The notes beneath the pieces were generated by a model, which made no database searches, was not told the origin of the DNA, and saw only the letters and a list, made by a program, of their open reading frames with translations. A stretch of DNA of 64,000 nt, taken from NCBI RefSeq assembly GCF_019038465.1, contig NZ_JAFKRH010000005.1, forward strand, positions 1 through 64,000, in the 5' to 3' direction. Below are positions 1-64,000 of the stretch, piece after piece. The position numbers and the translations under genes are program-made. The first letter of the stretch is position 1. Each line of letters begins with the position of its first letter. The stretch is from Synechococcus sp. CCY 0621 (GTDB lineage: Bacteria > Cyanobacteriota > Cyanobacteriia > PCC-6307 > Cyanobiaceae).

Positions 1-301
1 TGACCGAATAGACGACGCTGAACCAGAAGTGGATCCGCCGCCAGGGCCGCCAGCGCGTGGCCGGACCGACCGTGGTGGCGGCGTAGGCGATCAGCACGAT
101 CGCGATCAGCGGCAGCAGGAAGTAGCCGAGCATCGCCCCGAACAGCAGCGGCAGAGCCCCCTCCTGCACATGACTGTGGATCTCCGGCGAATGGCCGTGG
201 AACAGGGGCATCAGACCCAGGTCCACGTGGAAGAGCATCGCCAGCAGCCAGGCGATCCAGAGCGTGATCAGCCGCAGGGCATGGTTGATCGACGCGTTCA
301 T
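1..301 (-). CDS. Membrane protein, N-terminal part (runs off window)
   Basis: The frame is open from an ATG at 301 to the window edge, giving the first 100 residues of a membrane protein. Two hydrophobic segments are visible: residues about 8-33, and a second around 52-75 (LLFGAMLGYFLLPLIAIVL). They flank a loop rich in histidine (FHGHSPEIHSHV). The stretch after the second segment is rich in Arg and Trp, as at a cytoplasmic face. I do not recognise the family. Codon use matches the surrounding genes, so the frame is very likely real. The 3' end lies outside the window. Confidence 0.6.
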   Translation of the reverse strand, partial: MNASINHALRLITLWIAWLLAMLFHVDLGLMPLFHGHSPEIHSHVQEGALPLLFGAMLGYFLLPLIAIVLIAYAATTVGPATRWRPWRRIHFWFSVVYSV

Positions 302-539
302 TGGCCTGGAGGCTTGTTCCTTCAGTGTGGAGAGCACGGCAGCGAACACATCGGCAACGTGGCGGTTCTTCGCGGATGGATGAACCAGCTGCCGACCGGA
401 TGCGGCTACGGGGCCAGCCGCTCGATCGCCCAGCGAATCGGCCCTGGTGGCACCCATGCCGAAAGCTCCGAACCCCCGTAGTGGCGCTTGGCTCCTGATC
501 CGGTTAGGAATCTCCCCTCTTCTCCCTGCGGACAACGCC

Positions 540-901
540 ATGATCACCGTCATCCTCTATGTCCTGCTGGGGATCACAGCCGGCACCCTGAGCGGCCTGA
601 TCGGCATCGGCGGCGGCGTGATCATCGTGCCGGCGCTGGTGTTTGTCTTCGGGTTGTCGCAGCACGCCGCCCAGGGCACCACGCTGGCCCTGCTGGTGCC
701 GCCGATCGGCATCTCGGTGCCTGGACCTACTGGAAGCAGGGCTATGTGGACATCCGCATCGCCGCTTTCATCTGCCTCGGGTTCCTGCTTGGCAGCCTGC
801 TGGGGGCACGGGTCGCCACTCAGCTGCCAAACCTGCTGCTGGGGAGGATCTTCGGTGGGGCGACGGTGCTGATCGGCCTCAGGATGCTGCTGGCCCGTTA
901 G
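540..901 (+). pseudogene. Short TauE/SafE-type exporter, frameshifted
   Basis: The ATG at 540 opens a frame with the TauE/SafE signature (SGLIGIGGGVIIVPALV) and AQGTTLALLVPPIGI. The family sequence then continues one frame away as AWTYWKQGYVDIRIAAF up to a stop at 899-901. One missing base near 711-722 explains the switch: a G restored in the TCGGTGCC stretch would give ISGAWTYW. The repaired product would be about 120 residues, the size of the half-length four-helix members of this family, which export sulfite or sulfoacetate-like anions. It could be a true mutation or a sequencing error. A full-length relative lies at 1890-2771. Confidence 0.7.
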
Positions 902-912
902 GCCTCACGGCC

Positions 913-1413
913 TCACGAGGCAGGGCTCACCGCAGGGGGCCGCCACACCAGCACCGGCAGTGTGCTGTGCGTGAGCACTTTCTGTGTCTCGCTGCCCAGC
1001 AGCAACGCCCCGAGCCCGCGACGGCCGTGGGAGGCCATCACGATCAGATCACAGCCCAGCCGCTGAGCCGCTTCGAGGATCGCGCGGTGCGGCTCATCGC
1101 TCTCGAAGCATTCCGCCGCCACCTGGATCGAGCCATCAGGGTCGCCGGCCTGCTCAACACGAGCCACGAGGCCCTTCAGATAGGTGGCGGCGCTATCAGT
1201 GATCAGCTGGTGAACCTCCAGGAGGGTCTTCGCATTGATCTCAGCCTTATCCACGAAAGGTGGCACCGTGGCGTAGGCATAGGCGCCGACCGTGGGCAGC
1301 GCATAGAACACGGTCAGCCGTGCGTCCAGCCTCTTGGCTAGAGCGATGGCGGCCTGCAGCGCCCCTTCCGACAGCTCACTGCCATCGACCGGAATAAGGA
1401 AGTGGGTGAATAT
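913..1413 (-). CDS. Universal stress protein (UspA) with apparent ATA start
   Basis: This encodes a UspA-fold protein. The N-terminal strand reads FLIPVDGSELSEGALQAA and the C-terminal nucleotide-binding stretch reads LIVMASHGRRGLGALLLGS followed by THSTLPVLV. UspA proteins bind ATP or other nucleotides and act in stress survival. Homology extends upstream of the first GTG (1311) to position 1413, where the expected ATG is replaced by ATA. An in-frame stop lies six codons beyond that, with no ATG, GTG or TTG between. The gene may therefore start at ATA, be translated weakly from GTG 1311 as a truncated form, or have lost its start codon. Confidence 0.65.
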   Translation of the reverse strand: MFTHFLIPVDGSELSEGALQAAIALAKRLDARLTVFYALPTVGAYAYATVPPFVDKAEINAKTLLEVHQLITDSAATYLKGLVARVEQAGDPDGSIQVAAECFESDEPHRAILEAAQRLGCDLIVMASHGRRGLGALLLGSETQKVLTHSTLPVLVWRPPAVSPAS

Positions 1414-1446
1414 GTCAGCGGGGAATAGGGGAGAACTCCATCGGAT

Positions 1447-1893
1447 TCAGCCCAGAGAGGTGAGGTCGATGCGCTTGCGCACCCCATCGGGCAGGTTGCG
1501 GGAGATGGGGCAGAGCTTCATGCGCTCCTGCATGTAGGCGATGGCGTCAGCATCGGCAAGGCCCCGTTCCTGCTCGGAGGCGGCGGCATCCAGGCGGATG
1601 CGGAAGTCACCCTCCACGCTGGCCACGATCCAATCGCTGCTTGTGGTGACGACGAAATCGGCCTCCACCTGTTGCAGCGGAATGGCCTTCTCCCTGGCAT
1701 TGGCCACCAGGTAGAAGTGCTGGCAGAGCAGCAGCGAGATCAGGTAGATCCGGAACCCCGGCATGGTGAGGCTGAGCTGCTGGGGTTCCCAGGCGCCGGA
1801 ATCGGTGAGGAACTCCACCACTAGGCCAGCGGTGGCGCGATCCGGAGCGGTGTGGCTGCTGCGCAGTCTGAACTGGAAGGAGCGTCCACTCAT
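1447..1893 (-). CDS. OsmC-family protein
   Basis: This 148-residue protein resembles the OsmC/Ohr superfamily, thiol-dependent peroxidases and related proteins. The C-terminal part contains the helix AYMQERMKLCPISRNL, with the conserved resolving-type Cys before PISRNL. The earlier Cys (LLCQHFYLVANARE) sits in a helix where the other redox Cys is expected. It overlaps the upstream transporter gene by ATGA (1890-1893), so it is the last member of the persulfide-oxidation operon that starts at 4506. A role in thiol or persulfide handling is an inference from that position. Confidence 0.65.
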   Translation of the reverse strand: MSGRSFQFRLRSSHTAPDRATAGLVVEFLTDSGAWEPQQLSLTMPGFRIYLISLLLCQHFYLVANAREKAIPLQQVEADFVVTTSSDWIVASVEGDFRIRLDAAASEQERGLADADAIAYMQERMKLCPISRNLPDGVRKRIDLTSLG

Positions 1894-2771
1894 GGTGCGA
1901 TTGAAACGGCTGAGGAAGCGGAGACGGGAGAGGCTGGCCAGGAGGGAGACCGCACGTTCTGGCGGCTGGCGGCAGCTGTGGAAACGGCAGGCGGGTGGTC
2001 GTGGCGTCGCCAGGCCTCAAATCCGGTGAGCAGCGCCGAGCCGATCAACAGGGCCGAGAAACCCTGCCGCAGCCGCACCTCTGGCAGGTGAGGCGCAAGA
2101 CGCTGGCCGACCACTGCCCCCAGGAAGCCACCACCCACCAGAGGAAACAGGAGCGGCAGCTGGGCCGTGGGCCAGTGGCCCAGGGCGGCAAGGGCCACCA
2201 GGGAATTCGTGGTGATCAGCAGCAGGCTCGTGCCGCTGGCGAGCGGCATCGGCAGGCCCGCCAGAAGAACGAGGGCTGGCACGATCGCAAAACCGCCGCC
2301 CACCCCAGCGACACCGGTGAGCAGGCCGACCAGCACGCCCTGGCTGGCCAGCGCCACGGGGGAGCCTGCTGGGCGTCCGTCGTTGGGGGGATGCTCCAGT
2401 GCAACCCGGCGATTGAGCAGCCAGGACGCAAGCAAAGCCGCTGCCGTGAAGATTCCCAGCTGCACCGCCTCCGGGATCAGACCGGCCTTCACCAGGGAGC
2501 CGCCGATCCAGCTGCCGGCGAGTGCCGGCAACCCCAGCACCAGGGCGGGTTGGATCGCGACCTGGCGGCGGCGGATGTAGGGACCCACATTGCCGAGGGC
2601 CAGCAGGCTGACCACCAGCAGCGAGAGCGGAACCGCGGCCTTGGTGGGCAGGGCCGCACCGCTCACCAGCAGGGGCAAAAGCAGGATCGAGCCGCCTGCC
2701 CCGAGCACGGCGAGCAGAAATCCGATCAAGGCGCCGCCCGCCAGGAGCAGCGCCATGGTTGCTGTGATCAT
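1890..2771 (-). CDS. TauE/SafE family membrane transporter
   Basis: This 293-residue polytopic inner-membrane protein has the two half-repeats typical of TauE/SafE anion exporters. The first half has GFLLAVLGAGGSILLLPLLV and the second has GLLTGVAGVGGGFAIVPALV. About eight hydrophobic segments are visible, and the tail after residue 255 is hydrophilic and of low complexity. Family members export sulfite, thiosulfate or sulfonates. It overlaps the rhodanese gene upstream and the OsmC gene downstream by 4 bases each. In this operon the likely cargo is sulfite or thiosulfate made by persulfide oxidation, which is an inference. Confidence 0.85.
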   Translation of the reverse strand: MITATMALLLAGGALIGFLLAVLGAGGSILLLPLLVSGAALPTKAAVPLSLLVVSLLALGNVGPYIRRRQVAIQPALVLGLPALAGSWIGGSLVKAGLIPEAVQLGIFTAAALLASWLLNRRVALEHPPNDGRPAGSPVALASQGVLVGLLTGVAGVGGGFAIVPALVLLAGLPMPLASGTSLLLITTNSLVALAALGHWPTAQLPLLFPLVGGGFLGAVVGQRLAPHLPEVRLRQGFSALLIGSALLTGFEAWRRHDHPPAVSTAAASRQNVRSPSWPASPVSASSAVSIAP

Positions 2772-3322
2772 GTCCGTTGTGATCCCATCGCCACCTTGTT
2801 CCAGGGCATGGCGGCGAGCAGGCGGGCCATGCCGCAGAAGCCGCTGATGCCCGCGAAGGTGAGGCCGGCGCCCACGAAGCCACTCAGCCAGATCCAGCCC
2901 GGGGCGACCGTCTGGCTCAGGATCACCCCCAGCAGCACCAGGCTGCCGGCCGCGATCTGCACCTGGCGCATCAGGGGAAGGGGTGCCCCCTTGAGCTTGC
3001 GCACGTCAAAACCGGCCTGCTGCCAGGCGGGCACGCCGCCCAGCAGGTCGGCCATCGGGTGGGGGTGGCCCTGCCGGAGGAGTTGGTTCAAGGCCTTGGC
3101 ACTGCGATTACCGCTCTGGCAGACCAGCACCAGTGGCCCGCGGGGTAGATCGGCCTGGGTGATGCGCGAGAGCGGAATGTTGAGGCTGCCGCTGATGTGG
3201 CCGGAGGCATACTCCATCGGTTCGCGCACATCAATCACGGTGACGCCTTGGGCCGCCAGTTGGTCGGACAGGTCATGGGCGCTGATGCGGGTGGCGCCTG
3301 GTGTCGCGGAGGTGGTTGTCAT
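2768..3322 (-). CDS. Rhodanese fused to DUF2892 membrane tail
   Basis: Residues 10-110 form a single rhodanese domain (VTVIDVREPMEYASGHI) with catalytic Cys in VLVCQSGNRSAKAL. Residues 120-184 carry the YgaP-like DUF2892 tail with two membrane helices (LVLLGVILSQTV and LSGFVGAGLTFAGISGFCGMARLL). Such proteins transfer sulfane sulfur at the membrane. I chose the ATG at 3322 over a GTG at 3358 because the extra N-terminus is unlike the family. The gene lies between the dioxygenase-rhodanese fusion and the TauE/SafE transporter on the same strand, consistent with moving persulfide sulfur towards thiosulfate. Confidence 0.85.
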   Translation of the reverse strand: MTTTSATPGATRISAHDLSDQLAAQGVTVIDVREPMEYASGHISGSLNIPLSRITQADLPRGPLVLVCQSGNRSAKALNQLLRQGHPHPMADLLGGVPAWQQAGFDVRKLKGAPLPLMRQVQIAAGSLVLLGVILSQTVAPGWIWLSGFVGAGLTFAGISGFCGMARLLAAMPWNKVAMGSQRT

Positions 3323-3384
3323 GGTTAGGGGAGTGAAGATCTGAGGAAGGGGTGGCACGGGCTAGACGATCGGAACTGGAAGCC

Positions 3385-4506
3385 TCAGGCCTGCTTGGCA
3401 CCATCGAGTGGGTAGCCCTCAGCAGCCCAGCGGCTCAGGCCGCCGCGGAGGTTGGCCACCTGGGAACGGCCGGCCTTGAGCAGCTGCTGGGTGGCCAGGG
3501 CCGAACGGCTGCCCGAATGGCAGACCACCACCAGGGGGCGACCTGTGGGGATCTCGCTGGAGCGGCTCTCGAGCTCCGGCAGGGGGATCAACAGGCTGCC
3601 GGCCACCCGGCCATCGGGTCCGTTGAATTCCTCGGCGGAGCGCACATCGAGCACGGTGAGATCGCTCTGATGGGCGACCACCCAGGCCGGGGTGAGTTCA
3701 GGCAGGCCGGCATAGCTGCGGGCGAGGGGCGCCCAGGCGGGCGCGGCGGCGGCCTCGCGGGGCTTGCCGGAGCGCATGTTGCCTGGCAGGGCCTCGGCGA
3801 TCTTGTGGGGATGGGGGAGCTTCATGTTCTCCATGTGACCCACAAAATCCCGCTCGCTGGCGTCGCCGCCCAGGCGGGCGTTGAAGGCCTTCTCCTCGGC
3901 CACGGAGGTGACGCCCCGTCCGGTGTAGTCGTGGCCGGGATAGAGCAGGCAGCGCTCGGGCAGGGAGAGGATCTGCCCGGTGATCGAGTTCCAGAGGGTG
4001 TGGGCATTGCCCTGCTGGAAGTCACAGCGGCCGCACCCGCGAACCAGCAGGGCATCGCCCGTGAAGGCCATGCTGTGGTCGTCGAGCACGAAGGTGATGC
4101 AGCCGTCGGTGTGGCCTGGGGTGGCACGCACCTCCAGAGCGCGGCCGCCGAAGTCGATGCGATCCCCATGGGCCAGGGGAAGGGTGACGTTCTCGGCGCG
4201 GGCAGCTGCCGCCAGGCCGATGGCACAGCCGGTGGCCTCGTGCATCAGCCAGCTGCCGGTCACATGGTCGGCATGGGCGTGGGTGTCGATCGAGGCCACC
4301 AGATCAATGCCCAGCTCCCGGATCAGGGAGAGGTCGCGGCCGTGCTGCTCGAAGACCGAATCGATGATCACCCCCTTGCGGCTCGGCACATCGGCCAGCA
4401 GGTAGGTGAAGGTGCCGGTGTCGGCATCGAACAGCTGGCGGAAGAGCAAGGAGCCACCGCCGGCGGCGGCCGAGAGGGACAAGGCGGGAGCGGGAGCGAC
4501 GGCCAT
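3385..4506 (-). CDS. Persulfide dioxygenase-rhodanese fusion protein
   Basis: The protein has 373 residues. The N-terminal metallo-beta-lactamase domain is of the ETHE1 type: THAHADHVTG, ATPGHTDG, FTGDALLVRGCGR and YPGHDYTGRGVTS supply the mononuclear iron ligands. A rhodanese domain occupies the C-terminal third, with Cys in VVVCHSGSRSA. ETHE1-type enzymes oxidise glutathione persulfide with O2 to sulfite, and the fused rhodanese can combine sulfite and persulfide into thiosulfate, as in bacterial PRF and CstB enzymes. I chose the ATG at 4506 because an earlier in-frame ATG would cover the operator-like repeats. It heads the operon running to 1447 and is divergent from arsR. Confidence 0.9.
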   Translation of the reverse strand: MAVAPAPALSLSAAAGGGSLLFRQLFDADTGTFTYLLADVPSRKGVIIDSVFEQHGRDLSLIRELGIDLVASIDTHAHADHVTGSWLMHEATGCAIGLAAAARAENVTLPLAHGDRIDFGGRALEVRATPGHTDGCITFVLDDHSMAFTGDALLVRGCGRCDFQQGNAHTLWNSITGQILSLPERCLLYPGHDYTGRGVTSVAEEKAFNARLGGDASERDFVGHMENMKLPHPHKIAEALPGNMRSGKPREAAAAPAWAPLARSYAGLPELTPAWVVAHQSDLTVLDVRSAEEFNGPDGRVAGSLLIPLPELESRSSEIPTGRPLVVVCHSGSRSALATQQLLKAGRSQVANLRGGLSRWAAEGYPLDGAKQA

Positions 4507-4525
4507 GGGTGATCGATCACTAACT

Positions 4526-4550
4526 GCTATGAGCATAGCCGCATTATGCG
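4526..4550. promoter_or_regulatory. Inverted repeats in persulfide operon/arsR spacer
   Basis: Two adjacent palindromes lie just upstream of the dioxygenase start. GCTATG-AG-CATAGC (4526-4539) has perfect 6-base arms. CGCATTATGCG (4540-4550) has perfect 5-base arms around one central base. ArsR/SqrR repressors bind AT-centred palindromes at promoters, so these are candidate operators for the neighbouring repressor. The second recurs near the arsR start. Confidence 0.55.
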
Positions 4551-4613
4551 CGTTAAGACCATGTGTGTTGTCCGGGCCGCTGGTCGCCAACGGCCCACGC
4601 CCTTAACGCGTGC

Positions 4614-4624
4614 TGCATAATGCG
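4614..4624. promoter_or_regulatory. Second copy of the operator-like repeat before arsR
   Basis: TGCATAATGCG lies 21 bases before the arsR ATG. It matches the reverse complement of the 4540-4550 element (CGCATAATGCG) at 10 of 11 positions. The wider sequence also forms AACGC...GCGTT arms. A repressor bound here would autoregulate arsR, while the first copy would control the divergent operon. Confidence 0.55.
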
Positions 4625-4645
4625 TTTATCGACATAAGCCCGTTC

Positions 4646-4993
4646 ATGCGCCGGACCCTGCCCCAGTCCCTGCCAAGTCCCCAGCTGCTCGATGAACTCA
4701 GCAGCTTCTTCCGCCTTCTGAGCGAGTCGGCCCGACTTCAGTTGCTCTGCCAGCTCAAGCACGGCGGGCCCATGGATGTGGCCTCCCTGATCGAGGCCAC
4801 CGGCTTCAGCCAGTCCCACATCAGCCGCCAATTGGGTCAGCTGCAGCGCGCCGGGCTGGTGAGCTGTGACCGGGATGGCACACGGCTGATCTATGCGGTG
4901 GCCGACCCCCTGGTGGAGGACCTCTGCAACCTGGTGCAACGTCGGCTCAAGCAGCGGTTGGAGCAGCAGCTCAGCCAACTGCAGGCGGTGTGA
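4646..4993 (+). CDS. ArsR-family repressor, candidate persulfide sensor (SqrR/BigR-like)
   Basis: This 115-residue protein is a winged-helix ArsR/SmtB repressor. Residues 20-45 form the first helices (LLSESARLQLLCQL), 55-68 the recognition helix (SQSHISRQLGQLQRAG), and 70-86 the wing. It lacks the metal-binding Cys box of classical ArsR. It has Cys35 in an early helix and Cys94 in the last helix, the two helices whose cysteines form the polysulfide link in SqrR and BigR. Cys74 sits in the wing. The gene is divergent from the persulfide operon and its stop abuts that of the sulfide:quinone reductase, which supports sulfide sensing. I chose the ATG at 4646 because a GTG at 4610 would place the operator inside the gene. 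Confidence 0.8.
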   Translation: MRRTLPQSLPSPQLLDELSSFFRLLSESARLQLLCQLKHGGPMDVASLIEATGFSQSHISRQLGQLQRAGLVSCDRDGTRLIYAVADPLVEDLCNLVQRRLKQRLEQQLSQLQAV

Positions 4994-6289
4994 TCACGGC
5001 TGCTTGAAAGCCAGCCCCAGGGCACGCACCAAGGGCCCGAACGGCTTGAGGAAGCGGCTCTCGTGCAGGCGCCCCTTGAGCACCCGGTGCCAGTACACCC
5101 AGGGGAACACCCGTGTTTCCACCAGGAACATGCTCCAGCGCTCCTTGGTGGGATCCACCAGGAAGGAACTCACCGGCTGGAGGCTGTAGTCGAACTCCGC
5201 CATCACCACGTCGTGGAAGCTGGTGATCAGGGGGCAGGCGGTGTAGCCGTCGTAGTGGGCTTGTAGCGGGCCTCCATCGAGCTGGGCCAGCAGGTTGGCC
5301 ACCAGCACCGGCGCCTGGCCGCGCACGGCCGCCAGGCTCTTGGCGGTGGGCAGGGAACTCACATCCCCGAGGGCGAACACATCGCCGTAGCGCTTGTGCT
5401 GGCAGGTGAGCCTGTCGACTTCCACCCAGCCCCCCGGCCCGGCGATCGCCAGGGGGCTGCTGGCGATCACATCCGGGGCCGCCATCGGCGGCACCACGTG
5501 CAACAGGTCGTAGGGGATCTCCTCCCGCCGGGGCTCCCCGCCCTCGCCCCTGACCTCGAAGACGGCCACCCGCTCCTCGGCTCGCACCTCGATCAGGTTG
5601 TGGAGCAGGCGGGTCTCGATGCCTCGGCGCGCCACGACGCACTCGACGCTGGCGTTGTAGGCCTCCACCGGATACAGCTGCGCCTGGGCGCTGCAGAAGA
5701 TCACATGCGTGTTCACGCCCACCCCGCTGGTGGCCTGGAAGATGTCGTCGGCCAGGTACATCACCTTCTGCGGGGCCCCCCCGCATTTGATCGGTGTGGC
5801 GGGATGGGTGAACAGGGCCGTTCCACCGCGGAAGTCGCGGATCGCCTTCCAGGTGGCGGCGATGTGGGGGTGGGAGTAATTGCTGACGACCCCGTGCTGG
5901 CCGAGGGCCTCCGGCAGGCCCTGGATGCGGCTCCAGTCGAGCTTCAGGCCGGTGGCCACCACCAGCACCTCGTAGCTGAGGGCGACCCCGGCCGCGGTGA
6001 TCACCCGCCGGGCCTCCGGCTCGAAGGAGGCGGCGCTATCCCGGATCCAGACGGCACCGGCCGGGATCACGGCGGCCTCGGGCCGTTGGGTCTGGGCGTA
6101 GGGGAGCAGGCCGGCGCCGGCCAGGATCCAGCCGGACTGGTAGGCGTGAACGGAGGCGGGCTCCAGGATCGCCACGTCCAGGCCGGGGCGGGCGCGCAGC
6201 AACTGGGCGGCGACGGTGATCCCGGCAGAGCCACCGCCCACGATCAGAACCTGGTGGTGGCGGTGGTGTTTCGCTACGGATTCGACCAT
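4994..6289 (-). CDS. sqr: Sulfide:quinone oxidoreductase, type II-like
   Basis: This is a flavoprotein of about 431 residues. The FAD-binding motif is VLIVGGGSAG at residues 14-23, with a second FAD contact at VFALGDVSSLPT. The two conserved cysteines of SQRDL-type enzymes are visible in TPIKCGGAPQK (Cys169) and YTACPLIT (Cys352). The enzyme oxidises sulfide to sulfane sulfur and passes electrons to membrane quinone. Its persulfide product would feed the dioxygenase and rhodaneses encoded nearby. I chose the ATG at 6289, since the longer frame to 6376 would run over the palindrome at 6361. It is convergent with arsR with no gap (TGATCA at 4991-4996). Confidence 0.9.
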   Translation of the reverse strand: MVESVAKHHRHHQVLIVGGGSAGITVAAQLLRARPGLDVAILEPASVHAYQSGWILAGAGLLPYAQTQRPEAAVIPAGAVWIRDSAASFEPEARRVITAAGVALSYEVLVVATGLKLDWSRIQGLPEALGQHGVVSNYSHPHIAATWKAIRDFRGGTALFTHPATPIKCGGAPQKVMYLADDIFQATSGVGVNTHVIFCSAQAQLYPVEAYNASVECVVARRGIETRLLHNLIEVRAEERVAVFEVRGEGGEPRREEIPYDLLHVVPPMAAPDVIASSPLAIAGPGGWVEVDRLTCQHKRYGDVFALGDVSSLPTAKSLAAVRGQAPVLVANLLAQLDGGPLQAHYDGYTACPLITSFHDVVMAEFDYSLQPVSSFLVDPTKERWSMFLVETRVFPWVYWHRVLKGRLHESRFLKPFGPLVRALGLAFKQP

Positions 6290-6360
6290 CTCACGGCCAT
6301 GCTCTTCGTCCCAACCTGGGTCGGGCCCCAGCCGACACGCCGCCCGCCACACACAAGTTA

Positions 6361-6376
6361 ATGCGCCAAAACGCAT
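6361..6376. promoter_or_regulatory. ATGCG-N6-CGCAT palindrome upstream of sqr
   Basis: ATGCGCCAAAACGCAT is an inverted repeat with 5-base arms and a 6-base spacer, between the divergent starts of sqr (6289) and the K+ channel gene (6416). Its ATGCG/CGCAT half-sites are the same as those in the two elements beside arsR. This makes it a candidate third site for the ArsR repressor. Confidence 0.5.
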
Positions 6377-6415
6377 AAAAAGATAAAATCAGTTGAAACC
6401 TCGCCGGTCACGCCG

Positions 6416-7309
6416 ATGCCTCCAGCTCCGCTGCGGCTGCAGAAGCATGGGGGCATCTTCACCGCGGTGAACCCCTCCGACTGGCTGCGGCACTGGCGCC
6501 ACCCCAATCACCTGATGCTGGCGGTGCCTTGGCCCGGTTTCTTCGGGCTGATCGCCGCGGGGTATCTGCTGCTCAACCTGCTGTTCGCCCTTCTCTACTG
6601 GCTCGATCCCCATGGCATTGCCGGGGTGGCTGGCGAGACCACCAGTTTCCTCGAGGCCTTCTTCTTCAGCGTTCAGACCCTGGGCTCAATCGGCTATGGC
6701 GCTTTCCATCCCAGCAGCCTGTTCACCCATCTGGTCGTCACCGTCGAATCGTTGCTGGGACTGATCGTGATCGCCCTGACGACGGGGATGGCGTTCAGTC
6801 GCTTCTCCCGTTCCACGGCCCGGATCCTGTTCTCGGAGGTGGCCACCGTGCACGACTACGACGGCCAGCCCACCTTGATGTTTCGCCTGGCCAACGAACG
6901 CCGCAAGACCATCCTGGAGGCCACGGTTCAGGCTTATCTCGCCATCGATGAGCGCACGACAGAGGGCCATCGGATGCGGCGTCTGCACCCGCTGGCCCTG
7001 AACCGCGATCGCTCCCCGCTGTTTCTGCTCACCTGGACGCTGATGCATCCGATCGATGACCGCAGCCCGCTGCGGGGGCGAACAGCCCGGGATCTGGCCG
7101 CTGGCGAGGCCGAGATCCTGGTGTCCTTCCGCGGCATTGACGAAACCCTGGAGCGACCGATCTATGCCCATCACAACTACCCCATCTCCCGGGTGTTGTT
7201 CGGTATGGCCTTCGTGGACATGATGCAGGAGGAGGATGACGAGGGCCAACGTTTCGAGTCCGCCAATTTCAACAGGACCCACCTCTGCCCATCCATTGAG
7301 CCGTCCTGA
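6416..7309 (+). CDS. Inward-rectifier K+ channel (KirBac type)
   Basis: This 297-residue protein has the Kir architecture. An N-terminal slide helix (residues 20-40, with Trp-rich WLRHWRHP) is followed by the outer helix (41-62), a pore loop with filter TLGSIGYG at 88-95, and the inner helix (about 105-130). A cytoplasmic immunoglobulin-like domain runs from 135 to the end, with FRLANERRKTILEA and LTWTLMHPID typical of KirBac. The filter retains G-Y-G and should conduct K+. It is divergent from sqr across a spacer with the operator-like palindrome, so it may be co-regulated, which is an inference. Confidence 0.88.
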   Translation: MPPAPLRLQKHGGIFTAVNPSDWLRHWRHPNHLMLAVPWPGFFGLIAAGYLLLNLLFALLYWLDPHGIAGVAGETTSFLEAFFFSVQTLGSIGYGAFHPSSLFTHLVVTVESLLGLIVIALTTGMAFSRFSRSTARILFSEVATVHDYDGQPTLMFRLANERRKTILEATVQAYLAIDERTTEGHRMRRLHPLALNRDRSPLFLLTWTLMHPIDDRSPLRGRTARDLAAGEAEILVSFRGIDETLERPIYAHHNYPISRVLFGMAFVDMMQEEDDEGQRFESANFNRTHLCPSIEPS

Positions 7310-7339
7310 GTGGCTGGAGCCAGCTTCCTGACGCTCAGC

Positions 7340-7888
7340 TCAGCTCCACCAGGGCTTCTCGCCGGTGCGGGGATCACTCTCGCTCCAGGTGCTGAGCAGC
7401 ACCCGTTCGTCCTCCACGGCCACATGGGCCAGGGCCAGGGGCAGCGGGGCGGGACCGCGGACCACGGCCCCCTCGGGGTCGTACTGGCTTCCGTGGCAGG
7501 GGCAGATGAACTTGTTTTCGCCGCTGTTCCAGGGGACCACGCAGCCCAGATGCGTACAGATGGCGTTGAGGCCGATGGCGCCGATGGCGCCCTCTGCTTC
7601 AACGATCAGATAGGTGGGATCGCCCTTGAGGCCCTGCACCAGGCTGCGGTCGCCTTCGCTATGGCTGGCCAGCCAGCCGCTGGCCGCGATCGGATTGCCG
7701 AGCTCGTCGAGGGCAAGGGCGCCACCCGATGAGCCAGCCTCCCGTGGAGGGATGAAGTAGCGCACCACCGGGTACAGGGCGCCGAGCGCCACCCCGGTGA
7801 CGGCACCGAAGGTGAGCAGGTTCATGAACTGGCGACGCCCCAGGCTGGGGACCTCGTCTCTGGATGGGAGTGCGGGAATGAGGGTCAT
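7340..7888 (-). CDS. petC: Rieske iron-sulfur protein of cytochrome b6f
   Basis: This 182-residue protein has an N-terminal transmembrane anchor ([20 protein letters not shown], with the twin-arginine-like RRQF) and a lumenal Rieske domain. The 2Fe-2S ligands are in CTHLGC and CPCHGS, about 18 residues apart. It carries electrons from plastoquinol to cytochrome f or plastocyanin. Cyanobacteria often have several petC genes. No petA lies beside this one, as it would beside the main petC, so this is probably an accessory copy placed with low-oxygen and sulfide genes. Confidence 0.88.
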
Positions 7889-7958
7889 GGCTCAGGAACG
7901 TCCGATCCATTTATGAGGTGATACGCATACTGTAGAAAAGTCTTGGCAGTGGTGTGGC

Positions 7959-8603
7959 TCAGCCCGCGGCAGCGGCGAGAGCCGCCTGAACCTCCGGCAG
8001 GTGTACGGCATACATGCCCCGCAGGTCACCCACCTTGAAGTCGAAGGCCTTGTCGTCGGGGTAGTTGGCCTTGATGAACGCCGGCCGACTGGCCTTGGTG
8101 CCGTGGCAGGCCAGGCAGCTCGGCTCAACGTTGATGCGGCGGTAGTAGTTCAGGCCGGCGCCCTGGTCTGCCACGGCCGGCTCCCAGAGCCCGTTGATCT
8201 CAGGGTGTCGGCTGAACAGATCGATCACCTGGCGCTCCTGAGCGTTGGCGGGGGCATGGTCGGGGTTGCGGTATTTGCTGGCCACCTGGCGCACCTGCCA
8301 GCCGTTTTCCTTTCCGATGGCGATGACCCGCATGCCTACGGGCTTGCACACCTCCTTCATCGTTTCGATGGTGGGCTCCTCGGTGCGGCCCTCGAGGGTG
8401 GAGGCCAGGGAGATGCGCATCTGATCGAGCTGCTCCATCGCCACAACGGCCTTGGAGAGTGCTGCCGAATCGACCGGCGGCGAGGCCTCTGCTGCCAGGG
8501 CGGTACCCGGCAGGGCCGTCAACAGCCCAACGCCGACCAGCATCAGGAGCAGGGTGGAGAGGGCCAGCCGTGCCAGCCGCTGGAGAGGAGTGGTGAACGT
8601 CAT
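7959..8603 (-). CDS. Tll0287-like (DUF3365) monoheme c-type protein
   Basis: This is an exported protein of 214 residues with a signal peptide at residues 5-37 (LLLMLVGVGLLTALPGTALA). It has a DUF3365/Tll0287-like domain with one CxxCH heme site (CLACHG) near the C-terminus. The fold is known from Tll0287 of Thermosynechococcus, a PAS-like heme protein of unclear role. I chose the ATG at 8603, four bases after the stop of the DUF4079 gene, so the two form a unit. A lumenal or periplasmic redox or sensing function is likely, but the partner is unknown. Confidence 0.82.
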   Translation of the reverse strand: MTFTTPLQRLARLALSTLLLMLVGVGLLTALPGTALAAEASPPVDSAALSKAVVAMEQLDQMRISLASTLEGRTEEPTIETMKEVCKPVGMRVIAIGKENGWQVRQVASKYRNPDHAPANAQERQVIDLFSRHPEINGLWEPAVADQGAGLNYYRRINVEPSCLACHGTKASRPAFIKANYPDDKAFDFKVGDLRGMYAVHLPEVQAALAAAAG

Positions 8604-8607
8604 CGGA

Positions 8608-9078
8608 TCAGGTGCCAAGAGAGGTTGGTGATGCCGCTGAACTCAGCAGCTTCTGGACAATGGCGATGCCAGTGGTGGCCTGCCAGCCGAACAGCAGCAG
8701 CACACCCCCGTTGATGGCCACGTGCAGGCCCCGGGCCCAGTCCTTGCCCTTCTGGAGGGAAGGGCCCAGGGAGGCCGTGGCGATCACCAGCACGGCAACG
8801 GCAAGACCGACAAACAGGTGGGGGCCGATGATCAGCTTGCCGTTCTTGAGGAAGGTGGCAGCCATCCCACCGGCGGCGCCCAGCAGGGTGAGGCCCAGGA
8901 TCACCACACCGAGTTGGGCATGACGCTGGCCGTAGTGCAGGGGAACCAGCGCCTTGCGTTCCTCGGCGCTCACCTTGCGGATCAAGCTGGCCTTGTAGCC
9001 GAGGTAGCCCGAGTAGAGCATCAGGCCCAGCAGCACCCACATCAGCACCGGGTGGACGAAGTTCAGGGCGAAGGGCAT
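8608..9078 (-). CDS. DUF4079 membrane protein
   Basis: This 156-residue protein has four predicted membrane helices and conserved His residues near helix ends (FVHPVLMWVLLG, LHYGQRHAQLG, IIGPHLFVGL, ARGLHVAING). The spacing is reminiscent of cytochrome b561-like four-helix proteins, and DUF4079 is common in cyanobacteria and plastids. Paired histidines suggest heme binding, but this is an inference. It sits four bases upstream of the Tll0287-like heme protein, so the pair may form a small membrane electron-transfer unit. Confidence 0.75.
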   Translation of the reverse strand: MPFALNFVHPVLMWVLLGLMLYSGYLGYKASLIRKVSAEERKALVPLHYGQRHAQLGVVILGLTLLGAAGGMAATFLKNGKLIIGPHLFVGLAVAVLVIATASLGPSLQKGKDWARGLHVAINGGVLLLFGWQATTGIAIVQKLLSSAASPTSLGT

Positions 9079-9259
9079 GGGGCCTCGGGAACGAAAGGGA
9101 TCCGCGAAGGCGGCATCATTTCAAGCCTTGCCAGGTTGCCCATCGGTGAAGGGGGAGGGAATCAGGAGATTGAAAAGGGCCCGGATCACTCCAGGCCCCA
9201 GGGTGGCTGCTCAGTCCATGGAGCGAAGCAGGATCGACTGGGCGGGATTCAAAGTCCCA

Positions 9260-10339
9260 CTAACCGATCGCAGGCGCACGGAGCGCCACAGGGGTCAGCT
9301 CAACCGCCGCCAGATCGAGGGGGAAGTTGTGCACGTTGCGCTCGTGCATCGCCTCGATGCCGAGGCCTCCGCGGTTGAGGATGTCGGCCCAGGTGTTGAT
9401 CACCCGGCCCTGGTGATCCATCACCGAGTGGTTGAAGTTGAGGCCGTTGAGGTTGAACGAGAAGCTCACCACCGCCAGGGAGGCGAACCAGATGCCCACC
9501 ACCGGCCAGGCGGCCAGGAAGAAGTGGAGGCTGCGGCTGTTGTTGAAGGAGGCGTACTGGAAGATCAGGCGACCGAAGTAGCCGTGGGCGGCCACGATGT
9601 TGTAGGTCTCTTCCTCCTGGCCGAACTTGTAGCCCTTGTTGAGGGATTCGGTTTCCGTGGATTCCCGCACCAGCGAACTGGTGACCAGGGAACCGTGCAT
9701 GGCGGCGAACAGGGCGCCACCGAATACGCCCGCGACACCAAGCATGTGGAAGGGGTGCATCAGCACGTTGTGCTCCGCCTGGAGCACCAGCATGAAGTTG
9801 AAGGTGCCGGAGATGCCCAGGGGCATGCCGTCAGAAAAAGAGCCCTGACCGATCGAGTAGATCAGCAGCACGGCGGTGGCGGCGGCCACCGGAGCGGAAT
9901 AGGCGACGGCGATCCAGGGGCGCATCCCCAGGCGGTAGCTCAGTTCCCATTCACGGCCCATCCAGCAGAAGATGCCGATCAGGAAATGGAAGATGATCAG
10001 CTGGTAGGGGCCGCCGTTGTAGAGCCATTCATCGAGGCTGGAGGCGGCCCAGACCGGGTAGAAGTGCAGGCCGATGGCGTTGGAGCTGGGCACCACCGCG
10101 GCGGTGATGATGTTGTTGCCGTAGAGGAGGCCGCCGGAGACGGGTTCGCGGATGCCGTCGATGTCGACGGGCGGGGCGCCGATGAAGGCGATCACGAAAC
10201 AGCAGGTGGCCACCAGAAGGGTGGGGACCATCAGCACGCCGAACCAGCCCACGTAGAGGCGGTTGTCGGTGCTGGTCACCCAGTCCTTGAAGCTGTTCCA
10301 TGGGTTGCCCCAGGAACGCTTGAGGATGGTTGTCGTCAT
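9260..10339 (-). CDS. psbA: Photosystem II D1 protein, low-oxygen D1' type
   Basis: This 359-residue D1 protein has the full set of functional residues: Tyr161, Asp170, Glu189, His190, His198, His215, His332, Glu333, His337, Asp342 and the processing site after Ala344. It differs from standard D1 at Ala80 (usually Gly), Leu158 (usually Phe) and Ala286 (usually Thr). These three changes together mark the D1' isoform induced by low oxygen in several cyanobacteria. Other unusual residues are Ser162 next to Tyr161 (usually Pro), Ala98, Trp126 and Ala144; Glu130 is present. I chose the ATG at 10339 because the longer frame has no D1 homology. The gene is probably monocistronic. Confidence 0.95.
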
Positions 10340-10423
10340 GGCGAGGAATGAAGACGGGACTGGGGAGAGCTGCGAAGGCGAGGGCGGCCCATCGTGGTGG
10401 ATGGACAGCCGAGCGCCGACTCT

Positions 10424-10440
10424 TCCCAATAAAACGGTAG
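10424..10440 (-). promoter_or_regulatory. TACCGTT element upstream of psbA
   Basis: On the minus strand CTACCGTTTTATTGGG lies about 90 bases before the psbA ATG, between psbA and the divergent DUF3122 gene. TACCGTT, one variable base, then TA is shared with the repeat upstream of the heme oxygenase gene (14279-14294). It may be a promoter or regulator site; the evidence is only the shared word. Confidence 0.25.
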
Positions 10441-10471
10441 CGTTGAAGCCTTCTATGACGCGAAAGACGTT

Positions 10472-11017
10472 ATGAGCATTCTTTCTCAAAGGGCTGGTGC
10501 GGGTTTCCGCCCAGCTGCGCACCGGCTGCATCGACCCAACTGGCGGCCAGTCTTCGCCGCTGTTCTGCTGGCCCTGACCCTGATGCTGCTGCCGCTCCAG
10601 GCCCAGGCAGCAGCCGATCCACAACGCTGGACCCTCACGGATTCCTCGGGTCATCTCTGGGGCCTGACCCTGTCCGAGCAACCTGATCCCGCCTACCCAG
10701 CCGGCTGGCGAGTGCGCCTGACTGCCCGCTCACCCGGGCAGATAGTCGATCACCAAAGGCCACTGCTCCTGAGCGATGGCCTCGGCGGCGCCTGGGAGCT
10801 GCCGAACCGCAGTGAGGAACTGGTGCGACAGGGGGAGGAGGTGATCCCCGAATCCTCGGCCCAGTTCGACGCCCACGCCCTGGACCCAAGGCCCAGCGAC
10901 GTGCTGCCGCTGCAGCTGGAGGTGCCGACCGACAATCGAGAGGGCACGACCTTGGTCATGCTGCAACCTGAACTGGTTCAGGCGCTCCATGAGCTGCCAC
11001 CCAATGAGGTGACATGA
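10472..11017 (+). CDS. DUF3122 secreted protein
   Basis: This 181-residue protein has a signal peptide ([19 protein letters not shown], ending near residue 46). The domain matches the DUF3122 layout: a [13 protein letters not shown] strand, a hydrophobic strand followed by [16 protein letters not shown], and a final [15 protein letters not shown] segment. The family is found in cyanobacteria and its function is unknown. The gene is divergent from psbA, with about 130 bases between starts. Confidence 0.65.
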
Positions 11018-11358
11018 ATGCGTTGGGCTACCGGCTGAGAGGAAGGCTTCGCCCGGCTATCAGCGAGGCTTGAATGTATGACGAGCAGGATCAGGGGCCT
11101 TGGGATCTGCCGAACCCTCCTGGGTCTGTCCGCAGTGAAGCCCAGATCACAGACTGCCAACCCGTCGTCATCTACGGAAGCTTTCAGGTGCCAGAATCTC
11201 TAGCTACATATTTTCACTGTGAACTTCGGCTTCGCCGGTGCCTGCCCTCAGCGGCATGAGCGACATTTCAAGCTGCCTCTGCTATGCGTGGGGTCCTCTG
11301 AGGCGCAGGGCTCCTAACAGCAGGCCCGTGAGTTTCCCGATCGGTTGATTACCTTCGG

Positions 11359-11700
11359 CTATGGCAACGTGTTTCTGTTTCCGCCGGCCTGAGTTGGGGC
11401 CTCCAAATAGCAGAGGCAGCGAAAACGCAGGGCCGCCAATTCGTCGTAGAGAGGATTCAGTTTTCAGAGCGCGGGAATGTGGAGCAGCGTTCTCCCGTAC
11501 AGCATCACATCGCGCTCGAATGGATACTGGCCGGGGATCAGGCGCAGCAGCAGTCGCGCGAAGAACGGATCCCTGGGTTCGATGCGCTGCAGCAACCGCT
11601 GTAGCGGGGTGAACAGCGATGCGGTTCTCTCGCCGGGAGCCTGGAGGTTCGTGGCGGTCATCAGACAGCTCACTGGGTGACTCAAAGGGGAGGGGGCCAT
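11359..11700 (-). pseudogene. Mo-dependent nitrogenase C-terminal domain protein, nonsense-mutated
   Basis: The first part reads IPGQYPFERDVMLYGRTLLHIPAL and then meets TGA at 11464-11466. The same frame continues beyond it as KLNPLYDELAALRFRCLCYLE to a stop at 11359-11361. The family consensus at the junction is HIPPLCKLNPLYE, so the TGA replaces a conserved Cys codon by one base change (TGC to TGA). The domain is named for its occurrence with nitrogenase genes but is common in non-diazotrophic cyanobacteria. Its start is probably the ATG near 11661. Confidence 0.7.
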
Positions 11701-11745
11701 GCGAATCAGCCGGACCTGGCAGGCGTTCCCGTGGAGGCTGCGCCC

Positions 11746-11901
11746 TCATTCCCTCGGGCGAGGGTGGGCAGCGCCGTGGATGGTTGCCCGCCGCCGTTCG
11801 TAAGCCAGCGCCCACTCCATGGGATCGCCGCCACGGGGGAGCAGACGGAGGAATTCCGGCAACGCGAGGATTACCTCCACTGCCTCGCCCAATCGTTCCA
11901 C
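11746..11901 (-). other. Short coding-like frame, 51 codons
   Basis: A GTG at 11901 opens a frame reading MERLGEAVEVILALPEFLRL and continuing for 51 residues. It has a GC-rich third position and an amphipathic helix, like a real protein fragment. It follows directly after the stop of the 11917-12132 frame, so the two could be parts of one broken gene. I do not recognise it. Confidence 0.3.
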
Positions 11902-11916
11902 CGAGCGACTGCCAGC

Positions 11917-12132
11917 CTACTGTTTTTTCAGCTTCTGCTCCAGCCGTTGGAAGTACCAGGCCGAGGCTTCCAGGCCCGCCCTGGGCCGTTGCCAGCAGGT
12001 GGGATCGCGGTGGCTACCGAGCAGGTGATCCCAGACGTAGTGCGCCTTGTCCGCCGCAGTTGCAGCAGGCTTCTCGAATCTCAGACATGTCTGGTTTTTC
12101 AATTTCATTCCGATGGCGGACGGATTTGCCAA
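11917..12132 (-). pseudogene. Probable C-terminal gene remnant, unknown family
   Basis: The C-terminal two-thirds read as genuine protein (AHYVWDHLLGSHRDPTCW, then GLEASAWYFQRLEQKLKKQ). The first 25 codons run antisense through the pstB remnant and look non-coding. This fits a gene cut off at its 5' end by a recombination junction near 12055. I do not recognise the family. Confidence 0.4.
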
Positions 12133-12229
12133 GGTTGGCGTGATGGAGGAGTTCGGCCCCTCCTCTCAGATCTTCAATTCCCCCAAGCAGGAATCAACCA
12201 GGGATTACGTCGCCGGGCTGTTCGGCTTA
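12057..12229 (+). pseudogene. pstB: pstB 3' remnant (phosphate ABC transporter ATPase)
   Basis: Translated in two frames, this stretch gives LQQASRISDMSG followed by FFNFIPMADG and then VMEEFGPSSQIF and QESTRDYVAGLFG. The order and wording match the last 55 or so residues of PstB, which usually end with NMQQASRVSDMTAFF and DYVSGRFG. There is a frameshift near 12092 in the run of T bases, and the original stop is displaced. Nothing of the ATPase core lies upstream. Confidence 0.65.
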
Positions 12230-12547
12230 GAGCTTGCTGAAACACCCTGCGAGACCTGCAAAAATGGGTCATTGCCCTGAGGTTGATGCGAGGTCAGCAG
12301 GAGCGAAATAGCTCTCTGTTTCCTAGGTGTTTGCGGGTAGCCGTCTCAGCTGCCGTGTTTTCACAAATTCCCAAAGAAGCTCTTGGCAACAAGCCTCTGA
12401 TAAATCCGCAGACTTTCTAATTGTTCAGTACCAACTTCAAAGGGCATATTTTGGCGATTCGGTTTTTCCCCGATCGTGCGCCTGATTGGCCTCGTTCTGT
12501 GGTGGGTGATGCCCCTCAACGAGAGCAGCCCAACGCCGCCCATCGCC

Positions 12548-13588
12548 TCAGAACCCCGCCTCATCGAGCATCCCCCGCAGCACCTCGGCGCTGTGGCGCA
12601 GCTGCCCCATCTCCTTCTCGGTCAGGGCCATCTGCACCAGGGCGGCGGCGCCGCTGTCGTTGACGATCGTGGGCAGGCTGAGGCAGACGTCGGGCAGCCC
12701 GTAGTGGCCGTGGCTGCGGCTGCTCACGGTGAGCATCTGGTCCTTGCTGCGCAGCACCGCCTCGACGATCTCGGCGGTGGCCAGGCCGATCGCCCAGGAG
12801 GTGCTGCCCTTGAGCCGGATGATCTCGTAGGCCGCCTGGCGCACCTCGCCATGGAACAACGCCTGAAGCTCGGGATCCGCCAGGGTGCGGCTGCCTTCCC
12901 AGCCTCCATCGACCAGCTCCGAGCCGGCCACCACCACCCGGCTCCACACCGGCACCTCCGAATCGCCGTGTTCGCCGATCACGTAGGCCTGGACGTCGTG
13001 GGGATCGATCCCGAGACGACGACTGATCGCCATGCGGAAGCGGGCGGAATCGAGCACGGTGCCCGAGCCGATCACCCGGTGGGCGGGGAAGCCGCTCAGC
13101 TGGCCGGCGATGTGGGTGAGCACATCCACCGGGTTGCTCACCACCAGCAGCACCGCCCGGGGGCAGTGGAGGGCGATCGGTGGCACGAGCTTGCGGAACA
13201 AGGCCGCATTGCGCTCGATCAGCTCCCGCCGCGACTGGCCCGGCTGCTGGGCCACACCGGCAGTGATCACCACCAGGTCGGCATCCCGTCCCTCCGCCTC
13301 CACGCTCCCGGCCCGCAGGTCGGTGCGGGGCAGGAAGGGCAGGCCATGGCAGAGGTCCATCACTTCCCCCTCCAGCCGGTCATGGGCCACATCCACCAGC
13401 ACCAGCTCCTCCTGGCAGCCCCGATGCAGGATCGCCACGGCGCAGGCCATGCCCACGGCGCCGCAGCCCACGATCACCACCTTGCGGCCGGGGAGGGTGC
13501 GCCCCCGCGTCTGGGCGCCGGTGGGAAGCAGCAGGTTGCAGAAAGGGGCGGCTGAGGCGTCGCCGACCGCCGGGGTGAGATTAGGCAC
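12548..13588 (-). CDS. ldh: L-lactate dehydrogenase
   Basis: This 346-residue NAD-dependent enzyme of the LDH/MDH family interconverts pyruvate and L-lactate. The Rossmann motif is VVIVGCGAVGMACA. The substrate loop reads GVAQQPGQSR, where Gln at the specificity position marks lactate rather than malate dehydrogenase. SNPVDVLTH, GSGTVLDSARFR and the catalytic His in IGEHGDSEVP are all present. The start is a GTG at 13588 with about 40 residues before the Rossmann strand. Its placement between D1' and hemN suggests fermentative NADH disposal in dark or low-oxygen conditions. Confidence 0.88.
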   Translation of the reverse strand: MPNLTPAVGDASAAPFCNLLLPTGAQTRGRTLPGRKVVIVGCGAVGMACAVAILHRGCQEELVLVDVAHDRLEGEVMDLCHGLPFLPRTDLRAGSVEAEGRDADLVVITAGVAQQPGQSRRELIERNAALFRKLVPPIALHCPRAVLLVVSNPVDVLTHIAGQLSGFPAHRVIGSGTVLDSARFRMAISRRLGIDPHDVQAYVIGEHGDSEVPVWSRVVVAGSELVDGGWEGSRTLADPELQALFHGEVRQAAYEIIRLKGSTSWAIGLATAEIVEAVLRSKDQMLTVSSRSHGHYGLPDVCLSLPTIVNDSGAAALVQMALTEKEMGQLRHSAEVLRGMLDEAGF

Positions 13589-13777
13589 CGGCGGCAGGGG
13601 CCTGGGGGTGGCTGGAACAGGTCGTTGCGGTTGGGTTCACTGCGCCTCCGCCCTGGGAATCGGGCCGTCAGCCCAACGGAAACACCACCGGGCGCCGCTG
13701 TCACGGCTCCGGGACCACAGCCGGGGGTGTTCCCCGAGGCCAAGGAACCGCACGCCAGCGGCGCCGGGATCCCCCGA

Positions 13778-14194
13778 CTAGTTCCTGTCGGCGCGGGAGG
13801 CGGTGTCGGCGGCCGGCGCCCGGGGCGGCAGTCCCCCCGCCCGCTCCTGCAGCCAGCCTGCCGGCAGAGCGAGGCTGCCGGCGCAGCCTCCGAAGCGCAG
13901 CTGCAGCCAGGTGATCACCGCCGCGTCGCCGGCCACGATCGCTTCGATGGGCTCCTGTGGACTCCCCTGGTCCTGGTCTTTCGCAGGGGGATGGCGGAAG
14001 GCCTGGGCCAGTCGCAGCTCCTCCACCAGCTCCGGCCCCAGGTACCAGAGCTCCACGGCCGCGCCCTTGCGCTGGCGCCGTTCCTCGATCAGTTCCCGCA
14101 GCTGGCCGTCCCCGCTGAGCTGGCCCCGTGGGGCCACCAGGAAGGAGAGGGAGCGCTGGGGCGCGGCGGTCGGGGCCTTGGTGGTGGTGGACAT
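13778..14194 (-). CDS. Conserved hypothetical protein divergent from heme oxygenase
   Basis: From the ATG at 14194 this frame encodes 138 residues. The middle (residues 10-80) has predicted strands and helices (RSLSFLVAPRGQ, AAVELWYLGPELVEELRLAQAF). A second structured part is EAIVAGDAAVITWLQLRFGG. The tail is Ala/Arg-rich. No transmembrane segment or catalytic motif stands out and I do not recognise the family. It shares a promoter region with the heme oxygenase gene, so it may be expressed together with ho and hemN. Confidence 0.5.
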   Translation of the reverse strand: MSTTTKAPTAAPQRSLSFLVAPRGQLSGDGQLRELIEERRQRKGAAVELWYLGPELVEELRLAQAFRHPPAKDQDQGSPQEPIEAIVAGDAAVITWLQLRFGGCAGSLALPAGWLQERAGGLPPRAPAADTASRADRN

Positions 14195-14278
14195 GGCGTA
14201 GCGGGGTGCGGAGGGGACGGAGGTGGGGTACGGCGGCGGATGCAACGAATTTGCCTCCATAGCAGCATGAAACCACAG

Positions 14279-14294
14279 TACCGTTATACCGTAA
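14279..14294 (+). promoter_or_regulatory. Direct repeat TACCGT before heme oxygenase
   Basis: TACCGTTATACCGTAA contains TACCGT twice with a period of 8 bases, about 50 bases before the heme oxygenase ATG and in the divergent spacer. A related TACCGTT word occurs upstream of psbA. Low-oxygen heme and chlorophyll genes in cyanobacteria are controlled by the activator ChlR, but I cannot say whether this is a ChlR site. Confidence 0.3.
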
Positions 14295-14340
14295 GCACCA
14301 GCGCCCTCCCGGGCCCGACCTCCCCCCTGCGCCGTTCCCC

Positions 14341-15030
14341 ATGACCACCGCCATCCCTGTCGCCATCTCCGACCATGCCAGGCCCGCCGATGTGCAGGCT
14401 CACAAGGGTTTCGGTCCCCGGGTACACCGGCTCCACGGCCGCATCGGCGCCGCCCACCACCAGGCCGAGGGCATGTCCTTTTCCCGGTCGCTGCTGGCGG
14501 GCCAGGCCAGCCCCCGCCAGCTGGCGGCCCTGATCCGTGCCCTCGCCCCCGCCTACGGCCTGATCGAGGCCCAGGGCCCCCTGCTCGCTGCCGCCCTGGG
14601 AGCCGGCGGTTTCCCCTGGGCCGACCTGGCCCGCAGCCAGGCCCTGCACCAGGACATCGACAGGCTCGCCGTTGTCCCGGCCACGCCCGCTTCCGCGGCG
14701 GCCGGGATCTGGTTGGAGCACCTGCAGCGCCTGGCCCAGCAGGCCCCGCACCGGTTCATGGCCCACGTCTACGTGCGCTACGGCGGCGATCTCTCCGGTG
14801 GCCAGCAGCTGGCCGAGCAGGCCCAGGCCATCCTCGCCAGCCAGGGCCTGCCGCCCCTGCAGTTCTGGCAGTTCCAACGCCCCATCCCCGAGCTGAAGCA
14901 GGAGCTGCATGACGCCATCGAACGGATGGACCTCAGCGATGACGAGGAGCAGGAGCTTCTGGAGGAATCCGTGGTCGCCTTCCACGACACCCAGCGATTG
15001 CTGGCGGAGCTGGGGGACCTCGCCGTCTAG
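14341..15030 (+). CDS. ho: Heme oxygenase (ho2-like by context)
   Basis: This 229-residue biliverdin-forming heme oxygenase has the proximal His39 in AAHHQAEGMSF. The distal helix is YVRYGGDLSGGQQLAEQA, with the flexible GG pair over the heme. The enzyme opens heme with three O2 to give biliverdin, iron and CO, feeding bilin synthesis. hemN follows 47 bases later on the same strand, which recalls the low-oxygen chlAII-ho2-hemN operon of Synechocystis, although no chlA (acsF) gene is present here. The assignment as the low-oxygen isoform rests on this neighbour. Confidence 0.9.
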   Translation: MTTAIPVAISDHARPADVQAHKGFGPRVHRLHGRIGAAHHQAEGMSFSRSLLAGQASPRQLAALIRALAPAYGLIEAQGPLLAAALGAGGFPWADLARSQALHQDIDRLAVVPATPASAAAGIWLEHLQRLAQQAPHRFMAHVYVRYGGDLSGGQQLAEQAQAILASQGLPPLQFWQFQRPIPELKQELHDAIERMDLSDDEEQELLEESVVAFHDTQRLLAELGDLAV

Positions 15031-15077
15031 CCGCCCCGCCTGAACCCCTCTCCCACCCAACCTCCCCTCCCCACACC

Positions 15078-16448
15078 ATGACCCCAGCGGCCACCGTTTC
15101 AGCGCCCGGCGCCACCACCATTGATCTGCTGCTCAAGCACGACCGGCCCGTCCCCCGCTACACGAGCTATCCCACGGCGGCGGCCTTTCACGGGGGCGTC
15201 ACGGCGGCCGACCTCGAGACCCAGCTGGCCCGCCCCACGGACGAGCCGTTGTCGCTCTATGTGCATGTGCCCTTCTGCCGCAACGCCTGCTGGTTCTGTG
15301 GCTGCAACCGCGTCACCACCGGCGCCGGTTCCAAGGTGGTGGGTCCCTACCTGGAGGCCCTGGCCGCGGAGCTGGAGCTGATCTCCCGCCGCTCCGCCCA
15401 GCGGCGGCGCCTGGCCCAGCTCCACTGGGGCGGAGGCACCCCCAACTACCTGACCATTGCCGAGCGCGAGAGCCTCTGGCGGTTGATTGAGCGGCACTTC
15501 GATCTGGAGGACGATCTGGAGGCCTCCATCGAGGTCAATCCGGAGGCCCTCAGCCGGGAGGATGTGATGGAGCTGCGCCGCCTGGGCTTCACGCGGATCA
15601 GCTTCGGCATCCAGGATGCCGATCCCCTGGTGCAGCGGGCGGTGAACCGGGTGGTGCCCGTGGACCAGCTGCGCCGGGCCATGGCCTGGATGCGGGAGGC
15701 GGGCTTCGCCAGCGTCAACGTCGATCTGATCTGCGGGTTGCCGCTCCAGACCCCGGAGCGCTTCGACGCCACCCTGGCCCTGGTGCAGGACCTGCGCCCC
15801 GACCGGGTGTCCCTGTTTTCCTTCGCCTACCTCCCCGAGCAGCTGCCCCTGCAGCGCAAGATCGCCCGGGAGGATCTGCCCTCCCAGCGGCAGCGGCTGC
15901 AGATGTTGGAGAGTGCCGCCTCCCGGCTGGGCGGCTGCGGCTACGACGCCATCGGCATGGATCACTACGCCCTCTCCGGCGACAGCCTGGCCGTCGCGGC
16001 GCGGCAGGGTCGCCTGCACCGCAACTTCCAGGGCTACACCACCGGTGGGGAGCTGGAGCTGCTGGGGGTGGGGCCCACGGCCATCAGCCAGTTTCCCGGG
16101 CTGTTCAGCCAGAACCAGCGGGATCTGAAGGCCTACGCCGCCAGCATCGCCGCCGGCCAGCTGCCGGTGGAGCGGGGGCTGGTGGTCAGCGATCCGGAGG
16201 TGCTGGAGCGGCGGGAACTGATCCGGGAAGTGATGTGCCATTTCCAGGTGGCGATCGATCCGGAGCTCTACGCCGCCGAATGGGCCGCCCTCGGGGAGCT
16301 GGCCGGCGACGGGCTGGTGCGACTCAGCCAGGTCGACGGCCTGGGACTGGTGGAGGTCACCGCCTCGGGCCGCTGGCTGATCCGAACCGTGGCGGCCGTG
16401 TTCGATCCATCCCAGCGCCGGGTGGCCTCCGGCTCGCGGCTGATCTGA
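15078..16448 (+). CDS. hemN: Oxygen-independent coproporphyrinogen III oxidase
   Basis: This 456-residue radical-SAM enzyme converts coproporphyrinogen III to protoporphyrinogen IX without O2. The 4Fe-4S motif is CRNACWFCGC, with Cys67, Cys71, Cys74 and Cys76, as in true HemN rather than HemW. HWGGGTPNYL and SFGIQDADPLVQRAVNR are family motifs, and the HemN C-terminal domain is complete. It lies downstream of heme oxygenase, probably in one operon, and would keep heme and chlorophyll synthesis running when oxygen is too low for HemF. Confidence 0.93.
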   Translation: MTPAATVSAPGATTIDLLLKHDRPVPRYTSYPTAAAFHGGVTAADLETQLARPTDEPLSLYVHVPFCRNACWFCGCNRVTTGAGSKVVGPYLEALAAELELISRRSAQRRRLAQLHWGGGTPNYLTIAERESLWRLIERHFDLEDDLEASIEVNPEALSREDVMELRRLGFTRISFGIQDADPLVQRAVNRVVPVDQLRRAMAWMREAGFASVNVDLICGLPLQTPERFDATLALVQDLRPDRVSLFSFAYLPEQLPLQRKIAREDLPSQRQRLQMLESAASRLGGCGYDAIGMDHYALSGDSLAVAARQGRLHRNFQGYTTGGELELLGVGPTAISQFPGLFSQNQRDLKAYAASIAAGQLPVERGLVVSDPEVLERRELIREVMCHFQVAIDPELYAAEWAALGELAGDGLVRLSQVDGLGLVEVTASGRWLIRTVAAVFDPSQRRVASGSRLI

Positions 16449-16454
16449 GCGGCC

Positions 16455-17174
16455 TCAGCCCTCCAGGACGCAGTTGATCTTCAGCTCGAAGGGCACGGCG
16501 CTGGCGGGCAGTCGCAGCAGCTGGGCGGTGAGGGCGGCCAGGTCCTCGGGCTGGGTCATGGCGTCGGCGGAAACTGCCGTCACCTGGGAGGCCATGGCGG
16601 TGTTCACCCAACCCGGGCAGATCGCCGTCACCCGGATGCCGGCGTCCCAGCCCTCGTTGCGCATCGACTGGCACAGGGCCATCAGGGCGAACTTGCTGCA
16701 TGGATAGGCCGCCAGGGAACCCTTCACCCGCTGGCCGCTCATCGACACCAGGGTGATCACCCGGCCGTCGCCGCTGGCCACCAGTGCCGGCCAGGCGGCC
16801 CGGCTGAGCCACCAGGGACCCATCAGATTCACGCGCCACAGGTCCTCGATCTCCTTTTCCCCGCCTGGCGGAAACAGCAGGCACAGCCGGGAGAAGAGCC
16901 CGGCGCAGTGGATCACCCCGTCGATCGTGCCGAAGTGGGCCAGGGTCGCCGCTACCCAGTTGCTGGCCTGGCTGGGGTCGCGGGCGTCGTAGGGATGGAG
17001 CCGCACCCGCCCGGGCTGCAGGCGGGCGGCCTCCAGCAGCAGGCCCTGCGGCAGCCTGGCGGGATCCCGCACCCCCAGGCTGAGCCGATGGCCGTCGGCC
17101 AGGGCCCTCTCGGCGATGGCGCGGCCGATGCCGCGGCTGGCGCCGCTGATCAGCAGGGTGCGGGGCTGGGTCAT
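16455..17174 (-). CDS. Short-chain dehydrogenase/reductase
   Basis: This 239-residue SDR has the cofactor motif ISGASRGIGRAIAE at residues 10-23, the NNAG-like site read as IHCAGLFS, a catalytic Ser (TLVSMSGQ) and YPCSKFAL, where Tyr and Lys have the YxxxK spacing. The downstream motif is ICPGWVNTAMA. The substrate is unknown. It is convergent with hemN, six bases apart, and ends within its own transcription unit. Confidence 0.82.
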   Translation of the reverse strand: MTQPRTLLISGASRGIGRAIAERALADGHRLSLGVRDPARLPQGLLLEAARLQPGRVRLHPYDARDPSQASNWVAATLAHFGTIDGVIHCAGLFSRLCLLFPPGGEKEIEDLWRVNLMGPWWLSRAAWPALVASGDGRVITLVSMSGQRVKGSLAAYPCSKFALMALCQSMRNEGWDAGIRVTAICPGWVNTAMASQVTAVSADAMTQPEDLAALTAQLLRLPASAVPFELKINCVLEG

Positions 17175-17203
17175 GGCCGGCAGGTGCGGGGGTAGGGAGG
17201 GAC

Positions 17204-17236
17204 AAAAAAAGGAGCTGACCGCCGTGGTCAGCTCCT
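17204..17236 (-). terminator. Terminator of the amt-PII operon
   Basis: On the minus strand an 11-base stem (AGGAGCTGACC pairing with GGTCAGCTCCT around a 5-base loop) is followed by seven T bases. It lies 34 bases after the PII stop codon. Confidence 0.85.
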
Positions 17237-17269
17237 GGTGATGTCTCCTGAGCCGCAGGGATCGTGGGG

Positions 17270-19071
<1,802 letters not shown>

Positions 19072-19136
19072 TGTGAGGGGAAGAATCCTTCCTCAGTGGC
19101 CACCTTTCACCCTCTGTGCCTAGGGAGCAAGCCTCT

Positions 19137-19150
19137 GTAGCAACGACCAC
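19137..19150 (-). promoter_or_regulatory. Possible NtcA box upstream of amt
   Basis: On the minus strand GTG-N8-TAC (GTGGTCGTTGCTAC) matches the NtcA consensus GTA-N8-TAC at five of six fixed bases and lies about 65 bases before the amt start. I did not find a clear -10 box at the usual distance, so the call is weak. Confidence 0.3.
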
Positions 19151-19180
19151 AAACATCCGGTCCGACGAGCAAACGGTCAC

Positions 19181-19206
19181 AAAAAAGCCGGGAGTGGTTC
19201 CCGGCT
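19181..19206 (-). terminator. Terminator of cpcB
   Basis: On the minus strand AGCCGGGA and TCCCGGCT form an 8-base stem with a short loop followed by TTTTTT. It lies 29 bases after the cpcB stop, so cpcB is transcribed alone. Confidence 0.85.
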
Positions 19207-19234
19207 CAGTGTTTGGCTAGAGGAGGGGCCGGAC

Positions 19235-19753
19235 TCAGGCGACGGCGGCGGCAGCGCGGTCGAAGTAGGTGCCCACTTCCGACATCAGGGCGGCGCAGTC
19301 CCCCTGGGTGATGCCGTTGCGATCACTGGCGATGGCGATGGCGGCGTCCTTCATCTTGCGGATGCCTTCGGCCACCGAAGCCCCGGGAACGCCGAGGGCC
19401 AGGTAGGTCTCACGCAGGCCGTTGAGGCAGCGGTCCTCAAGCACAGACGCATCACCGGTGAAGATCGCGTAGGTGATATAACGCAGAACGATCTCCATGT
19501 CGCGCAGGCAGGCAGCCATGCGGCGATGGGTGTAGGCGTTGCCGCCGGGGGCGATCAGGGCGGGCTGCTGGTCGAACAGATCGCGGGCGGCGTTGGTGAC
19601 GATCTTCGAGGCGTTGGAGGTGATGCGGTTGACGGTGTCCATCCGCTTGTTGCTCTCGGCCACCATGGCTGCCAGGGCGTCGATCTGGCCGGGGCTGAGG
19701 AACTCGCCGCGGGCGTCGGCCTGGGCAACGAGCTTGGTGAAGGCGTCGAACAT
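19235..19753 (-). CDS. cpcB: Phycocyanin beta subunit, solitary gene
   Basis: This 172-residue beta-phycocyanin carries the phycocyanobilin attachment sites Cys82 ([12 protein letters not shown]) and Cys153 ([10 protein letters not shown]). Asn72, the residue methylated by CpcM, is also present. It begins [17 protein letters not shown], as expected. cpcB normally pairs with cpcA immediately downstream. Here the gene is followed by a terminator and then amt, and no alpha subunit occurs anywhere in the window. Its partner must be encoded elsewhere, or this is an extra copy. Confidence 0.93.
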
Positions 19754-19842
19754 GGGGTGTCGCTGGTGGCGCGGGTCCCCAGACTTTAGGTTCGTCGTCC
19801 TTGGTGGTGCGAGGGCCGCCTGTGGGTTTTGGCCATGGGGGG

Positions 19843-21171
19843 ATGCCTAGGCTATGGAAACCGTTTGTCCCTGCCATGGCCGGCTCCTTCACCGCGCCAT
19901 TCGAGCCCATGGACTGGGCGGAGCTGGCCGTGGAGGCGGCGCCCACCCTCGCCACCCCAGCCTTTCGGGATCCGGCAACAGGGCCCACCAGCCCCCAGGC
20001 CCTGTGGCGTCTGTTCGGCCGTCCGGAAGGGGAAGTCCGGGTGACGCTGTACCGGGACCACCACGCCTGGTGCCCGTACTGCCAGAAGGTCTGGCTGTGG
20101 CTGGAGGAGCAGCGGATTCCTTATCGGATCCGTAAGGTGACGATGTTCTGCTACGGGCAGAAGGAACCCTGGTACACCGACCTGGTACGGGGCGGCATGT
20201 TGCCGGCCCTTGAGCTGGACGGTCGGCTGATCACCGAAAGCGACCGCATTCTGGAAGCCCTTGAGGCGAGTTTCGGTCCGCTTGGGCAGGGAATGAACGC
20301 CCAGCAGGTGCTTCCCCTGCGCCAGTTGGAGCGTCAGTTGTTCCGGGCCTGGTGCCAGTGGCTCTGCGTCCCGAGCCGTGGGGCCCAGGAGGAGGTGCGG
20401 GGCCAGCAGGGTTTCGATCGCTTCGCCGAACGCTTCGCCAGCGCCCTCAGCGCCGGCCCCGGACCGTTTCTGCTGGGGGAGCTGGGCACGGTGGACCTGA
20501 TCTTCGTGCCCTACCTCGAGCGCATGAACGCGAGCCTGGCTTACTACAAGGGGTACCTGCTGCGGGAGCGCTACCCGGCCATCGATCGCTGGTTCCATGC
20601 CCTCGAGCAGCGTTCCACCTATCTGGGCACCCAGAGCGACTTCCACACCCACGCCCACGACCTACCCCCCCAGATGGGGGGCTGTTACGCCAGCGGCCTG
20701 CCGCAGCAGCAGGCCATGGCGCAGCGCATCGATGCCGGCCCCTGGCCGCTGGTGGCCACACCCGGGTCCGATCCCGAAACCAGCCAGAGCGAGCCATCAG
20801 ATGCGGCCGGCGTGGCCCTGGCCAGGGTGCTGCGGCACCGGGACACCCTGCTGGCACGCAATCCCCTCGGCCGGGACGGGATGGATCGGCCCTTGCGCTG
20901 CGCGCTCACCCTCCTGATCACGGGAAGGGAGTGCCCGCCGCCGGCGGGATCGGCCAAGGGGCTGCGCTACCTGCGCGATCGCATCAGCGTGCCGAGGGAC
21001 ATGCCACTGCATGCCGCCCGTCGGCTGCGCCGCTCCCTGGAGGCCACCGCCCGCCTGGATCCGGCCGACGCCACCGCCCAGGGGGAGCCGATTCCGGTGC
21101 AGCATCGCCGCGACCAGGATCCGTCTCCATTCCTGGCCGCTGTGAACCGCTCCGCAGGTGCGGCCCCTTAG
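19843..21171 (+). CDS. Glutathione S-transferase-like protein with glutaredoxin motif
   Basis: The protein is about 442 residues from the ATG at 19843. A thioredoxin-fold domain carries a WCPYCQ redox motif near residue 80, followed by the glutathione-binding [20 protein letters not shown] helical GST C-terminal domain follows ([20 protein letters not shown]). The last 150 residues form an extra region rich in Arg and Pro that is not part of GST. Similar long GST-like proteins are common in marine and freshwater Synechococcus, and the substrate is unknown. It is divergent from cpcB. Confidence 0.75.
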
Positions 21172-21197
21172 CGTTAGCTCCACCGCTGCAGCTGGCC

Positions 21198-21773
21198 ATG
21201 GCCCGTCCTTCATGGCCCAGGCCCCCGGGGGGGAGTGCCGCCCTCCTGCCGCTGGCGGCGCTCTTGTTGCTGCTCGGCAGCGCGGCGCCCGGCGCCCGAG
21301 CCCTGGAACTGGGGGACCGCACCGCGTTCGTGCGGGCCCCCTGGAAGGTGACCCTCACCAGCTTCACCACCAACGTGGGCCAATCCCCGGCGGAGTACTT
21401 TTTCACCCTCAGCCTCGATGAGCTGGCGGGTGCCTCCCTCGGCGGCCTGACCATCCAGCAGACCAGGGGTGCCGACTGGCAGTTCCCCTTCGCCGTCGAG
21501 CGGACCCGGGCCTTCCTGGGGGCCCCCCGTCGTGAGGGCCGCCAGGTCCCCGTGCTGGCCAGCTTCGAACCGGCCGCCCGGCGCTTCACCCTGCAATTCC
21601 CTGAGCCCGTTCCCCCCGGGGCGACCGTCACCGTGTCGCTGCGGCCCTGGTTCAACCCCGTCCAGGCCGACACCTATCTGTTTCAGGTCACGGCGATTCC
21701 AGCCGGACCGGGCCCAGTGGCCAGCCCGGTGGGGGTGGGCACCCTGCGCATCTACCAACCCAACGACTGGTGA
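21198..21773 (+). CDS. DUF2808 secreted protein
   Basis: This 191-residue protein has a signal peptide (LLPLAALLLLLGSAAPGARA, about residues 18-37). The mature part is a beta-rich DUF2808 domain (YFFTLSLDELAGASLGGLTI, FTLQFPEPVPPGATVTVSL, YLFQVTAIPAG). The family is found in cyanobacteria, often beside cell-envelope genes, with unknown function. I chose the ATG at 21198, 27 bases after the GST-like gene. Confidence 0.7.
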   Translation: MARPSWPRPPGGSAALLPLAALLLLLGSAAPGARALELGDRTAFVRAPWKVTLTSFTTNVGQSPAEYFFTLSLDELAGASLGGLTIQQTRGADWQFPFAVERTRAFLGAPRREGRQVPVLASFEPAARRFTLQFPEPVPPGATVTVSLRPWFNPVQADTYLFQVTAIPAGPGPVASPVGVGTLRIYQPNDW

Positions 21774-21816
21774 GCTGAGCGGGGGTCAGAATGAACACAC
21801 TTCGACGGCGTCAGTG

Positions 21817-22095
21817 ATGCAGGCCAGCTGGAATGGAACGGTGATCGCCAGCAGCGATGACATCGTGACGGTGGAAGGCAACGCCTACTTCCCGGCGGAG
21901 TCGCTGGATGCCGCCTGCATCAGGCCTTCCAGCCACCGCTCGGTCTGCGGCTGGAAGGGGGAAGCCCACTACTACGACCTGGTGGTGGACGGGAAGGAGA
22001 ATGCCAATGCCGTCTGGTACTACCCGGAGCCGAAGGAGGCCGCCAGCAACATCCGTGGCCGGGTGGCCTTCTGGAAAGGCGTGTCGGTGGGCTGA
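21817..22095 (+). CDS. DUF427 family protein
   Basis: This 92-residue protein is a DUF427 domain: WNGTVIASSDDIVTVEGNAYF, RSVCGWKGEAHYYDL, and NAVWYYPEPKEAASNIRGRVAFW. The fold is a small beta barrel of unknown activity. The Cys in VCGWKG and the Tyr-rich strands are typical. It follows the DUF2808 gene by 43 bases. Confidence 0.8.
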   Translation: MQASWNGTVIASSDDIVTVEGNAYFPAESLDAACIRPSSHRSVCGWKGEAHYYDLVVDGKENANAVWYYPEPKEAASNIRGRVAFWKGVSVG

Positions 22096-22100
22096 GACCC

Positions 22101-22379
22101 TCAGGTGCCCGGGTAGCGCAGGGTGCGCCATTCACCGCTCATCGTGCTCACTTCCACGCCGATGCCAACCGGTCCCTGCACGGGGCCGAATTCTTCCTGC
22201 CACCAGTGCAGCGCCTCACTCCAGGCCGCATCCAGGGACTCGTAGAGGTCGTCGAGGATGGGATGGGGTTCACCCTGCTGATCCACCAGCCGGTAGGTGC
22301 GGCAGGAGGGAGAACTGCTGCGGTGACGGGTCTGAGGTAAGGAGATCGCCACGTCTTGCCTCGTATACAGGAGTTTCAT
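22101..22379 (-). CDS. Small conserved hypothetical protein
   Basis: This 92-residue protein has the pattern YRLVDQQGEPHPILDDLYESLDAAWSEALHWW, followed by a glycine-rich strand (GPVGIGVEVST). The pattern is familiar from picocyanobacterial hypothetical proteins, but no function is known to me. It is convergent with the DUF427 gene, with 5 bases between. Confidence 0.55.
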   Translation of the reverse strand: MKLLYTRQDVAISLPQTRHRSSSPSCRTYRLVDQQGEPHPILDDLYESLDAAWSEALHWWQEEFGPVQGPVGIGVEVSTMSGEWRTLRYPGT

Positions 22380-22412
22380 TCTGCCCCCTGTGCCAGATCC
22401 GAACTGTCACCT

Positions 22413-23573
22413 TCACAACATCTTTCGGTGTTGTTCAGGCGTTTGGACCCCGGCGCTGTCACGGCTGGGGGGGCGTTTGCGGCCCGTGCGGTGACTGACC
22501 TGGCGGCTGCGCTCCTGATAGCGGTGCACCACCGGCAGCCTCTCCTGCTGGTAGCGCTGCAGGGCCAGCTCCGGGGTGGCGGAGTTGCCGGGGGCAAGCC
22601 AGCCGGCCAAGGCCACCGCATCCTCCAGTCCTGCCGTCATTCCCCGGGCCTGGGATGAGCTCATCGCATGGGCGGCGTCGCCGATCAGGGCCACCCGCCC
22701 GGCAACGAACGCCGGCAGGGGGTCGATGTCGAAGGACCAGTTCGCCACCACCCCTTCCGGGTCCGTGGCACGGATGATGGCAGCGGCATCGGCGGGCAGC
22801 TTGGCCAGGGCCTCGGCCGGGACCCCCTCCTCCAGCAGCCTTTGCCGTGTGCCGCGGTCGGCGGGGAGCTCCTCTTCCTGGAAGAAGCCCCAGTGGGTGC
22901 GCCCGTTGCCTTCCCCATCGGGGCCCAGATCGAAGAAATTGGCGTAGATGCCCCGGCCGCGGGCATAGACGAAGAAATCGCCGCCGGCGCAGAAGGTCTC
23001 GTCGGTCACGACCCCACGCCAGACCCGATCGCCGAGGTACTGCAGGCGCCGCTCGGGGCGGAGCAAGGCGGCCACCTTGGAGAAGATTCCGTCGGCTCCG
23101 ATCAGCAGATCGCCCGTCCACGGGGGGCCTTCGGCGAACTGCGCTTCGACGCCTTCCTGGCTTTGGCTCCAGCTGACGAGGCAGCGACCGCCCTGGAAGC
23201 CAACGGGATCGAAATGGCGCCAGAGGGCGTCCAGGATGGCGCGCCGGTGAATCAGCAGCGACGGCAACGCGTCGGCCTCCCTTTCGGCCGGGCTGGCTTC
23301 GATCAGATCACCCCTCAGGTTGCGGAAGACGAACCGCTGGACCGGATGGCCACCGACCAGCAGATCGTCGAGCAGACCGGGGATCGCGGCGGCGGCCACC
23401 GCCTCGACGCCACTTTTCACAAGCAGGATCCCGCAGCCTTCGGTGCGCAGCCGTGGTGAGCGTTCGAACAGGGTGACCCTGTGGCCCTGGCGCTGCAGGA
23501 TCACCGAGAGCAGCAGGCCGGAACTGCCGGCCCCCACCACGGCGATGCGAAGGCCGGCGGGGGCGGAACTCAT
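22413..23573 (-). CDS. FAD-dependent monooxygenase
   Basis: This 386-residue protein is a PHBH-type flavoprotein hydroxylase. FAD motifs are IAVVGAGSSGLLLS at residues 10-23, the DG motif LLIGADGIFSKV near 160, and the GD motif RVALIGDAAHAM near 290. The substrate is unknown; zeaxanthin epoxidase-like and other aromatic or terpenoid oxygenases share this layout. The last 30 residues are low-complexity. It overlaps the downstream-numbered TerB-like gene by ATGA. Confidence 0.8.
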   Translation of the reverse strand: MSSAPAGLRIAVVGAGSSGLLLSVILQRQGHRVTLFERSPRLRTEGCGILLVKSGVEAVAAAAIPGLLDDLLVGGHPVQRFVFRNLRGDLIEASPAEREADALPSLLIHRRAILDALWRHFDPVGFQGGRCLVSWSQSQEGVEAQFAEGPPWTGDLLIGADGIFSKVAALLRPERRLQYLGDRVWRGVVTDETFCAGGDFFVYARGRGIYANFFDLGPDGEGNGRTHWGFFQEEELPADRGTRQRLLEEGVPAEALAKLPADAAAIIRATDPEGVVANWSFDIDPLPAFVAGRVALIGDAAHAMSSSQARGMTAGLEDAVALAGWLAPGNSATPELALQRYQQERLPVVHRYQERSRQVSHRTGRKRPPSRDSAGVQTPEQHRKML

Positions 23574-23989
23574 GCGCTCACGGCGGGCTCCAGGATGCTG
23601 GCATGGAGGACGTCCATCACCTCCAGGACCTTGCTGGTTTCTTCTGGATCCAGGCGCAGGGTGGTGGCGAGGTCGGCGAGAATCGTCTGCTCCTGATCCT
23701 GCAGCGGGCCGTCGGAGCGCATGATCTCCGCTGCCACGGCGTAGGCCGTGTGGCGCTGGCGGTCATCGAGCACCGAGGCCGCTTCCTCCATCAGCCCGAT
23801 CGACCCCTTGGCCCGCAGGCCCTGAAGCAGGGTGTCCATCAGGGTGATCATCTCCTTGTCACTGCGACCCTTGAAGGGGGCGCGGTAATCAAGGGCGTGG
23901 CGCAGGGCCCGTGTGCCCGCCATGGTGAGAGCACCATCCCAGGAGACGGCGGCGAGTGCGACCGCAGCGAAGGCCGTAGGTGCGTCCAT
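23570..23989 (-). CDS. TerB-like small helical protein
   Basis: From the ATG at 23989 this is a 139-residue all-helical protein with the TerB-type pattern: LAAVSWDGALT near the start and AAEIMRSDGPLQDQEQTIL with the paired acidic residues. TerB domains bind divalent metal and occur in tellurite-resistance and membrane-associated systems. It is translationally coupled to the FAD monooxygenase. The specific role is not known. Confidence 0.65.
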   Translation of the reverse strand: MDAPTAFAAVALAAVSWDGALTMAGTRALRHALDYRAPFKGRSDKEMITLMDTLLQGLRAKGSIGLMEEAASVLDDRQRHTAYAVAAEIMRSDGPLQDQEQTILADLATTLRLDPEETSKVLEVMDVLHASILEPAVSA

Positions 23990-24098
23990 GGATCGCGTCA
24001 AAAGCAAGGAACACCCGTCATCGTTCTCTTCAGGGGTGCCTGTCAGTGGCCGATGTGACCGAATCCACGAAAGAGTCCCCGGCAGCGCCCTGCGGGCC

Positions 24099-24365
24099 TC
24101 AGCGCCTGGTCGCCGCCGCCCCGCCGTTCCCGCCTTCCCGGCACAGTTTCAGATAGAGGGCGTCGGGTTCCTGGTAGCGGGCCGGGCGGCAGTCGTGCAG
24201 GCGGGCCAGTTGCTGCCAGCACACGGTCCGCTGCACAGTCTTGAGGCTCTTGCCTTCCCGCACCAGCATGCCCATGGCCCGGCAGTAGGAGCCGTAGCGA
24301 TCCTCCAGATCCCGGAGTTCGGCGGATCCGTCGGCGGCGGGGAGCTGGTCGGCTGGAGGACACAT
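24099..24365 (-). CDS. Small conserved protein, paralogue of 45213-45491
   Basis: This 88-residue protein has the core LEDRYGSYCRAMGMLVREGK, then TVQRTVCWQQLARLH and CRPARYQEPDAL. The same core recurs in the protein at 45213-45491 (YSMYCKALRLLVREG, IQRTVCWHRLEQLH, LPSQYKDPDYL). The conserved Cys, Arg and Trp positions suggest a small helical fold. I do not know its function; such proteins occur widely in Synechococcus and Cyanobium. Confidence 0.6.
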   Translation of the reverse strand: MCPPADQLPAADGSAELRDLEDRYGSYCRAMGMLVREGKSLKTVQRTVCWQQLARLHDCRPARYQEPDALYLKLCREGGNGGAAATRR

Positions 24366-24454
24366 TCATCGACTTCAGCACCTCCCACCATGGCGCGACT
24401 GTGCCGAAGGGAACCAAGCGCGCAGGACGAGAGGCCCCTCCAGCTGAAGGCCAC

Positions 24455-24480
24455 AAAAAAGGGCCCCGAAGGGCCCTTCA
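24455..24480 (-). terminator. Terminator of glnN
   Basis: On the minus strand GAAGGGCCC, TTCG and GGGCCCTT form a hairpin with a tetraloop-like turn, followed by T bases. It lies 19 bases after the glnN stop codon. Confidence 0.8.
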
Positions 24481-24499
24481 GCAGGTGCGGCCTGGGGGC

Positions 24500-26668
24500 T
24501 CAGCGAATGAACAACATCTCCTGGTAGGAGGGCAGGGGCCAGAGGTTGTCATCGACCAGGGCCTCAAGGCCATCAACCACTTCCCGCAGCTGATGCATCA
24601 GGGGCATCAGGGTGTCGGCGGAGTAGCGCATGTGGGCCATGGTGCCGTGGGGGGCCTGGCTGATGGCACTTTCGAGCGCACTGCTGAGTTCCATCAGCTT
24701 GGCGCTGAGGGATGCGACCTTGTTCTGGGTGTCCGGGGACACATGGAGGCCCACCGCGGTCTGCAGTTGCACGGAATGGGCCAGCTCACCCAGGTAGCGC
24801 ATGGCGGCCGGGTAGATCTGGGTCTGGGCGATCTGCACGGCCAGCTTGGCCTCCACGTCGATGGCCAGCACGTACTGCTCGGCGTAGACCTCGAAGCGGC
24901 TCTCCAGCTCCAGGGGGGTGAGGACACCCTGCTGGGCGAACAGGTCGCGGACTTCAGGCCGCTGCAACACCGGCAGGGAATCGGCGGTGGTGGGCAGGTT
25001 CTCCAGGCCCCGCTCCTCCACGGCCATCCGGTGCCATTCGCTGGAGTAGCCGTCGCCGCCGAACACCACGTTGCCGTGGTCGGTCATGATCTGCTTGAGC
25101 ACGGAGAAGGCGGCACCGGGGAGGCTTTCGCCCGCGGCCATCTTCTGCTCCAGCTGGTCGCTCACGTAGGCGAGCGAGTCGGCCAGAATCGTGTTCATCG
25201 TCACCAGGGGCCCAGCCACCGACTGGTTGGAGCCAACGGCACGGAACTCGAAGCGGTTGCCTGTGAAGGCGAAGGGGGAGGTGCGGTTGCGGTCGCCGGG
25301 GTCCTTGGGGAATTCCGGCAGGGTGTCGACGCCCAGCTGCATGACGCCGGCATGGGTGGAGCCCGTCACGTCGCCTTCCTTGATCTGGCGGAAGACATCT
25401 TCGAGCTGGCTGCCCAGGTAGACGGAGATGATCGCCGGAGGAGCCTCGTTGGCGCCGAGGCGGTGGTCGTTGCCAGCGGTGGCTACCACGGCCCGCATCA
25501 GGGGGCCGAACTTGTGCACGCCGCGGATGACGGCGCCGCAGAACAGCAGGAACTGCATGTTCTCGTGGGGGGTGCTGCCCGGATCCAGAAGGTTGCCCTG
25601 GGTGGGGTTGCCCACCGACCAGTTGACGTGCTTACCGGACCCGTTGATCCCCTCGAAGGGTTTCTCGTGCAGCAGGCAGTTCATGCCGTGGCGCCGCGCC
25701 GTGCTCTTGAGGATGGTCATCGTGAGCTGCTGGTGGTCGGTGGCCACGTTGGCCGCCTCGAAGAACGGGGCGATCTCGAACTGGCCAGGGGCGACTTCGT
25801 TGTGGCGGGTCTTGGCGGGGATGCCCAGCTTGTACATCTGGCGTTCCACGTCCTGCATGAACACCTGCACCCGCTGGGGGATGGCGCCGAAGTAGTGGTC
25901 GTCAAACTGCTGGCCCTTGGCGGAGGGCTTGCCGAACAGGGTGCGGCCGGCCAGCAGCAGGTCGGGACGCAGGGGCACGTAGGCGCTGTCGATCAGGAAG
26001 TATTCCTGCTCGGCGCCGCAGCTGGAGTTGACCGGGGCCACATCGGTTTCACCGAGCAGCCGCAGCAGGCGCTGGGCCTGCTTGTTCATCGCGGCGTTGG
26101 AGCGCAGCAGGGGGGTCTTCTTGTCGAGGGCTTCGCCAGTCCAGGAGATGAAGACGGTGGGGATGCAGAGGGTGAGACCGTTGGGGGTCTCCATCAGGAA
26201 GGCCGGGCTGGTGATGTCCCAGGCGGTGTAGCCGCGGGCCTCGAAGGTGGTGCGGATGCCGCCGCTCGGGAAGGAGGAGCCGTCGGGCTCGCCCTGCACC
26301 AGCACCTTGCCGGTGAATTCGGTGATCACCGAGCCATCGCCCTGTACCGAGATGAAACCGTCGTGCTTCTCGGCGGTGGCGTTGGTGAGTGGGTAGAAGA
26401 CGTGGGCGTAGTACAGGGCGCCGCGGCCGGTGGCCCATTCCTTCATCGCCTGGGCCACCACGTTGGCCACCGAGACGTCAAGCTTGCCGCTCTCCCGGAT
26501 CGTGCGCTGCACCGACTTGAAGATGTCCTTGGGCAGCGCCGCCTTCATCTTGGCCAGGCTGAACACGTCGCTGGCCCAGAGATCATCGAGGGATTCGATG
26601 GGAGGGGTCACCACCGGAACACGACTGTGAATCTCCTGCAGGGCGGCGAAGCGTTGGGGGCTGGGCAT
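24500..26668 (-). CDS. glnN: Glutamine synthetase type III
   Basis: This 722-residue GSIII enzyme is of the GlnN kind used by cyanobacteria, often under nitrogen starvation, to make glutamine from glutamate, ammonia and ATP. Signature stretches include [51 protein letters not shown] and [16 protein letters not shown] chose the ATG at 26668 over one 33 bases earlier, as family proteins begin close to the QRFAALQEI helix. It stands alone with its own terminator. I could not find a convincing NtcA site upstream. Confidence 0.93.
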
Positions 26669-26774
26669 GGAAACAGCGTTGGTCGGCTGGAGGGTATCCA
26701 ATCCTTGTGTCCTGCCCTATGGGTGGTGCCGTTGATACAGAACGGCAGGTTGCCCAGCGGGCCGGGCCGAACCC

Positions 26775-27212
26775 TCAGCTCAGGTACGAGCGGATCGCCG
26801 GCCGGCACCAGAACACCAGTGCCGCCAGGGTGAGGCCCCAGGCCAGGGGACCTGCCACGGCCAGCAGGAGGCGCTCTTCGCCCACCAGGGTCATCCGCAC
26901 GATGCCGTAGGCCATCTCAATCGCCAGATCCAGCGACAGCGCCACGATTGCCAGCACCTGGCCCCACAGCCTCCACTTCAGCAACGCGACGCAAGCCACC
27001 ACCCCCAGGGCCACCGCGGGCAGCACGGCGCTGGTGTAAACGACGACATTGGCCGTTCTCCAGATGCTGGTGAGCAGGATCGCCGCCAGGCCCAGCGGCA
27101 GGACCAGCAGGTTGGCCACCAGGCCGAGCCAGGCCAGGACCCGATAGCCCCGTGGTGGCTGGAGTTCCGCCAGGGCGGCCGGTGTCGTCAGGAGCGTCTG
27201 CATCCCTGTCAT
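26775..27212 (-). CDS. Four-helix membrane protein, unknown
   Basis: From the ATG at 27212 this is a protein of 145 residues with four hydrophobic helices (VLAWLGLVANLLVLPLGLAA, VVVYTSAVLPAVALGVVACV, LWGQVLAIVALSLDLAIEM and AVAGPLAWGLTLAALVFW). It is adjacent to a soluble hypothetical gene upstream (gap 4 bases), with which it may be translated. I do not recognise the family. Confidence 0.55.
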   Translation of the reverse strand: MTGMQTLLTTPAALAELQPPRGYRVLAWLGLVANLLVLPLGLAAILLTSIWRTANVVVYTSAVLPAVALGVVACVALLKWRLWGQVLAIVALSLDLAIEMAYGIVRMTLVGEERLLLAVAGPLAWGLTLAALVFWCRPAIRSYLS

Positions 27213-27216
27213 TGTC

Positions 27217-27582
27217 TCAGTAGCGGTCGGGGAGGGCGCCGTCCCGGTCGGATCGAAACACCAGGTCAAGGTCCGGCATCACCTGAGCCGCGATCGCCAC
27301 CAGCGTCTCGAACAGTTGCTTGGTGTGGGGCGCGCCGGCCCCCATGGCTTCCCGACTCATCAGCACCAGTTCCAGCACAGGCCCATCCGCCTTGGCCTGC
27401 ACGTCAGCGATCAGCTGCAGCCGCAGCATCTCGTGCTCCCCCCGGACCATGGCACTGAGGTGGGCGGGGGAGCGATGCTCCACGTCGGCGTGAAACCGCT
27501 GGATCAGGGGATCGAGGCGACCGATGAGTTCAGTTGGCGGCAGCGGCTGCCGGGGCCGGAAGAGGAGCAGAAAACGGGCCAT
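27217..27582 (-). CDS. Conserved hypothetical protein
   Basis: From the ATG at 27582 this is a protein of 121 residues beginning MARFLLLFRPRQPLPP and containing the helix ELIGRLDPLIQRFHADVEH. Two beta-alpha units follow (EMLRLQLIADVQAKAD and GPVLELVLMSREAM). A start at 27633 is also possible. It is probably coupled to the membrane protein downstream. No function is evident. Confidence 0.5.
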   Translation of the reverse strand: MARFLLLFRPRQPLPPTELIGRLDPLIQRFHADVEHRSPAHLSAMVRGEHEMLRLQLIADVQAKADGPVLELVLMSREAMGAGAPHTKQLFETLVAIAAQVMPDLDLVFRSDRDGALPDRY

Positions 27583-27651
27583 GACGTCCGGCTGTTGTCC
27601 CCATCCTGAAGCCGGGACGAGGAAGTGCACCACCGTGCCAGCCAGCTCCGC

Positions 27652-28344
27652 TCAGCGCAGCTCGAACAGCAGCACATCTGCCCCATCGGCGCCGGCCTCG
27701 AAGCTGTCGGCTGGGGCCGCCGGAAAGCCGAGACCGTCGCCCCGCTGCAAAGGCTGCCCGAAGGCTGTCCCCTGGCCAGAGATCAGCTGCAACCAGCCAG
27801 AGGTCCCAGGGGCGATGGCCAGCGCCAGGCGCTCTCCTGCCGCAGGTTGTGCCCGCCAGAGGCGCACCGGCCGGTTGATGGCCAGGGCCCCCTGTCGTTC
27901 GTCCGGATCCAGCAGCGGCGTCCAGTCCGGGCCGAGCTCGAACGGCTCCTGGCGATAGGCGGGGGGGTGGCCCGCCCGATCCGGTTCGATCCAGATCTGC
28001 AGCAGCCGGCAGGGGCTTTCGCCCTGGTTCATCTCGCTGTGGACCACGCCGGTGCCGGCGCTCATCGCCTGAACCTCTCCGGCCCGCAGCACCTCGCTGT
28101 GGCCCATGGAGTCGTGGTGGTTGAGCTGGCCCTCCACCATCACCGTGATGATCTCCATGTCCCGGTGCGGATGCATGCCGAAGCCCCGGCCGGCGGCGAT
28201 CGTGTCGTCGTTGATCACCCGCAGTGGCCCGAAACCCATCCAGGCCGGATCGTGGTGGTGGGAGAAGGAGAAGCTGTGCCAGCTGTCCAGCCAGTCGAGC
28301 TGGCTGTGGAACCGCTCCGAGGCAGATCGGAAGACAAGGGTCAT
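27652..28344 (-). CDS. Pirin-family protein
   Basis: This 230-residue bicupin is of the pirin family, in which some members are quercetin dioxygenases and others bind regulators. The N-terminal cupin has the metal ligands in GMHPHRDMEIIT and VHSEMNQGESP. The C-terminal cupin ends FPAAPADSFEAGADGADVL. I chose the ATG at 28344; the longer frame to 28479 overlaps the next gene. Pirins are often induced by electrophiles and oxidants, which fits the neighbouring FMN reductase, old yellow enzyme and HxlR regulator. Confidence 0.88.
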   Translation of the reverse strand: MTLVFRSASERFHSQLDWLDSWHSFSFSHHHDPAWMGFGPLRVINDDTIAAGRGFGMHPHRDMEIITVMVEGQLNHHDSMGHSEVLRAGEVQAMSAGTGVVHSEMNQGESPCRLLQIWIEPDRAGHPPAYRQEPFELGPDWTPLLDPDERQGALAINRPVRLWRAQPAAGERLALAIAPGTSGWLQLISGQGTAFGQPLQRGDGLGFPAAPADSFEAGADGADVLLFELR

Positions 28345-28372
28345 GGGCTGGGGGGCCTGGGGTTGGGGGTCG

Positions 28373-28891
28373 TCAGGGTTGAATCGGTTCCATCCGCTGG
28401 AGGCGGTGCACGATGTCGTCGATGCTGCTGTCCTTCGCGGGGTTCTGGCGGCTGCTGGAGAGCTGGCGACCGACCACATGGGCCCCGAGGTGGGCCAGCT
28501 GGATGCGCAGCACGGCCAGCACCTCCACCCCGGGCCCGCCGGAATGGGTGGCGATCGCGATCGGCCGGCCGTTGAACAGGCTGCGGAACCCTTCCCCCTG
28601 GACCGAGAGCCAGGCGATGGCGCTGGTCAGCACCGGGGGCAGCGAGCCGTTGTACTCGGGGGCGCAGATCACCCAGCGAGGGGCGGCTGCGAGGGTCTGG
28701 CTGAGCGGGCCCACCTCGGCAGGAAGGCCGGCTTCGGCATGGGTGCGGGGGTTGTAAAGCGGCAGGGAGAGGTCCGTGAGGTCGAGCACGTCGGCCCCCA
28801 TGCCGCGGGCGCGGGCCGCGGCGGCGAAGCGTTCAGAGAGGGCCAGGTTCTCACCGTTGCTGGCGCTCAGCACCAGAAGATCGGGGGCCAT
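28373..28891 (-). CDS. NAD(P)H-dependent FMN reductase
   Basis: This 172-residue flavodoxin-fold protein has FMN-binding turns visible as LVLSASNGENLALSE near the start, APEYNGSLPPVLTSAIAWLS in the middle and ATHSGGPGVEVL near 120. These enzymes reduce FMN, quinones or azo compounds. It starts one base after the old yellow enzyme stop, so the two are co-transcribed. Together with pirin it looks like a quinone and electrophile detoxification unit. Confidence 0.88.
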   Translation of the reverse strand: MAPDLLVLSASNGENLALSERFAAAARARGMGADVLDLTDLSLPLYNPRTHAEAGLPAEVGPLSQTLAAAPRWVICAPEYNGSLPPVLTSAIAWLSVQGEGFRSLFNGRPIAIATHSGGPGVEVLAVLRIQLAHLGAHVVGRQLSSSRQNPAKDSSIDDIVHRLQRMEPIQP

Positions 28892-28892
28892 G

Positions 28893-29960
28893 TCAGGCGG
28901 GCTCCAGGAAGGGATAGTCGGTATAGCCGGCAGGACCGGCGGTGTAGTACGTGGCTGGGTCGGGATCCTGCAGGGGGGCGCCACGGCGGAACCGTTCGGG
29001 CAGGTCGGGGTTGGCCAGGAAAGCGTTGCCGAAGGCCACCGCATCGAGCTGGCCGGCGGCGATGGCGGCGTTGGCTTCCTCGGCGCTGTAGCCCATGTTC
29101 CCCACCAGCACCCCACTGAAGGCGGCCCGGATCGGGGTGAGCACGTCGCCGTGCTGCTGGCCGAGGAAGTCACTCCGCATCACGTGCAGATAGTCCAGCC
29201 CCGTTCCATTCAGCCGCTCCGCCAGCCAGCTGGACAGTCCGATGGGGTCGCTGTCGACCATCGCGTTGAAGCCGTTCAGCGGAGAGATCCGCAGGCCTAC
29301 CAGGGGGCATTCGTTCTGCACGGCCTCCAGTACCTCCAGCAGCAGCCGGGCCCGGTTGGAGATCGGTCCCCCATAGGGACCACTGCGCCGGTTGCTGCCG
29401 TCCCGCAGGAACTGATCGAGCAGGTAGCCGTTGGCGCCATGGACTTCCACCCCGTCGAAGCCGGCGGCGGTGGCGTTGCGAGCGGCCTGCCGGAACCCGG
29501 CCACGATCGTCGGCAGTTCGTCATCGGCAAGCTCCCGGGGCTCGACGTAGGGCTGTTTCCCCTCGGGGGTGTGCACCTCGTCGCCGGTGATGGCGATCGG
29601 GCTCGGGGCCACCGGCTGACGGCCGTCGTTGAGCAGGGGGTGGCAGGCCCGACCGCCGTGCCAGATCTGCAGCACGATCCGTCCACCGGCGGCGTGGACC
29701 GCCTCAGTGGTGAGTCGCCAGCCCTCCACCTGGGCCGGCGAATGGATGCCGGGTTCATGCCAGAAGGCGGAGTTGCCCTCCATCACCATCGTGGCCTCGG
29801 CGATCAGCAGACCGGCGCTGGCCCGCTGCTGGTAATACGAGGCCATCAGTGGGCCCGGAACGTGGCCAGGTTCGGCGCGACCGCGGGTGAGGGGAGCCAT
29901 CAGCACCCGGTTGGGCAGCTCCAGGCGACCCACCGTCAGGGGAGTGAACAGGTCGCTCAT
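28893..29960 (-). CDS. Old yellow enzyme-type alkene reductase
   Basis: This 355-residue FMN-dependent TIM-barrel enzyme of the OYE family reduces activated C=C bonds of enones and other electrophiles with NADPH. Motifs include MAPLTRGRAEPGHVP, LLIAEATMV, LQIWHGGRACHP, GFDGVEVHGANGYLLDQFLRD and the GGPISNRARLL loop. I chose the ATG at 29960. It is divergent from an HxlR regulator with about 146 bases between starts, including two inverted repeats. Confidence 0.9.
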   Translation of the reverse strand: MSDLFTPLTVGRLELPNRVLMAPLTRGRAEPGHVPGPLMASYYQQRASAGLLIAEATMVMEGNSAFWHEPGIHSPAQVEGWRLTTEAVHAAGGRIVLQIWHGGRACHPLLNDGRQPVAPSPIAITGDEVHTPEGKQPYVEPRELADDELPTIVAGFRQAARNATAAGFDGVEVHGANGYLLDQFLRDGSNRRSGPYGGPISNRARLLLEVLEAVQNECPLVGLRISPLNGFNAMVDSDPIGLSSWLAERLNGTGLDYLHVMRSDFLGQQHGDVLTPIRAAFSGVLVGNMGYSAEEANAAIAAGQLDAVAFGNAFLANPDLPERFRRGAPLQDPDPATYYTAGPAGYTDYPFLEPA

Positions 29961-30062
29961 CGTGCGGAGACCGGCAAGGGAGAGTGGAAACAACCTGGAC
30001 TGGTAGGGATCGTTAAGGTCATGGGAAGACTCTGGCGGACGCGCCCCTTGCCTGACAAGAAC

Positions 30063-30097
30063 GCACCGACTGGTGCCTGGGTCACCCGCTGGTAACC
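30063..30097. promoter_or_regulatory. Two tandem inverted repeats, candidate HxlR operator
   Basis: GCACC-GACT-GGTGC (30063-30076) and GGTCACC-CGCT-GGTAACC (30080-30097) lie side by side, both with ACC/GGT half-sites and 4-base spacers. They end 9 bases before the HxlR start and about 100 bases upstream of the divergent old yellow enzyme. HxlR-family regulators bind such palindromes. Confidence 0.5.
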
Positions 30098-30106
30098 CCC
30101 GTATCC

Positions 30107-30463
30107 GTGACCACGTTTCTCGACGACCTCGGCAGCAGCGGTGATCCCCAGGTCTGCCCGGCAGAACTGGCCCTGCGGGTCATGCGCGGACGCTGGAAGC
30201 TGATGATCGTGCGTGAGCTCAGCGGTGGTGTGCGCCGGTTCTCGTCGTTGCAGCGGTCGCTTCTGGGGGTGAGCCACAAGGTGCTGACGGCCCAGCTGCG
30301 GGAGCTGGAGGCCGATGCTGTGGTCTGGCGTCGGGTCTTCAGCGAAGTGCCGCCCCGGGTGGAGTACGGACTCACCGAGCGTGGTCAGGCACTGCTGCCC
30401 GTGCTGGAAGGTCTGCATGCCTGGGGAGCAGCAGCGCCTCCAGCGGGGGAAGCTGGGGAATGA
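30107..30463 (+). CDS. HxlR-family regulator, candidate electrophile sensor
   Basis: This 118-residue HxlR winged-helix protein contains LALRVMRGRWKLMIVRELSGG, FSSLQRSLLGVSHKVLTAQL and YGLTERGQALLPVL. A single Cys near the N-terminus (PQVCPAELALRV) sits where YodB and QsrR carry the Cys that reacts with quinones. The start is GTG at 30107. It is divergent from the old yellow enzyme-reductase-pirin genes and probably represses them. Its last 92 bases overlap, antisense, the glycosyltransferase gene. Confidence 0.8.
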   Translation: MTTFLDDLGSSGDPQVCPAELALRVMRGRWKLMIVRELSGGVRRFSSLQRSLLGVSHKVLTAQLRELEADAVVWRRVFSEVPPRVEYGLTERGQALLPVLEGLHAWGAAAPPAGEAGE

Positions 30464-32399
30464 GGCTGCGGCGGAACCAGCTCTCCGGCGCGATCCTCTG
30501 CAGGGCTCGCAGCAGCACCTGTGGCAGGGTGCGCAACTCGAAGGCGGCCCGCAGGGTGGGCCAAAGACCCTCGCGTCGGTAGAGCAAGGTCTCGAGCTGA
30601 TCCCGCTGCAAGGGGGTGAGCGGTCCCCAGGTTCCGCCGATGGCAGCGGCGCGCTGGGCCACCGGCACGAACGGCAATGTTTGGCCTGGCAGAAGGCCCT
30701 CCACGCAGAGGGGGGCGGTGGCCTCCAGGGCGCGGGCAGCGTCTTTGCTCTCCAGGCTGAGTTCGGCGCCCGTGGCGCTGATCGCCTGCAGTCGTCCCGG
30801 TACCATCCCTCCCTCGTGGTGCAGCCGGACCGGCAGGGACAGGGCGAACCATGGCACCCCATCACTCCGGGGCCGATCCCAGCAGCTCCGGATCGCCAGC
30901 AGCAGCAGCAGAGCGTTGAGCAGGCTCCAGCCCAGCAGCACCCCGAGGGTGGCGACCGAGACCGGCAGCGCCGCCCCCTGGCCCGCCAGCAGCGGCTGCC
31001 GACCCGACGCCAGGTTGCCCAAGGCCAGAAGTTGCAGGCCGAGCAGCACCAGCAGCGGCAGTAACAGGCCCGCATCGGGGCCGGTGGCCCCCTGGCCGGT
31101 TACCGCCTTCGGGGTGACCCGGAACTGGCGCGGCCGCCCCAGGGCCGTGGACACCACGGCGGCGCAGATCGGCAGCAGGAAGATCCAGCGGTAGAGCTCC
31201 GGCAGGATCGCCGCCCGGGCGTGGCCACTCAGCCAGCGGGTGAACAGAAGTTGGCAGAGGAAGAACGGCAGGGCCACGCTGACCAGCGCCTCCCCGCCGA
31301 TCAGGATCGGGGCAATGCCCAGCAGGCCCAGGCTGAGCGGTGTGCAGAGCAGCACCAACTGGGCCGGGAAACTGAACCAGTGCAGGATGCCCTCGCTGTA
31401 GGCCAGCCGTTGCAGTGGACTGAGCCCGGGGATCCGCAGCGGGTCGGCGCCCGTGCGCAGGGTCTGCAACGAACCGCTGCCCCAGCGGCAGCGTTGCCGG
31501 GCCATGGCCGCCGCCGTGAACGGGGCCAGGCCGGCGCTGAGCTTCTCCGAGAGGTAGTGGTTGCGGTAGCCCGCGGCCGTGATCCGGATACCGGTGGCGA
31601 GATCCTCCGAGGGGGTGGCCGTTTCGAAGCCCCCCACCCGCTCCAGGGCACTGCGCCGCATCACGAAGGAGGTGCCGGCGCAGACCACCGCATTGAGGTT
31701 CTGGCGGGTGGGCTGGATCCAGCGGTAGAAGCTCTCCTCATCCGGCAGCAGCCAACGCTCCAGCCGCAGGTTGCGCATCACCGGATCGGCATTCATGTAG
31801 CTCTGGGGGGTCTGCACGAACCCCACGGACGGATCTGTGAACAGGCCGACCGTGCGGCTCAGGAACGGCCGCAGGGGCACGACATCGGCATCGAACACCG
31901 CCACCAGATCGCCCTGGCAGTGGCGCAGTCCGTGGTTGAGGTTGCCGGCCTTGGCGTGGGCGTGGTCGACCCGGGCGAGGTAGCGGCAGCCGAGGCGGTC
32001 ACTGAGCTCGGCCAGCTCCGGCCGCCCAGCGTCATCCAGCAGCCAGACTGTCAGCGCCGGGTAGTCCATCGCCAGGCAGCCCCGCAGGCAGCGTTCCACC
32101 AGTTCGGCCGGTTCCCCACAGCTGGGCACCAGCACATCGACCGCCGGGGCCGGCATCGGGATCGGGCCTGCGGCAGGCGCGGGCCGCTCGGGCAGGAGGG
32201 TGAACCAGAGCTGCAGGAAGAAGCCGGCCAGCAGCACCAGTTCGGCGGCCAGCGTCAGCAGGCTCAACGTGGTGGACAGAGAGGTGGCCAGGTTGAGACT
32301 TGCGCTGAGGCGCCAGCTCAGATAGCGGGCCCCCAGCAAGGTCAGCAGCAACACGGCCCAGGGCAAGCGCGTCATCAACCCTGTCCAATTGTTAAGCAA
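30372..32399 (-). CDS. Cellulose synthase-like family 2 glycosyltransferase
   Basis: This 675-residue membrane glycosyltransferase resembles BcsA. After two N-terminal helices, the GT-A domain shows VDVLVPSCGEP, LLDDAGRPE, VFDADVVP, a TPSEDLATG acceptor motif and QRCRWGSGSL (Q-x-x-R-W). Five or more helices and then a C-terminal part follow; the stretch ALSLPVRLHHEG suggests a degenerate PilZ-like domain. It would polymerise a beta-glucan or related polysaccharide and export it. No bcsB or bcsC lies beside it. Its 3' end overlaps the HxlR gene by 92 bases. Confidence 0.8.
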   Translation of the reverse strand: MLNNWTGLMTRLPWAVLLLTLLGARYLSWRLSASLNLATSLSTTLSLLTLAAELVLLAGFFLQLWFTLLPERPAPAAGPIPMPAPAVDVLVPSCGEPAELVERCLRGCLAMDYPALTVWLLDDAGRPELAELSDRLGCRYLARVDHAHAKAGNLNHGLRHCQGDLVAVFDADVVPLRPFLSRTVGLFTDPSVGFVQTPQSYMNADPVMRNLRLERWLLPDEESFYRWIQPTRQNLNAVVCAGTSFVMRRSALERVGGFETATPSEDLATGIRITAAGYRNHYLSEKLSAGLAPFTAAAMARQRCRWGSGSLQTLRTGADPLRIPGLSPLQRLAYSEGILHWFSFPAQLVLLCTPLSLGLLGIAPILIGGEALVSVALPFFLCQLLFTRWLSGHARAAILPELYRWIFLLPICAAVVSTALGRPRQFRVTPKAVTGQGATGPDAGLLLPLLVLLGLQLLALGNLASGRQPLLAGQGAALPVSVATLGVLLGWSLLNALLLLLAIRSCWDRPRSDGVPWFALSLPVRLHHEGGMVPGRLQAISATGAELSLESKDAARALEATAPLCVEGLLPGQTLPFVPVAQRAAAIGGTWGPLTPLQRDQLETLLYRREGLWPTLRAAFELRTLPQVLLRALQRIAPESWFRRSLIPQLPPLEALLLPRHADLPARAAVPDHAR

Positions 32400-32458
32400 A
32401 CCTAGGTGGTTTCCACGGGCCCCGGCCGCGGCCCCCCTCCACGCCAGCGGCGCCCATG

Positions 32459-32491
32459 AAAAAGCCCGGCTTCCAGGAGAGCCGGGCTTGG
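32459..32491 (-). terminator. Hairpin with T-run, minus strand
   Basis: AAGCCCGGCT and AGCCGGGCTT pair over 10 bases around an 8-base loop, followed on the minus strand by T bases. No convincing gene ends just upstream of it on that strand, so it may terminate a small transcript. It could also serve as a general barrier before the glycosyltransferase gene. Confidence 0.65.
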
Positions 32492-32970
32492 GGTGGAACG
32501 GGGATCGTTCCTGGCTTGTGTTGATGGGTCTGATGTCGGTGTGAGTTTGGACGATCAGAAGGGCTGACGATCAGGTCCTTGGGGACCGCTGATGGGTGAT
32601 GACGAAACGGGGCCGAGGATGCCCACGCCGTCATAATCGCGCCATCGAAAAGAGGTCAGCTGAGATGGGGATCCGTGGGAGTCCCCGGGGGGTGGTTTTC
32701 GGAGTCGGAGTTGCGGGCGGTGGCACCTGGGGCCGAGGCATCCAGGAGCTGGTTTCCGTAGACCCGTGGGCACCTGAACGATGCATCGGGTGATCTGCAA
32801 GAGAACGGGAAACCGTTGGTGGGAACAAGACTGTTGGAGCAGGGACCTGCCGTCAACGAACTCCTGGCATCTGACCGGGTGGTGTCTCTTCCATCGCTGG
32901 AGCCTCCTGGTTGATGCAGTCACTCTCTCCCTTCTGGAGCGTCCTGGCTATAGGCAGTTCTGCTGATCTT

Positions 32971-32999
32971 CCCCTGGCCCGGAGATGACGGGCCAGGGG
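32971..32999 (-). terminator. GC-rich hairpin after the glutamine synthetase-like gene
   Basis: CCCCTGGCCCG and CGGGCCAGGGG form an 11-base perfect stem 6 bases after the stop at 33005. There is no T-run on the minus strand, so it may end or stabilise the transcript rather than act as a classical terminator. Confidence 0.5.
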
Positions 33000-33004
33000 C
33001 GATC

Positions 33005-34252
33005 TCAGCCATCGCTGCGCTGGGCGATGAGGGCTTCGTAGGCCGTGCAGAACGCCTCGCCCAGGGCGTGCCGCAGCGGTCCGTCGTGGCGGAACGCCTC
33101 CAGGGCATCGGCCTGACAGGTGGGCAGGGAGGGCGCACCGTCCGGTGCCTGCACATAGGTGTTCAGGTCGCTGCGGGGACCAGGGTCGAGGCGGCGTTCG
33201 ATGCCGTCGAGCCCCGCCGCCAGCACGGCGGCCTGGAGCAGATAGGGGTTGGCGGCGCCGTCACCGAGGCGCAGTTCAATCCGCTGGTCGTCGGGGATGC
33301 GCACCATGTGGGTGCGGTTGTTGCCGCCGTAACTGATCCAGGATGGCGACCAGGTGGCACCGGAGCTGGTGACGGAGCGGGCCAGGCGCCGGTAGCTGCC
33401 GGCCACCGGATTGGTGAGGGCGCACAGGGCCGGGGCGTGGGCCAGCAGGCCGGCGAGAAACTGATAGGCGAGTTCCGACAGGCCCTTCTCCCCCGCCGGG
33501 TCGTGGAAAACGTTGTGCCCAGCTTCATCCCAGAGGGAGGCGTGCAGGTGTGCGCCGTTGCCGGTGAGGGCCGGGATCGGCTTGGGCTGGAAGCTCACCC
33601 GCACGCCATGGCGTTCAGCAAGGGCGGCCGCCATGACCCGGAAGAAGGCATGGCGGTCGGCGGTCAGCAGGGATTCGGCATAGGTCCAGTTGAGCTCGAA
33701 CTGGCCGTTGGCGTCCTCGTGGTCGGCCTGGTACGGCCCCCAGCCGAGGTTCTCCATGCCCTCGAGCAGTTCACTGATCAGGGGGTAGTGCCGCATCAAG
33801 GCCAGCTGGTCGTAGCAGGGCTTTGACTGCCGATCGAGTCCATCGGCGATGGCCTCCCGCTCAGGGTCCATCAGGAAGAACTCCGCCTCCACGCCACTGC
33901 GGAACTGCAGGCCCAGGGCGGCCGCCCGGGCGATCTGCCGTTGCAGAACACGGCGGGGGGACTGCTCCAGCGCCACGCCCTCCACCTGCAGATCGGTGGC
34001 CACCCAGGCCACCTCCTTCTGCCAGGGCAGCACCATCAGGCTGGTGGGATCGGGGATCGCCAGCACGTCCGGGTCGGCCGGCGTCATGTCGAGCCAGGCG
34101 GCGAAACCGGCGAAGCCGGCCCCGGAACGGGCCAGTTCGGCGGCCGCGGCGGCTGGAACAAGCTTGGCCCGCTGCACCCCGAACAGATCGCAGAACGAGA
34201 ACAGGAAGTGCCGGATGCCATGGGTGGCGGCGAAGCGGGCCAGGTCGGTCAT
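33005..34252 (-). CDS. Glutamine synthetase-like ligase (GlnT/PuuA type), copy 1
   Basis: This 415-residue protein has the glutamine synthetase fold. An N-terminal beta-grasp (HFLFSFCDLFGVQRAKLVP) is followed by the catalytic domain with GVEAEFFLMDPE, YQADHEDANGQFELNW, GNGAHLHASLWD, YGGNNRTHMVRIP and RIELRLGDGAANPYL. Members of this branch often make gamma-glutamyl amides from amines other than ammonia (PuuA, GlnT-like). It shares the fold, but not close sequence, with the copy at 41274-42638. It is probably the third gene of an operon with a hydrolase and a membrane desaturase. Confidence 0.82.
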   Translation of the reverse strand: MTDLARFAATHGIRHFLFSFCDLFGVQRAKLVPAAAAAELARSGAGFAGFAAWLDMTPADPDVLAIPDPTSLMVLPWQKEVAWVATDLQVEGVALEQSPRRVLQRQIARAAALGLQFRSGVEAEFFLMDPEREAIADGLDRQSKPCYDQLALMRHYPLISELLEGMENLGWGPYQADHEDANGQFELNWTYAESLLTADRHAFFRVMAAALAERHGVRVSFQPKPIPALTGNGAHLHASLWDEAGHNVFHDPAGEKGLSELAYQFLAGLLAHAPALCALTNPVAGSYRRLARSVTSSGATWSPSWISYGGNNRTHMVRIPDDQRIELRLGDGAANPYLLQAAVLAAGLDGIERRLDPGPRSDLNTYVQAPDGAPSLPTCQADALEAFRHDGPLRHALGEAFCTAYEALIAQRSDG

Positions 34253-34293
34253 CGGTTGGTGGTGAGGGGATGGGGGACGGGGCCTTGGCCACG

Positions 34294-35325
34294 TCAGCCG
34301 GCGCAGAGCCGGTCCACGGCGGCCCGCAGCTGGCGCTGCTCGGCCGGGGCGTCCCTTGGATTGCCGGCCCTGTGCCCCTGGTCGGACTCCAGGACCTCGA
34401 AGTGGGCACCGCTGATCAGGGCGGCCTCGGCTCCGCAGTCCTCGGGGGTGAAGTAGAGGTCGTGGCGACCGGCGATCACGGTGGTGCGGGCCTCGATCCG
34501 GCCCAGGGCTGCGGCCAGATCGGCCTCGGCGTCCCCCGTGGCGACCCCCGCGGCGGCGGCCACGTCGTTCGCCAGCCAGACATCCAGCATCGCCAGCAGG
34601 TCGTGGGGGTCGTGGCGGCGGTAGGCCGGCAGCCAGGCCTCCTCCACGTAGGCCTCGACGCTGGTGTAACCCAGCTGCTGATAGGCACCGCGGCGGTAGA
34701 AGGGCTGGCTCGCGGCCCAGCTGGCGTAGATGAAGGCAAAGGTGCGCAACCCCTGCTCCGGCGCACCCCGGAAGCGGTGTCCATCCCAGCTGGAATCGGC
34801 GGTGAGGGCCTGGCGCAGGCTGAGCAGGAACACCCGGTTGTGGTCTGTGGTGCGCGCCGTGCCACACACACAGCACATCCGCTGGGTTCGCTCCGGCTCC
34901 AGCACCCCCCAGTGGTAGGCCTGCTGGGCCCCCATCGACCAGCCGTAGATCAGGGCCGGCGAGGTCACCGCGAACACCTCCTCCAAGAGCCGTCGCTGGG
35001 CGGCCACGTTGTCGCGGTGATCCACGGTCCAGCGGCCGCTGGCCAGCCCTGGATCACCGCTGCTCGGGCTGCTGGAGCGACCATTGCCGAACTGGCTCAC
35101 CAGCACCACGCACCAGCGCTCCGGATCGAGGATCGGGCCCACCACCCAGTCGATGTCCTCCGGCCAGGCGCCATAGGAGCTGGGGTAAAGCACCAGGTTG
35201 GAGCGGTCATCGGCCAGGGTTCCGTAGACCCGGTAGTCGAGCCAGGCGGCGGGAAGTGTCCCCCCTGCGGCGAGGGGAAAATCCCCGAGCGCGAAGCGGC
35301 GCGGGGACGCGGGGGTGGGTGGCAA
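34294..35325 (-). CDS. Alpha/beta hydrolase related to homoserine acetyltransferase
   Basis: This protein is about 343 residues and resembles MetX-like hydrolases. The nucleophile elbow is YGWSMGAQQAYHWG (Ser); the acid is in AGRHDLYFTPEDC (Asp) and the base in ESDQGHRAGNP (His). SNLVLYPSSYGAWPEDIDW matches the family N-terminus. I placed the start at the TTG at 35325 because no ATG or GTG fits, and an earlier start would run into the desaturase gene. The acyl substrate is unknown. The gene lies between the desaturase and the ligase, with short gaps. Confidence 0.75.
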   Translation of the reverse strand: MPPTPASPRRFALGDFPLAAGGTLPAAWLDYRVYGTLADDRSNLVLYPSSYGAWPEDIDWVVGPILDPERWCVVLVSQFGNGRSSSPSSGDPGLASGRWTVDHRDNVAAQRRLLEEVFAVTSPALIYGWSMGAQQAYHWGVLEPERTQRMCCVCGTARTTDHNRVFLLSLRQALTADSSWDGHRFRGAPEQGLRTFAFIYASWAASQPFYRRGAYQQLGYTSVEAYVEEAWLPAYRRHDPHDLLAMLDVWLANDVAAAAGVATGDAEADLAAALGRIEARTTVIAGRHDLYFTPEDCGAEAALISGAHFEVLESDQGHRAGNPRDAPAEQRQLRAAVDRLCAG

Positions 35326-35336
35326 GGGATCGGGAC

Positions 35337-36377
35337 TCAGGGGAGGGCGAGCAGGGAGGGGTCCTGCAGGAAGCTGCGGTGCACCGCCAGGTAGCCATGG
35401 CCCGTGTGCACCAGATGGGGGGCCAGATGGCCGTGGGCCTCGGCCAGGGCGTGAAAGGGCAGCGAGGGGTAGAGGTGATGCTCGACGTGGAACGGCATCT
35501 CCCACATCAGCCAGCGCAGGGGCCCCAGGGTGCTGGTGGTGCGGGTGTTGCTGAGGCCGTCGGTGTCCGTGCTGCAGCCGCCGTGTTCGGCCATCAGCAC
35601 GAAGCGCAGCAACGGCTGGCCAACAGCGAGGGGCAGCAGCCAGAACCAGAACAGGGCGCCGTTGGCCTGCCACAGGGAGGCCACCAGCAGCACGGCGTAG
35701 ACGCCGAATTGGAGCCGGATCGATCGGGTGACCGCCGCCACGGCCTCGGCGGGGATGTAGGGCCTGCCGCCGAAGTCACCAAACAGGCCGGCGGTGTGGC
35801 CCCGGACCTTGCCGATCAACCAGGGCAGGCCGCTCAGCTCGAGCAGGTAGCCGGCCAGGGTGCTGGCGGGCGCTTGCTCAAGTTCGGGATCGAGGCCCGG
35901 CTGGTGGGTGAAGCGATGGTGCCACTGGTGGTAGCGGCGGTAGTAATCAGCGTTGTAGAAGCTCAGCACTCCGGCCCACCAGGCCACGGTGTCGTTGGCG
36001 CCCTTGCTGGCAAAGGCAGTGCGGTGACCGCACTCGTGCATGGCGCAGAAGCCGAAGGCCAGGCCCCAGCCCAGCAGCAGCAGGCCCACCAGCCGCAGGG
36101 CCCAGAGGGCAGTGGTGGGAAGGGCCGGCGGCATGGGCCATCCCCACAGCAGAGCCCCCAGCCCCAGCACCGAGAGGTGGAAGGCCAGGCGGCGCCAGCC
36201 GGGCCCGTCCCGTCGCTCGTTGAGGCGCTGCAGCAGCGGACCGGACAGCAGCGGAACAGCGGCGCCCGGGCCGGCCGCCGGTGGCGCGGAGGGTGGGGAG
36301 GCGGTCAAGAAGGTCGCCGTTGGTCGGCGGAGGGAGACGTCGTCAACCCACTGTCCCGCTCGGAGTCCGCCGGACAC
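35337..36377 (-). CDS. Membrane fatty acid desaturase-like di-iron protein
   Basis: This protein is about 346 residues and has the three histidine boxes of membrane desaturases/hydroxylases: HECGHRTAF, HQWHHRFTH and HVEHHLYP. Four or more helices surround them. Such enzymes use O2 to desaturate or hydroxylate acyl or carotenoid substrates. The GTG at 36377 is the longest start; a TTG about 70 bases later is also possible because the first 40 residues are low-complexity. It heads the operon with the hydrolase and ligase. Confidence 0.82.
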   Translation of the reverse strand: MSGGLRAGQWVDDVSLRRPTATFLTASPPSAPPAAGPGAAVPLLSGPLLQRLNERRDGPGWRRLAFHLSVLGLGALLWGWPMPPALPTTALWALRLVGLLLLGWGLAFGFCAMHECGHRTAFASKGANDTVAWWAGVLSFYNADYYRRYHQWHHRFTHQPGLDPELEQAPASTLAGYLLELSGLPWLIGKVRGHTAGLFGDFGGRPYIPAEAVAAVTRSIRLQFGVYAVLLVASLWQANGALFWFWLLPLAVGQPLLRFVLMAEHGGCSTDTDGLSNTRTTSTLGPLRWLMWEMPFHVEHHLYPSLPFHALAEAHGHLAPHLVHTGHGYLAVHRSFLQDPSLLALP

Positions 36378-36479
36378 CGTTCGTCACGAACACTTGCACC
36401 GGGTGTGGCTCCCGGTGGGGATGGTGACCCGCCGGGGGCCTGCGGCAGGGAAGAGTGGGATCTGTGTCGTGACGCTCCG

Positions 36480-37340
36480 GTGCCTTCCCTGCTGTTCTTC
36501 TCCCTCTGGGGCTTTGAGGGGCCCCTCACCACGGCCCTGGAGACGGCCGAGCGGGGAGGCTTCGACGGGCTGGAGCTGAACATCCAGCATCCGTCCCTGG
36601 TCGGCGACCCGGACGGACCCGCCCGCCTGCAGGAGGCCGGCAGACCCCTGGTGCTGGAGGTGGTCACCGGCGGCGGTTACGTGCCGGAGTTGGCCGTGAC
36701 GCCGGTGCAGCATCTGGCGGAACTGGGCGGCCAACTGAGCCGATGCGCCGAGCTCCGTCCCCACCGGGTGACCGTGCTCACCGGCAGCGACGCCTGGCCC
36801 CTGGAGCGGCAACGGTCCTTCCTGGCCGAGGCCCAGGCGCTGGCCGCCGCCAGCGGCCTGCCGGTGAGCTTCGAAACCCACCGGTCCCGCTGCCTGGGGA
36901 TGCCCTGGACGATCGCGCTGCTGCTGCAGGCCGTGCCGGGGCTGCGGCTGACGGCCGACCTGAGCCACTGGTGCGTCGTGGCCGAACGGCTGATGACCCC
37001 GGATCTGGAGCCGGTGCAGGCGATGGCCGACCGGGTCGACCACATCCATGCCCGGGTGGGCCATGCCCAGGGTCCCCAGGTGTCCCATCCCTTCGCCCCC
37101 GAGCACGAGGAGGCCCTGGCGGCCCATCGGGCCTGCTGGCAGCTGTTCAGCGCCCGGGCGCTGGAGCGCGGGGCGCCGCCGCCCAGCTTCACACCCGAAT
37201 TCGGACCGGATGGCTACATGCCCACCCTGCCGTTCACCGATCAGCCGGTGGCCGATCTGCTGACGATCAACACGGCGATGGCGGAGTGGTTGCGCAGCCA
37301 GCCTTTAGCTGGAAACAGCGATAAGCTGTGTTCATCGTGA
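36480..37340 (+). CDS. Xylose isomerase-like TIM-barrel protein
   Basis: This 286-residue protein is of the AP-endonuclease-2/sugar-isomerase fold. It begins at a GTG (36480) with LLFFSLWGFEGP. Candidate metal ligands are the Glu in VSFETHRSR, the Asp and His in TADLSHWC, the His in VDHIHARVGH and the Glu in FTPEFGPDG. The substrate is unknown; relatives include inosose and hydroxypyruvate isomerases. It is divergent from the desaturase gene, 102 bases apart, and may belong to the same pathway. Confidence 0.75.
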   Translation: MPSLLFFSLWGFEGPLTTALETAERGGFDGLELNIQHPSLVGDPDGPARLQEAGRPLVLEVVTGGGYVPELAVTPVQHLAELGGQLSRCAELRPHRVTVLTGSDAWPLERQRSFLAEAQALAAASGLPVSFETHRSRCLGMPWTIALLLQAVPGLRLTADLSHWCVVAERLMTPDLEPVQAMADRVDHIHARVGHAQGPQVSHPFAPEHEEALAAHRACWQLFSARALERGAPPPSFTPEFGPDGYMPTLPFTDQPVADLLTINTAMAEWLRSQPLAGNSDKLCSS

Positions 37341-37356
37341 ACAGAGTTACGTCGTG

Positions 37357-37572
37357 ATGAACGTGATCGACGCCCCGACCGCCACACCGTCGGCCAACCC
37401 TTCCAGCGGAGGGTCCGATCTTCGCCAGGCTGCCCTGGTTGCTTCCCTGCGCGCCCGCTACGCCATCGCCGAGCAGCGCCAGGACGCGGACGCCAAGCGG
37501 GCCCTGTTCAAGGAGGCCGCCTACCTCGGCATCCGCCCCGACGCGTACCAGGGCTCCAGCAGCGCCGCGTAG
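37357..37572 (+). CDS. Small protein, 71 residues
   Basis: This short frame follows the TIM-barrel gene by 16 bases. After a Ser/Pro/Ala-rich start, it has a helical part: DLRQAALVASLRARYAIAEQ and DADAKRALFKEAAYLGIRPD. The helix pattern and GC bias support a real small protein. Its end overlaps, antisense, the Rieske oxygenase gene by 52 bases. Function unknown. Confidence 0.5.
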   Translation: MNVIDAPTATPSANPSSGGSDLRQAALVASLRARYAIAEQRQDADAKRALFKEAAYLGIRPDAYQGSSSAA

Positions 37573-38570
37573 ATCGCCTGCTGGTGCAGGATCCGGGCCT
37601 CCAGCCGGTGCGGCGGCCCGGTGCGGAACCCCTCCCCGTACCCCCGCTGGGCGGATTCCACCAGCGCGCGGTCTTCGGCGAGGAACTGCACCATCTCCGC
37701 CATCAGGGCCTGCCCTTCCCCCAGGCGCTCCTGCGGGCCCAGCAACCACACCTGCATGGTGCAGCTGTCCAGATGGTTGGGCAGAAACTGGATCAGGGCC
37801 AGGCGTCCGTCGGGCCACAGCAGCAGGTGGTTCCAGGGCGGCAGACCGAAGGTGAGGAATTCGGCGTCCCCTTGCAGCCAGGGAGTGGCCAGCACGTTGG
37901 CCCAGGTACCGAAGCGATGGCTGTAGTGGCGTACCGGCCCCTGCATCCGGTGCAGGGTGGTGGGATGGGCGATGGCGACGTGGTAATCGTCGAGGGTGTT
38001 GTCGTGGGCGATTTTCCAGTTGCAGGCCAGGGTTCGCCTGTGGAAGGCCAGGGACACCAAAGGCCTGGCCAGGGCAATGGCGGCTTCCTGCAGCGGCAGA
38101 TCGAGCTGGTCGTCGAGGGGGATCGGATCGGCACCGAGGGCCACCCAGATCAGGGAGGCCCGCACCTGGCAGGCGAGGGCCTCCAGCGGCCAGGCTTCGC
38201 GATCAAACGGTTCGACGAACTCCGCTTCGCGAGCGGCCGCCAGCAGCGTTCCGCCCAGGTCGTAGGTCCAGCCGTGGTACGGGCACACCAATCTGCGGCA
38301 GGCCACGGCCCCCTCGGCCGGCACCCGGAAGGCCACGGCCCGGTGGGGGCAACGGTTGCGGAAGGCCCGAACGACGCCATCGCTGCCGTGGCAGAGCAGC
38401 ACCGGCAGGCCCAGCAGCTCCACCGCCCGGACATGGCCCGGGGGGAGCTCGGCGGCGGCGGCGACGGGATGCCAGAAACGCGATGCATAGTGCTCACTCT
38501 CGAGGGCGGCGACGGCCTCGGAGCGGTAGAGCTCCGGAGGCAGGAAAGCGGCTGTGGCGGCGGACGGCAT
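37521..38570 (-). CDS. Rieske non-heme iron oxygenase, alpha subunit
   Basis: This 349-residue oxygenase has a Rieske 2Fe-2S site (RCPHRAVAF, then LVCPYHGWTYD). In the C-terminal domain the mononuclear iron site is in DNTLDDYHVAIAHPTTL (Asp, His, His). Such enzymes hydroxylate or demethylate with O2 and a reductase; no reductase is encoded nearby. I chose the ATG at 38570, 10 bases after the ABC ATPase stop, so it is probably the last gene of the guanidine-import operon. A role in freeing guanidine from a substituted guanidine is speculative. Confidence 0.85.
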   Translation of the reverse strand: MPSAATAAFLPPELYRSEAVAALESEHYASRFWHPVAAAAELPPGHVRAVELLGLPVLLCHGSDGVVRAFRNRCPHRAVAFRVPAEGAVACRRLVCPYHGWTYDLGGTLLAAAREAEFVEPFDREAWPLEALACQVRASLIWVALGADPIPLDDQLDLPLQEAAIALARPLVSLAFHRRTLACNWKIAHDNTLDDYHVAIAHPTTLHRMQGPVRHYSHRFGTWANVLATPWLQGDAEFLTFGLPPWNHLLLWPDGRLALIQFLPNHLDSCTMQVWLLGPQERLGEGQALMAEMVQFLAEDRALVESAQRGYGEGFRTGPPHRLEARILHQQAIYAALLEPWYASGRMPR

Positions 38571-38580
38571 AGCAGGGTGC

Positions 38581-39348
38581 TCAGAGCAGGGAGCCATCCA
38601 GGCTGCGCAGGCGGCCCGCCAGTTCCTCGCGCAGTTCCAGGAAGGGTTGGGACACCCGCAGGTGGCGCAGATCGGAGCGATCCAGCTGCACGGCCACGGT
38701 GTGAACGATCCTGCCGGGCCGCGGCGCCATGATGTGGACCGTGCCGGCGAGGAGCAGGGCTTCCTCGATGTCGTGGGTGATCAGCAGGGCCGTGAGCCCC
38801 GTGGTCTTCCAGAGGTCGTGGAGGAACTCCTGCATGGACTCCCTGATCTGCAGATCCAGGGCCCCGAAGGGCTCATCCAGCAGCAGCACCTTCGGCTCGG
38901 TGGCCAGGGCCCGGGCGATCGCCACCCGCTGCTGCATGCCCCCGGAGAGTTCCCGCGGCAGCAGCCGGGCCGCGTCCGCCAGGCCGACGACGTCGAGGAA
39001 GTAGGCGGTCCGCTCACGGATCTCTGCCTTGCCCCTGCCCTGGAGCGACAGGCCGAAGGCGACGTTCTGGGCCGCCGTGAGCCAGGGGTAGAGGCTGTAC
39101 TTCTGGAACACCATGCCCCGGTCGGAGCCGGGGCGCCGGACCTGCTCACCATCCAGGTGGATGGTGCCCTCACTGGGCCGCTCCAGACCGGCGATCAGCC
39201 GCATCACGGTGGATTTGCCTGACCCTGAGCTTCCCACCAGGGCCATGAACTGCCCGGACACCAGCTCGAAGCTGATGTCCTCGAGGACGAGCTTGCGATC
39301 ACGCCCCTCACCGAAGCTCTTGGAGACGTTGGAAACCTGGAGATGCAT
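38581..39348 (-). CDS. ABC importer ATPase (NitT/TauT type, candidate guanidine importer)
   Basis: This 255-residue ATPase has Walker A ALVGSSGSGKSTV, the Q-loop VFQKYSLYPWLT, signature LSGGMQQRVAIARAL, Walker B VLLLDEPFGALD and the H-loop LITHDIEEAL. The family serves nitrate, sulfonate, taurine and, in Synechocystis Sll1080-1082, guanidine. It lies 5 bases after the permease gene in the transport operon. Confidence 0.88.
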   Translation of the reverse strand: MHLQVSNVSKSFGEGRDRKLVLEDISFELVSGQFMALVGSSGSGKSTVMRLIAGLERPSEGTIHLDGEQVRRPGSDRGMVFQKYSLYPWLTAAQNVAFGLSLQGRGKAEIRERTAYFLDVVGLADAARLLPRELSGGMQQRVAIARALATEPKVLLLDEPFGALDLQIRESMQEFLHDLWKTTGLTALLITHDIEEALLLAGTVHIMAPRPGRIVHTVAVQLDRSDLRHLRVSQPFLELREELAGRLRSLDGSLL

Positions 39349-39353
39349 GGGGT

Positions 39354-40130
39354 TCAGTTGGCCCAGGAACAGGCCCGACGCATCAGGAATCGGAAGCCGA
39401 GATCGATGATCAGGCCGATCAGGCCGATCACGATCAGGCCGACGAAAATCTCATCGGTGCGCAGGAATCTCTGGGCCAGGCTGATGCGTTTGCCCAGGCC
39501 TTCGTTGGCCGCCACCAGTTCGGCAACGATCACGAGATTCCAGGCCGACGCCATGTTGATCCGGTAGGTGTCGAGCACCTGGGGAGCAATGAAGGGGGCC
39601 ACCACCCTGGTGAGGATCGGCACACCCCGACCCCCCAGGGTGAGGGCTGTTTCCACCAGTTCGGAGGGAACGAACTTCACCGCATCCATGATCATCAGGG
39701 TGTTGAAGAAAAAGGTGCCGATGAAGATGAGCATCACCTTCGGCAGCTCTTCCAGACCGAAATAGATGATCAGCAGGGGAATGAAGGCCGGCGCCGGCAT
39801 GTACCGGATCAACCCCATCAGCGGCTCGAGGAGATGGCAGATGGTTCGGTTCGTGCCCATGGCGATGCCGATCGGCAAGGCCAGCCCGGCGGAGATCACG
39901 AATCCCAGGAAGACCCTCTGGATGCTGGCGATGGCGTCCTTGACCAGAATCCCCTGCTGGAACTGATCGCTGCCCGCCTGCCACACCGCCCCGGGTCCGG
40001 GCAGGAAGAGCTTGTCGACCATGCCGCTGGAGGTGGCCAGAAACCACACGACAAAGACCGTGAGGATGCCGAGCACCCCCAGGACCCAGGGGTGATGGAA
40101 GAAGCGGCGCAGGGCAGGAGACCGGACCAT
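39354..40130 (-). CDS. ABC importer permease (NitT/TauT type)
   Basis: This protein is about 258 residues with six membrane helices. The cytoplasmic loop that contacts the ATPase reads VETALTLGGRGVPILTRVVAP, close to the EAA motif. The N-terminal helix is VLGILTVFVVWFLATSSG. I chose the ATG at 40130, 5 bases after the binding-protein stop; a TTG 9 bases earlier would overlap it. It forms the membrane channel of the importer. Confidence 0.87.
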   Translation of the reverse strand: MVRSPALRRFFHHPWVLGVLGILTVFVVWFLATSSGMVDKLFLPGPGAVWQAGSDQFQQGILVKDAIASIQRVFLGFVISAGLALPIGIAMGTNRTICHLLEPLMGLIRYMPAPAFIPLLIIYFGLEELPKVMLIFIGTFFFNTLMIMDAVKFVPSELVETALTLGGRGVPILTRVVAPFIAPQVLDTYRINMASAWNLVIVAELVAANEGLGKRISLAQRFLRTDEIFVGLIVIGLIGLIIDLGFRFLMRRACSWAN

Positions 40131-40135
40131 GGCGG

Positions 40136-41146
40136 TCAAGGGGCGTTATCGACGAACTGGGAATTCAGCAGGTTGGTCAGGTCAGGCTTGCTCTTGGCCA
40201 GGCCTGTTTCCACCAGGAAGACGCTGATCTGCTCGGCGGCATAGGGCAGCGAGAGCATCGTGGTGCCCTGTTTGAAGTTGCTGCGGTTTTCCGCCAGGGT
40301 CTGGATGGTGGTGCCGGCGTTGTACGCCTTGAACTCCGCCTCGCTGACACCGGAGCGCTCCACCAGGATCGGCAGGGTGCCGCCGGGATCCTCCTCGATG
40401 GTCTTGAGGGTGGCGAACCAGGCGTTGACGATCTTCTGGACCTTCTCAGGATTCTTGGCGACGAAGTCGGTGCGGCAGACGAGCAGATCGCTGATCGCCC
40501 CCGGATGGTCCTTGGAGGTGGCCAGGGCCCGGCTGCCGGGACGCTTCAGGGCCTGGGTGGTGAAGGGCGCATAGACGCCCGCCGCATCCACCTTGCCGGC
40601 GGCGAAGGCCGCAGCAGCGGCGCCGGTTTCCAGGGGGACGAAGGTGATGTCCTTGGCGGAGAGCCCCGCCTCCTTGAGCACCTTCAGCAGCAGGAAGTGG
40701 TCGACCGTACCTTCCTCGGCGGCCACCTTCTTACCCTTCAGACCAGGGATGGAGGTGATTTCCACTGCGGCGATGATCTGGTCGTTGCCCGTGGAGAAAT
40801 CGTTCTGCAGCACCACCTGCAGATCCGCACCGCCAGCCACGGAACTGATGGTGTCGTTGAGGGTCTGGCTGTTGCAGTCAAGCTGGCCGGCGTTGAGGGC
40901 ATTGATGGAGTCGAGGTAGCCGTCGAACCACTGCATCGAGGCCGCCACACCCTGCGCCTTGAACAGGTCCTTGACCTCAGTGACTTTCCATGGGAACCAG
41001 CCTGGCCAGGCGCTGTAGCCGATCTTCACGGGTGCCTCCCGGCTCGCAGGTTGCTGGCAACCGGCCAGCAACCCTCCCCCGAGGGTGGCCATCAGGATGA
41101 GGGAAATCGCCCGGCGTTGACGACGAAGGAAGGAGGGTTTCAACAT
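40136..41146 (-). CDS. ABC substrate-binding lipoprotein (candidate guanidine binding)
   Basis: This 336-residue binding protein has a lipoprotein signal (ILMATLGGGLLAGC, Cys near 30). The mature domain begins VKIGYSAWPGWFPWKVTEVKD, with LNAGQLDCNSQTLND and FAAGKVDAAGVYAPFT as in NitT/TauT-type binding proteins. In Synechocystis the homologous importer beside guanidine hydrolase is used for guanidine. The adjacent gdmH, hypA, hypB and riboswitch suggest the same ligand here. Binding specificity cannot be read from the sequence. Confidence 0.85.
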   Translation of the reverse strand: MLKPSFLRRQRRAISLILMATLGGGLLAGCQQPASREAPVKIGYSAWPGWFPWKVTEVKDLFKAQGVAASMQWFDGYLDSINALNAGQLDCNSQTLNDTISSVAGGADLQVVLQNDFSTGNDQIIAAVEITSIPGLKGKKVAAEEGTVDHFLLLKVLKEAGLSAKDITFVPLETGAAAAAFAAGKVDAAGVYAPFTTQALKRPGSRALATSKDHPGAISDLLVCRTDFVAKNPEKVQKIVNAWFATLKTIEEDPGGTLPILVERSGVSEAEFKAYNAGTTIQTLAENRSNFKQGTTMLSLPYAAEQISVFLVETGLAKSKPDLTNLLNSQFVDNAP

Positions 41147-41273
41147 CAGGAGATTCGGGGAAAGGGTGGCGTCTGTAGATGGGGATCAGAGCTGATTTCG
41201 GCGTTTTGGACGATCACTTCGAGCGATGGCGTTCGCGGTGTCGGTGATGGTTGAAGCGCCTTTGCTGAGGGCG

Positions 41274-42638
41274 TCAGAAGAACTCCAGATAACGCTGCTG
41301 CTCCCATTCGGAAACCGCAGAGTGGTAAGACTCCCACTCTTCTCTTTTGTAGGTGATAAATGCCTTGAACATGGCATCACCGAATACGCTTTTGGCAAGT
41401 GGATCCTGGGAGAAAGCATCGACGGCTTCGCCGAGGGTTCTCGGCAGCATCGTCAGGCCCCGTTCAGCCCGTTCTGCTGCGCTGAGTGTGTAGGCATTGA
41501 CCAGATTGGGCGCACCCGGATCGAGTTCTTCGCGGATTCCTTCCAGCCCGGCCGCGAGCATCAGGGCGGCGCCAAGATAGGGGTTGCAGGAGATGTCGGC
41601 GGCCCGGCACTCCACCCGTCCTCCCGGTGAGGGAATGCGCAGCATATTGGTGCGATTATTGTTGCCGTAGCACACGAAAACCGGAGCCCACGTGAATCCT
41701 GACATGCTCCCCTGCGCCACCAATCGCTTGTAACTGTTCACCGTCGGAGCGATCACCGCGCAGATGGCGGGTGCGTGGCGGAGAACGCCGGCGATGAAGT
41801 GCTCGGCCAGCCGGGTGACCTTCCCCGGGGTGGCTTCGGGGGTGGCAAACAGGTTGGCGCCCGTCTGTCCATCGGCCAGGGACATGTTGAAGTGGGCGCC
41901 GCTGCCGGTGCGGTCACCGAAGGGCTTGGGCATGAAGGTGGCCAGCAGGCCATGCCGATGGGCGATCTCCTTGGCCATCAGCTTGAAGAAGGTGAGCCGG
42001 TCGGCCATCGTGAGGACATCGGCGTAGTCGAAGTCGGTCTCGAACTGGCCGGGGCCGTCCTCGTGGTCGAAGGAATAGACCCCCCACCCCAAGCCGTTCA
42101 TCGCCTGCACCAGCTCGTCCAGCCAGGGCAGGTTGTCGAGCAGGCCGCGCACGTCGTAGGCGGGTTTGTCGAGGGTGTCGCGGTCACTGAAGGGAACCCA
42201 GCCGCCCGTCGCCCCCTTCTTCAGCACGAAGAACTCGGTCTCAATGCCGAGGTTGAAGCGGAAACCCATGGCGGCGGCCTCCTGGCGCACCCGGCCAAGG
42301 ATGTGGCGGCTGCAGGCGTCGAAGGGGCGGCCGTGCAGATGCAGATCACTGGCGAACCAGGCCACCTCCGGGTGCCAGGGGAGCACGGTGACGCTGGCGG
42401 GATCGGGAACCGCGGCCACCTCGTCGTCGCTCACCTCCTGGGGAACGCCGTCGAGGGCCGCCCCTGTGAACAGTTCGGAGCCGGCCATCATCTGGCCGAG
42501 GTGCTCAAGGGGCACGGCCTTGGCCTTGCTCACCCCGTGCAGGTCCACGAAGCTGGCCAGGGCGTAGCGGACGCCCTTCGCGCGCAGGTCGGCCTGCAGG
42601 GCCGTGGTGGAATCGGAGGAGGGATGCTGGTGACTCAT
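41274..42638 (-). CDS. glnT: Glutamine synthetase-like ligase (GlnT type), copy 2
   Basis: This 454-residue ligase has the glutamine synthetase catalytic domain: LGIETEFFVLKKG, YSFDHEDGPGQFETDF, GSGAHFNMSLADG, YGNNNRTNMLRIP and RVECRAADISCNPYL. It is closer to GlnT-type proteins than to GlnA or GlnN. Its ATG overlaps the hypB stop by one base (TGATG), so they are translated together. Because guanidine hydrolase releases ammonia and urea, this ligase may capture ammonia. It could instead glutamylate an amine; the sequence does not decide. Confidence 0.83.
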   Translation of the reverse strand: MSHQHPSSDSTTALQADLRAKGVRYALASFVDLHGVSKAKAVPLEHLGQMMAGSELFTGAALDGVPQEVSDDEVAAVPDPASVTVLPWHPEVAWFASDLHLHGRPFDACSRHILGRVRQEAAAMGFRFNLGIETEFFVLKKGATGGWVPFSDRDTLDKPAYDVRGLLDNLPWLDELVQAMNGLGWGVYSFDHEDGPGQFETDFDYADVLTMADRLTFFKLMAKEIAHRHGLLATFMPKPFGDRTGSGAHFNMSLADGQTGANLFATPEATPGKVTRLAEHFIAGVLRHAPAICAVIAPTVNSYKRLVAQGSMSGFTWAPVFVCYGNNNRTNMLRIPSPGGRVECRAADISCNPYLGAALMLAAGLEGIREELDPGAPNLVNAYTLSAAERAERGLTMLPRTLGEAVDAFSQDPLAKSVFGDAMFKAFITYKREEWESYHSAVSEWEQQRYLEFF

Positions 42639-43339
42639 CAGGCGTGCAGCAGGGCGGGGGAGGTCTGAACGGCCTGGCGCTGGGCGTCGAGCCAGGCGTG
42701 CCAGGCCTCGAAGCCCTCTCCGCTGGTGGCGGAGAGGCGGAACACGGCGCAGCGGGGATTCACCTGGCGGATGTGGGCTTCGATCCGCTCCACATCCACC
42801 GGCAGGTGGGGCAGGAGGTCCACCTTGGTGATCAGCACGCAGTCGGCTTCCCGGAACATCACCGGGTACTTGAGCGGCTTGTCGTCGCCCTCGGTGACGC
42901 TGAGGAGCGCCACCTTGCGGTGCTCACCGATGGCGAACTCGGCGGGGCAGACCAGGTTGCCCACGTTCTCCACCCAGAGGATGTCCAGGGCGGCGGGATC
43001 GAGGCGCTGGCGGAGCAGCTTCAGGCCGCCGCTGACCATGGCGGCATCCAGGTGGCAGGCACGGCCGGTGGTGATCGGCACCACCGGAATCCCCACGGCC
43101 TCCAGCCGCTCGGCGTCGAGCAGGGTGGTCATGTCGCCTTCCAGCACAGCCATGGCCCAGCGGCCTGAGAGGGCGGCCAGGCTGCGCTCCAGCAGGGAGG
43201 TCTTGCCGGCGCCGGGGCTGCTCATCACGTTGAGACAGAGCAGGTTCCAGGCGTCGAAGTGCTCGCGGTTGTGCTCGGCCCGTTGCTGGTTGGCCGCCAG
43301 CAGGTTGAGGCCGAGGGTGTCTTCGAGGGGCATGTGCAT
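42638..43339 (-). CDS. hypB: Nickel-insertion GTPase HypB (guanidine hydrolase accessory)
   Basis: This 233-residue GTPase has a P-loop ([18 protein letters not shown]), the conserved [17 protein letters not shown], and a TKVDLLPHL base-recognition motif. HypB delivers nickel to enzymes. No hydrogenase is encoded in the window; in Synechocystis a second hypA/hypB pair (Sll1078/Sll1079) matures nickel-dependent guanidine hydrolase. Here the order gdmH-hypA-hypB is the same, so this copy probably serves GdmH. Confidence 0.9.
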
Positions 43340-43345
43340 GGCGGA

Positions 43346-43747
43346 TCAGCAGGCGGGGGTGAAGCAGGGTGCGGTGGGCTGTGTGGTGGCGGTCTCGAAG
43401 CCGTAGGCGACGGAGCGGATCCGCAGTTCGCGGCCGCTGACGATCTCCTCCATCGGGTGCTGGCAGCAGGGGGAGCGGAAACCGTTGGCTGGATCGGGGC
43501 TGTAGGTGGCCTGGCAGCGGACGCAGCGACCCACCAGGAGCACCGACTCGATCACCAGCTCGGCGCCGTCGAGCCAGCTGCCCTTGACGGCATCGGCCCA
43601 GGTGACCACCAGCTGGTCGGGTTCGACGCAGGTGAAGGTGCCCACCTCAAGGTGGACCCGATCCACCGCCGGCACCCGGGGAGCGTGCTGCTGCTTCCAC
43701 TCGTTCATGGACAGCAGCAGGCAGCGGGTCATGTCGACTTCATGCAT
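43346..43747 (-). CDS. hypA: Nickel chaperone HypA (guanidine hydrolase accessory)
   Basis: This 133-residue HypA begins MHEVDMTRCLLL, with the His and Glu that bind nickel. It has a zinc site with CVRCQ and a second pair read as SPCCQHP. It works with HypB to load nickel. It lies 3 bases after gdmH and 6 bases before hypB, an arrangement that implies coupled expression. Confidence 0.88.
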   Translation of the reverse strand: MHEVDMTRCLLLSMNEWKQQHAPRVPAVDRVHLEVGTFTCVEPDQLVVTWADAVKGSWLDGAELVIESVLLVGRCVRCQATYSPDPANGFRSPCCQHPMEEIVSGRELRIRSVAYGFETATTQPTAPCFTPAC

Positions 43748-43750
43748 GCC

Positions 43751-44965
43751 CTATCTCCAGGCGCGGTCGACCTGCATGTTGCAGTCCCTGGAAAGCCAGG
43801 CGGGGGCTGACTTGCGGGGCAGCTGGCCGCTCACCACGAGGTGGGCCATGGTGTCGCAGATGACCCGGGTGGCCATCAGGGAGGTCATGTCGCTGACGTC
43901 GTAGGGGGGGGAGACCTCGACCACCTCAAGGCCGCAGACCGGCACGTTGCGCACGATCAGCTCCAGCAGCTTCAGGGCTTCACGCGGCAGCAGTCCCCCC
44001 GGCTCGGGCCAGCCGGTGCCCGGCACGAAGCCGGCATCGATGCAGTCGATGTCGAAGGAGATGTAGACGCAGTCGGTGCCGTCGGTGGCCCGTTCAATGG
44101 CGTACCTGGCCGCCGCTTCCAGGCCCATGTCGCAGATGTCGGTGACGGTGAGCACGTTGGTGCCCCGCTCGCGGCAGACCTTCACCCCTTCGCGCGGCAC
44201 CTGCCAGCCGCCGATGCCCAGCTGCACCAGGTTCTCCGCCGGGGCGTTGGCCATGTTGGTCGCATGGAACCACGGGGTGGTGTGCATGCGTTCGTCGAGG
44301 TCGGTCTCCTGGGTGTCGACGTGGCGATCGAAGTGGATGATGCCCACCTTCTTGTCGCCGAGGTGGCGGCAGACGCCCCGGACGGTGGGGAAGCCGATCG
44401 AGTGGTCGCCGCCCAGGATGATCGGGAAGGCGCCGCTGGCGAACACGTGGGCGATGCCCTTGGAGATCTGGTCGAAGCTCTTCTCGTTGTTGGCGGGGAT
44501 GGTGAAGATGTCACCCACGTCGCAGAGGGTGATCTGCTCGCGCAGGTCGACCCCCATTTCGTAGTTGTACGGGGTGTACAGGGCTGAAATGCGCCGGATG
44601 CCCTGGGGGCCGAAGCGGGTGCCGGGGCGGTAGGTGGTGCCGCTGTCGTGGGGCACGCCCACCACAGCCACGTCAAACTCCCCGACCCGGTTCACATCCT
44701 CCAGGTAAGGGGCCTTCATGAAGGTGTTGATGCCCGCGTAGTGGGGCAGTTCACCGCGGGAGAAGGTGGAGATGCGCCGATCGACGATGCTGCTGGCCGC
44801 CTCCAGGCCGTAGCGAAGTCCCTGGTCAACCTCCTGTTGCCAGCCCGTCAGGGGCAGGGCGGCTTCTTTCTCCAGGGCCCGGGCCCCTTCGCTGCCGGCA
44901 GGGTGACCACCCCGCGCAAAAGCATCGGCCGCATCAGCTGCGCTGCCGCTGGACGGTTCATTCAT
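43751..44965 (-). CDS. gdmH: Guanidine hydrolase (nickel-dependent ureohydrolase)
   Basis: This 404-residue member of the arginase/agmatinase superfamily has metal motifs GGDHSIGFP, HFDRHVDTQE and SFDIDCIDAGFVPGTG. It has an N-terminal extension of about 90 residues and FDRHVDTQETDLDERMHTTP, features of the cyanobacterial guanidine hydrolase (Synechocystis Sll1077) rather than agmatinase. The enzyme splits guanidine to urea and ammonia and needs nickel, fitting hypA and hypB directly downstream. A guanidine-I riboswitch precedes it. The N-terminus could begin at the second ATG, 4 bases away in sequence ATGAATG. Confidence 0.9.
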   Translation of the reverse strand: MNEPSSGSAADAADAFARGGHPAGSEGARALEKEAALPLTGWQQEVDQGLRYGLEAASSIVDRRISTFSRGELPHYAGINTFMKAPYLEDVNRVGEFDVAVVGVPHDSGTTYRPGTRFGPQGIRRISALYTPYNYEMGVDLREQITLCDVGDIFTIPANNEKSFDQISKGIAHVFASGAFPIILGGDHSIGFPTVRGVCRHLGDKKVGIIHFDRHVDTQETDLDERMHTTPWFHATNMANAPAENLVQLGIGGWQVPREGVKVCRERGTNVLTVTDICDMGLEAAARYAIERATDGTDCVYISFDIDCIDAGFVPGTGWPEPGGLLPREALKLLELIVRNVPVCGLEVVEVSPPYDVSDMTSLMATRVICDTMAHLVVSGQLPRKSAPAWLSRDCNMQVDRAWR

Positions 44966-44989
44966 TCAGACCTCTGGGCACGGTGGGAA

Positions 44990-45142
44990 TGGGGCGGTCT
45001 CCCGGGCTTTTGTCCCTCCGTGCCACTCGCTGTTTTGGGGGCGTGGGCCACACACAACAGTGAATGTGCTTCTCTCGGACCAGGCATCCATTCCACTGGT
45101 GGCAGAGCCAGCTGTGGGGGATCGGAACCCTAGAAGCAACTT
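44990..45142 (-). promoter_or_regulatory. Guanidine-I (ykkC) riboswitch before gdmH
   Basis: On the minus strand the leader contains, in the right order, the hallmark ykkC elements: CTAGGGTTCCG (45123-45133), CTGGTCCGAGAGAAG (45069-45083) and ACGGAGGGACAAAAGCCC (45004-45021), followed by GGGAGA. These are the most conserved bases of the guanidine-binding aptamer. It lies about 25 bases upstream of the gdmH start. Guanidine binding would turn on the operon of hydrolase, nickel chaperones and ligase. Confidence 0.92.
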
Positions 45143-45212
45143 CCGCTCAGGCATGGTGAAGGTCCATGGGGCTGACCGTTGTGACGGTTGCTACAGGAAC
45201 TCCCTGGTCGGC

Positions 45213-45491
45213 TCAGGTGGGGCAGGGGAGACCCGCCGCCTTGCGGTTGGTTTCGCGGCGCAGCAACAAAAAGAGGTAGTCCGGGTCCTTGTACTGGCTC
45301 GGCAGGCACTGGTGCAGCTGCTCAAGGCGGTGCCAGCAGACCGTTCGCTGGATCTTCTTCAGGGTTCGTCCTTCCCGGACCAACAGACGCAGGGCCTTGC
45401 AATACATCGAATAGTTGGCCTCCAGTTCACCGATGGTGACTTTCGGGATCGTGGCCTTCGGCAGGGACGCTGGAAGCGATCGGGTGCTCAT
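45213..45491 (-). CDS. Small conserved protein, paralogue of 24099-24365
   Basis: From the ATG at 45491 this is a 92-residue protein with LEANYSMYCKALRLLVREGR, LKKIQRTVCWHRLEQLHQ and YKDPDYLFLLLRRE. It matches the protein at 24099-24365 over about 60 residues. Conserved Cys, Trp and Arg residues are at the same spacing in both. The function is unknown to me. Confidence 0.6.
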   Translation of the reverse strand: MSTRSLPASLPKATIPKVTIGELEANYSMYCKALRLLVREGRTLKKIQRTVCWHRLEQLHQCLPSQYKDPDYLFLLLRRETNRKAAGLPCPT

Positions 45492-45718
45492 CGGCCATCC
45501 TTCGGGGCAGGCCCCGCAGAGATCCTTCCACTGTCGTCCATGGCCGGCCATCGCGCGCCCCCCAAACGGGGACATTGCCGCTGGACGCACCGCCCGGGGC
45601 TGCTGCTGCCGGCGGTGCCGATGGGGGCCGGCCATGGGGGTTCGCTGACCCGAACGCGGCGATGGTGCTGCACCCCTTCCGATTCGGTTAAGGTTTTGGC
45701 AACAGATCGACACCAGCC

Positions 45719-45877
45719 ATGAACGCTGACCATCCCGTTCTGAATGCGCTGCTGGCGCAGCTCCGCTCCCTCAACGAGCAGTACAGCCGTCTGCCCAACG
45801 AAATCAACCGGTACCGCGTTGTCCGCCAGGAGCAGCTGATCTCCCAGTGGGCCCCAGGCTTCAGCCTTGCTGTCTGA
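45719..45877 (+). CDS. 52-residue small protein, tandem copy 1
   Basis: ATG at 45719 opens 52 codons: NADHPVLNALLAQLRSLNEQ, YSRLPNE and RYRVVRQEQLISQW. A second frame of the same length and pattern starts 69 bases after its stop. The shared pattern is HPV, a leucine-rich helix, QY, then RYR-VRQEQLI-QW. This strongly suggests real small proteins of one family despite their size. Function unknown. Confidence 0.7.
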   Translation: MNADHPVLNALLAQLRSLNEQYSRLPNEINRYRVVRQEQLISQWAPGFSLAV

Positions 45878-45946
45878 GCCGCCCTGCGCCTCAAGCCTTG
45901 CATTGATTAACTTTCCATAAGATATCGATACCTCTCCGGTGAGGCC

Positions 45947-46105
45947 ATGAACAAAAATCATCCCGTCTACCACTCGCTCGTCTCCAGGCTGGAGAGCCTC
46001 AAGGATCAGTACCGGCGCAATCCCTGCGAGACAAGCCGCTATCGGCTGGTACGACAGGAGCAGTTGATTGCCCAGTGGGTCCAGGGCTCCGATTTTCCCG
46101 CCTGA
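45947..46105 (+). CDS. 52-residue small protein, tandem copy 2
   Basis: ATG at 45947 opens 52 codons: NKNHPVYHSLVSRLESLKDQ, YRRNPCE and RYRLVRQEQLIAQW. It has the same length as copy 1 and about 50% identity across the whole length. It has a Cys not present in copy 1. GAGG lies 3 bases before the ATG and may serve as a ribosome-binding site. The next gene, ppk2, lies about 100 bases downstream. Confidence 0.7.
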   Translation: MNKNHPVYHSLVSRLESLKDQYRRNPCETSRYRLVRQEQLIAQWVQGSDFPA

Positions 46106-46207
46106 GGCTGTCTCAGCGACGTTGCCTGTTTGTCGCGGGGTGACCATTGTTGCCGTCTCCCCGCCGTGGATCGGCTATTCCGTCAACAGCTCACCTTCCG
46201 CAGTCGC

Positions 46208-47170
46208 ATGGGTAAGAAAGACAAAAGTGGTGCCAAGGTCAAGGCCGAAAAGCCCAAAGCGCTGAGCGGCAAGGGCAAGTCCGAAAAAAAATCCGGCAAT
46301 GCGCACCGATCCGGCGGGATCAGTGAGGCGGATCTCTACCACCCCTCTCCCTTTTTCGACGACCTCGCCAACCATCCAGAAGGCCGTCACAGCAAGCTGG
46401 ACCGGAAGTTCTACGAGAAGGAACTGGCCCGGCTGCAGGTGGAGCTCGTCAAGATGCAGTACTGGGTGAAGCATGTGGGCTACCGCATGATCCTGCTGTT
46501 CGAAGGCCGTGACGCCGCCGGCAAGGGCGGCACCATCAAGCGGATCACCGAGCCCCTGAACCCCCGCGGCTGCAACGTGGTGGCCCTTGGCACCCCCTCC
46601 GACCAGCAGAAGTCGCAGTGGTACTTCCAGCGCTATGTCGAGAACTTCCCTTCAGCCGGGGAGATCGTGCTCTTCGACCGCAGCTGGTACAACCGGGCCG
46701 GCGTTGAGAAGGTGATGGGCTTCTGCGCGCCGGAGCAGGTGGATGAGTTCATGCTGTCCTGCCCGGAATTCGAGCGCATGCTCGTGCGCAGCGGCATCAC
46801 CCTGATCAAGTACTGGTTCTCCGTCAGCGACGATGAGCAGGAGATCCGTTTTCGCTCCCGTCTCGAGGATCCGGCCCGGCGCTGGAAGCTCAGCCCGATG
46901 GACCTGGAATCCCGCGATCGCTGGGTGGAGTTCTCCCGGGCCAAGGATGAAATGTTTGCCCACACCAACATCCCGGAGGCTCCCTGGTTCACGGTGGAGG
47001 CCAACGACAAGCGCCGGGCCAGGCTCAACTGCATCCGCCATCTGCTGAGCAAGGTCCCCTACGAGGACATGACCCCGGCCGCCATCGAATTGCCCCCCCG
47101 CAAGAGCGGCGGCGACTACCAGCGGCCCCCGATGAACGAGCAGTTCTTCGTTCCTAACGCCTACCCCTGA
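46208..47170 (+). CDS. ppk2: Polyphosphate kinase 2
   Basis: From the ATG at 46208 this is a 320-residue PPK2 with a Lys-rich N-terminus (residues 1-35). Walker A is LLFEGRDAAGKGGTIKR and Walker B is VLFDRSWYNRAGVE, and the lid region is MLVRSGITLIKYWFSVSDDE. PPK2 transfers phosphate between polyphosphate and nucleotides, usually making GTP or ATP from GDP or ADP. The 3' end overlaps the next convergent gene by 10 bases. Confidence 0.92.
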   Translation: MGKKDKSGAKVKAEKPKALSGKGKSEKKSGNAHRSGGISEADLYHPSPFFDDLANHPEGRHSKLDRKFYEKELARLQVELVKMQYWVKHVGYRMILLFEGRDAAGKGGTIKRITEPLNPRGCNVVALGTPSDQQKSQWYFQRYVENFPSAGEIVLFDRSWYNRAGVEKVMGFCAPEQVDEFMLSCPEFERMLVRSGITLIKYWFSVSDDEQEIRFRSRLEDPARRWKLSPMDLESRDRWVEFSRAKDEMFAHTNIPEAPWFTVEANDKRRARLNCIRHLLSKVPYEDMTPAAIELPPRKSGGDYQRPPMNEQFFVPNAYP

Positions 47171-49548
47171 AGCTGCTGGCCAAGCCGCCAGCGGCCCCCC
47201 AGCAGCTCCAGCCAGATCAGCACCACCAGCCAGTGGATCAGCACCGGCGGCCAGATCGAGCCGGTAGCGAGGTACGCGATCACGCAGACCACCCCCAGCA
47301 GACTGGCCAGGAGCAGGAACCGGCCGTCATCGAACAGGTGCCGTCCCTGGGGATACCAGAGCCTGCCGGCCAGAGGATGCCAGGCTACGAACAACCCCAC
47401 ACTCAGAGCCCCCCAGGCGAGGCTGTCCCAGACGCCCAGACCTTCGAGCGGGTGGGGCATCAGGGCCGCGCGGAACAGGGTTTCTTCGATCAGGGACGGG
47501 GTCAGCAGCAGCACGATCGCCTGACGCACCACCACCATGGGCCGCAGCCTCGCTCGCTGCGCCGGCAGGAATCCCGTGCCACGCCCCAGGGCGAGGGCCA
47601 CGGTGGCGTAGCCCCCCAGCAGCAGGGCGCCCAGGGCCAGCCCGCGAACCGTGAGGGGGGCGAAGTACGCGTCCATCAGGCGGGGCAGGACCACCCCCAC
47701 CACAGGCAGCTGGCCCAGCAACTGGGTTGGAGCCAGGGGGGCCAGGCGCTCGTCGGCCCCGGGTAGTTGGTTGGTGCGCACCAGACGCAGGCGGTCGCCA
47801 TGGCGCAGGAACACCCCGGCCATCTCATCGTGGGCCCGGCGGGGCAGCATGGAGCGCCAGCTGAGCACCCCGTCCCACAGGCTGCGGCTGGCCTTGAACC
47901 GGTCCGGGCCATCGCCCGGGGTGTCCATGAGCGAGGCGTTGTGGCGCCAGTCTTCGCGCACCATGCCGAAGGGGGTCAGCAGGGCATCGAGGGCCTGGGC
48001 CAGCGACGCCAGACGGGGTAGTTCACGGCCGTCCAGCGCCCGGCGTCGGCGACGCAGCTGGTCGATGGCGATCCAGAGGGCCTGGCTGGAATCCTGCACG
48101 CAGGAGATGGCCGGACTGACCAGGGATACACCGCTGCCGTCGCCGCTGCGGTAGCGGGCCATCAGCACCTCCGCCTGGATCGCCAGTTCCTCCAGCAGCC
48201 GGGGCTCGGTGCGTACCAGCACATCGGAGATCGGACGGGTGCCCAGCCAGCCCCGCTGCAGGTTGCCGGTGTAGGCACTCCAGTCCTGGCTGCCGGAGAC
48301 GATGCCGTTGGGGTTGTTGGCGTAGATCTGGTGGTAACGCAGCTCGAAACGGGGCTGGCCCGTGAAGGGATCGACCACCACCCGGGCGGCGCCAAAGGCG
48401 AAATGGCCCGTGACCGTGAAGCCGCTGATCGGCTCGCCCTCGGGGCCACCGATGCCGCCGAAGCTGTGGATCACCAGGGAGCGGTCGCCGGGCTGCCACG
48501 GTGTTTGGTCACCGCCAGGGAGCAGGTCGACCCGGTTGGCGCGGCCGCGGCGGGTCTGGTCGTCGCTCCAGTTGACCCGGTTGATGTGGTTCAGCCCGGC
48601 GGTGGTGCCCCGCAGGAGCTGGTCGCTCGCCAGGGAGGTGAGCCGGCGGGGCTCGAGGGCCTGGGCGGTGAAGGTGCCGGCGCCATCTGGTGCGCCGTAG
48701 AGATACCAGCCATCGGCGCCCGCTGGTGTTTCCAGCAGCCCCTCCGGATCGAAGAAGCGCCGGCCGTGGCGATCGGGTGGCTGGCGGGGCAGTCGCACGG
48801 TCTCGATGGCGCCGCTGAAGCTGCCCCGGCGCCGGTCATAGTGCTGCACCCGGAAACGCTCAGGATCGGCAGGATCGCGGGAGAGCAGTTGCACCAGGCC
48901 CACCCAGCGGCCGGTGCTCTGCAGCGGCGGACGGCCGATGCGCAACACGGGCTCTCCGTCCCGCTGATCGAGCTGCACCGCCTCTAGCGCCACGGTGATG
49001 TCGTCGTGGGGGTGGGCCCCGGCCAGGGACTGCAGCGGCCCCACGTCAGCGCGGCCGTTGAGCCGGGTGGGAACCACATTGCCCTGCTGGGCCGCCAGGC
49101 GGGCCTCGGCCCCGAGCCGCACCGGCGTTCGCACATTGCCCACCAGGGCTTGCAGCTTCGGGTCGTCCAGCCAGCCCAGACGCAGACGCTGGCCGATCAG
49201 GTCGTCATGGCCGGCCGGGGCCTGCTCCACCTCCAGCCACACCCAGTCTTCGCCGCCCTGGGCCATGGCGGCGGCAGGGGGAAGAATCAGCCGCCCAAAC
49301 CAGTCGCCGTGGGGGCGGTAAAGGGCCGGGTCCGGCCGACGCTCCAGGGGGTAGTGCGCCGGACGGTTGAAGGGGGCCCGCCAGGCCAGGTCATAGCTGG
49401 TGGGGGGTGGCGGCCCCGCCTGGGCCAGGGCCGCCCTGGCCAGGGGCAGGGACAGCAGCGCCAGGGCGGCGATGGCCAGCAGGATGGCAGGCCAGCGGCG
49501 GCGGCGCTGGGGACGCCGCCTCAGCCCTGGCTGTGGCAGGGGCAACAA
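47161..49548 (-). CDS. CPBP intramembrane protease-like protein with large exported N-terminal region
   Basis: This 795-residue protein begins with a signal-anchor (ILLAIAALALLSLPLARAALA). A region of about 550 residues follows with no domain I recognise; it contains GDRSLVIHSFGGIGGPEG and HFAFGAARVVVDPFTGQPRF. The last 190 residues form a multi-helix CPBP (Abi/Rce1-like) domain with SLIEETLFRAAL and WHPLAGRLWY, the Glu-Glu and His expected in the active site. CPBP proteins cleave or process membrane proteins. The substrate is unknown. A rhomboid protease gene lies just upstream on the same strand. Confidence 0.75.
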   Translation of the reverse strand: MLPLPQPGLRRRPQRRRRWPAILLAIAALALLSLPLARAALAQAGPPPPTSYDLAWRAPFNRPAHYPLERRPDPALYRPHGDWFGRLILPPAAAMAQGGEDWVWLEVEQAPAGHDDLIGQRLRLGWLDDPKLQALVGNVRTPVRLGAEARLAAQQGNVVPTRLNGRADVGPLQSLAGAHPHDDITVALEAVQLDQRDGEPVLRIGRPPLQSTGRWVGLVQLLSRDPADPERFRVQHYDRRRGSFSGAIETVRLPRQPPDRHGRRFFDPEGLLETPAGADGWYLYGAPDGAGTFTAQALEPRRLTSLASDQLLRGTTAGLNHINRVNWSDDQTRRGRANRVDLLPGGDQTPWQPGDRSLVIHSFGGIGGPEGEPISGFTVTGHFAFGAARVVVDPFTGQPRFELRYHQIYANNPNGIVSGSQDWSAYTGNLQRGWLGTRPISDVLVRTEPRLLEELAIQAEVLMARYRSGDGSGVSLVSPAISCVQDSSQALWIAIDQLRRRRRALDGRELPRLASLAQALDALLTPFGMVREDWRHNASLMDTPGDGPDRFKASRSLWDGVLSWRSMLPRRAHDEMAGVFLRHGDRLRLVRTNQLPGADERLAPLAPTQLLGQLPVVGVVLPRLMDAYFAPLTVRGLALGALLLGGYATVALALGRGTGFLPAQRARLRPMVVVRQAIVLLLTPSLIEETLFRAALMPHPLEGLGVWDSLAWGALSVGLFVAWHPLAGRLWYPQGRHLFDDGRFLLLASLLGVVCVIAYLATGSIWPPVLIHWLVVLIWLELLGGRWRLGQQLQG

Positions 49549-49552
49549 GTCG

Positions 49553-50134
49553 CTAGCTCCCCCCCTCGCGGTGGATCGCCAGAGCGGCCAGCACCCCCCC
49601 GGCGAAACCGGAGGCGTGGCCGATCCAGCTCACCCCCGGGGGACTCAGGAAGGGCAACAGGCTGGGCAGGGCCCCCCCGTAGGTGAACAGGGCCGTGAGT
49701 GACAACAGGATGGAAAGTGGTCGACGCTCCAGCCAGCCGATCAGCAGCAGGTAGCCCAGCAGTCCGTAGATCACCCCGGACAGGCCATGGCTGGCCTGGT
49801 GCCAGAACAGCCAGACCGGAATGGCCGTGGCATAGACCCCCAGCCACACGGCCAGGTAGTCGCCGCGGCTCTTGGCCAGCACCAGCCAGGAGAGGGGCAG
49901 GAACCAGAGGCTGTTGCTGATCAGGTGCCCGAAACCGCCATGGCTGAAGGGGGCTGTGAGGACGCCGAGGAAGGGCCCCCCCGGCACCATCGGCAGGTTC
50001 CAGCGCCCCCCGAAGACCAGCTGGTCGATGATCTCCTGGATCCAGGGCACCGCCAGGATCAACAGGGGCAGCACGGCCACACCCTTGAGATGGGACAGGC
50101 TGCGGTCGAGCCGCTGGGCGAGAGATCCGGCCAT
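49553..50134 (-). CDS. Rhomboid-family intramembrane serine protease
   Basis: This 193-residue protein has six helices. The catalytic Ser is in QASHGLSGVIYGLLG and the catalytic His in WIGHASGFAGG, and the conserved HLISNSLWF helps form the oxyanion site. It cleaves transmembrane segments. The gap to the CPBP gene is 4 bases, so two intramembrane proteases are probably co-expressed. Confidence 0.88.
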   Translation of the reverse strand: MAGSLAQRLDRSLSHLKGVAVLPLLILAVPWIQEIIDQLVFGGRWNLPMVPGGPFLGVLTAPFSHGGFGHLISNSLWFLPLSWLVLAKSRGDYLAVWLGVYATAIPVWLFWHQASHGLSGVIYGLLGYLLLIGWLERRPLSILLSLTALFTYGGALPSLLPFLSPPGVSWIGHASGFAGGVLAALAIHREGGS

Positions 50135-50171
50135 GGCCGCCGTCGGGTGGGCAATGCGTTGCGCGCCTGTC

Positions 50172-51137
50172 CTAGCTCCCCAGCGGACCGCGCAGCAGCC
50201 ACCACCACAGCGGAACCGAGATCAGGGCCAGGGCGGTGCTCCACAGCACCAGAGCCGCCACCGCTTCCGCCGCCCCCTGCTGCTTGGCAGAGGCCACCTC
50301 CTGCCGCCCCACGCCGGCCGCTTCCGTCAACAGCAGCACCGAGACGGCGGTGGGTGCCGCCGCCTGCAGCACCACCGCATCCCGCAGCAGGGACGGCAAT
50401 CCCAGCAGGCTGGCCAGCAGCAGCATGGCCAGGGGCAACGCCAGCAGCTTGCCCGCCAGGGCCACCCCCAGCCCGGGGGGGCTCTCAGGGCTCGGATGGC
50501 GACGCCGCAGCACCAGAGCCAGCCGCATCCCGACCATCGCGAGGGCCACCAGCACCACCAGGCGTGCGGGCCACCACAGCCACTGGGCCAGCGTGGCGCT
50601 CCAGGGGGTCTGGTGCACAACCATGGCGAGCCCCAGACCCCGGATGGCCGGGCTGGTGGCCAGGCCCCGCAGCTGCTGGCGAAGGCTGCCGGCGCGCCGG
50701 TCCACCAGCAGCGGGCCAAGGCTCCAGGTGATCAGGGTGGCCATCAGATCGAAGGCGATCGTGAAACCGATGGCCTCGGCGGGGAGCAGGGCCAGCCCAA
50801 CAGGGAGTCCCCAGTAGGCGGTGTTGCCCACGATGCAGCCCAGCTGCAGGCTGCCGTCGGGAATCTGGTGGCGCAGGGCCGGCAGGCGCAGCAGCAGCAG
50901 CCCCAGTCCCGAGGCGGCGGCGGCCATCAGCGCCGCCGTGAGCAGGTTGGCCTGGAAGCCTGCGCGCAGCAGCAGGGCCACCAGGCTGATCGGGATGCCC
51001 CAGGCAATCAGCGGTGGGGCCAGCCTCCCCGGCAGCCCAGGGAACCGGAGCCCCAGCACCAATCCGATCCCCAGGGCCGGCACCAGTTCGAGCAGGAAGC
51101 GCAGCACCAGCCCTCCCCCAGCTGCCGGGCCTCCCAC
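50172..51137 (-). CDS. AEC-family transporter
   Basis: This 321-residue membrane protein of the auxin efflux carrier family has two sets of helices. VGNTAYWGLPVGLALL matches the first crossing motif, and VLQAAAPTAVSVLLLTEAAG the second. Family members export or import organic acids or auxin-like compounds. The GTG at 51137 gives the longest plausible start. It is divergent from the prohibitin-like gene. Confidence 0.82.
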   Translation of the reverse strand: MGGPAAGGGLVLRFLLELVPALGIGLVLGLRFPGLPGRLAPPLIAWGIPISLVALLLRAGFQANLLTAALMAAAASGLGLLLLRLPALRHQIPDGSLQLGCIVGNTAYWGLPVGLALLPAEAIGFTIAFDLMATLITWSLGPLLVDRRAGSLRQQLRGLATSPAIRGLGLAMVVHQTPWSATLAQWLWWPARLVVLVALAMVGMRLALVLRRRHPSPESPPGLGVALAGKLLALPLAMLLLASLLGLPSLLRDAVVLQAAAPTAVSVLLLTEAAGVGRQEVASAKQQGAAEAVAALVLWSTALALISVPLWWWLLRGPLGS

Positions 51138-51202
51138 GATGGCGGCCCTGGGCCTCCAACGCTGCCTAGGGTCGTGGCACCCCCATGGTTCCCAGGTTCC
51201 CG

Positions 51203-52006
51203 ATGCAATCCCCCATGCGCTCCGGCGCAGATAACGGCTTCGGCGGCCTCTGGCAGCTGATCTTCGCCGCCGTGCTGGGAGGACTGGTGCTGCTCACCCA
51301 GACGGTGTTCATCGTGCCGGCGGGCAGCGTCGCCGTGGTCACGACCCTCGGCAAGGTCACGGGCGCGCCGCGGCAGCCGGGGGCCAACTTCAAGGTCCCC
51401 CTGGCCCAGAACACCTCCCTCTTCGATGTGCGTACCCAGGTGCGGCCGGAGCAGTTCTCCACCCTCACCAAGGACCTGCAGGTGATCCAGGCCACCGCGA
51501 CGGTGAAGTACGCCATGAAGCCCGCCGAGGCGGGTCGCATCTACGAAACGATTGCCACCGATGACCAGCAGATCTATCCGCGGGTGATCCAGCCGTCCCT
51601 GCTGAAGGCCCTCAAGTCGGTGTTCTCCCAGTACGAACTGGTGACCATCGCCACCGAGTGGAACTCCATCTCGGAACTGGTGCAGGAGAAGGTGGCTGAA
51701 GAGCTGCGCAAATTCGACTACGTGACCGTCCAGGGCCTGGATCTCACCGGCCTGCAGATCGCCGAGGAGTACCGCGCCGCGATCGAGCAGAAGCAGATCG
51801 CCGAACAGCAACTGTTGCGGGCCCAGACGGAGGTGCTGATCGCCGAGCAGGAGGCCAAGCGGTACCAGACCCTCAATTCCAGCCTCGACGACCAGGTGCT
51901 CTACAAGCTGTTCCTCGACAAATGGGACGGTCAGACCTCGGTGGTGCCGGCCCTGCCAGGCGCGTCCGGCGGCGGCAGCCCGGTGATCGTCAACGGTCGT
52001 CGCTGA
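51203..52006 (+). CDS. SPFH/prohibitin-like membrane protein
   Basis: This protein is about 267 residues. One N-terminal membrane helix (LWQLIFAAVLGGLVLLTQTVFI) is followed by an SPFH domain: VPAGSVAVVTTLGKV, VRPEQFSTLTKDLQVIQATA, and the coiled-coil YRAAIEQKQIAEQQLLRAQTEVLIAEQEA. Such proteins form rings that organise membranes or protect proteases. An ATG at 51185 is an alternative start. A 2-oxoglutarate oxygenase gene follows 11 bases later. Confidence 0.85.
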   Translation: MQSPMRSGADNGFGGLWQLIFAAVLGGLVLLTQTVFIVPAGSVAVVTTLGKVTGAPRQPGANFKVPLAQNTSLFDVRTQVRPEQFSTLTKDLQVIQATATVKYAMKPAEAGRIYETIATDDQQIYPRVIQPSLLKALKSVFSQYELVTIATEWNSISELVQEKVAEELRKFDYVTVQGLDLTGLQIAEEYRAAIEQKQIAEQQLLRAQTEVLIAEQEAKRYQTLNSSLDDQVLYKLFLDKWDGQTSVVPALPGASGGGSPVIVNGRR

Positions 52007-52017
52007 ATCCGCCCCCC

Positions 52018-53001
52018 ATGGCTGAAGCCATTCTCGACGTGGATCTGCTGGCCTTCGAGCGGGGCAGCCAACGGGCCAGGGAGGCCGTGGTCGATGGCGT
52101 CAGACGCAGTCTGGCCACTGGTTTCGTCTACACCAACAGCGATCTCCCCGTCGATCTGCTGGATTCCGCCTACGACCTCCTGCAGCGGTTCTTCGCTCTG
52201 GAGACTGGGGCCAAGCGGCGCTTCCGCGCCCCGGGCGCCAGCGGCCAGACCGGCTACACAGAGCTGCTGGTGGAAACCGCCGCCGGCAGCGCGCATCCCG
52301 ACTGGAAGGAGATGCTGAACTGGTCGGCCCCGTTGCCGCTGGGCCATCCCCTGCGGCAACGGTTCCCGGAGCTCTATCCCGAGCAGGTCCTGCCGGAGGC
52401 GGCGGTGCCCGGCATCACGGCCCTGCTGGCCGAGTTCCACCGGGCGATCGCCGATCTGCAACGGCGTTTCCTGCGGGTGATCGCCCTGGCTATGGGCTGC
52501 GCCGAAGACTTCTTCGAGGAGATGGTGTCGGAGGCCCCCACTCTCACCCGGGCCCTGCGTTACCCGCCCATGGCCCAGGCCCCGGCGCAGGGCCATCACT
52601 GGGCGGCGGCCCATGGCGACATCAACCTGATCACCGCCCTGCCGCGGGCCACGGGACCCGGCCTGCAGGTGCGGGTGGCTGGGGAATGGCTGGAGGCGGC
52701 TCCGCCGGAGGGGCGGGTGATCATCAACACAGGGCTGATGCTGGAGCGCCTCTCCAACGGCCGCATCCCCACCGGCTGGCACCGGGTGCTGGCGCCGGCA
52801 GGGGCCACCGATGAGCGTCACAGTGTCGTGCAGTTCTGCCATGCCAGGCCCTGGACAATCCTGGCTCCGGTGCCGTCCTGTTGCGGGCCCGACCACCCCC
52901 AGCGCTACAGCGCCATCCGTGCCGCTGATGCCCTCGAGGAGGTGCTCTACCGCATCAATCTTCTGGAGAACGGGATGGCTGCTGGTGCAGAGAACGGCTG
53001 A
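52018..53001 (+). CDS. Isopenicillin N synthase-like 2-oxoglutarate/Fe(II) oxygenase
   Basis: This 327-residue oxygenase has the iron site AAHGDINLIT (His, Asp) and the distal His in PTGWHRVLAP. RHSVVQF supplies the Arg-x-Ser 2-oxoglutarate site. The N-terminal DIOX_N part includes LLQRFFALETGAKRRF. The substrate is unknown. Some relatives hydroxylate arginine or homoarginine and release guanidine, which would be notable next to a guanidine-use operon, but nothing here shows it. Its end overlaps the next convergent gene by 47 bases. Confidence 0.82.
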   Translation: MAEAILDVDLLAFERGSQRAREAVVDGVRRSLATGFVYTNSDLPVDLLDSAYDLLQRFFALETGAKRRFRAPGASGQTGYTELLVETAAGSAHPDWKEMLNWSAPLPLGHPLRQRFPELYPEQVLPEAAVPGITALLAEFHRAIADLQRRFLRVIALAMGCAEDFFEEMVSEAPTLTRALRYPPMAQAPAQGHHWAAAHGDINLITALPRATGPGLQVRVAGEWLEAAPPEGRVIINTGLMLERLSNGRIPTGWHRVLAPAGATDERHSVVQFCHARPWTILAPVPSCCGPDHPQRYSAIRAADALEEVLYRINLLENGMAAGAENG

Positions 53002-53254
53002 TCCCGAGTCCCCCCTCGCCCATCAGTTCAACGATCCAGGGGGCGGGGATCCGCTCGATATCGCCGGTGTCGATGTTCAGCACCCGGGCGAAGTCCGTCG
53101 GGCCCGGGCCACTCAGGTCGCAGATCCGGCCGATGAACCAGGGCCGGCCGGCCATGGCCACCACGGCCAGATGGCCCGGACGGGCTTCACGGAAGCGTTG
53201 GGGGTTGGCCCGCCTGAGGGGGGCCACTGCGGGATCGATCTGACCGGGTGCCAT
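52955..53254 (-). CDS. Conserved hypothetical protein
   Basis: From the ATG at 53254 this is a 99-residue protein with LAVVAMAGRPWFIGRICDLS and VLNIDTGDIERIPAPWIVEL. The pattern suggests a small beta-barrel fold. Its 3' end overlaps the convergent oxygenase gene. Function not recognised; the frame has normal codon bias. Confidence 0.5.
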   Translation of the reverse strand: MAPGQIDPAVAPLRRANPQRFREARPGHLAVVAMAGRPWFIGRICDLSGPGPTDFARVLNIDTGDIERIPAPWIVELMGEGGLGISRSLHQQPSRSPED

Positions 53255-53351
53255 GGCTGAGCCTTGGTACACCTGTACTGTAGCCGAGTCGCGTCGAAGC
53301 GCCAGGGGCGTGGGGAAGCGCATAGGCTGGGTCCATTGCGCGACGACAACC

Positions 53352-53588
53352 ATGGCCGAAATCGGCAGGGAAGACGGCGACCAGACCTTTCACTACGAGC
53401 CCCTGGAGCGATTCGGGGAGGGGCTCACCTCATCCCGCCGCTGGAACCTGACCGCCCTGGCTGGCGTGGAGCGGCTCAACGGGCGTGCGGCAATGCTGGG
53501 TTTCGTGGCGGCCCTGATCGGCGAAGAACTCACCGGCAAGGGAGTCCTCGGGCAGCTGGCCCTGACGCTGCGCTGGCTGCTGGGCTGA
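53352..53588 (+). CDS. hli: High-light-inducible protein (Hli/SCP)
   Basis: This 78-residue one-helix protein of the LHC superfamily has the chlorophyll-binding motif in VERLNGRAAMLGFVAALIGEELTGKGVLGQ. The Glu, Asn and Arg of ExxNxR are present. Hli proteins bind chlorophyll and carotenoid and protect photosystem assembly under stress. I chose the ATG at 53352 because upstream residues are unlike the family. Confidence 0.9.
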   Translation: MAEIGREDGDQTFHYEPLERFGEGLTSSRRWNLTALAGVERLNGRAAMLGFVAALIGEELTGKGVLGQLALTLRWLLG

Positions 53589-53742
53589 GGGGTGAGTCCC
53601 TAACCACTGGAGTGCGGCTCCAGGGCCGGCGACCGTTCCGGTCGACGGCGGCCCCCGCCGTGGCATGGGGTGCCTTCATGACGAGCTTCCATGAACAGCT
53701 CTGTGGTTTGCCTGGAAGGTCGAAGCAAGGGCCAATCGAGAC

Positions 53743-55884
53743 ATGACGATGCAAGACAGTCACCATCCTCTCTACATCCTGTTGATCAGTATTCATGGCC
53801 TCATTCGAGGTGAGAATCTGGAATTGGGTTGTGATGCCGATACCGGTGGCCAGACGAAATACGTGGTGGAACTCACCAGGGCTCTGGCTCGACAGCCATC
53901 CGTTCGTCAAGTGGATCTCATCACCCGACGCATCCAGGATGCAGGGGTGTCAACGGACTATGGAATACCGGTGGAGACGCTGGAACCCAAGGCGCGCATC
54001 ATTCGCATCACTGCCGGACCAGAGCTCTATATCCCGAAGGAGGAACTATGGGGCCATCTCGATGCCTTCACCGATGAGCTGTTCGCCTGGCTCCATCGAC
54101 AGCCTCGCCTGCCGGATGTGTTGCACAGCCACTACGCCGATGCAGGCTATGTGGGCGTTCGCCTCTCCCACCTCACGGGATTGCCGCTCATCCACACCGG
54201 CCACTCTCTGGGACGGGACAAGCTCCGCCGGCTGCTTGCCCTCGGATTGACCGTGGAAGAGATCCAGCAGCGTTACAAGATGTCCGAGCGGATAAGTGCG
54301 GAAGAAGACGTATTGAACAGCGCCAATCTCGTGATCACGAGTACCCACAATGAGATCGAGGATCAATACGAGCTTTATGACTGCTACACACCGGAAAAGA
54401 TGTCAGTCATTCCGCCGGGTATAGATCTGAATCAATTTCACCCTCCCGATTCTGATTTTGGGCCAGTCGCGTTTTCCGACACCCTCAATAAACATCTCAG
54501 GGAGCCTGGAAAGCCAATGATTCTGGCACTTTCAAGGCCGGATCAACGCAAAAATATTGCGTCGCTCTTGGAAGCTTATGGACAATCAACACGTCTCCAG
54601 CAGCTTGCTAATCTTGTCATTGTTGCTGGCAATCGTAATGATATCCGTGAACTCAATGAGGGTGCACAGGCTGTCCTCACCGAGCTGCTTCTTGTCATCG
54701 ACTGCCACGAGCTGAATGGACTTGTTGCTCTGCCCAAGCACCATTCCTCCCAAGACGTGGCGGACATTTATCGGCTGGCAGCCTTCTCGAAGGGTGTGTT
54801 CGTCAATCCTGCCCTCACCGAGCCTTTTGGCCTGACTCTGCTTGAGGCGGCGGCCAGTGGACTGCCGCTCGTGGCGACGGAGGTCGGCGGACCGGTGGAC
54901 ATCATCGGCAATTGCAGCAATGGGTTGCTGATTGATCCCCTTGATGAGGATTCCATTGCCGGTGCCCTGCTCAGGATTCTGGAGGATCGAGAGCTTTGGT
55001 CAACGTTTTCAGCCAATGGACTGAAGAATGTTGCCATGTTCTATTCCTGGGAGGCTCATGCCAAACGCTATCTTGAGATGGTGAACAATCTTGCGTTTCA
55101 GAGCCGTGTTGTTGCCCGACCGGCTCCCCTCTCCAGGGTCCCGGCTGTTCAGACACGCACCTGTGCGATCTTCACGGCCATCGATAACACTTTGCTTGGC
55201 GATCCCGAAGCTCTTTCTCTGTTCGTGAAGCTGATGCGGGAGCAACACCGCAGGGTCCTTTTTGGTATTGCCACCGGTCGACGTCTTAACTCGGTGCTCA
55301 AGATCCTGAAGGTCCATTCCATTCCGATGCCCGATGTGCTGATCACCAGTTTGGGTACTGAGATCTATACCCCACCTCAGTTGACCACAGACATCTCCTG
55401 GAATTATCACATTGACCACCTGTGGACCCCCCAGGTGATCAGACGCCTCATGGACACACAGCCGGGCCTAACCCTGCAGCCGAAGGAACATCAGACGCGT
55501 TTCAAGCTCTCCTATTTCTACGATGAACAACAGGCTCCCGCCTTGGAGGAGATTCTCACGCTGCTGCGTCAGCATGAGCTTTCTGCCCATACCAGCCTGT
55601 CCTTTGGCCAGTTTCTCGACTTCGTACCTGCCCGTGCCTCCAAAGGTCAGGCCCTGCGTTATGTCGCCAACCAGTGGAAGATCCCCCTGGAGCGTGTTCT
55701 GGTGAACGGTGGATCACGGGGCGATGAGGACATGTTGAGGGGTAAGACTCTGGGGGTGGTAGTGGACAGCCGACACCGGGAGGAGCTCGCCCAACTCAGT
55801 GACTCTGAGCGTGTGTATTTTTCTTCAGGCTCCCATGCCTCCGGTATCCTTGAGGCCATCGATCATTATGACTTCTTCCAGTGA
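53743..55884 (+). CDS. sps: Sucrose-phosphate synthase with inactive phosphatase domain
   Basis: This 713-residue, two-domain protein has a GT4 part (residues 1-465) with LGCDADTGGQTKYVVEL, HYADAGYVGVRLS, SRPDQRKNI and EPFGLTLLEAAASGLP. It makes sucrose-6-phosphate from UDP-glucose and fructose-6-phosphate. The C-terminal HAD part has AIFTAIDNTLLG, where the usual nucleophile Asp is Ala, so it cannot act as a phosphatase, as in other bidomain SPS proteins. The gene is richer in A+T than its surroundings. It begins the operon with spp, frk and ams. Confidence 0.93.
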   Translation: MTMQDSHHPLYILLISIHGLIRGENLELGCDADTGGQTKYVVELTRALARQPSVRQVDLITRRIQDAGVSTDYGIPVETLEPKARIIRITAGPELYIPKEELWGHLDAFTDELFAWLHRQPRLPDVLHSHYADAGYVGVRLSHLTGLPLIHTGHSLGRDKLRRLLALGLTVEEIQQRYKMSERISAEEDVLNSANLVITSTHNEIEDQYELYDCYTPEKMSVIPPGIDLNQFHPPDSDFGPVAFSDTLNKHLREPGKPMILALSRPDQRKNIASLLEAYGQSTRLQQLANLVIVAGNRNDIRELNEGAQAVLTELLLVIDCHELNGLVALPKHHSSQDVADIYRLAAFSKGVFVNPALTEPFGLTLLEAAASGLPLVATEVGGPVDIIGNCSNGLLIDPLDEDSIAGALLRILEDRELWSTFSANGLKNVAMFYSWEAHAKRYLEMVNNLAFQSRVVARPAPLSRVPAVQTRTCAIFTAIDNTLLGDPEALSLFVKLMREQHRRVLFGIATGRRLNSVLKILKVHSIPMPDVLITSLGTEIYTPPQLTTDISWNYHIDHLWTPQVIRRLMDTQPGLTLQPKEHQTRFKLSYFYDEQQAPALEEILTLLRQHELSAHTSLSFGQFLDFVPARASKGQALRYVANQWKIPLERVLVNGGSRGDEDMLRGKTLGVVVDSRHREELAQLSDSERVYFSSGSHASGILEAIDHYDFFQ

Positions 55885-56746
55885 TTGCCTGGGCTCCGGC
55901 CCAACGCCGCCGCGGCGGCTGCTTGTTTGCACGGATCTGGATCGCACCCTGCTCCCCAACGGGGAGCCTCCGGAATCACCGGGAGCTCGAGCGATGTTTG
56001 CCCGTATGGTCGCCCAGCCGATGGTGACCCTGGCCTATGTCAGCGGCCGGCATCTGGCGTTGGTTGAAGAGTCGATTCAGAAGTATGGACTTCCTGAACC
56101 GGACTGGATCATTGCGGATGTCGGCAGTTCGATCTATTCGCGGGATGCCCATGGCTGGTCCCTGCTGGCTCCATGGTCACAGCTCATCGCTGCCGATTGG
56201 CATGGGTTCACGGCAACGGATCTGGCGGATTGGCTCTCGGGACTTGCGGGGTTGGTGTTGCAGCCGGACGACAGGCAGAACAGCCTGAAGCTGAGTTACT
56301 TCGTTTCCCTGGATGTCGATCGGCCGAGATTAATGCAGACCATCACGACCCGGCTTGCTGAGCGGAGCTTGAAGGCGAATCTGATCTACAGCGTCGATGA
56401 GCAGGTGGCGATCGGCCTGCTGGATATCCTGCCGCAGCGAGCCAGCAAGCTCGATGCGATTGAGTTCCTCATACGGCAGCAGGGTTTTGTTGCTGAGCAG
56501 ACGCTGTTTGCCGGTGACAGCGGCAATGACCTTTCGGTGCTGACCAGTTCGTTGCCCGCGGTGCTGGTGGCCAATGCCCACCCTGATGTGGTGGCACAGG
56601 CCACCGTGGCGGCCAGGCATCAAGGCACGGCAAATCGTCTGTATCTCGCCAGGGGTGGGTTTCGAGGCATGAACGGCAACTACAGTGCCGGCATCCTGGA
56701 AGGGATGGGTCACTTCCATGCTGATGCCCTTCGGGAGCTGGATTGA
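55868..56746 (+). CDS. spp: Sucrose-phosphate phosphatase
   Basis: This 292-residue HAD phosphatase has the complete nucleophile motif LLVCTDLDRTLLPNG, TLAYVSGRHLALVEES, Lys in QNSLKLSYF and the metal motif LFAGDSGNDLSVL. It removes the phosphate from sucrose-6-phosphate. The ATG overlaps the end of sps by 17 bases, so translation is coupled. It supplies the activity that the C-terminal domain of SPS lacks. Confidence 0.92.
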   Translation: MTSSSDCLGSGPTPPRRLLVCTDLDRTLLPNGEPPESPGARAMFARMVAQPMVTLAYVSGRHLALVEESIQKYGLPEPDWIIADVGSSIYSRDAHGWSLLAPWSQLIAADWHGFTATDLADWLSGLAGLVLQPDDRQNSLKLSYFVSLDVDRPRLMQTITTRLAERSLKANLIYSVDEQVAIGLLDILPQRASKLDAIEFLIRQQGFVAEQTLFAGDSGNDLSVLTSSLPAVLVANAHPDVVAQATVAARHQGTANRLYLARGGFRGMNGNYSAGILEGMGHFHADALRELD

Positions 56747-56750
56747 GCAG

Positions 56751-57656
56751 ATGTTGACGCCTCGTCCGATCACTGTTTTTGGAGAAGTTCTTTTCGATTG
56801 CTTCCCGGATGGCACGGAGGTTCTCGGGGGTGCCCCATTCAACGTGGCCTGGCATCTGAGGGGCTTTGGCCTCTCTCCATCTTTCGTCAGCCGGGTTGGA
56901 ACGGATGCTCGCGGCGAGGCGATCCGATCCGCCATGGCCTCCTGGGGATTGGACACGGCGTTCCTGCAAAGCGATCGCTCCCATCCCACCGGCCAGGTGC
57001 GGGTCAGCATTGAGGAGGGTGAGCCCCACTACGACATCGTGCCGGAGAGCGCTTATGACGTCATCCAGTTACCGGAAGTCCGGACGCTCCCTGCCACGGG
57101 ACTGCTTTATCACGGCACCCTGGCCCTGCGCCATTCCGCGTCGGCCGCGGCCCTGGCCTCCCTCAAGGCCCTGCATCGGGGCAGAATCTTCCTGGATGTG
57201 AACCTGCGCAGTCCCTGGTGGTCGCTGCCCATGGTCTTCCCGTTGCTGGATGATGCTGATCACGTCAAGCTCAATGCTGCGGAGCTGGCCCTGCTGGCGA
57301 CGGACCCTCCGGCGGAAGAGGACGGGGCAGGCCTTGCGGCGGCCATGCATCGTTTCGCCGAACGCCACCATCTGCAGACCCTGATCGTCACCCGTGGCGC
57401 CTTGGGAGCTCTGTTCTGGAGCGAGGGTGAGATTGTCGCCGTTGGCGCCGCCACTCCCACCCAGGTGGTCGACACGGTGGGAGCCGGAGATGGGTTTGCG
57501 GCCACGGTCCTGCTTGGGCTCAGCCAGCAGTGGCCCCTGCAGAAGAGCCTTGTGCATGCCCGTGACTTTGCTGCGGAACTGGTGTCTCGCAGGGGGGCAA
57601 CGATTGACGATGCAGGCGTTTACAAGGCCTTTCTGACGGCATGGAGTTCAAGCTGA
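56751..57656 (+). CDS. frk: Fructokinase (PfkB family)
   Basis: This 301-residue PfkB sugar kinase has the substrate-binding GGAPFNVAWHLRGFG, HYDIVPESAYD, and the C-terminal anion hole motif VDTVGAGDGFAATVLLGL with the catalytic Asp. It phosphorylates fructose released when amylosucrase uses sucrose. It starts 4 bases after spp and ends 4 bases before amylosucrase. Confidence 0.9.
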   Translation: MLTPRPITVFGEVLFDCFPDGTEVLGGAPFNVAWHLRGFGLSPSFVSRVGTDARGEAIRSAMASWGLDTAFLQSDRSHPTGQVRVSIEEGEPHYDIVPESAYDVIQLPEVRTLPATGLLYHGTLALRHSASAAALASLKALHRGRIFLDVNLRSPWWSLPMVFPLLDDADHVKLNAAELALLATDPPAEEDGAGLAAAMHRFAERHHLQTLIVTRGALGALFWSEGEIVAVGAATPTQVVDTVGAGDGFAATVLLGLSQQWPLQKSLVHARDFAAELVSRRGATIDDAGVYKAFLTAWSSS

Positions 57657-57660
57657 AGCG

Positions 57661-59613
57661 ATGTACGAACAGATCTCCCACTCGCTGCTGAATTCCATTC
57701 TTGACGATCTCCGTCCCGAGATTCGTCGTCAGGATCTGCGCCACTTCTACACCAGGCTGGGTGCCAACTTTTACGCCATCCATTCCCTGTTCGTCACCCT
57801 CTACGGTCACCGCGACGACTTCAAGTTCCAGCTACTGCGCCTTGTTGAGACGATGGCACGTGGCTACATTGATCGATCGCGGGAACTCGAGACTCTCGAT
57901 ATTAAGAGAGAAGATGACTACAACTGGTTTCTCTCCCAGAAGTGGGTGGGGATGGCCGTGTACTCCAATGGCTTTGCCGAGAATCTACCTGATCTGGAAA
58001 GCAAGATTGGCTATTTCCAAGAGCTTGGGATCAACATGGTGCATATCCTGCCCATCTTGAGGTGTCCAGCTGGCAAAAGTGATGGTGGCTACGCAATCAG
58101 TGATTTTCGTCAGATTGACGAGAGGGTCGGTACCATCGCCGATCTACGCCACATCGCTGAGGAGTTCAGGAAGCGAGACATTCTGCTGGTTCTGGATATT
58201 GTTCTGAACCATACGTCGGATGAGCACGAGTGGGCGAAGCGGGCGATTGCTGGAGAGCAACACTTTAAGGATTATTACTATATCTATGACAGCAGGGACA
58301 TCCCTGATGTCTTCGAGCAGAGCATGCCCGAAGTCTTTCCGGAGTCAGACCCCGGCAATTTCACTTGGAACGAGGAGATGGGTCAATGGGTCATGACCGT
58401 GTTTCATGACTACCAGTGGGACCTGAACTATTCCAACCCAGCTGTATTCATAGAAATGCTGGATGTGCTGTTGTTCTGGGCCAATCAGGGTGTGGATGTC
58501 CTGCGTCTTGATGCCGTTGCCTTTCTCTGGAAAAAGCTTGGCACCACCTGTCAGAACGAACGTAAGGCCCATCTGATCCTGCAGCTGATGAAGGACTGTT
58601 GCCAGGTGACCGCGCCCGGGGTGCTGTTCATTGCTGAGGCGATCGTGGCGCCCACCGAGATCACCAAATACTTCGGCGAAGATGCGATCGTGGCCAAGGA
58701 ATGCGAAATCGCCTACAACGCCACTTTGATGGCCTTGCTGTGGGACAGCGTGGCCACCCGAAACACCAAGCTGCTGTCGCAGGGGCTCAAGAATCTGCCG
58801 AACAAGCTGGAGCGGGCCACCTGGCTGAACTACGTTCGCTGTCACGATGACATCGGCTTCGGCTTCGATGATCAGGACATCGAGCAAGTGGGCTATGAAC
58901 CCCGGGCCCACCGTCGCTTCCTGATCGATTACTTCAAGGGTGATTTCGATGCGATTCCCCGGGGCCTGGCCTTCATGCCCAACGACACCACTGGAGATGC
59001 GCGGATCTGTGGGTCGCTTGCTTCCCTGGTCGGCCTGGAATCAGCGCTGGAGTCAAAGGATCAGAAGCTGATCGCCACGGCTATCAGTCGCATCCTGCTC
59101 ATGCATGGCATCATCCTTTCCTTCGGTGGCATTCCACTCATCTACAACGGCGATGCTCTGGGCGTCCTGAACGATTACAGCTTCTACGACGACCCCAGCA
59201 AGCGCAACGACAGCCGCTGGGTGCACCGCCCGAAGATCAACTGGGCCAAAGCAGAGCTCAGAAGGAAGCAGGGAACGGTGGAGTTTTCCATCTTCTCGGC
59301 CATGAAGAAGATGATTGCCATCCGCAAGGAGATTTCTGCCTTCGCTGATTTCAATAACCGTGAAATTCTGCATCTCGATAATCAGCACCTTCTAGCCTTC
59401 GTGCGCTTCAATCACCTGAGACCTTCGGAGCTGGTCCTGGTGGTGGCCAACTTCAACAACCAGCCCCAGTTTTTCGACCTCGACAGCCTGGTGCCCTCGG
59501 TGTTCAGCAGCCTCGACCGCCTCATCGATCTCCATTCAGGCCGCAGCCCGTCCCAGTCCTCCAGCCGCATCGTGCTGCAGGCTTACCAGTTCTATTGGCT
59601 GTCCAAGACCTGA
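57661..59613 (+). CDS. ams: Amylosucrase (GH13)
   Basis: This 650-residue enzyme cleaves sucrose, transferring glucose to a glucan and releasing fructose. GH13 motifs are visible: LLVLDIVLNHTSDEHEW, VDVLRLDAVAFLWKK (nucleophile Asp), GVLFIAEAIV (acid Glu) and WLNYVRCHDDIGFGF. The N-terminal helical domain before GYAISDFRQID is as in other amylosucrases. The full set spsA-sppA-frkA-ams is known from Synechococcus PCC 7002. The gene is also AT-richer than the chromosome around it. Confidence 0.92.
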   Translation: MYEQISHSLLNSILDDLRPEIRRQDLRHFYTRLGANFYAIHSLFVTLYGHRDDFKFQLLRLVETMARGYIDRSRELETLDIKREDDYNWFLSQKWVGMAVYSNGFAENLPDLESKIGYFQELGINMVHILPILRCPAGKSDGGYAISDFRQIDERVGTIADLRHIAEEFRKRDILLVLDIVLNHTSDEHEWAKRAIAGEQHFKDYYYIYDSRDIPDVFEQSMPEVFPESDPGNFTWNEEMGQWVMTVFHDYQWDLNYSNPAVFIEMLDVLLFWANQGVDVLRLDAVAFLWKKLGTTCQNERKAHLILQLMKDCCQVTAPGVLFIAEAIVAPTEITKYFGEDAIVAKECEIAYNATLMALLWDSVATRNTKLLSQGLKNLPNKLERATWLNYVRCHDDIGFGFDDQDIEQVGYEPRAHRRFLIDYFKGDFDAIPRGLAFMPNDTTGDARICGSLASLVGLESALESKDQKLIATAISRILLMHGIILSFGGIPLIYNGDALGVLNDYSFYDDPSKRNDSRWVHRPKINWAKAELRRKQGTVEFSIFSAMKKMIAIRKEISAFADFNNREILHLDNQHLLAFVRFNHLRPSELVLVVANFNNQPQFFDLDSLVPSVFSSLDRLIDLHSGRSPSQSSSRIVLQAYQFYWLSKT

Positions 59614-59627
59614 AGCCCCCACGCTCG

Positions 59628-60602
59628 ATGGCTCCACTGTCCATGCGCGTCGCCACCCCCGTTCTGCTGGCCCTCCTGCTGGCCTCTGCCGCCGCGGCCG
59701 TGACGACGGTGACCGTGGAGCGGCCCCCCGGGGCCGGTGCCCCTGCGGCCCCGTCCCAGCCGCTGCCCCCGCCGTTGACGACACCCATGGTGTCGTCCCG
59801 TTCCTACCCCCGGCTGCCCCAGGACCCTGCCGCCATTGCTGCCGAGCTGGCGGCCCTGGAGCCGGCCCTGCGTGCGACGGCCACACCGGCCGATCAACTG
59901 CCCGAACTGGCCCACCGCCAGCAGGTGATCTACCGCCGGCTCGCCACCGATCCGGCCCTGGCGGCTCGGGTGCGTGGGTTCCTCCCCGTCCGCTGGCAGG
60001 GCGTCCTCGACCGTCACCTGGCGGCCCGCCGCGAGTTCCTGGCCATGCACCGGAGTGGGCCGCGTTCGGCCGTCGTTCCCGCCTGGCGGATCATTCCACC
60101 GGAGCCTGCGGCCAATCTGCTGCGCTACTACCGAGAAGCCGCGGCCACCACCGGCATCCCCTGGCAGGTGCTCGCCGCGGTGAACCTGGTGGAAACGGGC
60201 ATGGGCCGCATCGATGGGGTTTCCGTCGCCGATGCCCGGGGACCGATGCAGTTCCTGCCCAGCACCTGGGCCCAGCGCGGCATCGGCCAGGGGGACATTC
60301 GCGACCCGGAGGATGCGATCCATGCCGCCGCCCGCTACCTGGTGCGTCGGGGGGGCCTCAAGGACATCCGCCATGGGCTCTGGGGGTACAACAACAGCAA
60401 CCGCTACGTGCGGGGTGTGCTGCAGTACGCCGAGCTGCTCCGCCAGGACCCCCAGGCGTTCACAGGCCTCTACCACTGGGAGATCCACTACAACTCCGCC
60501 GCCGGTGACCTCTGGTTACCGGTGGGCTACAACCAGCCCAGACCCTTGCCGGTCAGCACCTACCTGAAGCGCTTTCCCGGGTCGGCCCCTCCCGGACGCT
60601 GA
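59628..60602 (+). CDS. Lytic transglycosylase (SLT domain)
   Basis: This 324-residue exported protein has a signal peptide (VLLALLLASAAAA) and a Pro-rich linker. The SLT domain has the catalytic Glu in VNLVETGMGRIDG, with GPMQFLPSTWAQRG and YNNSNRYVRGVL following. It cleaves peptidoglycan between N-acetylmuramic acid and N-acetylglucosamine. GC content returns to the chromosome level here, so it is not part of the sucrose operon although only 14 bases follow ams. Confidence 0.87.
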   Translation: MAPLSMRVATPVLLALLLASAAAAVTTVTVERPPGAGAPAAPSQPLPPPLTTPMVSSRSYPRLPQDPAAIAAELAALEPALRATATPADQLPELAHRQQVIYRRLATDPALAARVRGFLPVRWQGVLDRHLAARREFLAMHRSGPRSAVVPAWRIIPPEPAANLLRYYREAAATTGIPWQVLAAVNLVETGMGRIDGVSVADARGPMQFLPSTWAQRGIGQGDIRDPEDAIHAAARYLVRRGGLKDIRHGLWGYNNSNRYVRGVLQYAELLRQDPQAFTGLYHWEIHYNSAAGDLWLPVGYNQPRPLPVSTYLKRFPGSAPPGR

Positions 60603-60639
60603 CGCACCCTGCCAGCATGGAGCGCCCCTTTGGCCCTGG

Positions 60640-61266
60640 ATGACCCAGCTGCAAGCGATCAACATCGCCAAGGTGACCACCATGGTGGCGCTGCTGATCC
60701 CGGCCCTGGTGCTGGGGCTGGAGTCTCCCAGAGTGGTGATCTACCTCTCGCTGCATCTCAGCTACTGCCTCTGGTGGCTGCTCGAGGACGTGCTGTTCCC
60801 CTGGCGTTCCCGCCATCTCTTCACCGAGGTGGTTCAGCCGCTGCAGACCGCCATGGTGGTGCTCTATGTCGGGGTCTTCTATGCCCTGCCGGGCTGGCTG
60901 GCGATGGCCAACGACCAGCCCCTGCAGCCGCTGACCATCGCCCTGGGGCTCAGCTTCTACATCTTTGGATCGCTCCTGAACACGGCAGCTGATGTGCAGA
61001 AAGGAACGGCCAAGGAGCTGGGCGCCACCCTGGTGGCGGACGGGGCCTGGCGCCGTGTCCGCCATGTCAACTACCTGGGCGACTTGCTGCGCTACAGCAG
61101 CTTTGCGGTGATCGCCGGTTCGCTCTGGGCCTGGTTGCTGCCCGCTTCAGTGCTCGCGCTGTACCTGCCGCGCATGATCCAGAAGGAGCTCTCGATGGCG
61201 AAGCGCTACCCCGGTTTCGAGGCCTACCGCCAGAGCAGCTGGTGGCTGGTGCCGGGTGTCATCTAG
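60640..61266 (+). CDS. Membrane protein of the isoprenylcysteine methyltransferase/DUF1295 type
   Basis: This 208-residue protein has five hydrophobic helices. The C-terminal part has GAWRRVRHVNYLGDLLRYSSF and a final IQKELSMAKRYPGFEAYRQSS. These match the ICMT/steroid reductase/DUF1295 pattern, where this region binds S-adenosylmethionine or NADPH. The substrate is unknown. It starts 37 bases after the transglycosylase. Confidence 0.72.
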   Translation: MTQLQAINIAKVTTMVALLIPALVLGLESPRVVIYLSLHLSYCLWWLLEDVLFPWRSRHLFTEVVQPLQTAMVVLYVGVFYALPGWLAMANDQPLQPLTIALGLSFYIFGSLLNTAADVQKGTAKELGATLVADGAWRRVRHVNYLGDLLRYSSFAVIAGSLWAWLLPASVLALYLPRMIQKELSMAKRYPGFEAYRQSSWWLVPGVI

Positions 61267-61269
61267 GCG

Positions 61270-61671
61270 TCAGCTGAGGCCGCGACCAAGCAGCACGTCC
61301 CTGGCGCCGTTGACGGCCTGCATCGTGTCGTGGCGGCCGCCTCGGTCAGGGTGATGCTCGGCGGCGGCCTGCTTCCAGGCCACGGTGACGTCCGATTCGC
61401 GCAGCCGTCCCGACAGGGCCAAGCCAAGTCTGGAGCGGGCTTCAATCGCCTCAAGGCCTGGACTGCGGCCCAGAGGCCCGTGGTCGGCGGCGGAGAGGCC
61501 CGTGCCTTTCTTGCGCCGTCCCTTGGTTCCAGCAGGTTTGGCTTTGCCATCGGAGCGCATGGCAAAGCCTTTTTTGGGTGGGTCCTGGGGACCTTCCTCG
61601 GCGGGGCTGCTGGCCGTTGCCGGTCGGAGTGACACCAAAGAAACGCGTGGGTCGAACAAGGTGCGAGCCAT
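61270..61671 (-). CDS. J-domain protein with domain at C-terminus
   Basis: This 133-residue protein has a Lys/Gly-rich N-terminus and a C-terminal J-like domain: VTVAWKQAAAEHHPDRGG with the HPD motif, then AVNGARDVLLGRG. The HPD motif stimulates DnaK-type ATPases. The domain appears shortened and lies at the end rather than the start. It is convergent with the membrane protein, with 3 bases between. Confidence 0.7.
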   Translation of the reverse strand: MARTLFDPRVSLVSLRPATASSPAEEGPQDPPKKGFAMRSDGKAKPAGTKGRRKKGTGLSAADHGPLGRSPGLEAIEARSRLGLALSGRLRESDVTVAWKQAAAEHHPDRGGRHDTMQAVNGARDVLLGRGLS

Positions 61672-61717
61672 GGGTTCAGGTGCCAGCTCGGCCGGTGCGT
61701 TGGTGGGTGGGCGTGCC

Positions 61718-61930
61718 TCAGACCGAGGCGTCGAGGGCGGGGGCCAGATCGATGCTGAGTTCGGCCAGCAGATCGGCAGCCAGCTGATCGCTGGAATCGG
61801 TGCTGATCTCGGCAGACTCAGGTGCCATCATCGCTTCAGGTGCCTGACCACGGCCGCCAGCCATCGCCGGGGCGAAAAAAGCGAGGGCCAGACCCACCAT
61901 CAGGGCGAAAAAGAAGGACAGGGCTCGCAT
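61718..61930 (-). CDS. Small secreted protein
   Basis: This 70-residue protein has a clear signal peptide (LSFFFALMVGLALAFFAPAMA, residues 4-24). A short mature part follows (SAEISTDSSDQLAADLLAEL). No cysteine or motif stands out. It is divergent from the RDD protein gene. Function unknown. Confidence 0.5.
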   Translation of the reverse strand: MRALSFFFALMVGLALAFFAPAMAGGRGQAPEAMMAPESAEISTDSSDQLAADLLAELSIDLAPALDASV

Positions 61931-62004
61931 GGGCCAGGGGGCAAATCAAACCTGTCCTAACACCGCTCTGGTCATTGCCGCTGTCCTGACGGGAAGATGG
62001 CTCC

Positions 62005-62460
62005 ATGGCCAGCCGTGTTCCCTCCCCAGACCCGTCCGTGGTGTATGCGGGATTCTGGATTCGCACGGCCGCCTCGCTGATCGATTCGGTGCTGATGCTG
62101 CTCATCACGGCCCCCTTTCCTTTGCTGCTCTTTGTCCTTCCCAGCGAAACGGCTGTGCTTGGACTCAGCACGGTGTTCTCGGCCCTGCTGGTGATCCTGT
62201 TCTGGCGTTGGAAGCAGGGCACCCCCGGCAAGTTGCTGTTGCGCCTGCGGATCGTGGATGCCGATGGCGGCGCTGAGCCTGACCTGCGCCAATGGTGCCT
62301 GCGTTATGTCGGCTACGTCCTGTCCACCGTGCCCCTGCTGCTGGGATTCTTCTGGGTGCTCTGGGATCCCCGCTGCCAGGGATGGCACGACAAGCTCGCC
62401 GGCACGGTGGTGATCCATGCACCCCAGCGGCAAGCCTCGGTTTCCCGTCCCAGGACGTAG
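62005..62460 (+). CDS. RDD-family membrane protein
   Basis: This 151-residue protein has three helices. YAGFWIRTAASLIDSVLML holds the Arg and Asp of RDD, WKQGTPGKLLLRLRIVDADG is the loop, and WDPRCQGWHDKLAGTVVI is the end motif. RDD proteins may transport ions or organic solutes. It probably stands alone. Confidence 0.85.
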   Translation: MASRVPSPDPSVVYAGFWIRTAASLIDSVLMLLITAPFPLLLFVLPSETAVLGLSTVFSALLVILFWRWKQGTPGKLLLRLRIVDADGGAEPDLRQWCLRYVGYVLSTVPLLLGFFWVLWDPRCQGWHDKLAGTVVIHAPQRQASVSRPRT

Positions 62461-62505
62461 GCCGGGAATGCTGGTTCTGGATCCTCTCCCCTGCCGTCCT
62501 TGGCC

Positions 62506-63213
62506 ATGACCGCTGCTTCTCGCGATCCCCTGGATGAGGCGATCGCTGCCCGCCGGAGCCAGGACCCCCTGGTGGGCGCCAAGATCGGCGCCGAAGAGGT
62601 CAGCCGCCGGCTGCTGCAGGCCATGGCCACGGACAAGGGCGTGCATGTCGAATCGCTGCTGGCCGTTTGCGGCGCCCTGGCGGGCCACGCCTGGCAGGCG
62701 AGCCTGAGGGCCCGCGCCCGCGCGGTGGGCCAGATGGAGCCGGAGGGACTGCACGTGGTCGGCACCCAGAACGGGGGCTCATTCCTTGTTGGTGAAGGGC
62801 TGGCCCAGGGGCTGTTCCAGGATCGCTACTCCACCTGGGGCCTGGCGGCCGCCGCCGCCCAGCAGGCGGGTTGCTCGGCTTTGCCGGATCCGATGGCGCT
62901 GTGGCGTCACGGCATGGACAGCCTGGGCCAGGACAGCTTCGGTGTGCCGCAGGTGCCCAGCCGGCACAGGCCTTCGCCGGACTCCCTGCAGTCGTTGGCG
63001 AGCCTCTGGCCGGCCCTGCTGCCGATGGTGCTGCGCTTCTGCCCGGACCCGGCGGAATGGCCGATCCTGTACGGCCTGCTGGCCCAGAAGGCCATCACCA
63101 TGGGACGGGAGGTGATTGATCCCTGTCTGGCCCTGCGGATCGTGATGGACACCGCCATCGCCAACGCCATGGTGATCCTGCCGGAGGCCACGGAGACTCC
63201 TGCCGGGACCTGA
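62506..63213 (+). CDS. Conserved hypothetical protein
   Basis: This 235-residue, mostly helical soluble protein includes VHVESLLAVCGALAGHAWQA, YSTWGLAAAAAQQAGC and a C-terminal EVIDPCLALRIVMDTAIANA. I do not recognise the family. The frame has strong GC bias and no break. It is followed by an M23 peptidase gene 84 bases later. Confidence 0.6.
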   Translation: MTAASRDPLDEAIAARRSQDPLVGAKIGAEEVSRRLLQAMATDKGVHVESLLAVCGALAGHAWQASLRARARAVGQMEPEGLHVVGTQNGGSFLVGEGLAQGLFQDRYSTWGLAAAAAQQAGCSALPDPMALWRHGMDSLGQDSFGVPQVPSRHRPSPDSLQSLASLWPALLPMVLRFCPDPAEWPILYGLLAQKAITMGREVIDPCLALRIVMDTAIANAMVILPEATETPAGT

Positions 63214-63297
63214 GTTGTCCACCGAACGGCGGCGATGCCTTGGCAGCAACGCCAGGGGGCGTTACCAAGGCCTTCACGGCTCTATGGAACAAGGCGG

Positions 63298-63981
63298 ATG
63301 GCCTCCCGGTTTCGACGCGTTCTGAGCGCCCTGGCATGGCCCTGGCTGGTGCCGTTGTCGCTGCTGCCGCTGCCTGTGCTGGCCACGGGCGAGCTGCCGC
63401 CCCGGCCGACGGAGGTTCCTCTGGAGGTGCCGGTGGGGGAACTCGGACAGAACGACCGCCTGCCGGAGTCGCTGCGCGACCGCTACCGGCCGGCCGCCAC
63501 CGGGGCGGTCCCGGCCCTGCAGGCCGGGGCCCTCGGCTACCCCCTGGGGCAGCGCCCCACGGAACAGGCCTCCTTCGGCTGGCGGCTGGCCGACTCCCGC
63601 AACGCCTGGCGGATGCACACCGGTCTCGATCTGATCGTCCCGGAGGGTACGCCGGTGTTCTCCGTGCTGCCGGGCACCGTGCGCCTGGTGGATGAGGTCG
63701 GTGGCTACGGGCTGCTCGTGGTGGTCGACCATGGCCTGGGTTGGCAGAGCCTTTACGCCCACCTGCTGGATGTGGCGGTTCTGCCGGGCGACACCCTGGC
63801 CGCGGGCCAGAGCCTCGGTCGGGTGGGCAGCAGCGGCTCGGCCAGCACGGCCCACTTGCATTTCGAGTGGCGCCAGAGGCGGCAGGGGCGACTGGTGGCC
63901 GTGGACCCCTCGCCCCTGCTGCAACCGATCGATACGGGAGCCTCCGTGGCGGGACGGGCGCCCCTGCCGCCGCTGCCCTGA
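63298..63981 (+). CDS. M23 metallopeptidase (LytM type)
   Basis: This 227-residue exported protein has a signal peptide (VLSALAWPWLVPLSLLPLPVLA). The C-terminal peptidase domain has zinc ligands in MHTGLDLIVPEG (His, Asp) and TAHLHFEWRQ (His-x-His), and SLYAHLLDVAVLPGDTLAAG is typical. It cuts peptide cross-links in peptidoglycan or activates amidases. The ATG is at 63298 and the frame ends 19 bases before the window edge. Confidence 0.88.
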   Translation: MASRFRRVLSALAWPWLVPLSLLPLPVLATGELPPRPTEVPLEVPVGELGQNDRLPESLRDRYRPAATGAVPALQAGALGYPLGQRPTEQASFGWRLADSRNAWRMHTGLDLIVPEGTPVFSVLPGTVRLVDEVGGYGLLVVVDHGLGWQSLYAHLLDVAVLPGDTLAAGQSLGRVGSSGSASTAHLHFEWRQRRQGRLVAVDPSPLLQPIDTGASVAGRAPLPPLP

Positions 63982-64000
63982 GCCCCTGGGCCGTTCCCCT

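Follow-up and report, generated by a model that had tools for sequence, protein, structure and literature searches.

A conserved three-gene unit, tentatively assigned to amine utilisation, adjoins a separate guanidine module in Synechococcus sp. CCY 0621

Do the five open frames at 33005-37572 of a 64,000-nucleotide stretch of Synechococcus sp. CCY 0621 DNA (hereafter, the window) form a single gene cluster, and what kind of small molecule might they handle? Picocyanobacteria rank among the important primary producers, and the nitrogen sources present in water include small amines and guanidines. A sequence-only reading had combined a GlnT-like ligase, a MetX-like hydrolase, a membrane di-iron oxygenase, a TIM-barrel protein and a 71-residue protein into one cluster for the synthesis or breakdown of an amine-containing compound. 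The list of open reading frames and family scans confirmed the five genes at that place, within the following set of features.

33005-34252, minus strand: GlnT2, GmaS-type gamma-glutamylamide synthetase (TIGR03105), third gene of the trio; 415 aa from ATG
34294-35340 as searched, minus strand: MetX-like alpha/beta hydrolase, PRK07581 subfamily; start unsure (CTG 35340 or TTG 35325)
35337-36377, minus strand: membrane di-iron oxygenase, FA_desaturase fold (Pfam), likely hydroxylase; 346 aa from GTG
36378-36479, no strand: intergenic gap separating the trio from the divergent TIM gene; 102 bp, presumed promoter region
36480-37340, plus strand: xylose-isomerase-like TIM barrel; 286 aa from GTG; Pfam 23.4 bits, below the cut-off of 31.1
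37354-37572, plus strand: conserved 71/72-aa protein; 72 aa from GTG, 71 aa from the next ATG
37521-38597, minus strand: Rieske oxygenase, carnitine-monooxygenase/GbcA-like, last minus-strand gene of the guanidine operon
38581-41146, minus strand: ABC transporter, taurine/sulfonate type, with the three genes that follow
38581-39348, minus strand: ABC ATPase
39354-40139, minus strand: ABC permease
40136-41146, minus strand: ABC binding protein
41274-42638, minus strand: GlnT1, second TIGR03105 ligase; 42% identical to GlnT2
42638-43339, minus strand: HypB-like nickel chaperone; TIGR00073 above cut-off
43346-43747, minus strand: HypA-like protein, 133 aa; named from sequence reading, position and relatives in the same place
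43751-44965, minus strand: GdmH, guanidine-hydrolase-type arginase-family enzyme; named from the Arginase Pfam match and the riboswitch and HypB context
44997-45144, minus strand: guanidine-I riboswitch RF00442; 75.3 bits against a cut-off of 63

The ligase, hydrolase and oxygenase genes (the trio) share the minus strand, with a gap of 41 bp between hydrolase and ligase, and their description as a tight operon appears fair; the TIM barrel and the small protein, on the plus strand, are divergent from them, as described. The guanidine-I riboswitch operon beside the trio had gone unmentioned in the sequence-only reading.

In the host's family, represented by 201 genomes, the oxygenase and hydrolase genes are adjacent in all 66 carriers, and all three trio genes lie on one contig and strand in 61 of these. 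The oxygenase matched 119 genomes at E 0.001, of which 66 were kept after matches below 330 bits were dropped; removal of GlnT matches below 500 bits (GlnT1 and others) retained 64 of 66 matching genomes, second fragments in one genome were dropped before the counts, and one set of relatives was reduced from 112 to 80. Neighbourhood clustering, which merged GlnT1 with GlnT2 and sometimes took antisense frames for the TIM gene, was not used for co-occurrence counts. The trio is a conserved unit, beyond chance. The gene co-occurrence proposed earlier as a check is thus strict for the trio but fails for the TIM barrel: the trio is missing from 13 of the 50 genomes with the TIM gene, which is itself missing from 29 of the 66 with the trio. 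GdmH, by comparison, accompanies the TIM barrel in 49/50 genomes, the Rieske oxygenase in 49/50 (51 matched; G165, at 86 bits, was dropped as weak) and the small protein, which has no match in Pfam or NCBIfam, in 66/69. Co-occurrence thus splits the five genes and rules out a single cluster. What had been read as one cluster is two juxtaposed modules, the trio on one side and, on the other, the TIM barrel and the small protein, which track the adjoining guanidine operon and belong to its module.

That operon is recognised by an arginase-family gene that is preceded by a guanidine-I riboswitch and accompanied by HypA and HypB, the arrangement expected of a guanidine hydrolase operon. GdmH scores just above the cut-off of the TIGR01230 'agmatinase' model (176.1 against 174.3 bits), and sll1077 was likewise formerly annotated as an agmatinase (PMC10119275, consulted in part). 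The cyanobacterial operon described in the same portion of that paper comprises the riboswitch, hydrolase, HypA/HypB, transporter and, as in marine picocyanobacteria, an extra Rieske protein; the module in the window adds GlnT1, the TIM barrel and the small protein, which that portion does not mention for the published operon. The guanidine operon is already in print; for the trio, no published pathway was found in the open-access literature searched.

Within the guanidine module, the best PDB match of the Rieske protein is the carnitine monooxygenase 6y9c (88.6 bits), the nearest chain to GlnT1 is 9qur, named glutamate--methylamine ligase, and residues E132, D160, H163, H188 and E240 of the TIM barrel are invariant in 17/17 sequences. 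The Rieske enzyme would probably dealkylate a substituted guanidine, the TIM barrel could act on the product, and GdmH would then hydrolyse guanidine. By analogy only, methylguanidine demethylation by MgdH/MgdL also depends on a guanidine riboswitch operon extended by a hydroxylase and one further protein, although according to the part of PMC12508155 consulted these are a 2-oxoglutarate dioxygenase and a lyase, as opposed to the Rieske protein and TIM barrel of the window. The Rieske oxygenase, the TIM barrel and the small protein make up a shortlist for how cyanobacteria reach substituted guanidines.

Turning to the trio, the identification of a GlnT-like ligase is borne out by the TIGR03105 match of GlnT2 (550.4 bits against a cut-off of 469.6), and its best PDB chain is 7cql (509 bits). 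GlnT2 agrees with all 17 positions taken from the accessible part of the GmaS structure paper (PMC7948447), namely 15 active-site residues plus Ala48 and Trp300, and therefore shares the catalytic, ATP-site and amine-site residues of RhGmaS that were checked. Among the 67 loci with a GlnT2 relative at at least 55% identity, 16 of these positions are identical throughout and Tyr191 is Tyr or Phe; catalytic Arg312, Asp177 and Glu186 and the RhGmaS amine-site residues are present in the window protein and in 67/67 loci. The ammonia-binding Asp50 of glutamine synthetases, which according to the same source is also lacking in GmaS, is replaced by Ala at position 48 in all 67. On these residues, the active site of GlnT2 is GmaS-type, which points to alkylamines as substrates.

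The hydrolase exceeds the PRK07581 cut-off (354.1 against 332 bits), in agreement with its earlier naming as MetX-like; MetX proper (homoserine O-acetyltransferase) was rejected, TIGR01392 giving only 81.3 bits against a cut-off of 500. The listed frame extends to GTG 35673, within the oxygenase gene; the CTG at 35340 overlaps the oxygenase stop codon, and the first usual start past that codon, TTG 35325, lies 11 bp downstream and gives a protein of 343 aa. Ser135 is kept in 81/81 and His323 in 78/78 aligned rows from 84 loci. The nearest solved structures, 5e4y and 5d6o, carry the PDB name homoserine O-acetyltransferase, and we take both to be acetyl-ester hydrolases. Of ten plasmid neighbourhoods of hydrolase relatives, picked by eye out of 39 records, seven have GS-like ligases, amidase, cytosine-permease, urea-transport or hydantoinase genes nearby.

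The membrane di-iron oxygenase was also correctly recognised, with three histidine boxes whose histidines are invariant in 48/48 aligned sequences (L099 and L111 were left out for internal stops). An alternative start, TTG 36308, may be the true one, and the first ~39 residues are poorly modelled in the structure model used (pLDDT 85.8; a weaker model at 65.3 was set aside). The best fold matches of this model are chains 8xks_K and 8xqw_M of a chloroplast motor complex (Z 24.2 and 23.0), which we guess may be plant-type desaturases, with AlkB (Z 13.6) and SCD1 (Z 6.8) further down. Among curated families, the top match is GntB (NF041365), a transmembrane hydroxylase of guanitoxin synthesis that NCBIfam describes as an arginine hydroxylase, yet at 38.7 bits it lies far under the cut-off of 380; GntB is also the top curated match in 2 of 3 proteobacterial relatives scanned, all far below cut-off. 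Curated desaturase models match weakly overall, DesA reaching 27.3 bits against a cut-off of 500.

Beyond the family, the set is looser. The distribution is patchy, 32/386 genomes of the phylum, and among 20 loci from cyanobacteria outside the family (fetched from 23 matching genomes, some stopping at contig ends) the hydrolase is adjacent in 11 and GlnT2 lies within ~1.5 kb in 5. Five Nodosilinea-type genomes carry a 50-51% identical ligase outside the stretch examined around the oxygenase-hydrolase pair. In seven plasmid relatives, chosen by eye from 283 records, a PRK07581 hydrolase stands beside the oxygenase in three and not in four; the pair recurs in Paroceanicella and Cupriavidus together with an iron alcohol dehydrogenase. 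A Ruegeria relative led us to consider homarine catabolism as a clue; no account of the genes of homarine catabolism was found in the literature searched.

We tentatively read the locus as two modules of which the trio is an amine-utilisation operon that would glutamylate, hydroxylate and then hydrolyse its substrate, a reading to which we give somewhat less than even credence, substrate and order of steps included. To this extent the suggested role in amine metabolism is retained, for the three-gene unit, through the GmaS-type residues of the ligase and the weak GntB match of the oxygenase, and breakdown of an amine compound appears likelier than synthesis. GlnT2 would couple a small primary alkylamine resembling methylamine or ethylamine to glutamate, the ferredoxin-fed oxygenase would hydroxylate the carbon adjoining the amide nitrogen, and the hydrolase would cleave the resulting carbinolamide (or amide) to glutamine or glutamate and an aldehyde, so that the amine nitrogen could be assimilated independently of the N-methylglutamate pathway. 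SoxD, which marks the usual N-methylglutamate dehydrogenase, was absent from 13/13 trio genomes tested; in controls for this search, a plasmid record was positive twice and 14 standard control genomes gave 0. A stronger version is doubtful: that the trio constitutes a new bacterial route to alkylamine nitrogen, in which gamma-glutamylation and membrane di-iron hydroxylation of the N-carbon give glutamine and aldehyde directly, bypassing N-methylglutamate, and which is common in Cyanobium-type picocyanobacteria and plasmid-borne in some other cyanobacteria. The absence of NtcA boxes upstream, best fold matches other than AlkB, and relatives lacking the ligase or hydrolase count against an alkylamine module. 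Should the proposal hold, alkylamines would be open to Cyanobium-type cyanobacteria through a hitherto undescribed route, and it would be misleading to label such genes 'type III glutamate--ammonia ligase' and 'fatty acid desaturase', as is done on a Leptolyngbya plasmid, for instance.

The same enzymes could work in reverse order, with the oxygenase and hydrolase acting first on a larger N-alkyl compound to release a small amine, which GlnT2 would only capture as its gamma-glutamylamide. Several cyanobacteria and two proteobacterial plasmids that carry the pair with no ligase next to it are consistent with this, as are proteobacterial oxygenase relatives beside a ferredoxin-type reductase or rubredoxin plus alcohol dehydrogenase, as in oxidative dealkylation; we nevertheless consider it unlikely, given the near-constant ligase within the family and, with SoxD missing, no gamma-glutamylamide outlet found in the trio genomes tested. 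A GntB-like hydroxylase might instead free guanidine from a guanidino compound and feed the adjoining guanidine hydrolase, as the curated match would allow. Of the 54 genomes holding both trio and GdmH, 24 have them no more than 12 kb apart, and in four g30 genomes the trio sits past the transporter with only an antisense small-protein gene between. Yet the other 30 have the two at a greater distance or on separate contigs (some assemblies being fragmented), GdmH is missing from 12/66 trio genomes, plus-strand genes cut the trio off from the riboswitch operon in the window, and the ligase residues indicate alkylamines, which together make guanidine release quite improbable. We hold it more improbable still that the trio modifies lipids or acyl amides, with a true acyl desaturase, an esterase and a ligase in a side role. 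The Pfam FA_desaturase match, the ranking of the possible plant-type desaturases above AlkB and the presumed acetyl-ester hydrolases nearest to the hydrolase speak for such a function, but the curated desaturase matches are weak, a GmaS-type ligase has no obvious place in it, and the patchy distribution and plasmid carriage would fit catabolism better than membrane upkeep.

For the favoured amine-utilisation reading there are partial precedents. The isopropylamine pathway proceeds by gamma-glutamylation followed by oxidation. Aniline and 1-naphthylamine are also glutamylated and then oxidised, by operons that, as far as the part of PMC11335346 consulted describes them, resemble the trio in combining a GS-like ligase and an oxygenase with a hydrolase-like third gene. 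The aniline-type systems use a Rieske oxygenase and a glutamine-amidotransferase-like protein, neither of which is in the trio by family scans of the window, whereas the trio has a membrane di-iron oxygenase, an alpha/beta-fold hydrolase and a GmaS-type ligase. The coupling of its ligase to this oxygenase and hydrolase also sets the trio apart from the N-methylglutamate route. No transporter gene belongs to the trio.

NtcA control of the trio is unsupported: boxes near the oxygenase start were found in 0/87 relatives, where shuffled sequence gave 4.3 on average, and thus there is no sign of global nitrogen control. Riboswitch control of the trio is likewise unsupported, with no Rfam element in seven loci having the trio or the pair without guanidine genes, and with the trio of the window lying beyond plus-strand genes; in 11 other loci the only Rfam match was the guanidine-I element, in the six having gdmH. 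In seven loci, a GntR-type regulator is divergent to the oxygenase, which suggests induction by a small molecule.

The five frames that a sequence-only reading had grouped into one cluster at 33005-37572 are real. A minus-strand guanidine operon, which that reading did not mention, adjoins them:

33005-34252, minus strand: GlnT2, a GlnT-like (GmaS-type) ligase
34294 to about 35325-35340, minus strand: MetX-like hydrolase, start uncertain
35337-36377, minus strand: FA_desaturase-fold oxygenase, first in the order of the trio
36480-37340, plus strand: xylose-isomerase-like TIM-barrel gene
37354-37572, plus strand: small protein of 71/72 aa
44997-45144, minus strand: guanidine-I riboswitch, 75.3 bits
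after the riboswitch, minus strand: genes for an arginase-family protein (GdmH), HypA-like and HypB-like proteins, GlnT1, a taurine-type ABC transporter and a Rieske oxygenase

The oxygenase, hydrolase and GlnT2 genes (the trio) are closely consecutive, with 11 bp from the oxygenase stop to the first usual hydrolase start and 41 bp between the hydrolase and GlnT2. The nearest relatives in the genome scan were Cyanobium, Synechococcus and Aphanothece strains, in which a block past the trio (28373-32399) is also kept; it holds an FMN reductase, an old-yellow-enzyme homologue, an HxlR regulator on the opposite strand and, from reading of the sequence, a long putatively cellulose-synthase-like frame.

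Each of seven proteins was searched for in a single set of 201 genomes from the host's family, and the positions were tabulated. The proposed single cluster did not hold, as co-occurrence splits the set. The oxygenase and hydrolase are adjacent in all 66 carrier genomes, and the trio lies on one contig and strand in 61 of these; GlnT2 is on a different contig in two (G096, G192), and a GlnT2 match of the required strength was absent from three of the 66 (G047, G074, G107). The TIM-barrel gene occurs with GdmH in 49/50 genomes, as does the Rieske gene (49/50), the two being found together in 48, and 66/69 genomes with the small protein also have GdmH. Conversely, the trio is missing from 13 of the 50 TIM-barrel genomes and 22 of the 76 GdmH genomes, while 29 of the 66 trio genomes lack the TIM-barrel gene and 12 lack GdmH; the trio-GdmH distance is at most 12 kb in 24 of the 54 genomes holding both. 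Because of these counts, we group the TIM-barrel and small-protein genes with those of the guanidine operon; the trio forms a unit of its own that adjoins this operon often but not always.

Fisher values on co-occurrence overstate independence, given the shared ancestry of the genomes, and rearrangements carry more weight. The trio of four g30 genomes (L127-L130) lies past the transporter, with an antisense small-protein gene alone in between, and no GlnT1, Rieske or TIM-barrel match was found at these four loci. At locus L132 (G044:C1:26000-34000, about 3369-4979), the riboswitch and the first ~181 gdmH residues are fused to glnT2 residues 94-413; this junction resembles a deletion scar, suggesting that both modules once lay close together on one strand in that lineage.

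A guanidine operon with a Rieske gene has already been published (PMC10119275). The nearest solved structure to the Rieske enzyme is carnitine monooxygenase, and a dealkylating role beside GdmH would parallel MgdH/MgdL as described in PMC12508155. Aligned relatives of the TIM barrel share invariant residues that are likely to form a metal site; its sole PDB profile match, AsbF, is weak (E 0.0049).

Turning to the trio, GlnT2 exceeds the TIGR03105 cut-off, and its nearest PDB chain is 7cql, which we take to be the GmaS of PMC7948447, residue letters and numbering being in agreement. GlnT2 matches 17/17 GmaS positions checked against that paper, and 16 of the 17 are invariant in 67/67 loci, Tyr191 being Tyr or Phe; GlnT1, read from the alignment, retains Asp177 and Glu186 and departs at Gln175, Asn188 and Trp189. 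The curated model scan assigned the hydrolase to the PRK07581 subfamily, and its identification as MetX was rejected. The oxygenase retains its three histidine boxes, and its structure model is good (pLDDT 85.8); the modeled fold matches, in order, two chloroplast motor complex chains, AlkB and SCD1 and does not decide between a hydroxylase and a desaturase. Its best curated match, far under the cut-off, is GntB, labeled arginine hydroxylase in NCBIfam and described in PMC10367076 as a transmembrane enzyme of guanitoxin-type synthesis; among three proteobacterial relatives scanned, GntB was best in two and DesB in one.

The trio probably works by ligation, hydroxylation and break-up of an alkylamine glutamylamide: GlnT2, judging from its residues, would ligate glutamate to an alkylamine, the oxygenase would hydroxylate next to the amide nitrogen, and break-up would yield glutamine or glutamate plus an aldehyde. 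The N-methylglutamate pathway, by which gamma-glutamylmethylamide is usually processed, seems to be lacking, as SoxD was found in 0/13 trio genomes tested (the control record matched twice). The logic of the proposed route, though not its protein families, is that of the aniline and 1-naphthylamine systems (PMC11335346). Counting against the proposed route, NtcA boxes were found near the oxygenase start in 0/87 relatives, and pairs or single genes of the trio occur elsewhere. We found no account of the trio in the open-access literature searched on glutamylmethylamide, methylamine or guanidine genes in cyanobacteria; the kind of pathway is known, and the combination of enzymes appears to be new. 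The trio is a clean, testable and conserved candidate operon of predicted function.

A profile search detected the oxygenase in 32/386 genomes of the phylum, 23 of them outside the host family. In the loci compared from 20 of these 23, the hydrolase is adjacent to the oxygenase in 11 and GlnT2 is found no more than about 1.5 kb away in five; the layout varies, being divergent in L165 and spaced in L172 and L176. One Leptolyngbya plasmid carries the full trio, one Nostoc plasmid the hydrolase and GlnT with transposases nearby, and another Nostoc plasmid the oxygenase without either. A GntR-type regulator is divergent to the oxygenase at six Nodosilinea/Phormidium-type loci and L169, GntR and UTRA domains being shown for one of these seven; in the five searchable genomes of this set, a ligase 50-51% identical lies outside the compared stretch.

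Three of seven plasmid-borne oxygenase relatives examined (Leptolyngbya, Paroceanicella, Cupriavidus) have the PRK07581 hydrolase next to them, accompanied by an iron alcohol dehydrogenase in the latter two and, in Cupriavidus, also by rubredoxin and an FAD oxidoreductase. The hydrolase is not beside the oxygenase in Nostoc C052, Ruegeria, Phyllobacterium or Sinorhizobium mexicanum, the last having a ferredoxin-type reductase, a zinc alcohol dehydrogenase and an alpha/beta hydrolase of a different kind after the oxygenase. The proteobacterial relatives are 34-41% identical. Ten plasmid neighborhoods of the hydrolase, chosen from 39 records, comprised two with a GS-like ligase and a taurine-type transporter (one also with two arginase-family genes), four with amidase, urea-transport or cytosine-permease genes, one with hydantoin/pyrimidine genes, the Nostoc hydrolase-GlnT pair, and two without a clear fit, one having just an acetamidase/formamidase-family gene about 5 kb away. 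The co-occurrence and GlnT2 residue results are independent of these contrary neighborhoods and of the choice of hydrolase start.

Several minor observations concern the surrounding genes. Nitrilase-family and radical-SAM genes, assigned from one example of each, lie nearby in 7/80 loci (L052, L054, L055, L059, L061, L062, L073), a neighborhood that we take to resemble the Nit1C cluster. Relatives of the small protein differ among genomes in their position relative to the TIM-barrel gene, and additional matches are present elsewhere in some genomes (four in G035). A small conserved protein (cluster c9), encoded just upstream of the riboswitch (about 45200-45500, minus strand), stands immediately 5' of the oxygenase gene at several loci with the trio but no gdmH nearby (e.g. 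L045, L050). The L050 contig is titled as a Bifidobacterium breve MAG; its oxygenase is 69% identical and its neighbor groups are those of cyanobacterial loci, so that it is most likely a mislabeled or mis-binned cyanobacterial contig. In-frame stops in some oxygenase copies (G072, G143, G364, L099, L111) may reflect local loss of the trio or sequencing error.
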